A stretch of 44,560 bases of DNA from Bacteroidaceae bacterium. Lineage in GTDB: Bacteria > Bacteroidota > Bacteroidia > Bacteroidales > Bacteroidaceae. The DNA is taken from positions 1 through 44,560 of the forward strand of contig JAFYQK010000018.1 of NCBI GenBank assembly GCA_017547165.1, written 5' to 3'. The stretch's first letter is position 1, and each line of letters opens with the position of its first letter. Shown here piece after piece: positions 1 through 44,560 of the stretch. Made by a program: the position numbers and the translations under genes. Below the pieces are notes generated by a model that saw only the letters and a program-made list of their open reading frames with translations, searched no databases and had not been told where the DNA came from.

Positions 1-1
1 A

Positions 2-140
2 ACCTTCTTAGGAAAAGAGTCAACCTCTCCAGTGAAAGTAGTAAACTGTACTCAGACGAAACAGTCAACCAAATCCGTATGGATAAGCAAGTGTTAAAAA
101 ACAGGGCCTAAAAAGAGTCAACCATTTTCAGGAAAAGACA
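2..140 (+). repeat. 139-bp terminal repeat, left copy
   Basis: Bases 2-140 are identical to the reverse complement of 44422-44560, so the window is bounded by a perfect 139-bp inverted repeat. The copy contains three direct GTCAACC words (19-25, 64-70, 117-123), two of them inside a longer AAAAGAGTCAACC. No gene lies in it. It may be the end of a transposable element, or a multicopy sequence at which assembly stopped. Confidence 0.9.
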
Positions 141-431
141 CTTAGACGAGATCTTAAACAGATTTCCCTTATTAGAGATTTTAAGGTGCATAGCACCAAG
201 GACCATGTCCAAGATTAGTTCTATTTGTAAGAAAACAAGCTCGTTTGTTTTATTGCAAAGACAACCAATCTCCAAATCTCTAATCTTCCGTGTGAATCAG
301 TATAATCGTGTTGACAAAATAATATTAATCAGTGTAAATCTGTTGTATCTGTGTCATCAGTGGCCCATTGTCGTTAAACGTTAAACATTCAACGTTTCTT
401 CCTATAAGAATAAAATGTTATTAAGTGATAG
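141..431. other. Non-coding stretch left of the ATPase/nuclease cassette
   Basis: AT-rich sequence with no credible ORF. It holds the left copies of two degenerate direct repeats (274-293 and 365-402) whose partners lie at 2259-2279 and 2297-2348, on the other side of the two-gene cassette. No promoter or terminator was recognised. Confidence 0.6.
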
Positions 432-893
432 TTAAATATTCTCAGTGAGAACTTGCGAAGATTTTATCAAATTTCCACCAAATTTCTTAAGGAGTTTGTG
501 CAATTTTGCCTCATTGGCATTGGCACCTGCTGCCCTAACAGCCCGACCCTTAGATAATACTATGCGAGCATGTATTTCCTTGGCAACTATCTTGGATTCT
601 TGGACAAGTTGTATGATAGTACTATGAAGTTGAGTCAAGGCTCTTGAATAATCACCGCCTTTAAGTTCTATAAAGTACACACAATCTTCCTCAGTCCAGA
701 AGGCATAGTCACATTTTCTCTGTGCCTTGTCCGAAATAATGCCACCATCAACCTTATATACGATTACACGTTGATGTTTGGTGTTGTTGGCTATGTACTT
801 TCGTGGTTCTCTCGTATCACATAGAACAATCTGCTTTCTGTGGTCATCAGAAAGGATATAGTGCTGCTCGGTATATTTGTTAGCGAAAGTCAT
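432..893 (-). CDS. Small PD-(D/E)XK nuclease-like protein, partner of the ATPase
   Basis: A 153-aa protein of unknown family. Residues around D62 (CDYAF) and E76-L77-K78 (FIELKGG), followed by a helix with Q88 (RALTQL), resemble the D...ExK...Q core of PD-(D/E)XK nucleases; basic residues are frequent in the C-terminal half. The ATG overlaps the stop of the upstream ATPase gene by 4 nt (ATGA), so the two are probably translationally coupled and act together. By analogy with other ATPase-nuclease pairs it could cut nucleic acid on ATPase activation, but substrate and trigger are unknown. The nuclease reading is by motif only and could be wrong; a Holliday-resolvase-like or purely structural fold remains possible. 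Confidence 0.6.
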   Translation of the reverse strand: MTFANKYTEQHYILSDDHRKQIVLCDTREPRKYIANNTKHQRVIVYKVDGGIISDKAQRKCDYAFWTEEDCVYFIELKGGDYSRALTQLHSTIIQLVQESKIVAKEIHARIVLSKGRAVRAAGANANEAKLHKLLKKFGGNLIKSSQVLTENI

Positions 894-2110
894 GATCTGT
901 ACTCAATATCCAACAATTGTTCAAATTCACGATTAAGCGTATCGGATATGGAGTCTATGGTTTCCGCACTTATCATTCCAGTTTCTTCATCCATAATGCC
1001 ACTCACGCCACCATCATTCACAAAATATGCCCTTGTTTGCTTGAAATCAAGCCATGATGATTCGGGAATAATGTCACAAACAAATTCTTTCTTATCTTGT
1101 TGGGCCACCTTATGAGCATACAAAAGATTATTCAGTGCGGAAAGTATGTATGGGCTATGGGTTGTCATGACTAGATGGTGATTCTTGCCATGATCCAATG
1201 CAGAAACAAGATAATATACCAAATCTTTCTGTGTCTGAGGAAACAAGTTCTGTTCTGGTTCCTCTATAACAAACTGCGTATGAGTGTATATCTTGCCCTC
1301 AATAAAACCAACAAGACGTTTTTTTAATTGTTCCAACTCCTCAACCGATTGTTGTGAACGAATATCCTCCAATGTGGACATTATCTTTTCATGCTCACTT
1401 GGAGAAAAAGGCTTGTTTGTTTTATATATACCGCTTGACAACCAGTCCACAACCGTAAGAATAGGTATTAATGATTGGTAACCACTTGCCGAAGCTGCAA
1501 GAGGTACCGGGGTGCCATTCTTTAACATTAAACTGTCAGGCGTATTATCGGAAGAATAAAATCTTACATCCAAGTCCAAGACAGGAAGAGGAGTAGAAGA
1601 AGTATAGCGTCGTTTAGCATTGTACCAATCTACAACAAACCCCTGCAAACTATCTTCATCTTCCATGTAGTCCTGCAGATTAGGAACAGAAGCAACGAAA
1701 TTCCTCTCAGCAGGTATATATATTACTTTGGGATTGACACTCTTTCCGATCGCGAACCATATAGTTTCTTTTTCATTTGGAGATAGTACATTTGCATTCT
1801 CAAACCTCTCAGGCATTGAGATCTGCTCCTTATCCCATCCATAGCAATATATGATATCCTCGCCTTGGTAATATATTTGAGAATCAGGATTGAAATAAGA
1901 TGCCAATCTATGATATGATTTCAGTTTGGAAGCTGCATCCAAGAACACAGAATCATCCGAGCTGTGTTTCTCCAGCCAACTGCAGAAACTTATAATTTTT
2001 GCCAAGGTACTCTTTCCTGCTCCTTGTGGTCCAACAAATACGTTCACTTTGGCAAGTTCTAAGTCTACATGTTTTATGGGACCTATATTCTCAATAATCA
2101 GTCTTCTCAT
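890..2110 (-). CDS. AAA/ABC-type ATPase (OLD/RecF-like head, no TOPRIM)
   Basis: A 406-aa ATPase. It has Walker A (GPQGAGKST, residues 27-35), an ABC-signature-like ASASGYQS (206-213), Walker B with catalytic glutamate (VIEEPE, 281-286) and an H-loop (TTHSP, 316-320). This is the layout of AAA_15/AAA_21 ATPases found in OLD, Septu and similar defence proteins. There is no C-terminal TOPRIM domain as in OLD; instead the next gene supplies a PD-(D/E)XK-like protein, overlapping by 4 nt. A good promoter lies about 40 nt upstream. The short Walker A to signature interval (about 170 aa) makes a long coiled coil unlikely. A host-defence role is inferred from this architecture. Confidence 0.8.
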   Translation of the reverse strand: MRRLIIENIGPIKHVDLELAKVNVFVGPQGAGKSTLAKIISFCSWLEKHSSDDSVFLDAASKLKSYHRLASYFNPDSQIYYQGEDIIYCYGWDKEQISMPERFENANVLSPNEKETIWFAIGKSVNPKVIYIPAERNFVASVPNLQDYMEDEDSLQGFVVDWYNAKRRYTSSTPLPVLDLDVRFYSSDNTPDSLMLKNGTPVPLAASASGYQSLIPILTVVDWLSSGIYKTNKPFSPSEHEKIMSTLEDIRSQQSVEELEQLKKRLVGFIEGKIYTHTQFVIEEPEQNLFPQTQKDLVYYLVSALDHGKNHHLVMTTHSPYILSALNNLLYAHKVAQQDKKEFVCDIIPESSWLDFKQTRAYFVNDGGVSGIMDEETGMISAETIDSISDTLNREFEQLLDIEYRS

Positions 2111-2147
2111 AGCAAGAACATCAAACTCCTGTTAATATATTCAAGCA

Positions 2148-2179
2148 CAAAGTTATAGTTTTTTTGAAAAACAAACAAA
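2148..2179 (-). promoter_or_regulatory. Promoter of the ATPase/nuclease cassette
   Basis: Read on the minus strand, a perfect -7 element TAACTTTG (2148-2155) sits 20 nt downstream of a TTTG (2176-2179). The predicted transcription start near 2141 gives a leader of about 30 nt before the ATG at 2110. The cassette therefore does not depend on capsule-locus transcription. Confidence 0.65.
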
Positions 2180-2258
2180 GAATATCAACCAAACTTAATG
2201 ATGTTCCTATAATTTAGATTATATACACAGGTTATATATTCCATAGAAAACGAATCCC

Positions 2259-2387
2259 AAATTCTCTAATCTTCTGTGTCTCCGTGTTTCTGTGTGCCAT
2301 TGTCGTTAAATATTAAACTTTAAACCTTAAACGATCAACGTTTTTCCCTGGCACATTGTATTTAAACGTTCAACGTTATTATTTCCC
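2259..2387. repeat. Degenerate direct repeats, right copies
   Basis: Bases 2259-2279 (AAATTCTCTAATCTTCTGTGT) match 274-293 with small differences. Bases 2297-2310 (CCATTGTCGTTAAA) match 365-378 exactly, with decaying similarity on to CAACGTTT. A third, shorter TTTAAACGTTCAACGTT follows at about 2360. The copies bracket the ATPase/nuclease cassette in the same orientation. Confidence 0.6.
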
Positions 2388-2954
2388 GCTCATCCGCTCA
2401 CCGTTAATCTTTCTCTCCTTAATAAATTTAGCAGGATTACCGCCTACTACTGTCCAGGGTGCAACGTCTTTATATACAGATGCTGTTGCTCCCACTACAG
2501 CACCCTGTCCTATGGTTACTCCCATGCCAACGAAGGCCTTGGCACCAATCCATGCCTGATCTTCAATTATAATGGGAGCAGTGATAAGGGGATTTAATGG
2601 ATCCGTTATATCATGGCTTGCCGTACATAGATACGCACCTTGCGACACAGTAGAATTAGCACCAACAATTATTGGTGCCACATTATAACAATCAACATCA
2701 CTTGCCAGACATGAATGTTCCATCATTGTCAAGTTAGCAGGATAATACACCTTTGCTGAACTGTAAACATGAGCAGTGCCAGCTATCTTTGCACCAAACA
2801 ATCTTAGCAAGCAACGCTTCCATCCACTACCTAAACTTCGTGGCAACCAACTGGCACCTAAGGTCCATACTATTGTCCACAGCATACGAACCACCTGGTG
2901 CTTTCGCCCCAGTTTATTCTCGTATTTACTCAGGTCAATTTTATAATTACTCAT
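2379..2954 (-). CDS. Hexapeptide-repeat acetyltransferase, WcaF-like
   Basis: A left-handed beta-helix O-acetyltransferase that likely transfers acetyl from acetyl-CoA to a sugar of the exopolysaccharide. The N-terminus (KIDLSKYENK) and hexapeptide turns (IIVGANSTVSQGAYL, VTIGQGAVVGATASV) ending in VVGGNPAKFIKER are typical of WcaF/colanic-acid-type enzymes of about 180-190 aa. The ATG at 2954 was chosen because the peptide then starts MSNYKIDL and overlaps the previous stop by only 8 nt. It is the last gene of the capsule operon. The final residues (INGERMSGK) are encoded by an ACGGTGAGCGG-type low-complexity repeat also seen at 17055 and 19375, so the C-terminus may have been extended by repeat insertion. 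Confidence 0.85.
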   Translation of the reverse strand: MSNYKIDLSKYENKLGRKHQVVRMLWTIVWTLGASWLPRSLGSGWKRCLLRLFGAKIAGTAHVYSSAKVYYPANLTMMEHSCLASDVDCYNVAPIIVGANSTVSQGAYLCTASHDITDPLNPLITAPIIIEDQAWIGAKAFVGMGVTIGQGAVVGATASVYKDVAPWTVVGGNPAKFIKERKINGERMSGK

Positions 2955-4080
2955 ACACAAAATCTGGTTTCTCTCCACCATTGAGGAGCCATTCGTAAAG
3001 TTGCTTCATCATAGAGGCAACGTGTAGTTGCTCGTACTTGCGTTCTATTAACGTACGACCTCGGGACCCCATCTGTATGATTTCCTCATTAGATAGAGAG
3101 ACTATCTCTGTTATTATCTCTGCAATAGTTTCGGGATTATTGTCTCGCCACCATCCACATGCGTCATTATTAAGTTCCTGCCATGGAGTTCCAAGGCTTG
3201 CATACACGGGTGTACCGCATATCAAGGCCTCGGGTACTATCATGCCAAAGTTCTCCTGCTCACTGGGAACCATCAAGGCATGCAGTTTGCCAAGGCGGTC
3301 GTACTTTTCCTTGCCGTTTACAAACCCTACGAAGTGTACCACCTCCTTTAAGGACAAACGCTCCACTTCATTACGCAGAAACTGCTCGTACTCTTCACTT
3401 CCTTTTCCCATTATCTCTATAGTAAATGGATGGCAACCTTTGCTTATGGCAATAGCTGCCCCACGAAGCAGGTTCTCCACTTTCTTTATGGGATGAAGTC
3501 GCCCTAAGAAGCCTATTGACTTCTGTGCAGGTTTCTCTTTGCAGAGTTCTACACCTTCAGGAAACACCACTGGATTGGGAATAACGGCTATGGGACCTTT
3601 GTAACCGAATGCACGACAATGTTCCATTTCCTCCTTGCAGGTAGCATGCAAACAAGAAGCAGAGTGAATATCCTTGTTGAACCACAGTTTCAGCATCGGC
3701 CACTTTTTCCAACGCTTTATCTTCAATGCCGTAGGGTATAGCATTCCATGCGGAGAGATAATGTAAGGCCTGCCTTTCTGCCTTGCCGCCTTGGCTGTTA
3801 TATGGCACTGATACATCCACAAAGCATTAGCATGATAGATGTCATAATCGCTCTCGTTCAGAAAAGATTTCAGGTTCTGGCTTATTGCAAGAGGAGTCCT
3901 ATAGTCATTAGTCAGTTCTATCAACCAAGGTCGCCCAGCGCCTAAATTGTCCTCGGATTTGACCGTAACCAATTCTGCACCTGCATGCAATTCCCACAGC
4001 CCTTCCATTAGGTCTCTTGTGCAAGTACTTGGTCCACCCGATGAGGCAGATAGACCTTGTATAGTGTGAAGTATTTTCAT
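2947..4080 (-). CDS. Family 4 glycosyltransferase
   Basis: A 377-aa GT-B fold glycosyltransferase, GT4-like. The N-terminus MKILHTIQGLSASSGGPSTC carries the glycine-rich loop of the acceptor domain. The C-terminal domain has the FLGRLHPIKKVE segment and the ExxFGxxxxE signature (ENFGMIVPE), where the glutamates contact the nucleotide-sugar. It would be a cytoplasmic, membrane-associated enzyme adding one sugar to the lipid-linked repeat unit; the sugar cannot be read from sequence. The start is the only ATG fitting the family N-terminus; the gap to the upstream glycosyltransferase gene is 6 nt. Confidence 0.9.
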   Translation of the reverse strand: MKILHTIQGLSASSGGPSTCTRDLMEGLWELHAGAELVTVKSEDNLGAGRPWLIELTNDYRTPLAISQNLKSFLNESDYDIYHANALWMYQCHITAKAARQKGRPYIISPHGMLYPTALKIKRWKKWPMLKLWFNKDIHSASCLHATCKEEMEHCRAFGYKGPIAVIPNPVVFPEGVELCKEKPAQKSIGFLGRLHPIKKVENLLRGAAIAISKGCHPFTIEIMGKGSEEYEQFLRNEVERLSLKEVVHFVGFVNGKEKYDRLGKLHALMVPSEQENFGMIVPEALICGTPVYASLGTPWQELNNDACGWWRDNNPETIAEIITEIVSLSNEEIIQMGSRGRTLIERKYEQLHVASMMKQLYEWLLNGGEKPDFVYE

Positions 4081-4086
4081 AGTATA

Positions 4087-5232
4087 TTATGCCTTACTGC
4101 AAGGTCCATTTAAGATAGAACACTCACGATTATTCTGCAAGTCATTAATCAAGGTTAGCAATGCTTCTGCTGCTTTCTTGGGACTCCACATAGTCACCAT
4201 TGTGTTCCTTGCTTCCTTTTGCATCCTGTACATATCTGCGGGATTATCAAGCAGGCGTTTAACACAATCTGTTAGAGAATCTGCATCCTCTGACTTGAAC
4301 GAAAAACCATTCCTCCCCTCAATTATTAAATAAGGTGTACTGCCTATGGCATCACTTGCCACCAAGACACATCCATTTGCCATAGCCTCGTTAGCCACAG
4401 CCCCCCAGCCTTCATAACGGTCGGAGGTAAACAGGAAAATCTCATGCCTTCGCATGGCCTCCAGTATTTCTTCATTAGGCAATGCTCCATGAAACTTCAC
4501 TACGTCTTCAACGCCCAATGCCTTTGCAAGTTGTTTGGTTGTTTCTTCCTCCTCGCCAGAACCATACATGTCAAGCATGAAATTGTAGCCCTGCTCTTTC
4601 AGTTTAAGAGCCATTCTTACGGGAAGCTCTGGGTGTTTCAACCTCAAAAATCTACTACACCACATGATATGTGTAGTAATTTCTGAGGTGGAAACACCCA
4701 GATTTGGTGCTTCAACCACGAAATCCTCATCCACCCTTGTAAAATATCCCCATTTGAAATGCCGGTTCTTGTATGCAAACATCTTACGCTCATCCTCTGC
4801 CGCAAAAGCACTGGAGCAAAGTTTATAGAATAGTTTGTTGCGGTAAAATCTCTGATAGTTCCACCACCATTCTCGCAACCTTGGAGAAAGGATGTTTACC
4901 CACCCACGTTTCAGCCACCGTTCTCCTACCTCAAAAGACAATCCGCAATTCTTTTGCTTGGCACGCTCAACGGCATACTCCTGTGAACATGCCCCAAAGA
5001 CACAAGTGTCAGATTCACGTGCCAACCTCATAGCCTCATCTTGCGCTTCTGCACTTTCTCCTGCCAATATGCAATAACGACGGGAACTATAATCTGCACC
5101 ACCTTTCAGTTCCTTCTCATCCCGTGGCAGAGTTGCTATAAAACGGAAGTCCTCGCCCAGCAATCTGTACAACTCGTCGGCAATGAGAACCTGATGGTGA
5201 TTAAGTAAGTTACTGTAGAATGTTAATGTCAT
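4087..5232 (-). CDS. Family 4 glycosyltransferase
   Basis: A 381-aa GT4-type glycosyltransferase. The N-terminus (LTFYSNLLNHHQVLIADEL) is of the type found in several capsule GT4s. The C-terminal half contains LDMYGSGEEEE and an E-x7-E motif (EGWGAVANE) for donor binding. It overlaps the 3' end of the polymerase gene by 23 nt, which suggests tight coupling. Donor and linkage are unknown. GC content by eye is higher here than in the polymerase gene just upstream, fitting mosaic assembly of the locus. Confidence 0.88.
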   Translation of the reverse strand: MTLTFYSNLLNHHQVLIADELYRLLGEDFRFIATLPRDEKELKGGADYSSRRYCILAGESAEAQDEAMRLARESDTCVFGACSQEYAVERAKQKNCGLSFEVGERWLKRGWVNILSPRLREWWWNYQRFYRNKLFYKLCSSAFAAEDERKMFAYKNRHFKWGYFTRVDEDFVVEAPNLGVSTSEITTHIMWCSRFLRLKHPELPVRMALKLKEQGYNFMLDMYGSGEEEETTKQLAKALGVEDVVKFHGALPNEEILEAMRRHEIFLFTSDRYEGWGAVANEAMANGCVLVASDAIGSTPYLIIEGRNGFSFKSEDADSLTDCVKRLLDNPADMYRMQKEARNTMVTMWSPKKAAEALLTLINDLQNNRECSILNGPCSKA

Positions 5233-6445
5233 TTTTTACTTCAATTTCGTAACAACATGATATTATTAACCAAGCAAAAAAGCATAGTACTGAGCCTCCG
5301 GCAAAGATATACCCTTCCACTAACATATGAATAGACAAGAAAACTATCAGTCCTAAATATAACGATGCTTCTATGTTCGTTCTTCTTTTACTCCATACTC
5401 TTTTAACGGATTTGTATATTATTATCCCAAAGGGAATAAATCCTAAAATACCAGTCATTGATAATACAGCAAGCCAAGAACTGCCGGTTTCAATTGTTCC
5501 TGTAGAAGGCATATAGTCATCTACATGCTTTGGGTCACATGCACAGAAACCAACTCCCCAAATTGGACTATCGGAGAATTCGTCTAATCTATTATCCCAT
5601 TTTGATTCTCTAGAGCTAAATGTACTACCTCTATCTACGTTTCCCTGCTGTTTTGCTTCTAATCCAGAAAGAGCCCCTGACCATAATGGAAAAGTAATAC
5701 TACAGATTATTCCAATTAAGAATATTCTTTTAAAGAAGTTTCTTTTATTTCCTGCATTGATGTAAAGCATGGTTATTACACCTAAAACTGCACACAGAAA
5801 TGCTGATCTGGAACTAGAAAATAGTGTGCAAGCAAAAGATGGAATACATAATAACCAATATAGTTTATTCTTAGTTGATAAAGCGCGATAAGAACAATAA
5901 ATAGTGGAAACAGCAGAAACAGGGCCTAATAACATAGAATGTGATGTTAATCCACCAAAACTTCCCGCATTCCCGATATATTCATTAGAATCTAAATTAG
6001 TCATGTAATTAATTCCTAAGAAATAAAAAGCAAAGGAAACTACAGAAACAATAATTGATACAAATAATGAAAACTGCAAAAGATTTCTTTTGAAAATTAC
6101 AACATAGTTGTCCTTAATTAGTGGAGATATGGATATAAATAATATAAGAAATAGACCAAACCTGAACCAAGATTTAAACATAGGATCTGGTGATGATAAA
6201 ATTATTGATATAGCACCTGCAAAAAGGAGGAAAATACAGGTATTGTCAAACTTTTTTGAATGAGTTAGCATCCATATGCATATACCAATCATTAAAAGAC
6301 GATATAGCATTGTAAAGGAAGGAAGAAAACCTATCAATGGTGAAAGAGCAAGACAACCAAATATAAATGCAAGTTTATTCTGCTTAATGTCCAATAATGC
6401 TATCTCTTCAAACAATATAGACTTGACATCCTTGATAATATTCAT
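5210..6445 (-). CDS. O-antigen polymerase/ligase-like membrane protein (Wzy/WaaL-like)
   Basis: A 411-aa, very hydrophobic protein with about ten predicted membrane segments and a long extracytoplasmic loop (about residues 255-310) of polar sequence including RGSTFSSRESKWDNRLDEF. That arrangement, plus the R-x-x-x-W loop motif, is typical of the Wzy_C/O-antigen ligase superfamily. It would polymerise or transfer lipid-linked oligosaccharide units in the periplasm. It lies between glycosyltransferase genes; its start overlaps the upstream stop by 4 nt. As the only such gene in the locus, polymerase (Wzy) is more likely than ligase. Confidence 0.8.
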   Translation of the reverse strand: MNIIKDVKSILFEEIALLDIKQNKLAFIFGCLALSPLIGFLPSFTMLYRLLMIGICIWMLTHSKKFDNTCIFLLFAGAISIILSSPDPMFKSWFRFGLFLILFISISPLIKDNYVVIFKRNLLQFSLFVSIIVSVVSFAFYFLGINYMTNLDSNEYIGNAGSFGGLTSHSMLLGPVSAVSTIYCSYRALSTKNKLYWLLCIPSFACTLFSSSRSAFLCAVLGVITMLYINAGNKRNFFKRIFLIGIICSITFPLWSGALSGLEAKQQGNVDRGSTFSSRESKWDNRLDEFSDSPIWGVGFCACDPKHVDDYMPSTGTIETGSSWLAVLSMTGILGFIPFGIIIYKSVKRVWSKRRTNIEASLYLGLIVFLSIHMLVEGYIFAGGSVLCFFAWLIISCCYEIEVKNDINILQ

Positions 6446-7638
6446 ATATTTTTTAAATACTTTAAAAAATCAGCAATGAGAATATTTATATCATAAGGTT
6501 TGCAGAGGTGATGTTTGTTCCTATTAGTGTGATATGACTCTATAATCTCTGCCAATTTTACATAATCTCCAGGTTTTATCAACCATTTATCGCGTTCCGT
6601 TGGTTCAATACATTCAGCTGCACCGTTGTAATAACATCCTATAAAGGGAACTCCACAGGCTGCCGCTTCGGTATAAACACATCCAAATCCCTCAAACGAA
6701 CTTGGCATAGCATATAAATTCAAAGTATTGTAATAATCTACCAAACATTCGTGTGATACTTCCTTGGGCCATTCTACATACTCTGTTAAGTCATTCTGCT
6801 GGACGAATTCCTCACATTCTTTTCGTGTAGGTCCAGTACCCAATAAAGACAAACGCATATTATGATAGCCTTTTTTAATCAATATGTCAAAGGCTCTCAA
6901 TAATACCATATGGCCTTTCAATTCAACAAAATTTGCAATACATCCAATTCTAAATGTATCGGTTTGTTTCTTTTCATCATTAGGCCTGAAGATACTTACA
7001 TCAACACCGTTGTTCAGTATATATATATTATTATTAGAATCTAATGGTCGAATGCCTTTGATAGTTTTCAGCACAGAAAGGTATTTATGGTCTATTTCTT
7101 CCTTTCTTGCTTTGGGAAATGCCAACAGATTATCTCTGCAAGGTTCACTGATACACACATGCAAATCGACCTGTCGGAGCAGTTTCATAGCACTCCTTGC
7201 TCTGTAATTAGAATTTATATAACAATTGGACAGAATACCGTTCCTAATTGTAAAGGGATCTAAATCGTGATACTGTACCAATACCTTTATATCGGTGTTA
7301 TATCTTTTTAGAGCCAATCCATATGCAGAAAAGTGAGCAGTATGGCAATGAACAAATGTTATATTATTCAGTTCAATTCCTAATTCTTTTACCCTTGCAA
7401 TAAATTGTTTTGCATTATAGGAATCATAAAGTCCTTCAAAAAGAAACGAACGAGTAGATTTTACTCTAAATCCATAAACAGATACTCCATCTATAACATA
7501 GTCTTCGTTGCCAGGTTTCAAAACAATAATCTTATAATTAGAATTTCGTTGTATAGCCTTAACCTGATCATAGACATAGGCTCCACGCCACGAATCAGTA
7601 GAGGGGAAAAATGGAGTTATGCAGATGTAGAAGTCCAT
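6442..7638 (-). CDS. Family 4 glycosyltransferase
   Basis: A 398-aa GT4 enzyme. The N-terminal acceptor domain starts MDFYICITPFFPSTDSWRGAY; the donor domain contains GCIANFVELKGH, a GTGP turn and the E-x7-E signature EGFGCVYTE. It presumably adds a hexose-type sugar to the repeat unit at the inner membrane. Codons are AT-rich, as in the neighbouring polymerase and GT2 genes. It overlaps the polymerase gene by 4 nt (ATGA). Confidence 0.9.
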   Translation of the reverse strand: MDFYICITPFFPSTDSWRGAYVYDQVKAIQRNSNYKIIVLKPGNEDYVIDGVSVYGFRVKSTRSFLFEGLYDSYNAKQFIARVKELGIELNNITFVHCHTAHFSAYGLALKRYNTDIKVLVQYHDLDPFTIRNGILSNCYINSNYRARSAMKLLRQVDLHVCISEPCRDNLLAFPKARKEEIDHKYLSVLKTIKGIRPLDSNNNIYILNNGVDVSIFRPNDEKKQTDTFRIGCIANFVELKGHMVLLRAFDILIKKGYHNMRLSLLGTGPTRKECEEFVQQNDLTEYVEWPKEVSHECLVDYYNTLNLYAMPSSFEGFGCVYTEAAACGVPFIGCYYNGAAECIEPTERDKWLIKPGDYVKLAEIIESYHTNRNKHHLCKPYDINILIADFLKYLKNI

Positions 7639-7681
7639 TTTTGTTTTAATTAGATTATGAAAATATTATGGAGAGTGTAAG

Positions 7682-8506
7682 TTATAGCCCCAAAAACAGT
7701 CTCAAAAACGTTTTGATTAACACAAAAGGGTAACGAAGTGGGAAAAATGTCCGTTGAAAATACAACTGTTGTCTAAGTTCCTGACCCTTAGGAGAATTTA
7801 AATGATTCCACCTTTCTTTAATAGTCATTCGTCTTAATTCCTCTGCAGATTTTGCTTTGTGGTCTGCTTCACAATAAGCACAATAATGTGGTGTTCCTAT
7901 CAGTTCAAAACCAGCCTTCTTTGCTCTCCAACAATAGTCGTTATCAGCAATCCCATGTCGATATATTTCTGGAAAAATTCCGATTGCTTTAACTATTTGT
8001 GATGGTATAAACCAAACATTTGCACCAATAAAATCAATAAATTGCGGTTGGCCATTTGGAAGTACTTTATAACCTTTGAAAGTAAAGGTATTTGTACATT
8101 TAACGCCAACATATGTAGGTTCTTTTGTCGTTGAATCACAAGTGTTACCACAAATAATCGCTGGTTTATTATAAAAATTCAAACATTCGTAGAAATCTGG
8201 GATAAGATACTCGTTTACAAATGTATCGTCATTGAGTAGCATATAATAATCATAACCACCTTTGTCAATGGCTCCGCGCCAGGCTAATCTCATGCCACCA
8301 GCCCAAAACAAATTTTCACCTTTATATATAAATGCTTTAGGGAAATCTTGTAATACTGCATTTGCAGTCCCATCCGTACACCCATCGTCTGTCAGGTGTA
8401 TATCGTATTCTATTGAATGTTTTATAAATTCTTGATTTAACAGATTCAAGCATTTTATCGTGTATGCTTTTCTATTGAAACATGTGATAATAACAGCTAT
8501 TTTCAT
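7682..8506 (-). CDS. Family 2 glycosyltransferase
   Basis: A 274-aa GT-A fold enzyme. The start MKIAVIITCFNRKAYTIKCL, the nucleotide-binding DDGCTDGT (near residue 40) and LNDDTF (the DxD-type metal site, near 90) mark a GT2 transferase of the rhamnosyltransferase-like subgroup. It would use a nucleotide-activated sugar in the cytoplasm. The 60-nt gap to the upstream gene is AT-rich and shows nothing distinct. Confidence 0.88.
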   Translation of the reverse strand: MKIAVIITCFNRKAYTIKCLNLLNQEFIKHSIEYDIHLTDDGCTDGTANAVLQDFPKAFIYKGENLFWAGGMRLAWRGAIDKGGYDYYMLLNDDTFVNEYLIPDFYECLNFYNKPAIICGNTCDSTTKEPTYVGVKCTNTFTFKGYKVLPNGQPQFIDFIGANVWFIPSQIVKAIGIFPEIYRHGIADNDYCWRAKKAGFELIGTPHYCAYCEADHKAKSAEELRRMTIKERWNHLNSPKGQELRQQLYFQRTFFPLRYPFVLIKTFLRLFLGL

Positions 8507-8566
8507 TATTTGGATTAGATTATTTTTATGTAATATTGCAATTAGATGCTATAATAGAAGATGTAT

Positions 8567-9508
8567 TCAAAGCCTTATTTTATTATACTTATTGCTTATA
8601 TTCATGGCTAGTTGGGGAGACAATATATATATAAGAATAATGATTTTATTTTTTATGGAAATAGAATTAGATAATATTATTGATTTTATATTTGATAGTG
8701 CTTTAATTCTAATTTCAGCAGTATATAATGAATTAATATCTCTAAATGATTCGCAACAAGCATTTTTAATAAAAAATGATATTACATTTATTCTCTCTTG
8801 CTTATCTTTATAAATCTCATTTTCGTATAGAAAAGTATCTATGTCAAAACAAGTCATGTTTTTATACGATATTGGTTTGTGAGTTGCACTATCTAAACGC
8901 ATTCTATAGTTGTAGAAGCGCTTTCCTGTAATAACTACAGATTTTACAATGTTTAGCAAACAAGCCATTATGGCAAAATCTTCCCACATTACAATATTTG
9001 AAGGAAATCTAATCTCTTTAAAAAGACTGACTTTAAACATACATAGGCACAATGAAGCCCCTATTAACTTCTGTTTATAGAAATTATTCCTAGCTTGCTC
9101 TTGATTTAAGCAAATTGGTGTTGTAATATTTGTATTTTTATTAGAAATACAGCCATCAGAAATGGCAATATCTACTTTATATTCATTGATTAAATGCAGA
9201 AAATGTTCAAACATATCCTTTTCAATTGTGTCATCTGAATCTACAAAGCATATATAGTCTCCAGTCACAATATCCAATGCAGTATTTCTTGCTATACTTA
9301 CACCCTCGTTGGATTTATGTATGACCTTAAATCTTTTGTCTCGCGTTGAATATAAATCACAAATATCACCTGATTTATCAGTACTTCCATCGTTAACAAG
9401 TATAACCTCAAAATTATCATATGTCTGTGATACAATACTATTAAAACATTCATTTAAGTATGATTCTGTATTATATACAGGAACTATAACACTAATTTTA
9501 GGATTCAT
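8567..9508 (-). CDS. Family 2 glycosyltransferase
   Basis: A 313-aa GT2 protein. It begins ISVIVPVYNTESYLNEC, has VNDGSTDKSG (nucleotide site) and FVDSDD (DxD metal site), then KMWEDF-like acceptor residues (VMWEDFAI). The C-terminal 60 residues are lysine- and isoleucine-rich and may contact the membrane. The ATG overlaps the upstream pyruvyl-transferase stop by one base (TAATG). It is among the most AT-rich genes of the locus, which suggests acquisition by transfer. Confidence 0.9.
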   Translation of the reverse strand: MNPKISVIVPVYNTESYLNECFNSIVSQTYDNFEVILVNDGSTDKSGDICDLYSTRDKRFKVIHKSNEGVSIARNTALDIVTGDYICFVDSDDTIEKDMFEHFLHLINEYKVDIAISDGCISNKNTNITTPICLNQEQARNNFYKQKLIGASLCLCMFKVSLFKEIRFPSNIVMWEDFAIMACLLNIVKSVVITGKRFYNYRMRLDSATHKPISYKNMTCFDIDTFLYENEIYKDKQERINVISFFIKNACCESFRDINSLYTAEIRIKALSNIKSIILSNSISIKNKIIILIYILSPQLAMNISNKYNKIRL

Positions 9509-10581
9509 TATATTAATGCATTAATTAAAAAATTCAAACTCTCGGTTCTCTGTCTCTCCAGTTGTGCGTCAACGTATTGCCAATCAATCAAAGTATCTTT
9601 AAACTCTTTAAATTGTTTATCATCTACCAAACGATAATCTAATCCTAAAGGTGACAATAAAGATTTGAAACGTGTTCCTCCTCTTTCTGCGTTTACGATG
9701 GAATAGAAATTACGATGGAAAAGTATGGAAAAAACGGTACCATGGAAGGAGTCTGTAACAACCATTGAAGCATTCGCTATCATTGATAACCATTCTTCAA
9801 CAGACAATGTGGCATTCTTATCCGCACTTTTGATTATAACATTTAGTCCTTTATTTTTGGCCATGCTCTCTATGTATGCTTGCTTCTCTGGTGTGATGTT
9901 CAGAATATAGGCAAACAGATAGTCCTGTTCCTCTGTATTCTCATTTAGCAAAGGTTTATATGCCTCTGCTTCTGCTAAAATAGTGGGGTCCAGTACATGC
10001 TGGGCATTCACCCCAAGGTAAGTTCTGCAGAGTTCCACACCTGTTGCCTCTCTAACACTTATAGCATCAAGACGTTTTGCCAGCTTGGCGCATCGCTTTG
10101 TCAGTTCGGCATTGTATTCCCATGTGTCTACACCAAATGAAGCTGCGTATGCAATCTTTTTGATGCCATCAGGAACGAACTTAAGGAACATGTCTTCTAT
10201 ATAACTATTATAAATAGGTCGCCAGACTTGGTCGCTTCCTGTAATAACAGCATCGAAGTGCTCTTCACTTACAATCTTCTTGTTGTAGGAATGTACTATC
10301 CTTGTCCTGTCTATATGATTATTCACGAAATCTGCCATAATGGGATTCCTAAATGTAGGTATGGCAACATAAGGTCTGATTTGGGGACGCCTGCGCTTCA
10401 ATATTGCAATAAGCAACTGCTTGCAAATTGAAAGCAGATACCTTGTAAACGAAGTTCGTCCTACAAAATCTATTGTCTTTACTTCATGCCCAAGACGCTT
10501 GAGTACCTGTTGCAAGGCATAATTCTGCAACAGACCTCCGTAATTGTTATATAGCGGTTGGGTAACTATTCCTATTTTCAT
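9508..10581 (-). CDS. Polysaccharide pyruvyl transferase family protein
   Basis: About 357 aa, PF04230-type. Family hallmarks are IGIVTQPLYNNYGGLLQNYA at the N-terminus, ITGSDQVW near residue 110 and TDSFHGTVFSILF in the C-terminal half. It likely adds a pyruvate ketal from phosphoenolpyruvate to a capsule sugar, introducing negative charge. The ATG at 10581 was chosen over an in-frame TTG at 10608 because it gives the family N-terminus directly. It pairs functionally with the FrhB-like/acyltransferase gene upstream, a frequent combination in Bacteroidales capsule loci. Confidence 0.88.
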   Translation of the reverse strand: MKIGIVTQPLYNNYGGLLQNYALQQVLKRLGHEVKTIDFVGRTSFTRYLLSICKQLLIAILKRRRPQIRPYVAIPTFRNPIMADFVNNHIDRTRIVHSYNKKIVSEEHFDAVITGSDQVWRPIYNSYIEDMFLKFVPDGIKKIAYAASFGVDTWEYNAELTKRCAKLAKRLDAISVREATGVELCRTYLGVNAQHVLDPTILAEAEAYKPLLNENTEEQDYLFAYILNITPEKQAYIESMAKNKGLNVIIKSADKNATLSVEEWLSMIANASMVVTDSFHGTVFSILFHRNFYSIVNAERGGTRFKSLLSPLGLDYRLVDDKQFKEFKDTLIDWQYVDAQLERQRTESLNFLINALI

Positions 10582-10604
10582 ATTAAATTCTATTGTTTCT
10601 AACT

Positions 10605-12161
10605 TCAATTAGAGTCTTGATTACGCAAAGTTCTGTTCTTCACAATCCTTATATTATTAACAATCTGGTGCTTCATGTTTTGGCTTAATCCAATAAACCA
10701 AACACTTAAAAAAGTAGATATTAAACAAACAAAAAGTATTGTAATTAAGGAAATAAATTCCTTGCTTCCAAATAGAAGTTTTTTATTTGCATATATGACT
10801 ATAGGTAATAAGGAAGAGGCAAAAGTTACTTTAAAGCATAATAAAATAACTCTAAAAATTTCATTCCATTTATAGCCTGCATATTTTACTATCAAAAATG
10901 GTTTTATAAACATTCCTAAAACTACATATAAAGTCAATAAAATCCACGCCATTACAACAGGAGAATACCCAAATTTGAACATTACATATGTTAATGGAAA
11001 TGTCAAGATGCCTAGAATAGGACTAATCAGTGCATTCTCTTTTATACGTCCTATTGCATATAATGCTGTATAAAAAGAAGTATCAAAAACTTGAAACAAG
11101 CTAGATATTATTGCTAATTGCAAAAATATGACCGTATATTCGGGTACTTCTCTTAACCACATTTTTAAAAGGGGGTCTGCTAACAAACAAATAGGCAAAC
11201 ATAATGCCAACATCATATAATATGAATATTTTGTTGAACTTAGTAACAATGATTTACTACCCTGAATGTCACCAGAAGCTAATCTTTTTACAATTTGAGG
11301 ATTTGCGGCAGTCCTAAAATTTTGTACAAACTGATTTGCGGCCATGTTCACTTGATTGGCTAATGCACGTGCAGTTACAACAGCCGGAGAAAAAAACATA
11401 TTCAATACAATAATCAATCCTTGATTTTTCAAAGGCACAGAAATGCTACTGATCAAATTCCAAACAGAATAACTAGAAACTTCTTTGACTATCGATTTTT
11501 CTATAATAAATCTAAAATGCGTTTCTTCAAATCTCCTGACACAATAATGACGATAATATAATGCAGTTGCTATCTGAAGAATACATAAGAGGAGAGCATA
11601 CAACTTCAGCTTATCCCAATCAAAATAAGTTAACGAGTATACAATCAAAAGTTTTGTAAGCGTTTCAAATATACTTAAATAAGCATATACTCCCATCTTC
11701 TCATGACTAATAATAGACGCATTGTATGGAACTTGCGTAATTGTTACTACTGAGGTAATGACAGACAAATGATAAGTAAACAACGCGGCTTCCATTCTAC
11801 CATCAGGAATTACTAACTCGTTCTTGACAAACCATACCCCCAGCGTTTCTGCTAATATTACAATTAATACAGCAATAATAATGTGCAATGATAATAATGT
11901 CGAGAATGTCTTTTTAAGTTTTAAATAGTTACCGGTTCCTAACTCATATGTAAGAAAACGTGATGTACCATTACTTAAGGCTCCATTAACGAACGAAAGC
12001 ATAGCAACAATTCCTCCAACCGCTTGGTATGTACCAAAATCATCTACGCCTAACACCTCCAATATGATGCGAGAAGTATACAATGATACTAACATTGTAA
12101 ACATCATTCGGAAATATAAAAACAATGTATTTTTAGCTATTGTTTTATTGTTTGTCTGCAT
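10605..12161 (-). CDS. Polysaccharide flippase (Wzx-like, MATE/PST fold)
   Basis: A 518-aa integral membrane protein with roughly 12-14 hydrophobic segments, beginning NTLFLYFRMMFTMLVSLYTS and followed by the conserved LGVDDFGTYQAVGGIVAML. This is the usual start of Bacteroidetes lipopolysaccharide flippases. It would move the undecaprenyl-linked repeat unit across the inner membrane for the Wzy-like polymerase downstream. It is preceded by a 226-nt non-coding gap and ends 23 nt before the pyruvyl transferase ATG. Confidence 0.9.
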   Translation of the reverse strand: MQTNNKTIAKNTLFLYFRMMFTMLVSLYTSRIILEVLGVDDFGTYQAVGGIVAMLSFVNGALSNGTSRFLTYELGTGNYLKLKKTFSTLLSLHIIIAVLIVILAETLGVWFVKNELVIPDGRMEAALFTYHLSVITSVVTITQVPYNASIISHEKMGVYAYLSIFETLTKLLIVYSLTYFDWDKLKLYALLLCILQIATALYYRHYCVRRFEETHFRFIIEKSIVKEVSSYSVWNLISSISVPLKNQGLIIVLNMFFSPAVVTARALANQVNMAANQFVQNFRTAANPQIVKRLASGDIQGSKSLLLSSTKYSYYMMLALCLPICLLADPLLKMWLREVPEYTVIFLQLAIISSLFQVFDTSFYTALYAIGRIKENALISPILGILTFPLTYVMFKFGYSPVVMAWILLTLYVVLGMFIKPFLIVKYAGYKWNEIFRVILLCFKVTFASSLLPIVIYANKKLLFGSKEFISLITILFVCLISTFLSVWFIGLSQNMKHQIVNNIRIVKNRTLRNQDSN

Positions 12162-12387
12162 AAAATACTATAGAATAATATCTAAATTATTAAAGTAGAA
12201 CTTAGGAATTGTTTAACTTAACAATTTAATTACAACTAAATTTAAACAAAGAAAAAACTGAGGATGTATTTTCTTTGATACAGATAATTATTCCTCATTT
12301 CAAAATGCATATAAATGATGTCATGGATATATAATTAAACATATACAATCATTTGAATAATCTAAATATTAAATCTCGAAGACCTAT

Positions 12388-13281
12388 TCATAATATTGTA
12401 AAATCACAGTTATCTGGGTCATAACGTAATCGTGAATTGATATTTAATGAATCAATTCTTTGCATATCCTCGTTTAATATTTCAAAATCGAAAATATTCA
12501 TATTTTCTTTTTGACGCATAGCATTTAACGATCGGAAAACCGGAATAACTCCATTTTGTATATGCCAGCGAAGAATCAATTGGCTTATAGTCTTCCCATA
12601 TTTTAAAGAAAGTTTTTTCATTAGTGGAAGACGTATTAATCTTTCATCCAATCGAGCTAGAGGCGTATATGCTTCACATATTATACCCTTTTGACGTGAG
12701 TATTCAATCAATGTTTTTTGATTAAAAAGGGGATGAATTTCTATTTGATTTATTGATGGTGTTTCTCCGGTTTCGAATAACAGCAAATCAATGTGATGTT
12801 GATGACAATTGGAAACGCCTAAACATTTACATACACCTTCATTCCGCAGTTCAATCATTTGTTTCCAAGTCTCAACGAATTTACCAGTAACAGGCCAATG
12901 AAACATAAGTAAATCTATATAATCCGTCCCGAATCTCTCAATGCTACGATAAACTGCGTCCTTTATGTTTCCATCGTATTGAGTTCTGTTTGTTACACGA
13001 GTCGTTAGTATAAACTTATGTCTTTCTATAGATGATTCCTTTATGGCCTTACCTATCAAATCTTCTCGACCGTATGCTGCAGAATAATCAATAAAACGAT
13101 ATCCCGTATCTATTGCGTCACATATTGCATTATAGTAAAAGAATTCTTGTTTTTTATACTTTATTTTATTTTTAATTTTTCCTAAAAGAGATGTTTGGTA
13201 TTTGAAACCGCGTGTCAACATTCCTGGTCCAAAACATAAACTGGGTACTTGTTGACCATTATTTAGAGAAAAGTAAATCAT
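12388..13281 (-). CDS. Aldo/keto reductase family protein
   Basis: About 297 aa, (beta/alpha)8-barrel aldo/keto reductase. D and Y of the catalytic tetrad are in FIDYSAAYG and the histidine is in LLMFHWP. At the expected catalytic lysine the sequence reads LTTRVTN, so lysine appears replaced by arginine. It could reduce a sugar intermediate or aldehyde with NADPH, but the altered residue makes classical activity uncertain. ATG at 13281 was chosen over an upstream TTG; it lies 13 nt after the upstream stop. Its place in the capsule operon suggests a role in making an unusual sugar. Confidence 0.8.
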   Translation of the reverse strand: MIYFSLNNGQQVPSLCFGPGMLTRGFKYQTSLLGKIKNKIKYKKQEFFYYNAICDAIDTGYRFIDYSAAYGREDLIGKAIKESSIERHKFILTTRVTNRTQYDGNIKDAVYRSIERFGTDYIDLLMFHWPVTGKFVETWKQMIELRNEGVCKCLGVSNCHQHHIDLLLFETGETPSINQIEIHPLFNQKTLIEYSRQKGIICEAYTPLARLDERLIRLPLMKKLSLKYGKTISQLILRWHIQNGVIPVFRSLNAMRQKENMNIFDFEILNEDMQRIDSLNINSRLRYDPDNCDFTIL

Positions 13282-13294
13282 ATATATATCATTA

Positions 13295-15127
13295 TTAATA
13301 CCATTCAATATTTTTCTTGATTACTTTGGCCGGAACACCTGCGACCAAACTGCGTGGAGGCACACTCTTGGTAACGACAGCATTGGTTGCAACGACTGAA
13401 CCTTCACCAATAGTAACGCCTGGCATTATAGTACAACCGGAACAAAGCCATACATGATCTTCAATGTGTACCGGGGCATGATTGACATAGCTGTCATTTA
13501 CTATTACATGAGCACCATTATAATCACGGATAGACACATTACGACCGATACGTACTCCATTGCCAATGGTAATTTCTTTGGCACACATTATCGATAAGTT
13601 TACATTTGAAGCACCTTGGCCTATTGTAAGTGTACCGCCATTGACTATTTCTATATATGCACCATAACATAGATTATATGGACCTACTCCGTATCTGGTC
13701 AACGGACCATTGTGTGTTCTAAAGGTTGTATTGGCAGTCATTCGCAGACATGTGGGAAGTTTCATCCCCCTGACGGGATTGTTGCCGAATACTATCGGCA
13801 TTCCCAAATCAATCTTCGCCGAAGGATGTACATCAAATACAGCACTAGGCATGGTGTAGATTACATTACCTTCCTTGAAAGAAGATTTTGTATTGGTACG
13901 AGTATTGAGTCTTATTAATTTATAATATGAACTTATTGAAAACCTGAATTTAGAAAACAGGAAGTAATAAGGTTTTATGATTTTAATGATTCTTTGCTTA
14001 ATACTCTGTTTATATGCATTATAAGGAAAATATTTTTCTGTAACCTCTTCGAATGTCCCCTTATCTAAATCTATAAAGAATTGTTCCCTATCAATCTTAC
14101 CTGGTGAAAGAGGAGAAACCAAGGCAGGATTCCCTGGAAGTATAGATTGGAACGAAGTCTCACGATATTCCAACTTGTCTTTTACCAATTCAAAAAAGTC
14201 TTCGCCCTTCTTAGAATTCAGAAGAATCATTGATGTACCGATATTATTATCCAAATTGGAATCTACCTTCTCAATGCCCCAATAATCGGCTATTGTAATA
14301 TCTGACATTCTTGGGAAACCTTTGTACTGACACGTGTAACAAGAGGGACGGCAATACACATTGGTATGGTAACCACGACGGAAGTCATCTTCCATGCTCA
14401 CGCCATAATATACGGCCCCATTATCGAATACAACCTTACGGGTCAGATTACGCCAACCCAATTCCTTGTTCTTGGCCTTTACATAAACGACTTTGCCTCC
14501 ATGCTTGCGCTCCAAGGAGTCAAGATACTTACGATATACTTTGGGAGAGTTCACTCCTCGGCAAATAAAATCTACTATAATCAGGTTCTCATAGTCCTTG
14601 CGAAGAAAAGAACGCAGTGCTGCCATCTGACAAGGTGTACCACAAGCAAGCACCCTCTCTCCATTGCGCAATAATGTACGAATCTCTGTATATAATCCTT
14701 CTGCCTTGCTCTGAAGATACTTGGAACTCCTTAACTTTACCAAATCCTTGGGATTGTTTGAGATATAATTACGTACAGAAAAATTATCATTATATATAGC
14801 ACCGCTAACATAGCCTCCCTGTTCATACATTGCATCTGCCAATGCCGAGAAGGCACCACCTGAAGTGCTGTCCCAGCGCACATCCATTCGTTTGTGTATA
14901 GCGGCAATAGTCTTGGCGGGGGTGTGATAGTCATTCTTTTTTAACTGATCAATATTCAGTTCAGGACATATCTTTACACAAAGTCCACACTCTATACATT
15001 GATTTGCATTAACCTCTGGATACCAAAAACCCTCGATATCTGTTTTTAATGTAATTGCTTTATGTGAACAAACATCTACACATGCACAGCAACCACAACA
15101 CTTTGACTTATCGGTTATATTTATCAT
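13295..15127 (-). CDS. Fusion: FrhB-like Fe-S domain plus hexapeptide acyltransferase
   Basis: A 610-aa two-part protein. Residues about 1-60 hold two 4Fe-4S clusters (CCGCCACVDVC and CIECGLCVKIC). Residues about 60-390 match the F420 hydrogenase/dehydrogenase beta-subunit family (GTPCQMAALRSFL, CRGVNSPKVY, SDITIADYWG). After a linker, residues about 430-610 form a left-handed beta-helix acyltransferase (IGNGVRIGRNVSI, VTIGEGSVVATNAVV, VAGVPAKVIKK). FrhB-like proteins are common in Bacteroidales capsule loci next to pyruvyl transferases but are normally separate. The reading frame is continuous, so this is a true fusion, probably for acylation of the glycan coupled to a redox step of unknown nature. 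Confidence 0.85.
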   Translation of the reverse strand: MINITDKSKCCGCCACVDVCSHKAITLKTDIEGFWYPEVNANQCIECGLCVKICPELNIDQLKKNDYHTPAKTIAAIHKRMDVRWDSTSGGAFSALADAMYEQGGYVSGAIYNDNFSVRNYISNNPKDLVKLRSSKYLQSKAEGLYTEIRTLLRNGERVLACGTPCQMAALRSFLRKDYENLIIVDFICRGVNSPKVYRKYLDSLERKHGGKVVYVKAKNKELGWRNLTRKVVFDNGAVYYGVSMEDDFRRGYHTNVYCRPSCYTCQYKGFPRMSDITIADYWGIEKVDSNLDNNIGTSMILLNSKKGEDFFELVKDKLEYRETSFQSILPGNPALVSPLSPGKIDREQFFIDLDKGTFEEVTEKYFPYNAYKQSIKQRIIKIIKPYYFLFSKFRFSISSYYKLIRLNTRTNTKSSFKEGNVIYTMPSAVFDVHPSAKIDLGMPIVFGNNPVRGMKLPTCLRMTANTTFRTHNGPLTRYGVGPYNLCYGAYIEIVNGGTLTIGQGASNVNLSIMCAKEITIGNGVRIGRNVSIRDYNGAHVIVNDSYVNHAPVHIEDHVWLCSGCTIMPGVTIGEGSVVATNAVVTKSVPPRSLVAGVPAKVIKKNIEWY

Positions 15128-15141
15128 ACTATATCATTTTT

Positions 15142-15172
15142 GTAAACGTCCTATTTTAAATACCACCTTTTA
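15142..15172 (-). repeat. Leader repeat, copy 1 (before the FrhB-like fusion)
   Basis: GTAAACGTCC-ATTTTA-TACCACC-TTA is shared with 16419-16450 (about 25 of 31 positions, same orientation). Each copy lies 14-28 nt upstream of the ATG of a leftward gene. The copies bracket the frameshifted acyltransferase. Confidence 0.65.
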
Positions 15173-15352
15173 AAGATGCCTTTGAGCACCTTTAAAGAGT
15201 AGTACGATAATTTGGTTGATTAATTTTTAAGTTTTTTCATTTTGCAAATGCCAATAGTTGCAGGCATTAGTTTGCATAATTAAGATGTTGGCTTTCTATT
15301 CTCTTATTATTTGCTGATTGAACGTCCATTTTACTTTAAAGGATTGCTATCA
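15173..15352. other. Non-coding gap in the capsule locus
   Basis: AT-rich sequence between the fusion gene and the 3' end of the broken acyltransferase. A third, short GAACGTCCATTTTA near 15324 resembles the leader repeats on either side. No promoter or terminator was recognised. Confidence 0.45.
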
Positions 15353-16391
15353 TTATTGAAATTTTATCCCGAATAAATATTTTGCTAATATAGGACTTGT
15401 ACGTATAATGCTACTTATTACCAAGCACACACCTACAATAATTATAGAAAGTGAACCTCCAATAGCAATTTCCAATACAGAATTATTACCAATAGATAGC
15501 ATTTCTCTGATCTGCGGTAATTTTGGTAACAAGAAATAATGTATAAGATAAATATCAAGAGTTCTTTTTCCAATGTATTGAAGTACCTTGCCAAATATTC
15601 TATCATAAGAAAAAGAATGTTGGTAAAATCTGAACGAATTATATACAATAAGCAGTCCAAGGAACCCTATAGTTAGACTAGTAATAAGGTCAAGAGATCT
15701 GTATAAAATACCATTACTTATATTTGGGAAGATGTAATGACGGTTTACATAAAACAACAGAACATACAAGACAATAATTGCAAGAGAGAAATGTTTGTGA
15801 GATATAATCCTATTAAATATTGATTTATACATAGAACAAATATATCCAAATGCAATATATGGAAAATAACGAAATGTATTATGAAGACTTAATATGTTTC
15901 CGACTTCATCAAGAACAGGTGAAGACCTTAAGAGAAATTTTGCAGCAATCATTATAGAAAGTTTTGCCATTGGAGTTGTAAACCAATAAATTTAGAGTGT
16001 TAATGATGATAAACATCTCCCACAACACGATAGTAAACCAATACCCCAACTTAAGATTGTGACTAGCAAAAGTATAAATATTAGAATTGAGATGTATGTA
16101 TGTATAAATCACTCCCCAAATAAGGGTTGGAATTAACATCGTGCTGAATTTGTTTTTAAACATTTTCAACCATGTGTTTAGATTCCATTCTATGTTTGGT
16201 TTATATCCAATAAACCCACTGATAAAGAAGAACAATGGCATAAAAAATGAAACTATCAAATCTCCTAGTGGAGATGGGGATGGAAAACCAAAGGAGAATA
16301 GTTCTACGTGAGAGAACACAACTAATATCATTGTAAAACCACGTAGTGCATCGATGTATTCAATTCTTGGGGGGGTGATGAGTTGAGACAT
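15353..16391 (-). pseudogene. Membrane acyltransferase (Acyltransferase_3 type), frameshifted
   Basis: Two overlapping frames make one family member. The first (ATG at 16391) has IEYIDALRGFTMILVVFSHV, the N-terminal signature of OafA-like acyltransferases with the catalytic-site histidine of the first membrane segment. The second, from about 15970 to 15353, carries the remaining membrane helices, including RTLDIYLIHYFLLP. They are joined by a one-base shift somewhere in 15909-15990, where the N-terminal frame runs into a stop. Together they give about 345 aa, normal for the family. It would O-acylate the glycan. The lesion could be a genuine inactivation, a phase-variable indel or an assembly error; no homopolymer longer than four is evident at the junction. 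Confidence 0.75.
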
Positions 16392-16418
16392 ATTTATATG
16401 GTAAAAAGTAGAATAAAA

Positions 16419-16450
16419 GTAAACGTCCAATTTTAGTATACCACCCTTAG
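16419..16450 (-). repeat. Leader repeat, copy 2 (before the acyltransferase)
   Basis: Partner of 15142-15172. It lies in the UpxY-acyltransferase gap, 28 nt before the ATG at 16391. The adjoining TTAGCGAACGGAAAGG also resembles TTAGCGAACAGAAATG at about 19760. Confidence 0.65.
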
Positions 16451-16508
16451 CGAACGGAAAGGTGAAAATTATTTCTTCTTAAGAATGGTGTCTCTTAATC
16501 TCTAATCG

Positions 16509-17246
16509 TTAATCGTTTCCTATTGGGGTGAGGAAGGCGGTGGGGATATAGGCGGTTGCTATGGTGATGAGGCCGGGGATGATGACGGCAACTCGTTGTT
16601 GACCTTGATAGCGGGCGACACGACCTGTGATGCCGGCGAAGCGGCCTTGCGTAATGAGGACTTCCTGACCTTTATGGAAATGGGTGTCGTTCTGGGGTAC
16701 TATGGCTATGTTACCATCGTCGATGGCGCAGAGTATGCGGAGACTTTCCATCTGGCGGTCAGGGACAATGAGTGGCCTACTGACCAGAGTGCCATTGAAG
16801 CGCTCGGGGGCGTAATAGAAGCGGAGGTATGGAAGGTTATGGTTGTCATAGACGAACTGTTCTATTTCTTGCTGGGTGCCGTAGGCAAAGAGGATGTTGG
16901 GGATGCGTGACATCTGTTGGGCCACGCGTTTGCCGTCGACTTCCTTGTACTCGGTGATGGTGGGGAGATAGGCTGTGCCTCCGTGGGTGGTGATGTAATC
17001 GTAGGCTTGGCGTTCGCGTGAGTAGGTGGTGCGGAGGGCAAACCAGTTTTTAACGGTGAGAGGTGAACGGTAAGGGGTGAGCGGAGTAGTTGGGGAAAGG
17101 GTGTTTTGGGTGGACACCCCTGTTTTTGAACTTGGCTTGGCGATGGTGTCGCGAGCTTCGGTTTCGGGGAGGGCATCAGAGGTAAGTCTGGTGCAGGAAA
17201 GGTTACTGGCCGTTCCGGGTATGACTACATCTGTTGGTACAGACAT
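16509..17246 (-). CDS. upxY: UpxY-family NusG-like antiterminator
   Basis: About 245 aa. The NusG N-terminal domain starts at WFALRTTYSRERQAYDY and the C-terminal KOW domain at KGQEVLITQGRFAGITGRV. UpxY proteins bind RNA polymerase and prevent early termination of the long capsule operon they head, acting on their own locus. An extra stretch of about 65 residues precedes the NusG domain; its end (TLSPTTPLTPYRSPLTV) is encoded by an ACGGTGAGAGG-type low-complexity repeat, unlike normal UpxY proteins, which begin within a few residues of the NusG domain. ATG at 17246 was preferred to a TTG at 17270. Confidence 0.88.
   Translation of the reverse strand: MSVPTDVVIPGTASNLSCTRLTSDALPETEARDTIAKPSSKTGVSTQNTLSPTTPLTPYRSPLTVKNWFALRTTYSRERQAYDYITTHGGTAYLPTITEYKEVDGKRVAQQMSRIPNILFAYGTQQEIEQFVYDNHNLPYLRFYYAPERFNGTLVSRPLIVPDRQMESLRILCAIDDGNIAIVPQNDTHFHKGQEVLITQGRFAGITGRVARYQGQQRVAVIIPGLITIATAYIPTAFLTPIGND
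17055..17098 (-). repeat. ACGGTGAG-type low-complexity repeat inside upxY
   Basis: Contains ACGGTGAGAGGTGAACGG and GGGGTGAGCGGAGT on the plus strand, the same words as the tandem array at 19375-19490. It is translated in frame in the UpxY N-terminal extension. Confidence 0.7.
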
Positions 17247-17387
17247 TTTGTATAATCCTATGCTGTCCAAGACTGAACTGCTGGATGGAAAATACGTTGT
17301 TGTTTTGCGTGCAGAAGACTCGTTCTGCTATGCAAAAAGGGGAATATTATCTATTTACTTTTGTCTTTCGACTGTTGTATAATCACT

Positions 17388-17759
17388 CTATTGTTCTGTT
17401 AACTCTTTATACCAGGCATTGAAGGACTGGGAGTTTAGTGATTTGGTTGGCAATTGAAGGAAATGATGCTGCTTTGTCTGCTTGGAAAACATCTTAACAT
17501 CGTTGTTTGAGATGGTGTTGAAGATGAGTGGGAAGGGACGGTCCTTGAGGCGTATTACAACGGTGGAATTGACATTGTCGGAAATCTGCTCGAGCTGATA
17601 TGCGGATTTCTCGAATGCAACCCAATATTCTCCAATGTTGTAGAGATTGATATTATTGGTGTTATCGTTCTCTTTGGAGAGAATATCAGAGAGGTCTTGT
17701 GCGATGAGTGTCTCAATTCGCATAAGATTCTGCATTCTTGGTGTTGATGCGTTATTCAT
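17388..17759 (-). CDS. Hypothetical protein, first gene of the capsule operon
   Basis: A 123-aa, mostly soluble protein with no family I recognise. It is polar and asparagine-rich in the first half, with IGEYWVAFEKSAYQLEQI and a beta-strand-like TVVIRLKDRPFPLIF in the middle. It is the first gene downstream of the invertible promoter and precedes upxY by about 140 nt. In Bacteroides loci upxY is accompanied by upxZ, an inhibitor of other UpxY proteins; this protein occupies a similar regulatory place, but I see no convincing sequence match to UpxZ. Function unknown. Confidence 0.65.
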   Translation of the reverse strand: MNNASTPRMQNLMRIETLIAQDLSDILSKENDNTNNINLYNIGEYWVAFEKSAYQLEQISDNVNSTVVIRLKDRPFPLIFNTISNNDVKMFSKQTKQHHFLQLPTKSLNSQSFNAWYKELTEQ

Positions 17760-17862
17760 GCCTAACAGTATCGTTTCTTACAAGTTTCTTTATCTTGTCA
17801 CCTGAGCATTTTTTAGAAGAAATTACTCGTTTCAGGGGTATATAAACTCATAAAAGGGTAAG

Positions 17863-17903
17863 TACCCTGCGTCAATCTTCTTGTAGAAGAGTAATGCAGG
17901 GTA
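17863..17903 (-). promoter_or_regulatory. Extended hairpin built across the left inverted repeat
   Basis: TACCCTGC (17863-17870) pairs with GCAGGGTA (17896-17903), and between them TCTTCT pairs with AGAAGA. One outer arm lies outside and the other inside the predicted invertible segment, so the full hairpin exists only in the orientation seen here. It could stop read-through from the recombinase gene into the capsule operon. Confidence 0.6.
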
Positions 17904-18097
17904 GTTAGTTATTGATTCTCTTGTTGTTATGTTCGATAAAACCAAGTCTTTTTAATCAACAAGGCAGAAAAAGGCTTATAGATAATTCGGAAGAGTACAG
18001 TAAAAAAAGTATTTTTGTAAAAAATGTATACAAAATATTAATGCTTATGGATAATTATTGCTATATTTGCGTGGACAGTCACTCTTCTACAAGAAGA
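17876..18097. repeat. Inverted repeats bounding an invertible promoter segment
   Basis: TCTTCTTGTAGAAGAGT at 17876-17892 is repeated inverted at 18081-18097, enclosing 188 bp (17893-18080). Each arm is itself a dyad around a 3-nt centre (TCTTCT-TGT-AGAAGA), as expected for a tyrosine-recombinase crossover site. The segment holds the promoter at 18062-18069, and the recombinase gene lies directly beside it. Confidence 0.8.
18062..18069 (+). promoter_or_regulatory. Invertible promoter, -7 element, facing away from the capsule operon
   Basis: TATATTTG fits TAnnTTTG exactly and reads rightward, into the 3' end of the recombinase gene in antisense. No clear TTTG is present at the -33 distance. 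After inversion it would lie about 11 bp inside the left repeat and read leftward into 17759 and the capsule genes. No leftward TAnnTTTG was found in the segment as it stands. Confidence 0.65.
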
Positions 18098-18141
18098 GCG
18101 ATATTACACGTCAACAAAAACATCAAAAACAGGTGTTTGTG

Positions 18142-19347
18142 TTACAACAGGTTTAATATTTCCCTGTTTGCTTTATCAATTACCTCTGACTTTATAGAGG
18201 CCAAATAAATTTGAGTGGTTTTCTCTGAGTTGTGGCCCATTCCTTCGCTGATTACAGCCAAAGGTACTCCTTTTTCGCGTGCTATGCTTGCCCAGGAATG
18301 CCTTGCGCAATACATGGTAAGAGCAGAAGAAAATCCTAACTCACGACCGATAACTTTCAGGTGCCTGTTTATTTTAGTGGCAGAGTTAAGATATTGCTTG
18401 CGATGGTTGGCGATGTCGTGTTTCACTATATTAAAGACGTATGGGGATGACTGAGGGGACTGATACTTGCTGATGATATCAAGCATACGATCTTCGAGGT
18501 GTATTTCCAAAAGTTGGTTAGTCTTCTTACGTCTGTAAAAGAGTGTCTCACCCTTGATATTATTCTTTCTTAAAAAGGCTATATCAACAAAAGACATGCC
18601 TCGGGTATAGAAGCTGAAAAGAAAAATGTCGCGGGCAAATTGCTTTGGGGGGTCGTTACTGAGGTCTAACTCCTTTATTCGTTTGATGTTGGGGAGCGAC
18701 AATGCTCGTTTGGGGGTTGGGGCAATAGAGGTTAAGACGTGTTTAAACGGGCGATGGTCGGCAATGACTCCTTCTTCAACCACTTTGTTATATGCCGAGC
18801 GCAAATGCTTCATATAGAAGGATATGGTGTTGGGTGCAAGATGTTTCTGGTGGAGATAATTTTCATAGTCAAGCAAGAGGTCAGATTCCATGTCTTTTAT
18901 CAATAAGTCGACATTGCCTCTAAACTGTCGGAAACTGCTCAACGTAGAAAGATATGTCTCGGCTGTCCTGACCTTGCCTTGCCTTGTATATTGGCTGGCA
19001 ATGGTTTCCATAAGGACAAACAGGGTTGGTTCGGCTTTGACTTTTTTAAATTCTGCGATTAGATTATCGGCATCGATATCTGACTTATGGGAGAGAAGGT
19101 TGTGCTCAATAGCGCGCAGTCTTTTAATGTCGGTGGCGGTCTCGTTTATAACGGATTCCAAGTACTGAAACCTGTATGAATTTTGAGAGATAAAAATTGT
19201 GTCTTTCTCAAAGTCCCACTCGTATGAGTATATCTTGTATGATGTGGATACTCTTCTGACAAGTCTGTTGCAAATGACCTGATAATACAAACTGCCTTCT
19301 TTGCCGTCTATGATTGAGGGCCTGAATTTTAACTTTACGGAAATCAT
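18142..19347 (-). CDS. Tyrosine site-specific recombinase (promoter invertase candidate)
   Basis: A 401-aa member of the Bacteroidetes phage-integrase/Tsr-like recombinases. An Arm-type N-terminal domain (VKLKFRPSIIDGKEGSLYYQV) is followed by a SAM-like core-binding domain (residues about 105-205) and the catalytic domain with arginine in FYTRGMSF, the ARHSWA box, GHNSEKTTQ and the tyrosine in IYLAS. Such genes beside upxY loci invert the capsule promoter in Bacteroides thetaiotaomicron-type systems. It lies next to the inverted repeats at 17876-18097 and another pair at 19597-19686. A mobile-element integrase is the alternative, but no element genes or att sites are visible. Confidence 0.85.
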   Translation of the reverse strand: MISVKLKFRPSIIDGKEGSLYYQVICNRLVRRVSTSYKIYSYEWDFEKDTIFISQNSYRFQYLESVINETATDIKRLRAIEHNLLSHKSDIDADNLIAEFKKVKAEPTLFVLMETIASQYTRQGKVRTAETYLSTLSSFRQFRGNVDLLIKDMESDLLLDYENYLHQKHLAPNTISFYMKHLRSAYNKVVEEGVIADHRPFKHVLTSIAPTPKRALSLPNIKRIKELDLSNDPPKQFARDIFLFSFYTRGMSFVDIAFLRKNNIKGETLFYRRKKTNQLLEIHLEDRMLDIISKYQSPQSSPYVFNIVKHDIANHRKQYLNSATKINRHLKVIGRELGFSSALTMYCARHSWASIAREKGVPLAVISEGMGHNSEKTTQIYLASIKSEVIDKANREILNLL

Positions 19348-19374
19348 GATTATATATTTTAGTTGTTGAGAGTT

Positions 19375-19490
19375 TAAGGTTGAGAGATGAGAGGGGTTTC
19401 TTTAAGGGTGAGAGGTGAGCGGTGAGCGGAGTTCCTTGAGCGGTGAGGGGTGAGCGGAGTTTCTTTAACGGTGAGAGGTTAGAGAGTTGA
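19375..19490. repeat. Purine-rich low-complexity tandem repeats
   Basis: Imperfect copies of GGTGAGCGG/GGTGAGAGG alternate with GAGTTTCTTTAACGG-like spacers. The same words occur in upxY (17055-17098) and at the end of the WcaF-like gene (2388-2412), so this is a dispersed repeat family. Confidence 0.75.
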
Positions 19491-19596
19491 TACTGATTAC
19501 TTTCAGTTTGATATATTCATCTTTGATTTCCGTAACCCCGATAGCATTCGTGCTATCTCTTCATATTGAACTTCTAAATTTTTGTAAATCATTAAT

Positions 19597-19686
19597 GGCA
19601 GGTTCTATAAATTAGTAATAATTTTATGTTAGGTATTTTCTATTGCTTTATATCATATAACGCAAAGCTAATTTATAGAACCTACC
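19597..19686. repeat. Second inverted-repeat pair upstream of the recombinase
   Basis: GGCAGGTTCTATAAATTAG (19597-19615) is repeated inverted at 19668-19686 with one mismatch, around 52 bp. A minus-strand -7 element TAGCTTTG (19663-19670) straddles the inner edge of the right arm and points at the recombinase gene. It could be a second invertible element, an operator, or simply a stem-loop. Confidence 0.6.
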
Positions 19687-19690
19687 TAAT

Positions 19691-20028
19691 AGTAATATAT
19701 CCTAATTCTTCTGACAATTCTTAATGACACATACCCCCCTTTAATTAACTTGCACCTTTTAGCGAACAGAAATGAAGGGGCGAGTAACTCGTGAGTAAAA
19801 CCTTACTGTTACTGAGGACTTTGTTGAGATAACAGAGTCCTCAGATTTCTTTTGTCTCTGTGAGACGGCATTAGTTTTATATGACTATGACGAACAATAT
19901 CGAATGTCGTATCTTATAAGTTTTACACATTGCTTTTGACTTTTATATAAAAAACAAAGGGGGAGATTATTGTTTTTTGTATCTTAGTGCCGAAAATATA
20001 ATAATATTATTGTTGAACATTGAAATAT
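19691..20028. other. Non-coding region before the metalloprotease
   Basis: No ORF of note. A hairpin GAGGACTTTG-TTGAGATAAC-AGAGTCCTC lies near 19816-19851 and is followed by a T-rich run (TTTCTTTTG), so it may be a rightward terminator or attenuator. A weak -7-like TATCTTAG is at 19980-19987. Confidence 0.45.
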
Positions 20029-21732
20029 ATGATGAAGATAACAGATTTGTTGCGCCAGAGACTTGTTGCTGTTGCAGTGGCACTGATGGCGGTGTCAGCT
20101 ATATCTGCGCAGAGTTTAGATAATGGTACTCGTGGTGTTGTGACAACGGCAATTCCTGGCGATGGTGTGGTGAGATTCTACCGTATGGCTATTCCGGTGA
20201 CACTGAGTGCATACGAGCAGGATTTTAACGGTGATTATAACGAGGTTGTGCTTTTCTGGCAAGAAACGGAGAGGTATTTGAACCAGCTATATGTGCCCCT
20301 GGGATTTGTTTTTGATGTTATTGAAGACAAGGCTTTGGTACTGAACAGATACAACGAGATTGACGAGAATGTTTTCAATGCACCAGGGTTTGGAACGGAA
20401 TTGCTTAACAACATTCTGAATTCTTCGGACTACGACATTGGTATGTGGGTAACACATAGGGACGAGTATGAGGAGAATAGCGGTTTGTCGGTTGAGAATG
20501 GTGCATACAGGTCTTCTACAAAAGCCAATGGATATGCCAAGAGTGACAAGTGGGTGGTGGCTCACGAGGTGGGGCATCTGCTTGGTGCAAACCATACTCC
20601 TGGTGGCGAGGGGAGTTTGATGGATAATTTAGGTGAGTTCCTCTCCTACCCTTCGATACGGAGAATACGCAAGGCTTGCATGGAGCTCAACGGTGCATAC
20701 TACCAGGATGAGGAGCGCAAACAGCTTGTTGGCAACAATGGTGGCGGTAACTATGTTTTTGGCATAAAGACAGAGAACTCTGTTCCCATGTTTGATGAGG
20801 GCAGGATGATGTCAACATACCGTATACCGCAAGGGTCGCTATTGAGGATACCTCTATATGCCAGCGATGCTGAAGGAGATACAATGGAATATATGTCAAT
20901 AGGATGCAACTCAGCTAACATCGACAATGTGTCGGAAGGGTATGACTGTCCGCACTTTGCTTCGCTGCCTCCTCAGGTTTCAAATGTTGTTAGTTACGAA
21001 CCACAATATGCGGCTGACATTTTCTACGATGATTTTTACTACCCTGTAGTTGGTACTGATATTCAAAATCTTTACCCTGGCAGCTATAGTATCAGTTTTA
21101 TTGTAAGGGATGTGCCCGAAGAGGATGACCAATGGACATACGAGGGAATGAAAGCAAAGCCCTTCTACTCGCAATATGCTGTATGGGAAGCAATGGTACA
21201 GATAATATCGGGCAGAGAGTTTACGGTTGAGATGCAACCACAGAAACTGGAGTATACTGCCGGAGAGAAGGTAATTTTAAGATGGAACGTAAACGATGCG
21301 TACTTCACACAGGACAGCAAGTTGCGTATAAGTTTGTCGGACGACTACGGCAAGACATTTGCCTACACTCTGAGCGAGGGTGTGAGTGCGTTGGATGGTG
21401 AAACGACAATAACATTGCCAGAATATAATATAGGTGTGGTTGAGAAGGATTTCATCACTGCCAAACGCCAGATGAGAGGTGGTGTCATTAAAGTGGAAGA
21501 AGCAGACGGATGTGCATATATGCTGACATCCATTGCTCCTGACAGTGGTGGCGGTTTTACTGTTACGGGAGGTTATGAAACAGGTATAGAGGAGATAAAC
21601 TCTGTGACATACAAAAATGAAAACGCCTATGACATTTCGGGACGAAAGATAAGGATGTCAAATGCACTGCCCAAAGGAATATACATAGTTGACGGCAGGA
21701 AGGTGGTGATGGCAGGTTCTGCAAAATATTGA
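20029..21732 (+). CDS. Secreted zinc metalloprotease (metzincin type)
   Basis: About 567 aa. A signal peptide (hydrophobic AVAVALMAVSAISAQ) is followed by a catalytic domain with HEVGHLLGANHT, the HExxHxxGxxH zinc site of metzincins, and a downstream SLMDN methionine turn. A beta-sandwich-like middle region follows (from about residue 270). The last 40 residues (YDISGRKI ... GIYIVDGRKVV) resemble the C-terminal sorting tails of type IX-secreted Bacteroidetes proteins. It is probably exported to the surface or medium and cleaves host or dietary protein. ATG at 20029 or 20032 was chosen over a TTG at 20020. It stands alone between the recombinase region and a bidirectional terminator. Confidence 0.85.
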   Translation: MMKITDLLRQRLVAVAVALMAVSAISAQSLDNGTRGVVTTAIPGDGVVRFYRMAIPVTLSAYEQDFNGDYNEVVLFWQETERYLNQLYVPLGFVFDVIEDKALVLNRYNEIDENVFNAPGFGTELLNNILNSSDYDIGMWVTHRDEYEENSGLSVENGAYRSSTKANGYAKSDKWVVAHEVGHLLGANHTPGGEGSLMDNLGEFLSYPSIRRIRKACMELNGAYYQDEERKQLVGNNGGGNYVFGIKTENSVPMFDEGRMMSTYRIPQGSLLRIPLYASDAEGDTMEYMSIGCNSANIDNVSEGYDCPHFASLPPQVSNVVSYEPQYAADIFYDDFYYPVVGTDIQNLYPGSYSISFIVRDVPEEDDQWTYEGMKAKPFYSQYAVWEAMVQIISGREFTVEMQPQKLEYTAGEKVILRWNVNDAYFTQDSKLRISLSDDYGKTFAYTLSEGVSALDGETTITLPEYNIGVVEKDFITAKRQMRGGVIKVEEADGCAYMLTSIAPDSGGGFTVTGGYETGIEEINSVTYKNENAYDISGRKIRMSNALPKGIYIVDGRKVVMAGSAKY

Positions 21733-21796
21733 ATCACGGCACAATAGACATCATATAACTCAGAGCTTGCAAAATTAGAGTGACATAGAAAAAATA

Positions 21797-21840
21797 AAAG
21801 GCCGGACATGCAATGTGAGCATATCCAGCCTTTATTTATT
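21797..21840. terminator. Bidirectional terminator between convergent genes
   Basis: AAAGGCCGGACATGC (21797-21811) pairs with GCATATCCAGCCTTT (21819-21833) at 13 of 15 positions, followed by TTTATTTATT on the plus strand and CTTTTATTTTTT on the minus strand. The loop word TGCAATGTG recurs in the pgk terminator. Confidence 0.8.
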
Positions 21841-21850
21841 GATAGCGGTT

Positions 21851-23059
21851 TTACTGAGGTTTCCTAACAAGTTTGGGGATGCGGATTGTGTCTCCGCGAT
21901 GGATGAGGTTAGGATTCTTGAATTGGTTATAAGCAATGATGTAGTAAACCAATTCGCGGTCGCCAAGCTCTTTCTTAGCAATACGGAAGAGGGTCTCTCC
22001 CACTTCCATCAGGTGAACCCTGCCTGCATCGCCGATAATGAGATATTCTCCTGATGTGAACTGTGGGTACTTCTTTGACAGCTCGATGATTTCAGAAGCA
22101 CTGAGATTTGTTGCGAATGGATCGTTCTGAGCAGATACCTCGGGAGCTGGCTGAGGTTCATTTGCCACTGACTGCTGAACTTCGATATCGGGTTGTGAAA
22201 CAGTGTCGGCAGAAACAGTGTCGGCCTTTGCTACAGGGGCAGATTGCTTTGGTGCCTCGGGAGCAGGTGAAGTAACCTCTGCTTTAACGTCGGATTGTGT
22301 TTCCTTGCTATAACTGAAAAGAGTGTGCAGCTGATAATAACCAGCAAAATATGATGCTGCCATAAGAATGACAGTAAGCAAGGTATAGAACCAACCATGT
22401 TTGCAGGAAGATGGGCATGTGGATGGTTCCAAAGGTTCCTGCGACATTGGGTATGAGGTGTTCTCCTGTGTAGAACTGATTGGAGCTGAGGCAACAGTAT
22501 CTTCCTTATCCTGAGGTGCCTCGTTCTCTGATTCTTGAATATTTTCGTCTGCCTCAGAAGTCTGAACTTCAACGTCTGAACTATCGACAATGGATTTTTC
22601 CTCATTGTTATTCTCAACGGCAGAGATTTCTACATCGTCTTGCTGAGCAGTAGAAAGCTCATCAACAGAGCTGTCATCAGTTTCGAGAGACTGCAGACTT
22701 TCCTCTGGCAGGCGTTCCATCTCCTCCAAAGAGGTTCCTTCGTTGATTTCGGTGGAAACAAAATCTCCAAAGGGTCGGTTTACAGCATCCTTGAGAGTTG
22801 AGTCGGGGGTGAACGTAAGTTTACTATGTCCTGCAATGACAATGCGCTCGCCTGTGTTGACATTAACACTTTCGCGGTCGCTGACAGTGATGAGTTTAAA
22901 GGTGCCAAAACCCTTGATTTTTACCACCTTGTCTTTAGCAATATATTCTTCGACAATCTCAAAGACATTCTTAACAAAGGCTGTGGCCGCCTTGTTGTCC
23001 ATTTGACTACGTTGTGCAAAGAGCTGAGCAAAATCCTGGAGAGTGAGTTTATTGTCCAT
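21851..23059 (-). CDS. HU-domain protein with membrane anchor and LysM domain
   Basis: A 402-aa protein of unusual design. Residues 1-95 are an HU/IHF-like DNA-binding fold (VVKIKGFGTFKL, VNVNTGERIVI). Residues about 105-215 are an acidic disordered linker. A single membrane helix lies at about 223-245 (WFYTLLTVILMAASYFAGYY). After a proline/alanine-rich spacer comes a C-terminal LysM-like module (residues about 345-400; VGETLFRIAKKELGD, IHRGDTIRIP). It could tether DNA at the inner membrane to peptidoglycan. An ordinary HU gene lies upstream, and rimO and ftsY precede that. Confidence 0.85.
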   Translation of the reverse strand: MDNKLTLQDFAQLFAQRSQMDNKAATAFVKNVFEIVEEYIAKDKVVKIKGFGTFKLITVSDRESVNVNTGERIVIAGHSKLTFTPDSTLKDAVNRPFGDFVSTEINEGTSLEEMERLPEESLQSLETDDSSVDELSTAQQDDVEISAVENNNEEKSIVDSSDVEVQTSEADENIQESENEAPQDKEDTVASAPISSTQENTSYPMSQEPLEPSTCPSSCKHGWFYTLLTVILMAASYFAGYYQLHTLFSYSKETQSDVKAEVTSPAPEAPKQSAPVAKADTVSADTVSQPDIEVQQSVANEPQPAPEVSAQNDPFATNLSASEIIELSKKYPQFTSGEYLIIGDAGRVHLMEVGETLFRIAKKELGDRELVYYIIAYNQFKNPNLIHRGDTIRIPKLVRKPQ

Positions 23060-23163
23060 GGAAATAATATGATGTATCAGAATTTAAATGAAACGGTAAG
23101 ATGTTGGGGAGTTACATAAATAAATGATAAATCGGTTGAATTTATGAAACTTATCTTGAAAGA

Positions 23164-23436
23164 CTACTGAATCTTACCTTTAAGTATATTACTCTGCTTG
23201 AAGCCAACTACAATCTTGGGAGGAATGAGCATAGGTTGGCCTGTTGTTGGCGAAACCAAAACACGCTCTAAACGCTTTTTTGTTTCGAATGTTCCGAAAT
23301 TGGAAATCATCACGGTGTCGTCGTCACATAATCTTTCGGTGAATTCAGCAACAAAAGCATTCATCCTCAACTGTGTCTCTTTAGAATTGGACTTAGTGCG
23401 ACGTGCAAGTTCGGCAATAAATTCCTTGTTATTCAT
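23164..23436 (-). CDS. HU-family DNA-binding protein
   Basis: A 90-aa histone-like protein, normal length for HU/IHF. It has the dimerisation helices (NKEFIAELARRTKSN) and the arm region (VLVSPTTGQPMLIPPKIVVGFK), though the arm lacks the usual RNP-type motif, so it is a divergent HU. It bends and compacts DNA as a dimer. It lies between rimO and the HU-LysM gene on the same strand; the 104-nt gap to the next gene could hold a separate start signal. Confidence 0.88.
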   Translation of the reverse strand: MNNKEFIAELARRTKSNSKETQLRMNAFVAEFTERLCDDDTVMISNFGTFETKKRLERVLVSPTTGQPMLIPPKIVVGFKQSNILKGKIQ

Positions 23437-23475
23437 TGATGAAAATATATAGATAGCAATTTTATTTTTTATACT

Positions 23476-24765
23476 CTAAACAACCTCGCCATATAGATCG
23501 AAATCGTCGGCACGTGTTATACGAACAGTATAGATTTGACCAATACTGAGTTCGGTTGATTCTGCCGGTATAAGTACTTCGGGATCGACCTCTGGTGAGT
23601 CGTATTCAGTTCGTCCTATATACCAGTTGCCTTCGAGACGGTCGATAATGACAGCGAAATTCTGCCCTACCTTGGTCTCCTGTATGTCAAGAGAGATGCG
23701 TTGCTGGATACGCATGAGACGAGAGAGACGGTCTTGCTTGATCTCATCGCTGATATTGTCCTCGTAGAGGTTGGCACTGGGAGTACCTGCCTCCTCGCTA
23801 TATGCAAAGGCACCCATGCGTTCGAAACGGGCCCAACGTACAAACTCGCAAAGTTCGTCGAAGTCCTGGTCGGTCTCGCCAGGGAAGCCAACCATAAGTG
23901 TGGTGCGCAGATGTATGCCAGGCACCTTTTCACGTATTGTCTTTATGAGTTGATAAGTCTCTTCCTTGGTAGTATGACGATGCATTGCATCAAGCACATT
24001 GTCACTGATGTGCTGAAGTGCTATATCAAGGTATTTGCAAACATTACTGTTGTTTTGGATGACTTCGAGCAACTCCATGGGGAAGTCTGTAGGATAGGCA
24101 TAGTGCAATCGGATCCAGTCAACACCCGGTATGTCAGCAATCGCTTGGATGAGCTGTGCGATGCGACGTTCCTTATAGAGATCGATGCCGTAGAAAGTCA
24201 ACTCCTGCGCAATGACCTGAAACTCTCTGACACCACTGGCGACAAGATATTTCACCTCGTCGAGAATTTCCTCCATAGGTCGTGACTGGTGCTTGCCGGT
24301 GATGATGGGAATGGCACAATAGGCACAACGGCGGCTACAACCTTCGGAAATCTTTAGGTAGGCATAGTGGGAAGGTGTGGTGAGATGGCGACGGGTATTT
24401 TGTGACATATCGTACTGATGTCCGAGTTCCTCAAGAAGACCAGTCCAATCGAATTTGCCATAGTACTTGTCGACCTCAGGTATCTCGGCACCCAACTCTT
24501 CCATAAAACGTTCGCTGAGACATCCCATGACATAGAGTCGCTTTAAAGAGCCTTCTGTCTTGCGCTGTGCCAATTCGAGTATCATATTGATGCTCTCTTC
24601 CTGTGCATCGGCAATGAATCCACAGGTGTTTACAACAGCTATCTCGCCGTTTAACTGTGGTGCGTCGTGTGTAACCTCGTAACCAACGACTTCGAGTTGG
24701 TGCATAAGCCGTTCGGAATCAACAAGATTTTTGCTACAGCCAAGAGTTACAATATCTATCTTCAT
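23476..24765 (-). CDS. rimO: Ribosomal protein uS12 methylthiotransferase RimO
   Basis: A 429-aa radical-SAM enzyme that methylthiolates the conserved aspartate of ribosomal protein uS12. The N-terminal MTTase domain has cysteines at 10, 48 and 82 (LGCSKN, VNTCGF, MGCLSE) for the auxiliary cluster. The radical-SAM triad is C143-x3-C147-x2-C150 (CSRRCAYC). A TRAM domain closes the protein. LGCSKNLVDSE is typical of RimO rather than MiaB. It follows ftsY by 23 nt, an arrangement common in Bacteroidales. Confidence 0.96.
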   Translation of the reverse strand: MKIDIVTLGCSKNLVDSERLMHQLEVVGYEVTHDAPQLNGEIAVVNTCGFIADAQEESINMILELAQRKTEGSLKRLYVMGCLSERFMEELGAEIPEVDKYYGKFDWTGLLEELGHQYDMSQNTRRHLTTPSHYAYLKISEGCSRRCAYCAIPIITGKHQSRPMEEILDEVKYLVASGVREFQVIAQELTFYGIDLYKERRIAQLIQAIADIPGVDWIRLHYAYPTDFPMELLEVIQNNSNVCKYLDIALQHISDNVLDAMHRHTTKEETYQLIKTIREKVPGIHLRTTLMVGFPGETDQDFDELCEFVRWARFERMGAFAYSEEAGTPSANLYEDNISDEIKQDRLSRLMRIQQRISLDIQETKVGQNFAVIIDRLEGNWYIGRTEYDSPEVDPEVLIPAESTELSIGQIYTVRITRADDFDLYGEVV

Positions 24766-24788
24766 GAAAATTAGCGATATGTGCGTAT

Positions 24789-25739
24789 TTATTTAAACAA
24801 AGAGTCTACAAACTCAACACGATTGAAGGGTTGCAAATCCTCCATTTTTTCGCCAAGACCGATATATCTTACAGGAATCTTAAACTGGTCGGAAATGCCT
24901 ATTACAACACCACCCTTTGCTGTGCCATCGAGTTTGGTAACTGCCATACTTGTAACCTCGGTGGCAGCTGTAAACTGCTTGGCCTGCTCATAGGCATTCT
25001 GTCCGGTGCTGCCATCAAGAACAAGCATAACATCGTGAGGTGCGTCGGGCATGAGTTTCTGCATGACACGCTTGATTTTTGAGAGTTCGTCCATGAGTCC
25101 CTTCTTGTTGTGCAAGCGTCCGGCAGTATCAATGATAACAACATCGGCACCCGATGAAATGGCACTTTGCAAGGTATCAAATGCTACAGAAGCGGGATCG
25201 CTGCCCATTTGTTGCTTGATGACAGGAACACCGACGCGCTCGCCCCAAATGACAATCTGTTCTACGGCAGCGGCACGGAAGGTGTCGGCAGCACCAAGAA
25301 CAACCTTCTTGCCAGCCTGCTTGAACTGATAGGCAAGTTTACCGATGGTGGTGGTTTTTCCTACTCCATTAACGCCAACAACCATAATGACATATGGATG
25401 CTTGTCGGAAGGAATGTCAAAACCTTCGGTATCGGAAGTATTGTTTTCGGTAAGCAATTGTGCTATCTCGTCGCGCAGGATGCGGTTGAGTTCGGCGGTT
25501 CCAACGTATTTATCTCGCGCCACCCTTGCTTCGATGCGTTCAATAATGCGGAGGGTTGTATCAACGCCAACATCGCTTGTAACGAGAACTTCCTCAAGAT
25601 CGTCGAGAACTTCCTCGTCGACCTTATCTCTGCCAGCGACTACTCTGGCTATCTTATCGAAGAAACCTGTCTTTGTCTTCTCCAAACCCTTGTCAAGGGT
25701 CTCTTTCTTTTCCTTAGTAAAAAACGAAAATAATCCCAT
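24789..25739 (-). CDS. ftsY: Signal recognition particle receptor FtsY
   Basis: A 316-aa GTPase that docks SRP-ribosome complexes at the inner membrane. It has the NG domain: helical N domain (residues about 25-100), P-loop GVNGVGKTTTIGKLA, DTAGRLHNK (G3) and TKLDGTAKGG (G4). The A domain of E. coli FtsY is absent; the short lysine-rich N-terminus (FFTKEKKETLDKGLEK) presumably binds lipid, as in other Bacteroidetes. A -7 element TACCTTTG lies at 25771-25778, about 32 nt upstream of the ATG. Confidence 0.97.
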   Translation of the reverse strand: MGLFSFFTKEKKETLDKGLEKTKTGFFDKIARVVAGRDKVDEEVLDDLEEVLVTSDVGVDTTLRIIERIEARVARDKYVGTAELNRILRDEIAQLLTENNTSDTEGFDIPSDKHPYVIMVVGVNGVGKTTTIGKLAYQFKQAGKKVVLGAADTFRAAAVEQIVIWGERVGVPVIKQQMGSDPASVAFDTLQSAISSGADVVIIDTAGRLHNKKGLMDELSKIKRVMQKLMPDAPHDVMLVLDGSTGQNAYEQAKQFTAATEVTSMAVTKLDGTAKGGVVIGISDQFKIPVRYIGLGEKMEDLQPFNRVEFVDSLFK

Positions 25740-25770
25740 TTTAAAATCTTTTTACCTTTATTTAACCATG

Positions 25771-25778
25771 CAAAGGTA
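25771..25778 (-). promoter_or_regulatory. Promoter -7 element of ftsY-rimO
   Basis: Plus-strand CAAAGGTA is TACCTTTG on the minus strand, an exact TAnnTTTG. The predicted start near 25764 gives a leader of about 25 nt. No clear TTTG is seen at the -33 distance. Confidence 0.55.
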
Positions 25779-25863
25779 AGTCTTTTTTTTCACTATATTA
25801 TAAATAATCATAAATATTTGTCGCAAAAGAGACTATGTAGGGCGATGAATTCGGATTTAATCA

Positions 25864-25871
25864 TATATTTG
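25864..25871 (+). promoter_or_regulatory. Promoter -7 element of nth, possibly leaderless
   Basis: TATATTTG fits TAnnTTTG and ends only 4 nt before the ATG at 25876. Transcription would begin at or within a few bases of the start codon. No TTTG lies at the usual -33 spacing. Confidence 0.5.
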
Positions 25872-25875
25872 CGTC

Positions 25876-26562
25876 ATGAAAACGAGCAACAGACAATCAA
25901 CAGCAAAGACAGTTGGAACTAAATTGAGATATTCGGCAATGATTGAATATTTCAATGAAACCATGCCAGTAGCAGAGTCGGAACTTAACTATTCCACGCC
26001 TTTTGAACTATTGGTAGCAGTGATATTGAGTGCCCAGTGTACCGACAAGAGGATAAACCAGATAACACCGGCATTATTTGAAAAATATCCTGACGCACAG
26101 AAGATGTCAGAAGCTGGCGAAGAGGATATATTCGGGTTTATCAGAAGTGTATCGTACCCCAACAACAAGGCAAAGCACCTCGTGGGCATGGCAAAAATGC
26201 TTGTTGAAAAATACGGGGGTGAAGTGCCTTCGACAGGAGAGGAACTTGAAAAGCTGCCCGGGGTTGGAAGAAAAACGGCAAATGTCATTCAAGCCGTGAT
26301 ATTCCAAAAGGCAAAGATGGCTGTTGACACACATGTATTCAGGGTAAGTCACCGAATTGGATTAGTGAGCAGCAAATGCACGACACCACTGGCGGTAGAA
26401 AAAAGTCTTACAAAAAACATACCTCTGGACATCATCCCACTTGCACACCATTGGTTGATACTACATGGTCGTTATGTATGCAAATCGAGAAATCCGCAAT
26501 GCGAAAAATGCGGTTTACAAAGCATTTGCAAACATTTCTCAGAAAAAGCTTTGCAGATGTAA
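25876..26562 (+). CDS. nth: Endonuclease III (DNA glycosylase/AP lyase)
   Basis: A 228-aa base-excision-repair enzyme that removes oxidised pyrimidines and nicks the abasic site. It has the helix-hairpin-helix LPGVGRKTANV with the catalytic lysine, the catalytic aspartate in AVDTHVFRV, and a 4Fe-4S loop with spacing C-x6-C-x2-C-x5-C near the C-terminus. Length and motif order are normal for the family. The 3' end contains the -33 element of the pgk promoter. Confidence 0.96.
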   Translation: MKTSNRQSTAKTVGTKLRYSAMIEYFNETMPVAESELNYSTPFELLVAVILSAQCTDKRINQITPALFEKYPDAQKMSEAGEEDIFGFIRSVSYPNNKAKHLVGMAKMLVEKYGGEVPSTGEELEKLPGVGRKTANVIQAVIFQKAKMAVDTHVFRVSHRIGLVSSKCTTPLAVEKSLTKNIPLDIIPLAHHWLILHGRYVCKSRNPQCEKCGLQSICKHFSEKALQM

Positions 26563-26581
26563 ATCATTTTAGGTAACTTTG
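26550..26581 (+). promoter_or_regulatory. pgk promoter
   Basis: TTTG (26550-26553) and TAACTTTG (26574-26581) are separated by 20 nt, an excellent Bacteroidetes sigma-ABfr promoter. The -33 element lies within the last codons of nth. The leader to the ATG at 26626 is about 38 nt. Confidence 0.8.
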
Positions 26582-26625
26582 TATGCGAAAACATTGTTAA
26601 ATTCTTAATATTAAAACTTAAAGTT

Positions 26626-27873
26626 ATGACAATCAATCAGTACAATTTTGCTGGTAAAAAAGCTATTGTCCGTGTGGATTTCAATGTACCCCTGGACGAG
26701 AACGGTAACATTACTGACGATACCCGTATCAAGGGTGCTCTTCCCACATTGAAGAAGATTATCGCTGATGGCGGTGCTGCTATCATCATGAGCCATATGG
26801 GCAAGCCCAAGGGCAAGGTAAATCCCAAGCTCTCTTTGGGTCAGATTCGCGCTGCAGTTGAAGCTGCTTTAGGTTGCCCCGTTGCTTTTGCTGAGGATTG
26901 TGCTAATGCATCTGAGGCTGCTGCAGCTCTCAAGATGGGTGAGGCTCTCTTGTTGGAGAACCTTCGTTACTATCCCGAGGAGGAAGGTAAGCCCGTAGGT
27001 ATTGAGAAGGGTACTCCCGAGTTCGACGAGGCTAAGAAGGAGATGAAGGGTCGTCAGGCTGAGTTCGCAAAGACCTTGGCAAGCTATGCAGACTGCTACG
27101 TAATGGACGCATTCGGTACAGCTCACCGCAAGCATGCTTCTACTGCTGTTATCGCTGACTACTTCGATGCTGACAACAAGATGTTGGGTTACCTGATGGA
27201 GAAGGAAGTTGAGGCTGTTGACAACGTATTGTCAAACATTAAGCGTCCTTTCATCGCTATCATGGGTGGTTCAAAGGTTTCTTCAAAGATTGGTATCATT
27301 GAGAACCTCTTGGGCAAGGTAGACAAGCTCATCCTCTGTGGTGGTATGACATACACCTTCTCTAAGGCTCACGGTGGCAATGTTGGTCAGTCAATCTGCG
27401 AGATGGACAAGTTGGATGTAGCTCTCGGTGTTGAGGAATTGGCTAAGAAGAACGGTGTTGAGTTGGTTATGGCTCCTGATGCTCTTTGCGGTGATGACTT
27501 CAAGAACGATTGCAACATTCAGGTATGCCCCTCTGACAACATTCCCGAGGGTTGGGAAGGTTTGGACGCTGGTCCAGAGGCTCAGAAGTTGTTTGCTGAG
27601 GCTATCAAGGGTTGTAAAACCATCCTTTGGAACGGTCCTGCAGGTGTATTCGAGATGGAGACCTTCACTGGTGGTTCTCGCGCTATCGGCAATGCTATTG
27701 CTGAGGCTACAGCAGAGGGTGCATTCTCATTGATCGGTGGCGGTGACTCTGTAGCTTGTGTAAACAAGTTCGGTTTGGCTGACAAGGTTTCTTACATCTC
27801 TACCGGTGGCGGTGCTTTGCTTGAGGCTATCGAGGGTAAAGTTCTTCCTGGTGTAGCTGCCATCAAGGGTTAA
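26626..27873 (+). CDS. pgk: Phosphoglycerate kinase
   Basis: A 415-aa glycolytic enzyme making ATP and 3-phosphoglycerate from 1,3-bisphosphoglycerate and ADP. Markers are [10 protein letters not shown] near the N-terminus, SHMGKPKG, the hinge region with [21 protein letters not shown] and the GGGDSVACV loop. Length is normal. Codon use is strongly biased (GGT, GCT, AAG, CTC/TTG), as in highly expressed genes and unlike the neighbours. It has its own promoter and a strong hairpin after its stop. Confidence 0.98.
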
Positions 27874-27910
27874 TCTTTTAAACTAAAAGAAGAAAACATA
27901 AATAGTTTTT

Positions 27911-27945
27911 GTGAGGGACGTGCAATGTGTGCGTCCCTCATTTAT
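27911..27945 (+). terminator. Terminator downstream of pgk
   Basis: TGAGGGACG (27912-27920) pairs perfectly with CGTCCCTCA, enclosing TGCAATGTGTG, followed by TTTATAAAA. The loop word TGCAATGTG is shared with the terminator at 21797-21840. Confidence 0.8.
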
Positions 27946-27989
27946 AAAACAAATACACACCACCAGCAAACAACACTATTCCATACCAC

Positions 27990-28757
27990 ATGTATAGAAT
28001 ATCAGCATACCTCCTTATCATATCTATTGTCATTACGGCAGGATTGTCGTGCACAGGCAGTGAAATTAAAACAGAAGTTGCAAGGGCTGAGAGCATTGCC
28101 GGTAACGACTCCGGTATGTTGCATATCGCTATTTTACCAATAAAGGAGTGTCTGGTTTTGCAATATGCACAAAACAGCGGACTTGCCCAGAAGATGGGTC
28201 TGAAGATGAAACTAACGGTATTTGAGTCGCAGATGGATATAGACACATCAATGATTTCGAATAGCACACATATATATATTGGAGATTCAGCAAGGATTTC
28301 ACAGAGCAAATACGATTCGCTTGTTCTTAAACCGGTATTGAAATTACCAACAGAATTGCTGCTACTGACTAATAAAGACCTTGAAATAAAGAAGGTGGCA
28401 GAACTGAAGACTAAAATTGTTGGTCTGACACGAAACAGTCAATTGGAAGAGTGGTTAAAGTGCCTGTCGGATACCTGCCTGTCGGACAGTGACGAAATAT
28501 ACCATGCTCAGATAAACAGCATAAAACTAAGGACAAACATGCTAAACAACGGACTGATAGACGCAGCAATTCTTCCACAACCATGGGCAGACTCGTTGAC
28601 GACGGTGCACGGACATCCAGTCTTGGCAAAGCATATGAGCAATGGACTTGGTCTTTATGCCAAGAAACGTGTCATGGACGACTCTTTGATGTACCAGCAA
28701 ATAGTGCTGTTAAAGAAAGTGTATGTAGCATCGCTTGATAGTCTGATGTCAAATTAA
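27990..28757 (+). CDS. Lipoprotein resembling a solute-binding protein
   Basis: A 255-aa protein with a lipoprotein signal (hydrophobic LLIISIVITAGLSC; lipidated Cys21). The mature part has the alpha/beta pattern of periplasmic binding proteins of the NitT/TauT type: LHIAILPIKECLVLQYAQNSG at the start, ELLLLTNKDLEIKKVAELK in the middle, and a NNGLIDAAILPQPWADSL hinge segment. No ABC permease or ATPase gene is adjacent, so the partner is unknown; it may act as a sensor or orphan binding protein. It is followed 8 nt later by the TPR-like gene, so the two may be co-transcribed. Confidence 0.7.
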   Translation: MYRISAYLLIISIVITAGLSCTGSEIKTEVARAESIAGNDSGMLHIAILPIKECLVLQYAQNSGLAQKMGLKMKLTVFESQMDIDTSMISNSTHIYIGDSARISQSKYDSLVLKPVLKLPTELLLLTNKDLEIKKVAELKTKIVGLTRNSQLEEWLKCLSDTCLSDSDEIYHAQINSIKLRTNMLNNGLIDAAILPQPWADSLTTVHGHPVLAKHMSNGLGLYAKKRVMDDSLMYQQIVLLKKVYVASLDSLMSN

Positions 28758-28764
28758 ATTCACT

Positions 28765-30333
28765 ATGCCTCTATCACTCCAATTATCGTATCTATATATT
28801 GAATGGCATTGCAAAAATGGTGCGTTTTCAAAATACAGTGCCCTACTCCACTTTATGAATCTGTGGGTGTGGGACGGAAAGGACATGAGTCTTTTTCCGA
28901 CCAAAATAGCAAGTGATTTTGTTAACATGGCTGTGCAACAGGACAGGGAAACCAGAGCCATTGCCGTGAGTGGCATAATACTGATGGCTATGAGACATGG
29001 TGACAACTGTCCGGAAATACTGAAGGATGCACTTGAAAAATGGTACGATGACGAAGATTTAAAAAGGGAGCTGATAGAAGTGCAGAAATTCTTCTTCACC
29101 TCTACTATGGGGTTGAAGATGCAGAAAAAGGTTCATGAGGATCTTTTCAACAAAATGCAAAAGGAGCAACAAATCCTCCGTGAAAGGCTTGGTATGGCTG
29201 ATGACGAGGAGGAAAGGGCCGAAATTGCAGAGCAGGGAAATAAAAGACTGATGTCGTTTGCCAACGAACTGAATAAGATTGTGGAGAGCGGCGTTGATAT
29301 GAATATTGGCACATTTGTTGCATTAAAAGATCTGGATTTCTTTAAGGATTTAAAAAACTGGTTTATTGAATTTGATATAGATCATCCAAAACTGACAGAG
29401 TTGGGAGAGAAGAAAAATCTTGCCAATGTTTTGTTTAACCACGCTGAACTGTGTGATTTAGACAAATATGCCTTAAGTTCGGTAGTTACGAAAATTGTTT
29501 CCGTCGATGCCCTGAAGCAACAAATTCCATCAGAGGTAATTGAGAAAATGAATGGCGAGGGAGCCGAAAACATATTGAAATACGAACGTAACCGAAACGC
29601 ATACAAATATGCATTTCAGACATTCTTCCGTTTCTTCCAATTTTCTCCTTGGCATCAAGAGGTGGTGAATCCGTTTAAGATAACACCGTTCTTGTCTGAC
29701 CATAGTCTTATAGCTCCGCTAATTTCAGATGATTTTCTCATAGAAACTGCAAAACTGTTTATCTCCAATTCGTTTTATAGTCATTCGGCAATGTATCTGC
29801 GCAGATGGATGATGCAGAACAGTCACACTGATGATGCCTTGAAACTGCTTGCACATTGTGACAAGAACCTTGGTGAGGATGAAGAACGACTAGAGTGCTT
29901 ACTTGAACTTGAAAAAAGAACTCCTGACGATATGCACCTTGTGAAAGAAACGGGATTATGCCTGATAGGAATGAAAAGGTATGAGGAGGCTTTGAAGCGT
30001 TTCTTCCATTTGGAGGTGAAGGAGCATTTTCTACATGCTGCAGCCCGTGCTATTGCATGGTGCTCACTGATGACTGGCAATATTGCACGTGCCCAGCGTT
30101 ATTACCAAAAATTACTTAATTGGGATAAGGAGGCAAGTTGGGAAGACTTCCTCAATGCCGGACATTGTGCGTGGGTTTCGGGGAATCCAGTAGAGGCATC
30201 GAAACTATACTCACACTATCTTGCAAAACATAATGATGGTCTTGCTGCATTTGATAATGACTGTACAATATTGATGGAATTAGGAATATCTGCCGATGAC
30301 ATCAGTCTGATGCGTGAAACCATAAACGCATAA
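28765..30333 (+). CDS. TPR-like repeat protein of unknown function
   Basis: A 522-aa, alpha-helical protein. The middle (about residues 95-160) is a charged helix (LKMQKKVHEDLFNKMQKEQQ). The C-terminal 160 residues look like tetratricopeptide units (YLRRWMMQNSHTDDALKLLA, GLCLIGMKRYEEALKRFFHL, YYQKLLNWDKEASWEDFLNA). From memory, related Bacteroidetes proteins are about 700 aa with an extra TPR-like N-terminal part; this copy may lack roughly 150-200 residues at the front. No signal peptide. Function unknown, probably a protein-interaction scaffold. Confidence 0.7.
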   Translation: MPLSLQLSYLYIEWHCKNGAFSKYSALLHFMNLWVWDGKDMSLFPTKIASDFVNMAVQQDRETRAIAVSGIILMAMRHGDNCPEILKDALEKWYDDEDLKRELIEVQKFFFTSTMGLKMQKKVHEDLFNKMQKEQQILRERLGMADDEEERAEIAEQGNKRLMSFANELNKIVESGVDMNIGTFVALKDLDFFKDLKNWFIEFDIDHPKLTELGEKKNLANVLFNHAELCDLDKYALSSVVTKIVSVDALKQQIPSEVIEKMNGEGAENILKYERNRNAYKYAFQTFFRFFQFSPWHQEVVNPFKITPFLSDHSLIAPLISDDFLIETAKLFISNSFYSHSAMYLRRWMMQNSHTDDALKLLAHCDKNLGEDEERLECLLELEKRTPDDMHLVKETGLCLIGMKRYEEALKRFFHLEVKEHFLHAAARAIAWCSLMTGNIARAQRYYQKLLNWDKEASWEDFLNAGHCAWVSGNPVEASKLYSHYLAKHNDGLAAFDNDCTILMELGISADDISLMRETINA

Positions 30334-30382
30334 CCGATACATCGTCAGCATCATACAAACGGTTAAGTCTTGACGGGATTCT

Positions 30383-32584
30383 TTAAAATGGCAAGCCAAC
30401 AGCAAAATGAAGGGCGAAATCGCGCTTGAAGTTGGGATTGGCAATCGGATAATGGCGCTTGGCATCCTGATATGCGGGATTAATAGCCTTCATTCCAGCA
30501 TCCAGTCGCAACAGGAAATAATTCAGATTCAATCGCAGACCCAAGCCATATGATACGGCAATCTGTTCCCAGCAGGTATTCCATTTAAACTGTCCACCGG
30601 GCTGGTCCTTGTAGTTGCGGAGAGTCCAGATATTACCAGCATCGACGAACAAGGCTCCATCGAATTTCCAGAAGAGATGAGCACGAAATTCAACGCTCAT
30701 ATCCAACTTCACATCACCTGTCTGGTTGATGAAGTCCACGCGGCCGTCAGTACCAAGAAACGAACCAGGACCAAGACTTCTTACACTCCATCCGCGAACA
30801 CTGTTTGCTCCACCAGCGAAATAGCGTTTTTCGTATGGCAGGATATCACTGTTGCCATAGGGATAAGCAATACCAAGTGCAAAACGCATGGCAAGACTTG
30901 TATGGTCGGAGAATCTGATGCTCTTGCTGATATCGAAATCAAGCTTAGCATATTGAGCGTATGCTATATTGAACAATGTTCTTTGTCCATCCTCGTTAAC
31001 CTTTGTGTTAAATGCGTTACAGATACCATGAAAGAGATTGCCAGCCGTTTCAACGGCAAAGCGGAACCGGTATGCATCCCTTCCGTATATTCCCATTGGA
31101 GTAGCCAAACCAATACTTGAATATTGGTATTCGTATCCCATCTTAACGATAAAAAGATTCTTATAGTTGTAGGCAATTATGGCATTGCGGCTTTCAGGAT
31201 CCTTGATATAAGCGTCGTAAAAAGTTTCACTTATCCAGGGCATGAAAACATAATTGATGTCTATAAGATCAAGTTTATGACTTCGGTTGGGATTCTTGCC
31301 ATTCCATTTATATTTCCAACTTGAAGTTAAGACGCGACGATGGAACTCGGGTCTATCCTGACTTGCAAACATCAGGTTAAACTCAGTCTTTGCCTCTGCC
31401 TTCCTTCTAAATTTCTTTGACAAGAAGGGGAAAATGAAGTCAGGAAATTCCAAATTGGCTTCTAAGCTGTATTCAAAATAGTTTTGGTCGTTGTAGCCTT
31501 CAAGGCCTGTTATTGCTTCGAAAGCGGTTCGGCCCTTAAGCGAAAAAACTTCCGATCCATGGAAGATATTGCGGTTTTGGTAAGTGATGCTTGCTGCAGC
31601 ACCAAAGTCACCGGAGGTATTGGTTCCGTCCAAAGACAACTGTATGCTATGTTGGCGAGCAGGTGTGATAATGATATTGGCATTGATGAGTGAAGAGTCT
31701 TCCGGATTCTTCTCTATCCTGATATTTGTACCTGCAACGGCTCCCAACTGATTGATGCGACGATATGTGTCACTTAAATTGGAGTCCTTGAATGTATCGC
31801 CGCTTTTAAGGCTTGTATGCCGAACAAGGGTAGATTCCTTTATGCGGACAGGAGATTTGACATAAGTGTCATAAGTATATGTAATCTCTCCTACTTTATA
31901 CTTCTGGTGTGGATGGACAACGGAATTTTCAGAATTGTAATCCGCCCCCACAATCATCTTTAACGAGACATTGTTGCTACCTTTCAAAGTATCGGCCTCG
32001 AAGTGTATGTAGTCGCGATTGAAATAGTAATAACCATTCTCTGAAAGATGTCGTGTTATGCGTGAACGCTCCTGGTTGAGAATGTTTGCATCAAATGGCA
32101 TTCCTTTATATAAAAGGGATGAGCTTTTAATACTATCTAATGTTGATATAATAAAGGTATCCTGTACAATGACATCTATATCAGAAATTTTATACCTCTG
32201 ACCGGGGTTGATGTGATATGTCACCTGTGTCTTATATCTCTTATTCTTCCGTTCACATGTTACATCTGCATGGAGATAGCCAAGATTGAAAACGGCATCC
32301 TGGATGAGCAACCTGCTTCGTTCCGACATGATGGTATCGTAGACAACTGGCGCTTCTCCCATCCTACGCAGGAAACGATTTATCTTACTATTACTCTTAG
32401 GACTGGACATAAGGTATATGCCCAATGGCACCTTTATCAACGAAACCCAACGGGTGTTAGGTTGCTGACGAAGGTATCCACTAAACTGGGAAGGAGATAA
32501 ATTTGCAGAGTCAGAGGTGATATATACCTTATCTAATAGATACTCGTTCTCTGCAAGGTACTTCTTACTGCTACACGAACACAA
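30383..32584 (-). CDS. TamL-like outer-membrane lipoprotein with BamA-type barrel
   Basis: At least 733 aa. POTRA-like repeats (YHINPGQRYKISDIDV and the following TYDTYVKSPVRIKEST) precede a C-terminal 16-strand BamA-fold barrel with KRYFAGGANSVRGWSVRSLG, the conserved loop-6 VRGW/F motif, and a terminal FALHFAVGLPF. Bacteroidetes TamL proteins are lipidated and work with TamB in inserting outer-membrane proteins. The coding frame continues upstream of the TTG at 32584 through a hydrophobic stretch (GIFIGFLLLLCSCSS) back to about 32653, giving a proper lipoprotein signal, but that part contains no ATG, GTG or TTG other than the listed TTG. The true start is therefore probably a rare codon (ATA 32650 or ATT 32641) or there is a sequence error. 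Confidence 0.82.
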   Translation of the reverse strand: MCSCSSKKYLAENEYLLDKVYITSDSANLSPSQFSGYLRQQPNTRWVSLIKVPLGIYLMSSPKSNSKINRFLRRMGEAPVVYDTIMSERSRLLIQDAVFNLGYLHADVTCERKNKRYKTQVTYHINPGQRYKISDIDVIVQDTFIISTLDSIKSSSLLYKGMPFDANILNQERSRITRHLSENGYYYFNRDYIHFEADTLKGSNNVSLKMIVGADYNSENSVVHPHQKYKVGEITYTYDTYVKSPVRIKESTLVRHTSLKSGDTFKDSNLSDTYRRINQLGAVAGTNIRIEKNPEDSSLINANIIITPARQHSIQLSLDGTNTSGDFGAAASITYQNRNIFHGSEVFSLKGRTAFEAITGLEGYNDQNYFEYSLEANLEFPDFIFPFLSKKFRRKAEAKTEFNLMFASQDRPEFHRRVLTSSWKYKWNGKNPNRSHKLDLIDINYVFMPWISETFYDAYIKDPESRNAIIAYNYKNLFIVKMGYEYQYSSIGLATPMGIYGRDAYRFRFAVETAGNLFHGICNAFNTKVNEDGQRTLFNIAYAQYAKLDFDISKSIRFSDHTSLAMRFALGIAYPYGNSDILPYEKRYFAGGANSVRGWSVRSLGPGSFLGTDGRVDFINQTGDVKLDMSVEFRAHLFWKFDGALFVDAGNIWTLRNYKDQPGGQFKWNTCWEQIAVSYGLGLRLNLNYFLLRLDAGMKAINPAYQDAKRHYPIANPNFKRDFALHFAVGLPF

Positions 32585-32701
32585 GAGCAGCAGGAATCCT
32601 ATGAAGATTCCTAACTGCTTACATATTGTGTATCGTTGAATAGTTTTTATAATCTAAAAAAATAAAAGAGAAAAACTTGACCTTTCTTTACGACCTACAA
32701 G

Positions 32702-33526
32702 TTATTCGTCAACGTTTTCGTCGATTGTGAGACCTGCATACTCGTCATCCTCATCATTGTTATTCTTAACACCCTCGGAATAACTGCTGTAGTACATTTC
32801 GTCCATCTGATCGTCATCGGGAGCGTTGTCCACATCATCGTCAATATTCTGGTCAACTTCTTCTGGCAAATCCTCGTCATCTTCAGAAAGCATTGCAGAA
32901 GACTTGCGCAAATTGCCTTCATCATCGTATTTATCATCGTTGAGACGCAGTTTTGCCATTGGTTCCTTCTTCTTGGCGAAGATGGCTTCAACCCATGTGC
33001 CCTTAGTTATCTCCAACACCTCATAACCTTGTGCCACCTTCTTTTCAAGTGTTCCTCCAGCGGCATGGATACGGGAAGCAGGAAGTGTGGTTGTGCTGAT
33101 ATCAAAACTGCTAAGAATAATATCCTTCATGCTCAACGAAATGCTATCCCAACCGCCACCGAAATTGCGGTCGATAAGTTCAAGCAAAGTAGCTGCGGTG
33201 ATATGACCAATGTTTTCGTAACTGAGGTCGGTGAGACTGGTAATATATTTGCGACGGATGGCAACCCAGCCTTTCTTCACATTGCAGTGCTGGAAGGTTG
33301 TCCATTCGCCATTCTCGTACTTTACCTGATCTCGTGGATCCTCAGGCCTATAATGCACCACTTCAAAGTTAAGGCGGATAATGTTAAGTAACTTATCCTC
33401 ACTGCTTGCAAAACTGCCTTCTAACTTCTCTGCCTCCCAGGCCTGTTTAATGTCCTGTTCGGTAACTTTCCAAACATTGGTTGAATTCAAATCAAGAATG
33501 CTGTCTAATATTGTTTCTTGCTTCAT
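32702..33526 (-). CDS. Conserved hypothetical protein with acidic tail
   Basis: A 274-aa protein I do not recognise. The first 190 residues look folded (WKVTEQDIKQAWEAEKLEGSF, VKKGWVAIRRKYITSL, HITAATLLELIDRNFGGGWD, GYEVLEITKGTWVEAIFAKK). The last 70 residues are very acidic and aspartate-rich (DEDLPEEVDQNIDDDVDNAP). No signal peptide or membrane helix. It lies between sdaA and the tamL-like gene on the same strand. The acidic tail suggests a nucleic-acid-mimicking or chaperone-like role, but this is only a guess. Confidence 0.75.
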   Translation of the reverse strand: MKQETILDSILDLNSTNVWKVTEQDIKQAWEAEKLEGSFASSEDKLLNIIRLNFEVVHYRPEDPRDQVKYENGEWTTFQHCNVKKGWVAIRRKYITSLTDLSYENIGHITAATLLELIDRNFGGGWDSISLSMKDIILSSFDISTTTLPASRIHAAGGTLEKKVAQGYEVLEITKGTWVEAIFAKKKEPMAKLRLNDDKYDDEGNLRKSSAMLSEDDEDLPEEVDQNIDDDVDNAPDDDQMDEMYYSSYSEGVKNNNDEDDEYAGLTIDENVDE

Positions 33527-33580
33527 ATATTGTTTTTATTTATCGTTCTTATACCATTATTTAATATTTATCGCATGCAA

Positions 33581-34786
33581 TCAGGACATCTGGGTATAAT
33601 CCTTTGCCAAGCCACCTTCGCTGGTCTCCTTATAAAGGCTGGGAAGATCATGTCCAGTCTGCTTCATCACATCCACAACTTTGTCGAAGGATACCCGATG
33701 AACGCCATCGGTGAAACTGCTGTAGATATTAGCATCGAGAGCTCGGGCGGCGGCATAGGCATTGCGTTCGATACAAGGTATCTGCACCAAACCACAGACA
33801 GGGTCGCAAGTCATTCCCAAGTGATGTTCTAGTCCCATCTCTGCAGCATATTCTATTTGGGCCGGTGAACCGCCAAACAATTGATTGGCAGCAGCTGAAG
33901 CCATGGCGCAGGCGACACCAACCTCACCCTGACAACCGACCTCGGCACCTGATATAGATGCGTTTGTCTTTACAACATTGCCAAAGAGAGCTGCTGTTGC
34001 CAATGCCTTGAGAATACGACTTTCAGAGAAATCGCGACTCTTCCAAAGGTGATACAAAACTCCTGGAACAACACCACAAGAACCACATGTTGGCGCTGTC
34101 ACTATCTTACCGCCAGAGGCATTCTCCTCGCTGACGGCCAAAGCATACGAAAATACCAATCCTCGAGTTTGCAGATTGGCCTTATGACCGGATGCCTTGA
34201 CGAAATAAGAATATGCCTTACGGCGGAGATTGAGAGGACCGGGTAATACACCTTCGGCATCGAGACCACGCTCTACAGCCTGACGCATGGTCAGCCATAC
34301 CTCGCGTAGATAATCCCAAATCTCAGGACCTTCGCATTCCTCGACATACTCCCAATAACTTTTGCCAGACCACTCGCAATACTGCAAGATTTCGGTCATT
34401 GTGTTCATTTCGTATACGTCAGGCAATTCGATGCTGTTCTCACCTTCTTCGGCCAATGCGCCACCGCCAACACTGTAGACGGTCCACTCGTTTCCAAAAT
34501 CCTGTGCTCCTAGGGTGAAGCATTCGAATCTCATGCCATTGGGGTGATAAGGAAGAAAATCCTTAGACCAGATAATCTCTGTCTTCTCGTGACCAAGAAC
34601 ATCAAGAACAGCCTTGTCGGTCATATGACCCTTTCCTGTTGCAGAAAGGGAACCATAAAGTGTGACACGATATGCCACTGCCTCAGAGAATCGCTCTTTG
34701 TAAAGTTCAGCTGCCTTGCGAGGTCCCATGGTATGACTGCTCGAAGGACCAATGCCTATTCTGTATAATTCGCGAATGCTTTTCAT
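33581..34786 (-). CDS. sdaA: L-serine dehydratase (single-chain, Fe-S)
   Basis: A 401-aa iron-sulphur enzyme converting L-serine to pyruvate and ammonia. The beta domain starts at MKSIRELYRIGIGPSSSHT and the catalytic alpha domain carries APTCGSCGVVPG, GCQGEVGVAC and TCDPVCGLVQIPC, the cysteines of the 4Fe-4S cluster. Both domains are in one chain, as in the E. coli type. ATG at 34786 was chosen over a start at 34816 because it matches the family N-terminus and lies 10 nt after the upstream lipoprotein stop. Confidence 0.95.
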   Translation of the reverse strand: MKSIRELYRIGIGPSSSHTMGPRKAAELYKERFSEAVAYRVTLYGSLSATGKGHMTDKAVLDVLGHEKTEIIWSKDFLPYHPNGMRFECFTLGAQDFGNEWTVYSVGGGALAEEGENSIELPDVYEMNTMTEILQYCEWSGKSYWEYVEECEGPEIWDYLREVWLTMRQAVERGLDAEGVLPGPLNLRRKAYSYFVKASGHKANLQTRGLVFSYALAVSEENASGGKIVTAPTCGSCGVVPGVLYHLWKSRDFSESRILKALATAALFGNVVKTNASISGAEVGCQGEVGVACAMASAAANQLFGGSPAQIEYAAEMGLEHHLGMTCDPVCGLVQIPCIERNAYAAARALDANIYSSFTDGVHRVSFDKVVDVMKQTGHDLPSLYKETSEGGLAKDYTQMS

Positions 34787-34796
34787 TACGATATCA

Positions 34797-35417
34797 TTAG
34801 TTTGGGTAAATAACATGATATTTCAGTCCACCAGAACCATTTGGATTGCATGAGGCAGAACCGCCGTTCATGGGATCGAAATTCATATAGTCGGTATATA
34901 TATATCCAAGATAGGGTTCTTCGTGATTGGACATATCAGCCAAGTCAACTTCAGAGTTTTGATTGCCGAAGGCTTTGAAATAGAACTGGCAAGATGCTTC
35001 AACCCTGATACTTTGATAAGGTTCTGTAATTGTTGGCAAAGTGAATGTTGCAAAGGGGTCGTCCCAACCGTCATAAGCGTCATTGGCAAGTGAAGTAACA
35101 CCCTTATCAAGTTCGAAGATGTGAGGTCGACCACTCTCTTCGATTATTGTGCAACGAAGGTGAATCTTTCCGGAAATAGCACCAACATTAACTCCATAAT
35201 TCTTTCTCACAGCATATACTCTAATGGGGTCTCCGGGTTTCAAATCACCACGAATTACCAAAGTTGAGTCTCCGGGTTTACCTCCTTCAACAGGCTTTTT
35301 AACTGCATAATTGAACCCTTTCCAGCTTGGAGGAGTAACAAGAGGTGCGTCAAAAGAACATGATACTATAAACACAGAAAGCAGTAACAAGCATAAGCGG
35401 GAGAGTATACTTTTCAT
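34797..35417 (-). CDS. Lipoprotein of unknown function
   Basis: A 206-aa protein with a lipoprotein signal (LCLLLLSVFIVSC, lipidated Cys20). The mature part is beta-rich: WKGFNYAVKKPVEGGKPGD, a DPIRVYAVRKNYGVNVGAISG strand pair and a C-terminal NPNGSGGLKYHVIYPN. No family recognised. It lies 10 nt upstream of sdaA and is probably co-transcribed, though a functional link is not obvious. It likely sits on the outer membrane or facing the periplasm. Confidence 0.75.
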   Translation of the reverse strand: MKSILSRLCLLLLSVFIVSCSFDAPLVTPPSWKGFNYAVKKPVEGGKPGDSTLVIRGDLKPGDPIRVYAVRKNYGVNVGAISGKIHLRCTIIEESGRPHIFELDKGVTSLANDAYDGWDDPFATFTLPTITEPYQSIRVEASCQFYFKAFGNQNSEVDLADMSNHEEPYLGYIYTDYMNFDPMNGGSASCNPNGSGGLKYHVIYPN

Positions 35418-35488
35418 TTTATATTTAAGATTGATTTTTTAATTATAAGTTACAATGTAATATGTTTTCTACAGAAAATCTGTTAGTT

Positions 35489-36085
35489 TTAGTAGATGAA
35501 ACTGTTTACCATATTGTTGGTCTCTTCGTCGAGGAAACTCTTGAGTTCCTGGTTTAAACGTTGCACTGGCAAGCCCATTACATTATAGAAAGAACCATTG
35601 ATTCCGGTGACACCAACATAACCAATCCACTCCTGAATGCCATAAGCACCAGCCTTGTCGAAGGGTTTATAGTTGGTAACATAGTATTGGATCTGTTCAT
35701 CGGTAAGTTGGGCGAAAGTAACCTCTGTGACGCATGAGAATGTATGAGTGCGCTCAAGAGTACGGAGAGTGACACCAGTTACTACCTGATGTGTTTGACC
35801 TGAGAGCATACGGAGCATGCGGCAGGCATCGGCGGCATCTGTTGGTTTGCCAAGCACCTCACCATCCAAATATACTATTGTGTCAGCGGTAATGAGCAGT
35901 TCTTCCTCACCTAATGCGTATGCTATGGCCTTCTGACTTGAGATATGCTCGGCAATACCGGTCATAGTGAACCCTTGAGGGTAACTCTCGTCGATGCCGT
36001 CAATAGTGCGTACTTCGAAATCTATCTCCAATGCACTTAATAACTCTTTGCGTCGGGGGGAATTTGATGCTAATACTATCTTCAT
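35489..36085 (-). CDS. maf: Maf-family nucleotide pyrophosphatase
   Basis: A 198-aa Maf/Ham1-fold enzyme that hydrolyses non-canonical or pyrimidine NTPs (dTTP/UTP pyrophosphatase). Motifs are ASNSPRRKELL at the N-terminus, DESYP, ITADTIVYLDGEVLGKP and the late DKAGAYGIQ. Length is normal. It follows the kdsC-like gene by 80 nt on the same strand, a gene pair often seen in Bacteroidales. Confidence 0.94.
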   Translation of the reverse strand: MKIVLASNSPRRKELLSALEIDFEVRTIDGIDESYPQGFTMTGIAEHISSQKAIAYALGEEELLITADTIVYLDGEVLGKPTDAADACRMLRMLSGQTHQVVTGVTLRTLERTHTFSCVTEVTFAQLTDEQIQYYVTNYKPFDKAGAYGIQEWIGYVGVTGINGSFYNVMGLPVQRLNQELKSFLDEETNNMVNSFIY

Positions 36086-36165
36086 TTTTTTTAATGTTAA
36101 TCTTTTTAAACCTTATTTCTAATATCTATTTTTATCTTGTCTTTACGATGAACGACGACGCTATT

Positions 36166-36684
36166 CTACCATGTGAAGGCACTATCGTCGGACATCCACT
36201 TACCCTGGGCTTTGAGGACCTGCTCGATGACATCACGTCCACATCCTTGTCCACCCGGAAGATGACTGACATAGAGACAGATGTCCCTTATCTCTGGAGC
36301 TGCATCCTTGGGACAACAAGAGCATCCGCATCGTTTCAGCAACTCGTAGTCAGGGATATCGTCACCCATATACAGTACATTCTCGTCATTCAGATTGTAT
36401 TTGGTGAGCAGGTCATTGTAGGTTATTGTCTTTACACTGCAGCCAAGATGTACCTCTGTGCATCCAAGCAGTTCGTACCTTCTTCTCACCGATTCGTTTC
36501 TTCCGCCAGAGATGATGGCAACAATAAAACCTTGTTTAATGGCAAGATTTATGGCATATCCGTCTTTGATGTTTGCCGTGCGTATTGGTTGACCATCCTC
36601 ACCAACAGGCACTACGCATGCACTGAGCACTCCATCAACATCAAATGCCAACATCTTGATTTTTGTAAGATCGTAGTTTATCAT
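36166..36684 (-). CDS. kdsC: KDO-8-phosphate phosphatase, KdsC-like (HAD family)
   Basis: A 172-aa HAD phosphatase that removes phosphate from KDO-8-P during lipopolysaccharide core synthesis. It starts with the nucleophile motif DVDGVL, then ISGGRNESV (motif II) and MGDDIPDYELL (motif IV with the Mg-binding aspartates). As usual for KdsC it has no cap domain. The cysteine-rich loop CGCSCCPKDAAP is a little unusual. It is followed by maf. Confidence 0.92.
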   Translation of the reverse strand: MINYDLTKIKMLAFDVDGVLSACVVPVGEDGQPIRTANIKDGYAINLAIKQGFIVAIISGGRNESVRRRYELLGCTEVHLGCSVKTITYNDLLTKYNLNDENVLYMGDDIPDYELLKRCGCSCCPKDAAPEIRDICLYVSHLPGGQGCGRDVIEQVLKAQGKWMSDDSAFTW

Positions 36685-36832
36685 CTTGCCTTATATAAAT
36701 CCGGTATAATGTCTATATTATTGTATGTGTGTGTAGACTCAGTATTGAATTAATCCAAAGAAAGTAATGTTTCTGTTCAATTAAAGTAAAGTCTTTTTCG
36801 GCACTCTTTGTGGTAATTATTCTTATGTTGTT

Positions 36833-37552
36833 CTATTTATTCTGACTATTGATGAAGGTTTTTCTGATTGATTCGCTCAATAAACGATAAATATCCTTGT
36901 GGAGCGGGTCACGCAGCATGTCAATGTGAGAAGATATCACTTTCTCATCCCATCTGACGGCAGGACCGGTTTGTGCCTCAACGGGCGGAATGGAATGAAT
37001 CTTGGCTATGGTCTCGTCAATCAGTGGGAGTAGTGTATGGAACGGAATATCCGAGTCGTTTAAAACCTCATGAGATAAGACCAGCAGATGATTAACAAAA
37101 TTACAACATAACACGGCGGCCAGATGCAATGTTTTGCGCTGATTGCTGTTCAATGGGTATTGCTTGTCGGATATGTCATGTGCCATGCGACTCAACAAAT
37201 GCATGTCATCTTCTGACGAAGTCTCAAGAAACAAGGGAACATGGCGGAAGTCAACTTCTCTCTCGAAGGAGAAGGTCTGCATTGGATATAGGACTCCGCG
37301 ACGTTTTGATGGTATCACTTCTATAGAGACACTTCCCGAAGTATGCAAAATCAAAGCATCGCTATCAATAAATTCACGAGCTACCTCTTCAATAGCATCA
37401 TCCTTTATGGAGATTATCACAACATCGGCATCGGCAGGTACTGGAAATAAACGTGTTTTGCCTCCACACATTACAACATCGTGCTGTGCAGACAAAAATG
37501 CTTTTGACATATGGGTTGCCACCCTACCCTTACCAATGAACGCTATCTTCAT
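36833..37552 (-). CDS. Rossmann-fold DUF2520-type protein
   Basis: A 239-aa, ProC-like dehydrogenase fold. The N-terminal Rossmann domain has IAFIGKGRVATHMSKAF and VVIISIKDDAIEEVA, then LHTSGSVSIEVI and GVLYPMQTFS. The C-terminal helical part (LHLAAVLCCNFVNHLLVLSH, TGPAVRWDEKVI) is typical of DUF2520 proteins. The GKGRV nucleotide loop differs from the classic GxGxxG. Substrate unknown. It starts 10 nt after the nitroreductase stop and precedes kdsC by 148 nt. Confidence 0.85.
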   Translation of the reverse strand: MKIAFIGKGRVATHMSKAFLSAQHDVVMCGGKTRLFPVPADADVVIISIKDDAIEEVAREFIDSDALILHTSGSVSIEVIPSKRRGVLYPMQTFSFEREVDFRHVPLFLETSSEDDMHLLSRMAHDISDKQYPLNSNQRKTLHLAAVLCCNFVNHLLVLSHEVLNDSDIPFHTLLPLIDETIAKIHSIPPVEAQTGPAVRWDEKVISSHIDMLRDPLHKDIYRLLSESIRKTFINSQNK

Positions 37553-37562
37553 TCTGAGAAAT

Positions 37563-38093
37563 CTACATTCTTACAACCTTTTCCTGCTTTAGAGCTTCAA
37601 TGCGATCCATATTCTGCTCCTTGCGCTCCATGCCCTTATGACCGAGAGCTATTAGACAAACTGGGCGGTGAGAGGCTGGCAAGGAAAGAATGTCACTTAC
37701 AATCTTCTCTGTGGCAGTGCCATTTGAGTCCTTTCTTTCCCTTATCTGAACCCAGCATGCTCCTAAACCCAAGTCTTCAGCTTGATATAGGATTGACATA
37801 GCTGCCGCAGAGGCATCCTCAATCCATACATCACTGATTTCGGGTTCTGCAACAACAACAATAGCACACTTTGCCTGTTCGACAAACTGGCTTCCTATTG
37901 CTTTAGAGACAGAGAGAGATTTTAATTGTTCAGGTGATTCAACTACATAGAATAAACAACTATGCAAACCCTTGCTGGTGGGTGACATCAATGCAGCATC
38001 CAGCAATGTTTCCAATTGTATATCAGTCAGAGGCTGATCGGTAAATTTACGGTGCGAACGGCGTTTTTTTGCTAATTCTGAAAAATGTTCCAT
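37563..38093 (-). CDS. Nitroreductase-family protein
   Basis: A 176-aa FMN-dependent oxidoreductase. The FMN site is shown by ELAKKRRSHRKFTDQPL at the N-terminus, AALMSPTSKGLHSCLF and the late LGLGACWVQIRER ... VCLIALGHKG. It likely reduces nitro compounds or quinones with NAD(P)H; the physiological substrate cannot be told. It is the first gene of a run with the DUF2520 gene, kdsC and maf. Confidence 0.92.
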   Translation of the reverse strand: MEHFSELAKKRRSHRKFTDQPLTDIQLETLLDAALMSPTSKGLHSCLFYVVESPEQLKSLSVSKAIGSQFVEQAKCAIVVVAEPEISDVWIEDASAAAMSILYQAEDLGLGACWVQIRERKDSNGTATEKIVSDILSLPASHRPVCLIALGHKGMERKEQNMDRIEALKQEKVVRM

Positions 38094-38103
38094 CCTTTAT
38101 CAT

Positions 38104-38146
38104 TATATTTGCACGCAAAGATAAGAAAAAAAAGCCACTCACAAAT
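38104..38146. promoter_or_regulatory. Overlapping opposed promoters (nitroreductase / TonB receptor)
   Basis: On the minus strand TTTG (38143-38146) and TATCTTTG (38116-38123), 19 nt apart, serve the nitroreductase. On the plus strand TATATTTG (38104-38111) serves the TonB-dependent receptor, with no good -33. The two -7 boxes are 4 nt apart and read towards each other. Confidence 0.65.
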
Positions 38147-38176
38147 AAGAAACAAGGTGATTTTTGCGTTATACAG

Positions 38177-40558
38177 ATGATGAAACAATTTATATTATAT
38201 ACTTTATTTTTTATTTTTCCGCTTTTTAGTATTGCCCAGGACTCTATCAAGGTAAGTCTGAAGGGACGTGTTGTTGACGAAAACAACGCTCCCGTAAGCA
38301 TGTGCCTCATAAAGGTGGAAGGTCAATTAGCTGGAACAACAGCCGATCTTGACGGCAAATACAGTTTCTCCTTCAATTCTGCTGACTCTGTTGTGATAAC
38401 CTATAAAATGTTTGGATATCGCACCCGCCGACGTGTCCTTCAAAAGCCTCAGGGATCACTAACCCTTAATATTGTTATGCACTCTGGAGCCACGGATATG
38501 ACAGAAATCGACATCAAGGAACTCAGACGACAGATGGGTCAGATGCAGGAGATAAACAGCGACGAACTGAAACGAATGCCCACCAATACCGGCAATGCCG
38601 TTGAGGAACTGATAGCGACACAAGCAGGTGTTTCACAACACAACGAACTCTCATCCCAGTATAATGTGCGCGGTGGCTCGTTCGACGAGAATTGCGTTTA
38701 CATCAATGGAGGTGAGGTATACCGCCCATTGCTTATACGAAGTGGAGAGCAAGAAGGACTATCAGTCATAAATCCTTACATGGTTGATAGGATAAGATTC
38801 AGTGCTGGTGGTTTTGAGGCCAAATACGCCGACAAGATGTCTTCTGTTCTTGATATCGAATACCGTAAACCGCAAAAGTGGGAAGGAACTCTCTCAGCCT
38901 CGCTTCTTGGAGCGAATGCACATATGGGTTGGGGAAACAAGAAAATTTCAGTATCGCACAGTTTACGTTACAAAACCAATTCATATATGTTAGGTGCTTT
39001 AGAGACCAAAGCAGAATATTCGCCAAATTTTGTTGACTACCAAACTTTTATTTCTTATACTCCTTCAAAAGATTGGACCATAGACGTCATTGGATACATC
39101 TCGCACAACAACTACAAATTCATACCTGCCACTAGGGAAACAAGTTTTGGAACAATGGAAAATATCCATAATTTCAAGGTTTATTTCGATGGTTGGGAAG
39201 AAGACATTTTTCAAACTTTTTATGGAACAGCAAGAATTAATCGAAAGATTAAAGACAAACATGCTATTTCTTTAACATACACTGGTTTTGGTACTAACGA
39301 AAGAGAAACATACGATATACAGGGACAATATTGGTTGTCGAATACAAGCACAGCCACTGAGTTAGCTGTTGGCACCTATATGGAACATGCCAGAAACTTT
39401 CTCAGGAGCAGTCAGCACAACATAAAATTAGGATACGAATACAAGCACAAGAACCATCATCTTGAGGCAGGTTTTACCTACAAGCACGAAAGCATTACAG
39501 AACGTGCCCGTGAATGGGAATATCGTGACAGTTCGGGATACTCCATGCCACACAACCCAGAAGCTCTTGAGGTGATTTTCAACCTGAGAAGCAACAATAA
39601 GATCAGTTCAAATGCAATAGAAATGTATCTGCAGGATACTTGGAGAAAAGAAACATCTAAGGGTGTTTTAAGACTGAATTATGGCATGAGGCTTGCGTAT
39701 TGGTCATGGAATGGAGAATGTCTTGTATCTCCCAGAGCTAACATTTCGTTTGTGCCAAAAAATTACGACAACATGACATTCCGTCTTGCAACAGGTTTAT
39801 ACTATCAACGACCATTCTACAAGGAGTTGCGTGACACTATAACAAATGGCGGAACAACAATCGTTGCACTAAACAAAAACATACAATCGCAACGCTCTTT
39901 CCAAATTATTGCCGCATATGAATATCGGTTCAAAATCGGCAAACGTCCTTTTATGTTCGCTACAGAATTATATTATAAGGCACAAGACAGGTTAAACCCA
40001 TACACGGTAGACAATACAAAAATAGTTTATTACGGAAATAATTGTGCAACAGGAAACGTTATGGGAGCCGACTTCAAACTTTATGGCGAGTTTGTTCCTG
40101 GCACCGATTCGTGGCTGACATTTTCACTAATGCGCGCACGAATGAACCTTAATGGAAAAAATATCCCCCAACCTACCGACCAGACATGGTCGCTCAACAT
40201 GTTCTTCTCCGACTATTTCCCAGGAACAACAAGATGGAAAATGAACCTGAAAGCATGCTTTGCAGGTGGTTTGCCTTTCGGTACACCACATACGGGTCTT
40301 GAGAAACATGTTTTCCGTTCTCCTGCCTACAAGCGTGTTGACGTAGGTTTGAATTACCGAGCACTTAATAACGAAGACAAACACTTGCGAAACAATCCAA
40401 TACGAAACATTTGGTTAGGATTGGATTGCCTCAACATCTTCGGTTTTGATAATGTAAGCGGATACTATTGGGTTACTGACGTAAAAAACGACCAATATGC
40501 GGTTCCTAACTACCTAACTGGTCGATTATTTAACTTCAGAGTAAATATCGAATTTTAA
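38177..40558 (+). CDS. TonB-dependent receptor
   Basis: About 793 aa. A signal peptide (YTLFFIFPLFSIAQ) leads into a carboxypeptidase-regulatory-like domain (KVSLKGRVVDENNAPVSMCL, DLDGKYSF), a plug domain (STQ-type region EELIATQAGV, YNVRGGSFDENCVYINGGEV) and a 22-strand barrel ending in GRLFNFRVNIEF with terminal phenylalanine. It imports an unknown ligand through the outer membrane using TonB energy. There is no SusD neighbour, so a polysaccharide-utilisation role is unlikely. The plausible start is ATG 38177 or 38180, not the far upstream in-frame ATG, which precedes the promoter. Confidence 0.93.
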   Translation: MMKQFILYTLFFIFPLFSIAQDSIKVSLKGRVVDENNAPVSMCLIKVEGQLAGTTADLDGKYSFSFNSADSVVITYKMFGYRTRRRVLQKPQGSLTLNIVMHSGATDMTEIDIKELRRQMGQMQEINSDELKRMPTNTGNAVEELIATQAGVSQHNELSSQYNVRGGSFDENCVYINGGEVYRPLLIRSGEQEGLSVINPYMVDRIRFSAGGFEAKYADKMSSVLDIEYRKPQKWEGTLSASLLGANAHMGWGNKKISVSHSLRYKTNSYMLGALETKAEYSPNFVDYQTFISYTPSKDWTIDVIGYISHNNYKFIPATRETSFGTMENIHNFKVYFDGWEEDIFQTFYGTARINRKIKDKHAISLTYTGFGTNERETYDIQGQYWLSNTSTATELAVGTYMEHARNFLRSSQHNIKLGYEYKHKNHHLEAGFTYKHESITERAREWEYRDSSGYSMPHNPEALEVIFNLRSNNKISSNAIEMYLQDTWRKETSKGVLRLNYGMRLAYWSWNGECLVSPRANISFVPKNYDNMTFRLATGLYYQRPFYKELRDTITNGGTTIVALNKNIQSQRSFQIIAAYEYRFKIGKRPFMFATELYYKAQDRLNPYTVDNTKIVYYGNNCATGNVMGADFKLYGEFVPGTDSWLTFSLMRARMNLNGKNIPQPTDQTWSLNMFFSDYFPGTTRWKMNLKACFAGGLPFGTPHTGLEKHVFRSPAYKRVDVGLNYRALNNEDKHLRNNPIRNIWLGLDCLNIFGFDNVSGYYWVTDVKNDQYAVPNYLTGRLFNFRVNIEF

Positions 40559-40982
40559 GAAGTCATATTAAACACAACATGACTACAAAGGCATCTTTGA
40601 CAGAATGCCAAGACCGATTTTCATGAAAAATAGTAACCTTAAGAGCTGTAGCAACTATTAATATAGCCAATGCTCTTGATAGAACTGAGGCTATGTTTGA
40701 TACAATATTCGTTAGATGTGTAACCAAAGAGTATTATATGTGCTTGTTCCTATAGGTGTACAACGAGACCATGAAGAAAGCAATAGGAATTGGTAAAAGA
40801 ATTAGCAAATAGGCTAGATGAATGATTTTAATCCATAAATAAAAAAGGGAGTTATACGTTTCCAAACCTAAACTAAATTAGCAGTTATATAGTGTCAATT
40901 CCGCAACAATTAGGCTTGGTTATGCGTTTATATTTGAAGAAACTTTGGGACTTGTAACAATAAAAGCGTACTTTTGTCGTTA
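40559..40982 (+). other. Non-coding stretch with a possible gene remnant
   Basis: From 40579 one plus-strand frame reads as coding-like sequence (VTLRAVATINIANALDRTEA, then YNETMKKAIGIGKRISK) but has in-frame stops near 40624 and 40756. It may be a decayed small gene; no family was recognised. The end of the stretch holds the promoter of the RNA gene at 40983. Confidence 0.35.
40944..40976 (+). promoter_or_regulatory. Promoter of candidate sRNA
   Basis: TTTG (40944-40947) and TACTTTTG (40969-40976; an exact TAnnTTTG) are 21 nt apart. The predicted start is near 40983. Confidence 0.65.
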
Positions 40983-41128
40983 TATTATCAAAGTTATAAA
41001 GAAAAAGCCACCGTCATAGTGCCAAACTGACGGTGACTTTGATAAGACTCATGACCTTGTTGTAGCAAGGTTGGAGTATGTACGTTTCACTTAACTCCAC
41101 GGATGTCTGATATAGGCATCCGTTTTTT
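40983..41128 (+). ncRNA. Candidate terminated small RNA, about 145 nt
   Basis: Promoter, structured body and terminator are all present without an ORF. ATCAAAGT (40987-40994) pairs with ACTTTGAT (41036-41043); directly inside, CACCGTCA (41009-41016) pairs with TGACGGTG (41028-41035). ACCTTG-TTGTAG-CAAGGT forms a second hairpin within ACTC...GAGT. ACGGATG (41099-41105) pairs with CATCCGT (41117-41123), followed by TTTTTT, an intrinsic terminator. No known RNA family was recognised. Confidence 0.65.
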
Positions 41129-41134
41129 ATGGAG

Positions 41135-41290
41135 TCAATCCCCTTTCTTATGTATATGAGGTTTCAAAGAAGGGGTATTTCCTGGAGTTTGCTTGTTGTC
41201 TCTTTGACGACGGTCAGGTTTTCCTGTAGAAACAGCAATTCTTTTTGGACCTGGTTTGATTCCCATATCAACAATATTAAAGTTAAACAT
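41135..41290 (-). CDS. Small basic hypothetical protein, 51 aa
   Basis: A short leftward ORF beginning MFNFNIVDMGIKPGPK and ending PHIHKKGD. It is basic, rich in proline and polar residues (KPDRRQRDNKQTPGN) and probably unfolded alone. A GGGGT lies 5 nt before the ATG; an internal ATG (MGIKPG) is an alternative start. It is antisense to nothing known and converges on the sRNA terminator. Unknown function; moderate chance of being real. Confidence 0.45.
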   Translation of the reverse strand: MFNFNIVDMGIKPGPKRIAVSTGKPDRRQRDNKQTPGNTPSLKPHIHKKGD

Positions 41291-41537
41291 ATTTACCCCA
41301 TTTTATACGGAAGGAACTCCGCCATCTTAATCGTCAGGAAGATTGGTTGAAAACTGCCGTTATATCCGAGAATCGGATTTTAAGCAAAACGGAATGCCGA
41401 TGGCACTACCATATACATTGCAATATCCGTGCCAATCTCCATTATCTGCCATTTTGTCTATTGCATATCAGTAAATTGTGATATAATATGCCACAGAGTT
41501 ATTAAGTCCATATATAATGACGTAAAAGATAAGATTT
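41291..41537. other. Non-coding gap
   Basis: No ORF supported. A small palindrome ATCCGA-GAA-TCGGAT followed by TTT lies at 41364-41380 and could be a weak rightward terminator. Confidence 0.4.
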
Positions 41538-41951
41538 ATGGACAATACAAGGCTAACAATAGCGTGCGAAGAAAACCGAGAAGGTGGGTATGAAATTGAA
41601 GTGACCTTTGAAAGAGATTCACGCACCAAGTTTAGAGAAGCATTTATTTCGTTGGATAGACCTATGCCACCATACCTTATTGATGAAAGTGATATAAATG
41701 GCGTAGGTGCTGTAAAATCAGCAGCGACAAGCATCCTATCTCATATCAAGAATGTCATCGGTAAGAGTATGAAAACCGATAGCCGTATTTTTACCGACAA
41801 GGAGATAGATTCAATGTTTGAGTTCAAAGAACTCTACACAATACGAAGATTTGCGGAAATTGCGGGTGTTAAGTTTGATGAAAGCAAATTCACGAATCGT
41901 AAAGAGTTTCAAGAGTATTTTCAAAAGTGGCTCAAGGAGGACAAGAAATGA
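41538..41951 (+). CDS. Hypothetical protein, 137 aa
   Basis: A soluble protein not recognised. The first half is beta-like (RLTIACEENREGGYEIEVTF, FISLDRPMPPYLIDES); the second half is helical and lysine-rich (KSAATSILSHIKNVIGKSMK, EFQEYFQKWLKEDKK). The ATG follows an AAGATAAGATTT stretch. Its stop overlaps the next ATG by 4 nt (ATGA), so the two form a coupled pair in the accessory region. Confidence 0.6.
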   Translation: MDNTRLTIACEENREGGYEIEVTFERDSRTKFREAFISLDRPMPPYLIDESDINGVGAVKSAATSILSHIKNVIGKSMKTDSRIFTDKEIDSMFEFKELYTIRRFAEIAGVKFDESKFTNRKEFQEYFQKWLKEDKK

Positions 41952-42157
41952 ATCACAAAATCAAAGACATTCACTCACGAGAGGAATTAGAGGATTTTAT
42001 TCAGAAAACTGTTTGTAAAGAAGCAATTCCAGAATTAGTGGAGGAAATTCTATCACTCCCATCAGGAGAAATTATAAGTTTTGTTTGTCGTCAATATGAC
42101 CCAGTTCTTGGTCATAGGCAACAATCAATCCGTGTTTTCCACAATTCGGACAATTAA
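41948..42157 (+). CDS. Hypothetical protein, 69 aa, coupled to the previous gene
   Basis: A small acidic protein (DIHSREELEDFIQKTVCKEA, PELVEEILSLPSGEIISF). The ATGA overlap with the upstream gene supports translation. The last 27 residues (from about 42073) are encoded on the strand opposite a zinc-ribbon gene and look unlike a designed protein end, so the natural C-terminus may have been lost when the downstream DNA arrived. Confidence 0.5.
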   Translation: MNHKIKDIHSREELEDFIQKTVCKEAIPELVEEILSLPSGEIISFVCRQYDPVLGHRQQSIRVFHNSDN

Positions 42158-42245
42158 AGTCTATAATCTCATTGTGACTACCATTTGAAGTGACATAAGA
42201 GATTTTTCCGCAGTGATTGCATTTAACTTGTATTTGGTACGGCAT
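42072..42245 (-). CDS. Small zinc-ribbon protein, 57 aa
   Basis: A short leftward ORF starting MPYQIQVKCNHCGK with two CxxC knuckles (C9/C12 and C32/C35), a canonical zinc ribbon. A perfect minus-strand -7 element TAATTTTG lies at 42271-42278, giving a leader of about 20 nt. It could bind nucleic acid or protein; no partner is evident. It overlaps the end of the convergent gene 41948-42157 by 86 nt. Confidence 0.6.
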   Translation of the reverse strand: MPYQIQVKCNHCGKISYVTSNGSHNEIIDFNCPNCGKHGLIVAYDQELGHIDDKQNL

Positions 42246-42291
42246 ATTTTTCTAATTTGAGTTTATAGTGCAAAATTACAAAGAAAATCCG

Positions 42292-42299
42292 TACCTTTG
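42292..42299 (+). promoter_or_regulatory. Promoter -7 element for the structured leader
   Basis: TACCTTTG fits TAnnTTTG exactly; the predicted start is near 42306. No clear -33 TTTG at the normal spacing. It is divergent from the zinc-ribbon promoter. Confidence 0.5.
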
Positions 42300-42305
42300 C
42301 ATCGT

Positions 42306-42551
42306 CTTTCGGGACAATGTTTGGAAATAATAGAGAATGTGCCTCATTCCTTGTAAAAATCGCCAATCAAAAACAAAGAATACACGAGGCACGGAGCAGC
42401 TCATATACGTGGGTTGCCTACCGTGCGTGTATTCAGGTGTTTGGCGATACCTACAAGGATGCAAGGTGGCAGTCCACGTTCTTTTTACTAATAAACATTG
42501 TAGAAATTCTCCAATTGTCTGCCCACGGAGAACCTTGTAAAATTCGCCATT
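42306..42551 (+). ncRNA. Structured leader RNA with alternative pairing at the start codon
   Basis: Nested helices: CCTTGTA and ATCGCCAA (42349-42366) pair with TTGGCGAT and TACAAGG (42441-42458); inside, AATACAC/GTGTATT (42379-42385/42427-42433) and GCACGG/CCGTGC (42389-42394/42421-42426); then GCAGCTCA/TGGGTTGC with G-U pairs. CCTTGTAAAAATCGCCA at 42349 recurs as CCTTGTAAAATTCGCCA at 42533-42549, ending 2 nt before the ATG at 42552, so 42441-42458 could pair with either copy. Confidence 0.6.
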
Positions 42552-42833
42552 ATGAAAAAGATTCTCTATGCATTTTCAATTGGATTCTTTGGCGCTTGCG
42601 GTTATGCCATAATAAATATGCTTGTCGCACCAAAGGCAGACCCAGTAATTGGTTTATCATTCTTCGCTGTTATCTTCATCGTGTGCTTTATCTGTGGTTT
42701 ATTTGACTATGACCGAAAGATGAAGAAGAAAGCAGAAGAGGAAAAGCGTCAAGCCGAAAAAGAGCAGACCGACAGACTTATGCGTGAGTATCTTGAAAAG
42801 AAACTTAAAGAAGATGCCGAAAATGGAAAATAA
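42552..42833 (+). CDS. Small two-helix membrane protein
   Basis: A 93-aa protein with two membrane segments (about residues 4-26, ILYAFSIGFFGACGYAIINML, and 31-50, DPVIGLSFFAVIFIVCFICG) and a highly charged coiled-coil-like C-terminal tail (KMKKKAEEEKRQAEKEQTDR). No family recognised. Its expression may be set by the 245-nt structured leader. It overlaps the next gene by 11 nt. Confidence 0.6.
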   Translation: MKKILYAFSIGFFGACGYAIINMLVAPKADPVIGLSFFAVIFIVCFICGLFDYDRKMKKKAEEEKRQAEKEQTDRLMREYLEKKLKEDAENGK

Positions 42834-43245
42834 AACCAATCCAACCGCAACCTCGTTTCGGCAATCCCTTAAACTCATTCAAGCAGGTACTCCTACTGAT
42901 AATGCCGACTTTGTATGGGTCACTACTGAAGCAGTACCATTGGAGCCAATATTAGAACTCAAAGAATCTGCTCAAAAACGATACAATCACCCTAATTGGA
43001 AACTTACACCAGCGTGGTCACTATCTAAATTGATAGACCTGCTGCGTGATGAAATTACAGTTTTGGGAGATGATGAAGAAACTTTATCAGATTCAACCTC
43101 ATATCTTCTGCGTATAGACCACCATTCTGTTTCTTATGTAACAATAGATGGTAAGGATATACACACTTCAAATTTCGCACTCAATCTAATGGACGCAGTT
43201 GTTGAAATGGTAATATGGCTTGCCAAAGAAGGATGGTATGAATAA
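42823..43245 (+). CDS. Hypothetical protein, 140 aa
   Basis: A soluble protein starting MENKTNPTATSFRQSLKLIQ (ATG at 42823; two other ATGs lie slightly upstream within the previous gene). Middle part: NHPNWKLTPAWSLSKLIDLL; C-terminal: NLMDAVVEMVIWLAKEGWYE. The pattern of alternating strands and a final amphipathic helix recalls small phage or mobile-element proteins, but no family could be named. Overlap with the membrane-protein gene suggests co-expression. Confidence 0.6.
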   Translation: MENKTNPTATSFRQSLKLIQAGTPTDNADFVWVTTEAVPLEPILELKESAQKRYNHPNWKLTPAWSLSKLIDLLRDEITVLGDDEETLSDSTSYLLRIDHHSVSYVTIDGKDIHTSNFALNLMDAVVEMVIWLAKEGWYE

Positions 43246-43250
43246 TTGAC

Positions 43251-43403
43251 TTATTTTTTGCAACCTTTCTTCTTTGAGGTTTTCTTAGCATTAGGATTAT
43301 AGGATTTTGCTTTATTCATAATACCTTCCCATCCTAATGCTCTAAATTGTGCTACTTCTTCTGGTGTGAGTACAATATCCTTTTTGTTTCTATTTGTCTT
43401 CAT
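43251..43403 (-). CDS. 50-aa basic ORF coupled to the transposase
   Basis: A leftward ORF whose ATG overlaps the transposase stop (TAATG). It starts MKTNRNKKDIVLTPEEVAQF and ends in a lysine-rich tail (NAKKTSKKKGCKK), making it strongly basic. It could be an accessory protein of the insertion sequence that binds DNA, or a small passenger gene. The coupling favours real translation; no family recognised. Confidence 0.5.
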   Translation of the reverse strand: MKTNRNKKDIVLTPEEVAQFRALGWEGIMNKAKSYNPNAKKTSKKKGCKK

Positions 43404-44320
43404 TACGCAACTAATTCTTTGAGTGGAACGTGTCTATTGGCAAGAGTTAGGAAATGGTTAAATCTATTCAAACCATTCTCCTTTGCTACATTGTGACGGA
43501 ACACATATTCGTTCATATACAAATGCAAATACTTTCGGCTCATCTTGTAGTAAACACCTACAAAACTTCTTTTGACTGTTGACCAAAAGCCTTCGATACC
43601 ATTAGTATGTGCTTTGCCTTTAACATATAGTTTCTTACTATGGTTTACTTTCTTGCGTTTATAAACTTTGCCAACGAGATTATAACCACGATATTCGTCA
43701 GTGTATAGAGTGGCGGTGCGTTTGATTGTAGTAAGAATTGGTGCGGTAAGTTTCTTTTGGGTAACTCTTCCTTTGATAACACGGCATACAACTTTACCGT
43801 TTCTTTCAAGCATACCTAATACTGCTGTTCTTGTCTTTGTACTTCTGCCTTGATTATGTGGTATTCTCTTGTTTGAATGCTTACTCTTTTCCTTTCCGCC
43901 AACATACGTTTCGTCAAGTTCAACTTCGCCACTCATTTTAGCAACATTCTCCGCACTCATACACATACGGATACGATGAAGCATAGACCAAGCAGTAGCC
44001 TGTCTAATACCAATTTCCTTGCTCTGTTGTACTGAGGATAATCAATTTGTGCTATTAGCAATCTTCCAGATAGCATAAAACCATTTGTCAAGTGGTACTT
44101 TCGTTCCGTGGAACAGAGTATTTGTCTTGACATTAAAGTTTTTGTCCGTGTTTCTACATCGGTACTTATGATTGCCATAGTTATACACTTTTGAGGATGG
44201 GTCAAAAGGAGAAACAGGGATATTGTTCCGAAATCTCTTCTCAAGATAACTCAAGCAAACATCCTCACAATTGAATTTGCGGATGAACTCTTGTAGAGTC
44301 AAATTGATAAAATCAAACAT
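43403..44320 (-). pseudogene. IS1595-family transposase interrupted by a stop codon
   Basis: Two ORFs in the same frame form one transposase. The N-terminal part (44320-44042) has a zinc-ribbon-like region (YNYGNHKYRCRNTDKNFNVK; LFHGTKVPLDKWFYAIW). A TGA at 44042-44044 interrupts it; reading on gives LSSVQQSKEIGIRQATAWSM, then the ISXO2-like DDE domain with GEVELDETYVGGKE, TLYTDEYRGYN and THTNGIEGFWSTVKRSF. The total of about 305 residues is normal for IS1595 elements. The nonsense codon should inactivate it unless read through; an internal ATG at 43984 could start the DDE part alone. Confidence 0.85.
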
Positions 44321-44321
44321 A

Positions 44322-44421
44322 ACACCAAACGATTATTTGGTGTTAATAACTTTGGTGAGAAAAATTGCTTGGCAAAATAAAAATCTTGCGAGACAATCAA
44401 CCGATTTATCCCGCAAGATTA
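44322..44421. other. Gap with hairpin before the terminal repeat
   Basis: AATCTTGCG and CGCAAGATT (44381-44421 region) form a 9-bp stem around a loop containing CAATCAACC, another relative of the GTCAACC word. A second palindrome AACACCAAA-CGATTA-TTTGGTGTT lies at about 44321-44345, just upstream of the transposase start. Confidence 0.55.
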
Positions 44422-44560
44422 TGTCTTTTCCTGAAAATGGTTGACTCTTTTTAGGCCCTGTTTTTTAACACTTGCTTATCCATACGGATTTGGTTGACTG
44501 TTTCGTCTGAGTACAGTTTACTACTTTCACTGGAGAGGTTGACTCTTTTCCTAAGAAGGT
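44422..44560 (-). repeat. 139-bp terminal repeat, right copy
   Basis: Exact inverted copy of 2-140. It lies about 100 bp upstream of the transposase ATG, so it may be or contain the end of that insertion sequence. Homology stops abruptly at 44422/140, where the right side runs on into transposase-proximal sequence and the left side into unrelated DNA. Confidence 0.9.

Follow-up and report, generated by a model that had tools for sequence, protein, structure and literature searches.

Palindromic repeats of 17-20 bp around a putative promoter were described at CPS1/3/4/5 of B. xylanisolvens and at the CPS loci of P. distasonis, in an excerpt of PMC12118408 that also placed an integrase/invertase gene upstream and an UpxY (B. 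xylanisolvens) or NusG-type antiterminator (P. distasonis) at the start of the operon; the arms there read GTTAC-GTAAC (GCTAC in P. distasonis) and flanked about 290-345 bp. At the PS locus of Phocaeicola vulgatus CL10, PCR proved the inversion of a promoter located between a recombinase gene and upxY, and the promoter still inverted although the neighbouring recombinase was broken (PMC13114119, in part). Promoters of the Mpi type, served by serine recombinases in B. fragilis and in B. intestinalis PVR, lie on segments that precede capsule operons and measure 183-186 bp in B. intestinalis, with the arms ARACGTTCGTN (B. fragilis, Mpi) or GTTCGTTTAA (B. intestinalis, genome-encoded Mpi homologues) and with the approximate transcription start in the proximal repeat, according to extracts of PMC8375218. 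In hCom2 strains, UpxY genes were enriched near invertons in a regulatable orientation and tyrosine-type invertases in a non-regulatable one (PMC11892184, in part). UpxZ was reported to repress non-adjacent capsule operons (PMC7315117, in part), and the flagellar switch of C. difficile was reported to use orientation-dependent termination, with Rho acting on the OFF leader (PMC7446863, in part).

The locus considered here lies in a window (the whole stretch of DNA that was analysed, 44,560 nucleotides from a Bacteroidaceae bacterium) and, judged from its sequence, is very probably a site-specific DNA inversion switch for a capsule, drawn OFF, on which the adjacent tyrosine recombinase acts. 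It comprises the following features:

2379..16430, minus strand: polysaccharide genes (acyltransferases, FrhB/hexapeptide, aldo/keto reductase, MatE-like (below cut-off), pyruvyl transferase, glycosyltransferases, Wzy_C)
16509..17270, minus strand: upxY, a NusG-like antiterminator of 253 aa from TTG (NF033644, 131.2 bits; cut-off 100)
17388..17759, minus strand: orf123, a small conserved protein of 123 aa, the first gene that the flipped promoter would meet
17863..17903, no strand: extended dyad around the left arm (TACCCTGC at 17863-17870 and GCAGGGTA at 17896-17903)
17876..17892, plus strand: putative left (capsule-side) recombination arm, TCTTCTTGTAGAAGAGT
17893..18080, no strand: 188-bp candidate invertible segment, drawn OFF
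18010..18017, plus strand: second TAnnTTTG match, TATTTTTG, away from the conserved position
18046..18049, plus strand: -33-like TATG, at a place that is T-rich in relatives
18062..18069, plus strand: putative -7 element (TATATTTG), 11 nt inward of the right arm, at a position conserved in relatives
18081..18097, minus strand: putative right (recombinase-side) recombination arm, the exact reverse complement of the left arm
18142..19347, minus strand: tyrosine recombinase of 401 aa (PF00589, 6.5e-12; PF13102, 1.5e-18)

Four hallmarks of a Bacteroidales UpxY capsule switch with a tyrosine recombinase were found: short repeats around an intergenic segment, an adjacent tyrosine recombinase with catalytic-type residues, a Bacteroides-type motif inside the segment, so located that one orientation would drive the operon (by its sequence and its conserved position), and UpxY with polysaccharide genes downstream, UpxY standing second behind orf123. 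The proposal of an earlier sequence-only reading that the locus matches known Bacteroidales capsule switches was borne out by the PF00589/PF13102 and UpxY matches, the polysaccharide genes, the recurrence of the layout at ten loci of the same recombinase clade and the presence of both orientations among relatives. The palindromic repeats, the recombinase gene and UpxY recall the loci in the excerpt of PMC12118408, but arms reading TCTTCT-TGT-AGAAGA around 188 bp placed the window outside the GTTAC-site subgroup described there. Segment size and position upstream of a capsule operon were shared with the Mpi-type promoters (PMC8375218, in part), whereas the arms differed and the adjacent enzyme was a tyrosine recombinase, so that by its arms and its neighbouring enzyme the locus did not fit a serine-invertase (Mpi) switch. 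Unlike the broken neighbour at the P. vulgatus CL10 locus (PMC13114119, in part), the window's recombinase gene was open over its full length. The orientation logic agreed with that of the hCom2 inverton groups (PMC11892184, in part), in that flipping can drive UpxY and not the invertase. The TCTTCT arm, searched for in five forms, occurred in no paper among the main texts of open-licence papers, and for the topics of an antisense or OFF-orientation promoter and of a small UpxY partner there was nothing to the point among the matches listed from such texts.

The 17-bp inverted repeat proposed in the sequence-only reading was confirmed and is perfect, with the arms complementary at 17/17 nt (100%) and 188 nt apart, and the symmetry claimed for each arm proved to be an internal dyad, TCTTCT-TGT-AGAAGA. 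It was the longest inverted repeat of the window at spacers of 100-400 nt (17 bp; runner-up, 13); when the full window was dinucleotide-shuffled 200 times, no such repeat exceeded 15 bp. With up to three mismatches allowed, the arm sequence was found at just these two places in the window. The enclosed segment was AT-rich (GC 0.287 vs 0.399 for the whole window). Across the organism's own genome (84.5% complete), a search for the 15-bp core with at most one mismatch gave the two arms and one single place inside an ORF on contig 16; a reversed control pattern likewise gave three matches, so the contig-16 match was at chance level. No second repeat pair of this core was found in that genome.

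The promoter was read from its motif. A perfect TAnnTTTG match in the segment, as the sequence-only reading had it, was found at 18062-18069; its count of one was not upheld, as a second match, TATTTTTG, lies on the same strand and is probably a chance match in AT-rich DNA. The -33 consensus is TTTG, and the TATG at 18046-18049 was an imperfect version of it. The motif at 18062-18069 points right, away from the capsule operon and toward the 3' end of the recombinase gene (18142); were the segment inverted, the motif would face the ORF that starts at 17759 and, beyond it, upxY, both as previously proposed. The minus strand held no TAnnTTTG in 17000-18160, which agrees with the earlier view of a capsule promoter caught OFF. 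In the window and at 22 other OFF loci, the promoter in its OFF orientation is directed into the recombinase gene from the 3' end, on the antisense strand. Such an antisense promoter could possibly feed the state of the switch back on the recombinase level.

Relatives of the recombinase were taken from 201 genomes of the family (190 with a match, the loci of the best matches only) and from contigs of named genomes (57 loci). A repeat pair matching at 15/17 positions or more was present within 800 nt 3' of the gene at 53 of 90 loci, four of the 90 being copies of the window's own locus; the search for the left arm covered the first 350 nt of this stretch. It was missing within 800 nt at 34 loci, five of them with less than 400 nt of DNA, and three further loci with a 14/17 pair only were left uncounted. 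Removing 17 duplicates or near-copies (including three own-genome copies) and L039, where the best pair was an unrelated long repeat, left 35 of the 53 as a non-redundant set; at L068 a second, shorter pair with the clade motif was picked by hand. TAnnTTTG lay 4-15 nt inside one arm at 31 of these 35 loci, 23 of them OFF and 8 ON as assigned from motif direction in the sequence, and 4% of shuffled segments carried the motif within 25 nt. When the loci were aligned on the motif, an A-rich stretch appeared at -37 to -33 and a T-rich stretch at -24 to -22 (T 0.68, 0.81, 0.90), counted from the TTTG end, in keeping with a promoter.

Both orientations of one segment were recovered at L058 and L059, deposited as Bacteroides ilei and Bacteroides mediterraneensis, where the inner segments were 26% identical as assembled and 91% identical after one was inverted, between flanks that were 100% and 96% identical. 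The recombinases of this pair were 47% identical to the window's and belong to another clade. The comparison of these assemblies shows that segments of the wider recombinase family turn over in nature and does not extend to the window's own segment. A flipped form in other genomes, for which the sequence-only reading had suggested a search, was thus found cleanly in the other clade and not for the window's segment, which was held by its own genome alone among 150 genomes searched; five genomes of the same order gave short matches only, and the other genomes of the same genus among the 150 gave no match.

The product of 18142-19347 is the probable invertase of this segment. Its gene ends 44 nt beyond the right arm and its frame is open over 401 aa. 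In an alignment of 86 recombinases, its own included, R249 was conserved in 82 and K275, R349, H372 and Y381 in all 86; we take these to be the catalytic positions of the family. The same genome contained one further, weaker recombinase match (two matches in total). In a tree of the 86 (L095 was left out as too short), the window's clade comprised 19 members with a support of 0.992. All 11 non-redundant repeat-bearing members, the window included, had UpxY downstream above the NCBI cut-off, against which these calls were rechecked independently, and the order recombinase, repeat, UpxY was found again at the ten others. Of these 11, 9 carried the core TCTTCT-n-AGAAGA, on both arms (the window, L015, L022, L044, L047, L051 and L077) or on a single arm (L063 and L068), and L048 and L064 lacked it; among the 24 other non-redundant repeat-bearing loci 0 had it, while TCTCTT-n-AAGAGA occurred at 15 of the 24 loci outside the clade and 0 of the 11 inside. 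This comparison of arms shows that site sequence follows recombinase clade. Five clade members were OFF (the window, L044, L047, L048, L051) and five ON (L022, L063, L064, L068, L077), L015 being the one without a promoter motif; at two further members, L046 and L074, neither repeat nor UpxY was found in about 4 kb downstream. Bacteroidales capsule switches would thus gain a recombinase clade with its own target site.

A single clade for all UpxY switches was rejected, as L121 and L123 fall in another clade with other sites. At these two loci (L121:1604-4675 and L123:3727-6972, found via orf123), an UpxY-profile match and orf123 accompany an other-clade recombinase, near L043, that is followed by a perfect 17/17 repeat pair, with the core TCTCTT in L121. 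As read from these features, L121 and L123 are switches of the window's kind that rely on another enzyme, and UpxY capsule loci appear to be served by at least two recombinase clades. L043 and L071, also outside the window's clade, gave weak UpxY-profile matches (E about 1e-13), and here, as at L105-L116, the UpxY call has the profile as its sole basis. Many other-clade loci face genes other than UpxY.

The site-specific inversion switch would work as follows. The tyrosine recombinase would bind the dyad-symmetric arms, exchange strands inside them and invert the 188-bp segment. As assembled, the promoter at 18062-18069, if it starts transcription, would fire to the right and run antisense into the recombinase gene from its 3' end; the capsule operon has no promoter of this consensus directed at it, hence the assignment to OFF. 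After inversion, the promoter would sit 11 nt in from the left arm and be directed leftward, with a leader of about 140 nt before orf123, so that orf123, then upxY, then the polysaccharide genes would be transcribed. UpxY would keep RNA polymerase going through the operon, and the capsule would presumably be made in the ON state. Three details are unusual at this locus: its own site sequence, the UpxY partner orf123 with its position before upxY, and the left-junction hairpin, which should come apart on inversion.

Relatives of orf123 were found in 12 of 301 genomes of the family, its own included, at 13 places, in all of which orf123 adjoined an UpxY-profile match; the UpxY and orf123 profiles used for this neighbourhood survey drew in part on loci that they later recovered. 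UpxY came before orf123 at all 12 places outside the window, and orf123 came first in the window. The conserved core read IL..E..N...HLY..G.YWVAFE.SA..L. Like UpxZ (PF06603), orf123 is a small protein coded beside UpxY, but it had no PF06603 match, and no Pfam family matched the window's orf123 at E<=1. PF06603 was likewise absent from the families matched at E<=1 by 15 orf123 members and was not found in the own genome; of 61 genomes sampled, 1 contained the family. An hhalign comparison with one UpxZ sequence gave a probability of 0.1, so neither the PF06603 profile nor this alignment identified orf123 as UpxZ, and an UpxZ-like role is a guess from position. An assignment to MutS domain I was rejected as too weak (2 of 15 members, best E 0.019), a PDB profile search returned four matches, none below E 0.67, and an AlphaFold2 model from 8 rows was unusable (mean pLDDT 41.7). 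If it holds, a conserved UpxY-partner protein distinct from Pfam UpxZ would be a candidate for a role in choosing one capsule at a time.

The left junction folded strongly as drawn: for 17840-17920 (minus strand) the energy was -21.4 kcal/mol (z -4.55), and none of 200 shuffles folded as well. The energy of the left junction was -21.1 in OFF vs -11.7 in the computed ON form, which is the ground on which inversion, in this folding model, should dismantle the hairpin. A role as terminator was rejected, since there is no T run behind the hairpin and a scan of 17200-18400 gave no site of terminator type with a T run. An OFF-only hairpin as a general feature was also rejected: the distal junction, compared between OFF and ON, was lower in OFF at 17 of 30 oriented loci (Wilcoxon p 0.62); for the window's clade, as delimited in that comparison, the figure was 7 of 9. 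In a flank-shuffle test on 34 loci (L059 was left out), p<=0.02, uncorrected for multiple tests, was reached by 9/34 distal-OFF, 3/34 distal-ON, 4/34 proximal-OFF and 2/34 proximal-ON junctions, and the window's right (proximal) junction likewise passed in OFF. Gains in OFF of at least 9 kcal/mol occurred in the window, L044, L015, L069 and L070 (5/34), where 'OFF' means as assembled for L015, L069 and L070 because they lack a perfect promoter motif; L067 showed the reverse. L044 and L015, of the same clade as the window, had strong OFF hairpins that weakened on computed inversion. The distal arms of L015, L044, L069 and L070 form long palindromes across the distal junction as assembled, weaker after computed inversion. 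A rather unlikely extension of the switch would have one inversion do two jobs, moving the promoter and also building (OFF) or dismantling (ON) a capsule-side hairpin that stops read-through from recombinase to capsule, while orf123, as the operon's first product, could by its position do the job of UpxZ in silencing other capsules.

Other explanations were weighed against the switch. A chance repeat pair might be favoured by the low GC content of the segment, but it was refuted by the shuffles (0/200) and by the conservation of the architecture in relatives, and its probability is negligible. The strong fold of the left junction as drawn would also suit dyads that act in RNA, as a terminator or attenuator in the transcripts of the recombinase and capsule genes, and are not sites of crossover. 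We regard this as highly improbable, since a terminator-like site with a T run is missing from the region and an RNA role leaves the identical distant arm, the promoter between the arms and the flip in relatives unexplained.

Two further explanations accept an inversion system and dispute its present working or its enzyme. Only one orientation was seen here, as would be expected of a former switch that is now fixed, with recombinase or site inactive and the promoter locked away from the capsule, and the neighbouring recombinase of the P. vulgatus locus offers a precedent in being broken, though its promoter still inverts (PMC13114119, in part); the open recombinase frame with its catalytic-type residues and the perfect arms make a fixed switch very unlikely. 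That same inverting promoter beside a broken neighbour (PMC13114119, in part), together with the further, weaker recombinase match in the own genome, would be in keeping with a repeat inverted in trans by another recombinase while the neighbour acts elsewhere. Against this stand the fact that the own genome showed no further pair of repeats with this core and the agreement of site with clade (TCTTCT, 9/11 vs 0/24; TCTCTT, 0/11 vs 15/24), and we consider inversion in trans very unlikely.

Some observations concern the capsule genes of this genome. The ninth codon of upxY is ATG. An acyltransferase (PF01757) was seemingly split into overlapping frames at 15353-15970 and 15909-16430 (minus strand), matching its N- and C-terminal parts, the C-terminal one below cut-off; there was no long homopolymer near the overlap, and the split could reflect a decayed gene or an assembly error. 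A second UpxY locus of the own genome (L118:4196-4777, G000 contig 15; 151.6 bits, over the cut-off) lacked, in the 10 kb extracted, both an inverted repeat above 11 bp and a recombinase of this type, and it is apparently not switched in this way.

Among the relatives, a near-identical recombinase with an invertible promoter and the arm TTTCTTAGACAGAGGGA was seen at L017, L021, L024, L052, L054, L056, L057, L058, L059, L060, L061, L076 and L094, in records named Bacteroides, Phocaeicola, Parabacteroides, Coprobacter and Barnesiella, 12 of the 13 being OFF and 1 ON. An ORF of 341-344 aa follows in 12 of the 13 (not L060); that of L017, the one tried, had no Pfam match. Seven members of L058's tight recombinase group (L018, L053, L055, L062, L066, L085 and L093) were without a repeat pair in 800 nt. 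The distribution of the TTTCTTAGACAGAGGGA-arm element suggests that it likely spread horizontally in recent times. At L068 and L030, an extra 23-bp inverted-repeat pair, TATAGGGAGGTTCTATAAATTAG, stands 11-207 nt after the recombinase, before the pair with the clade motif.
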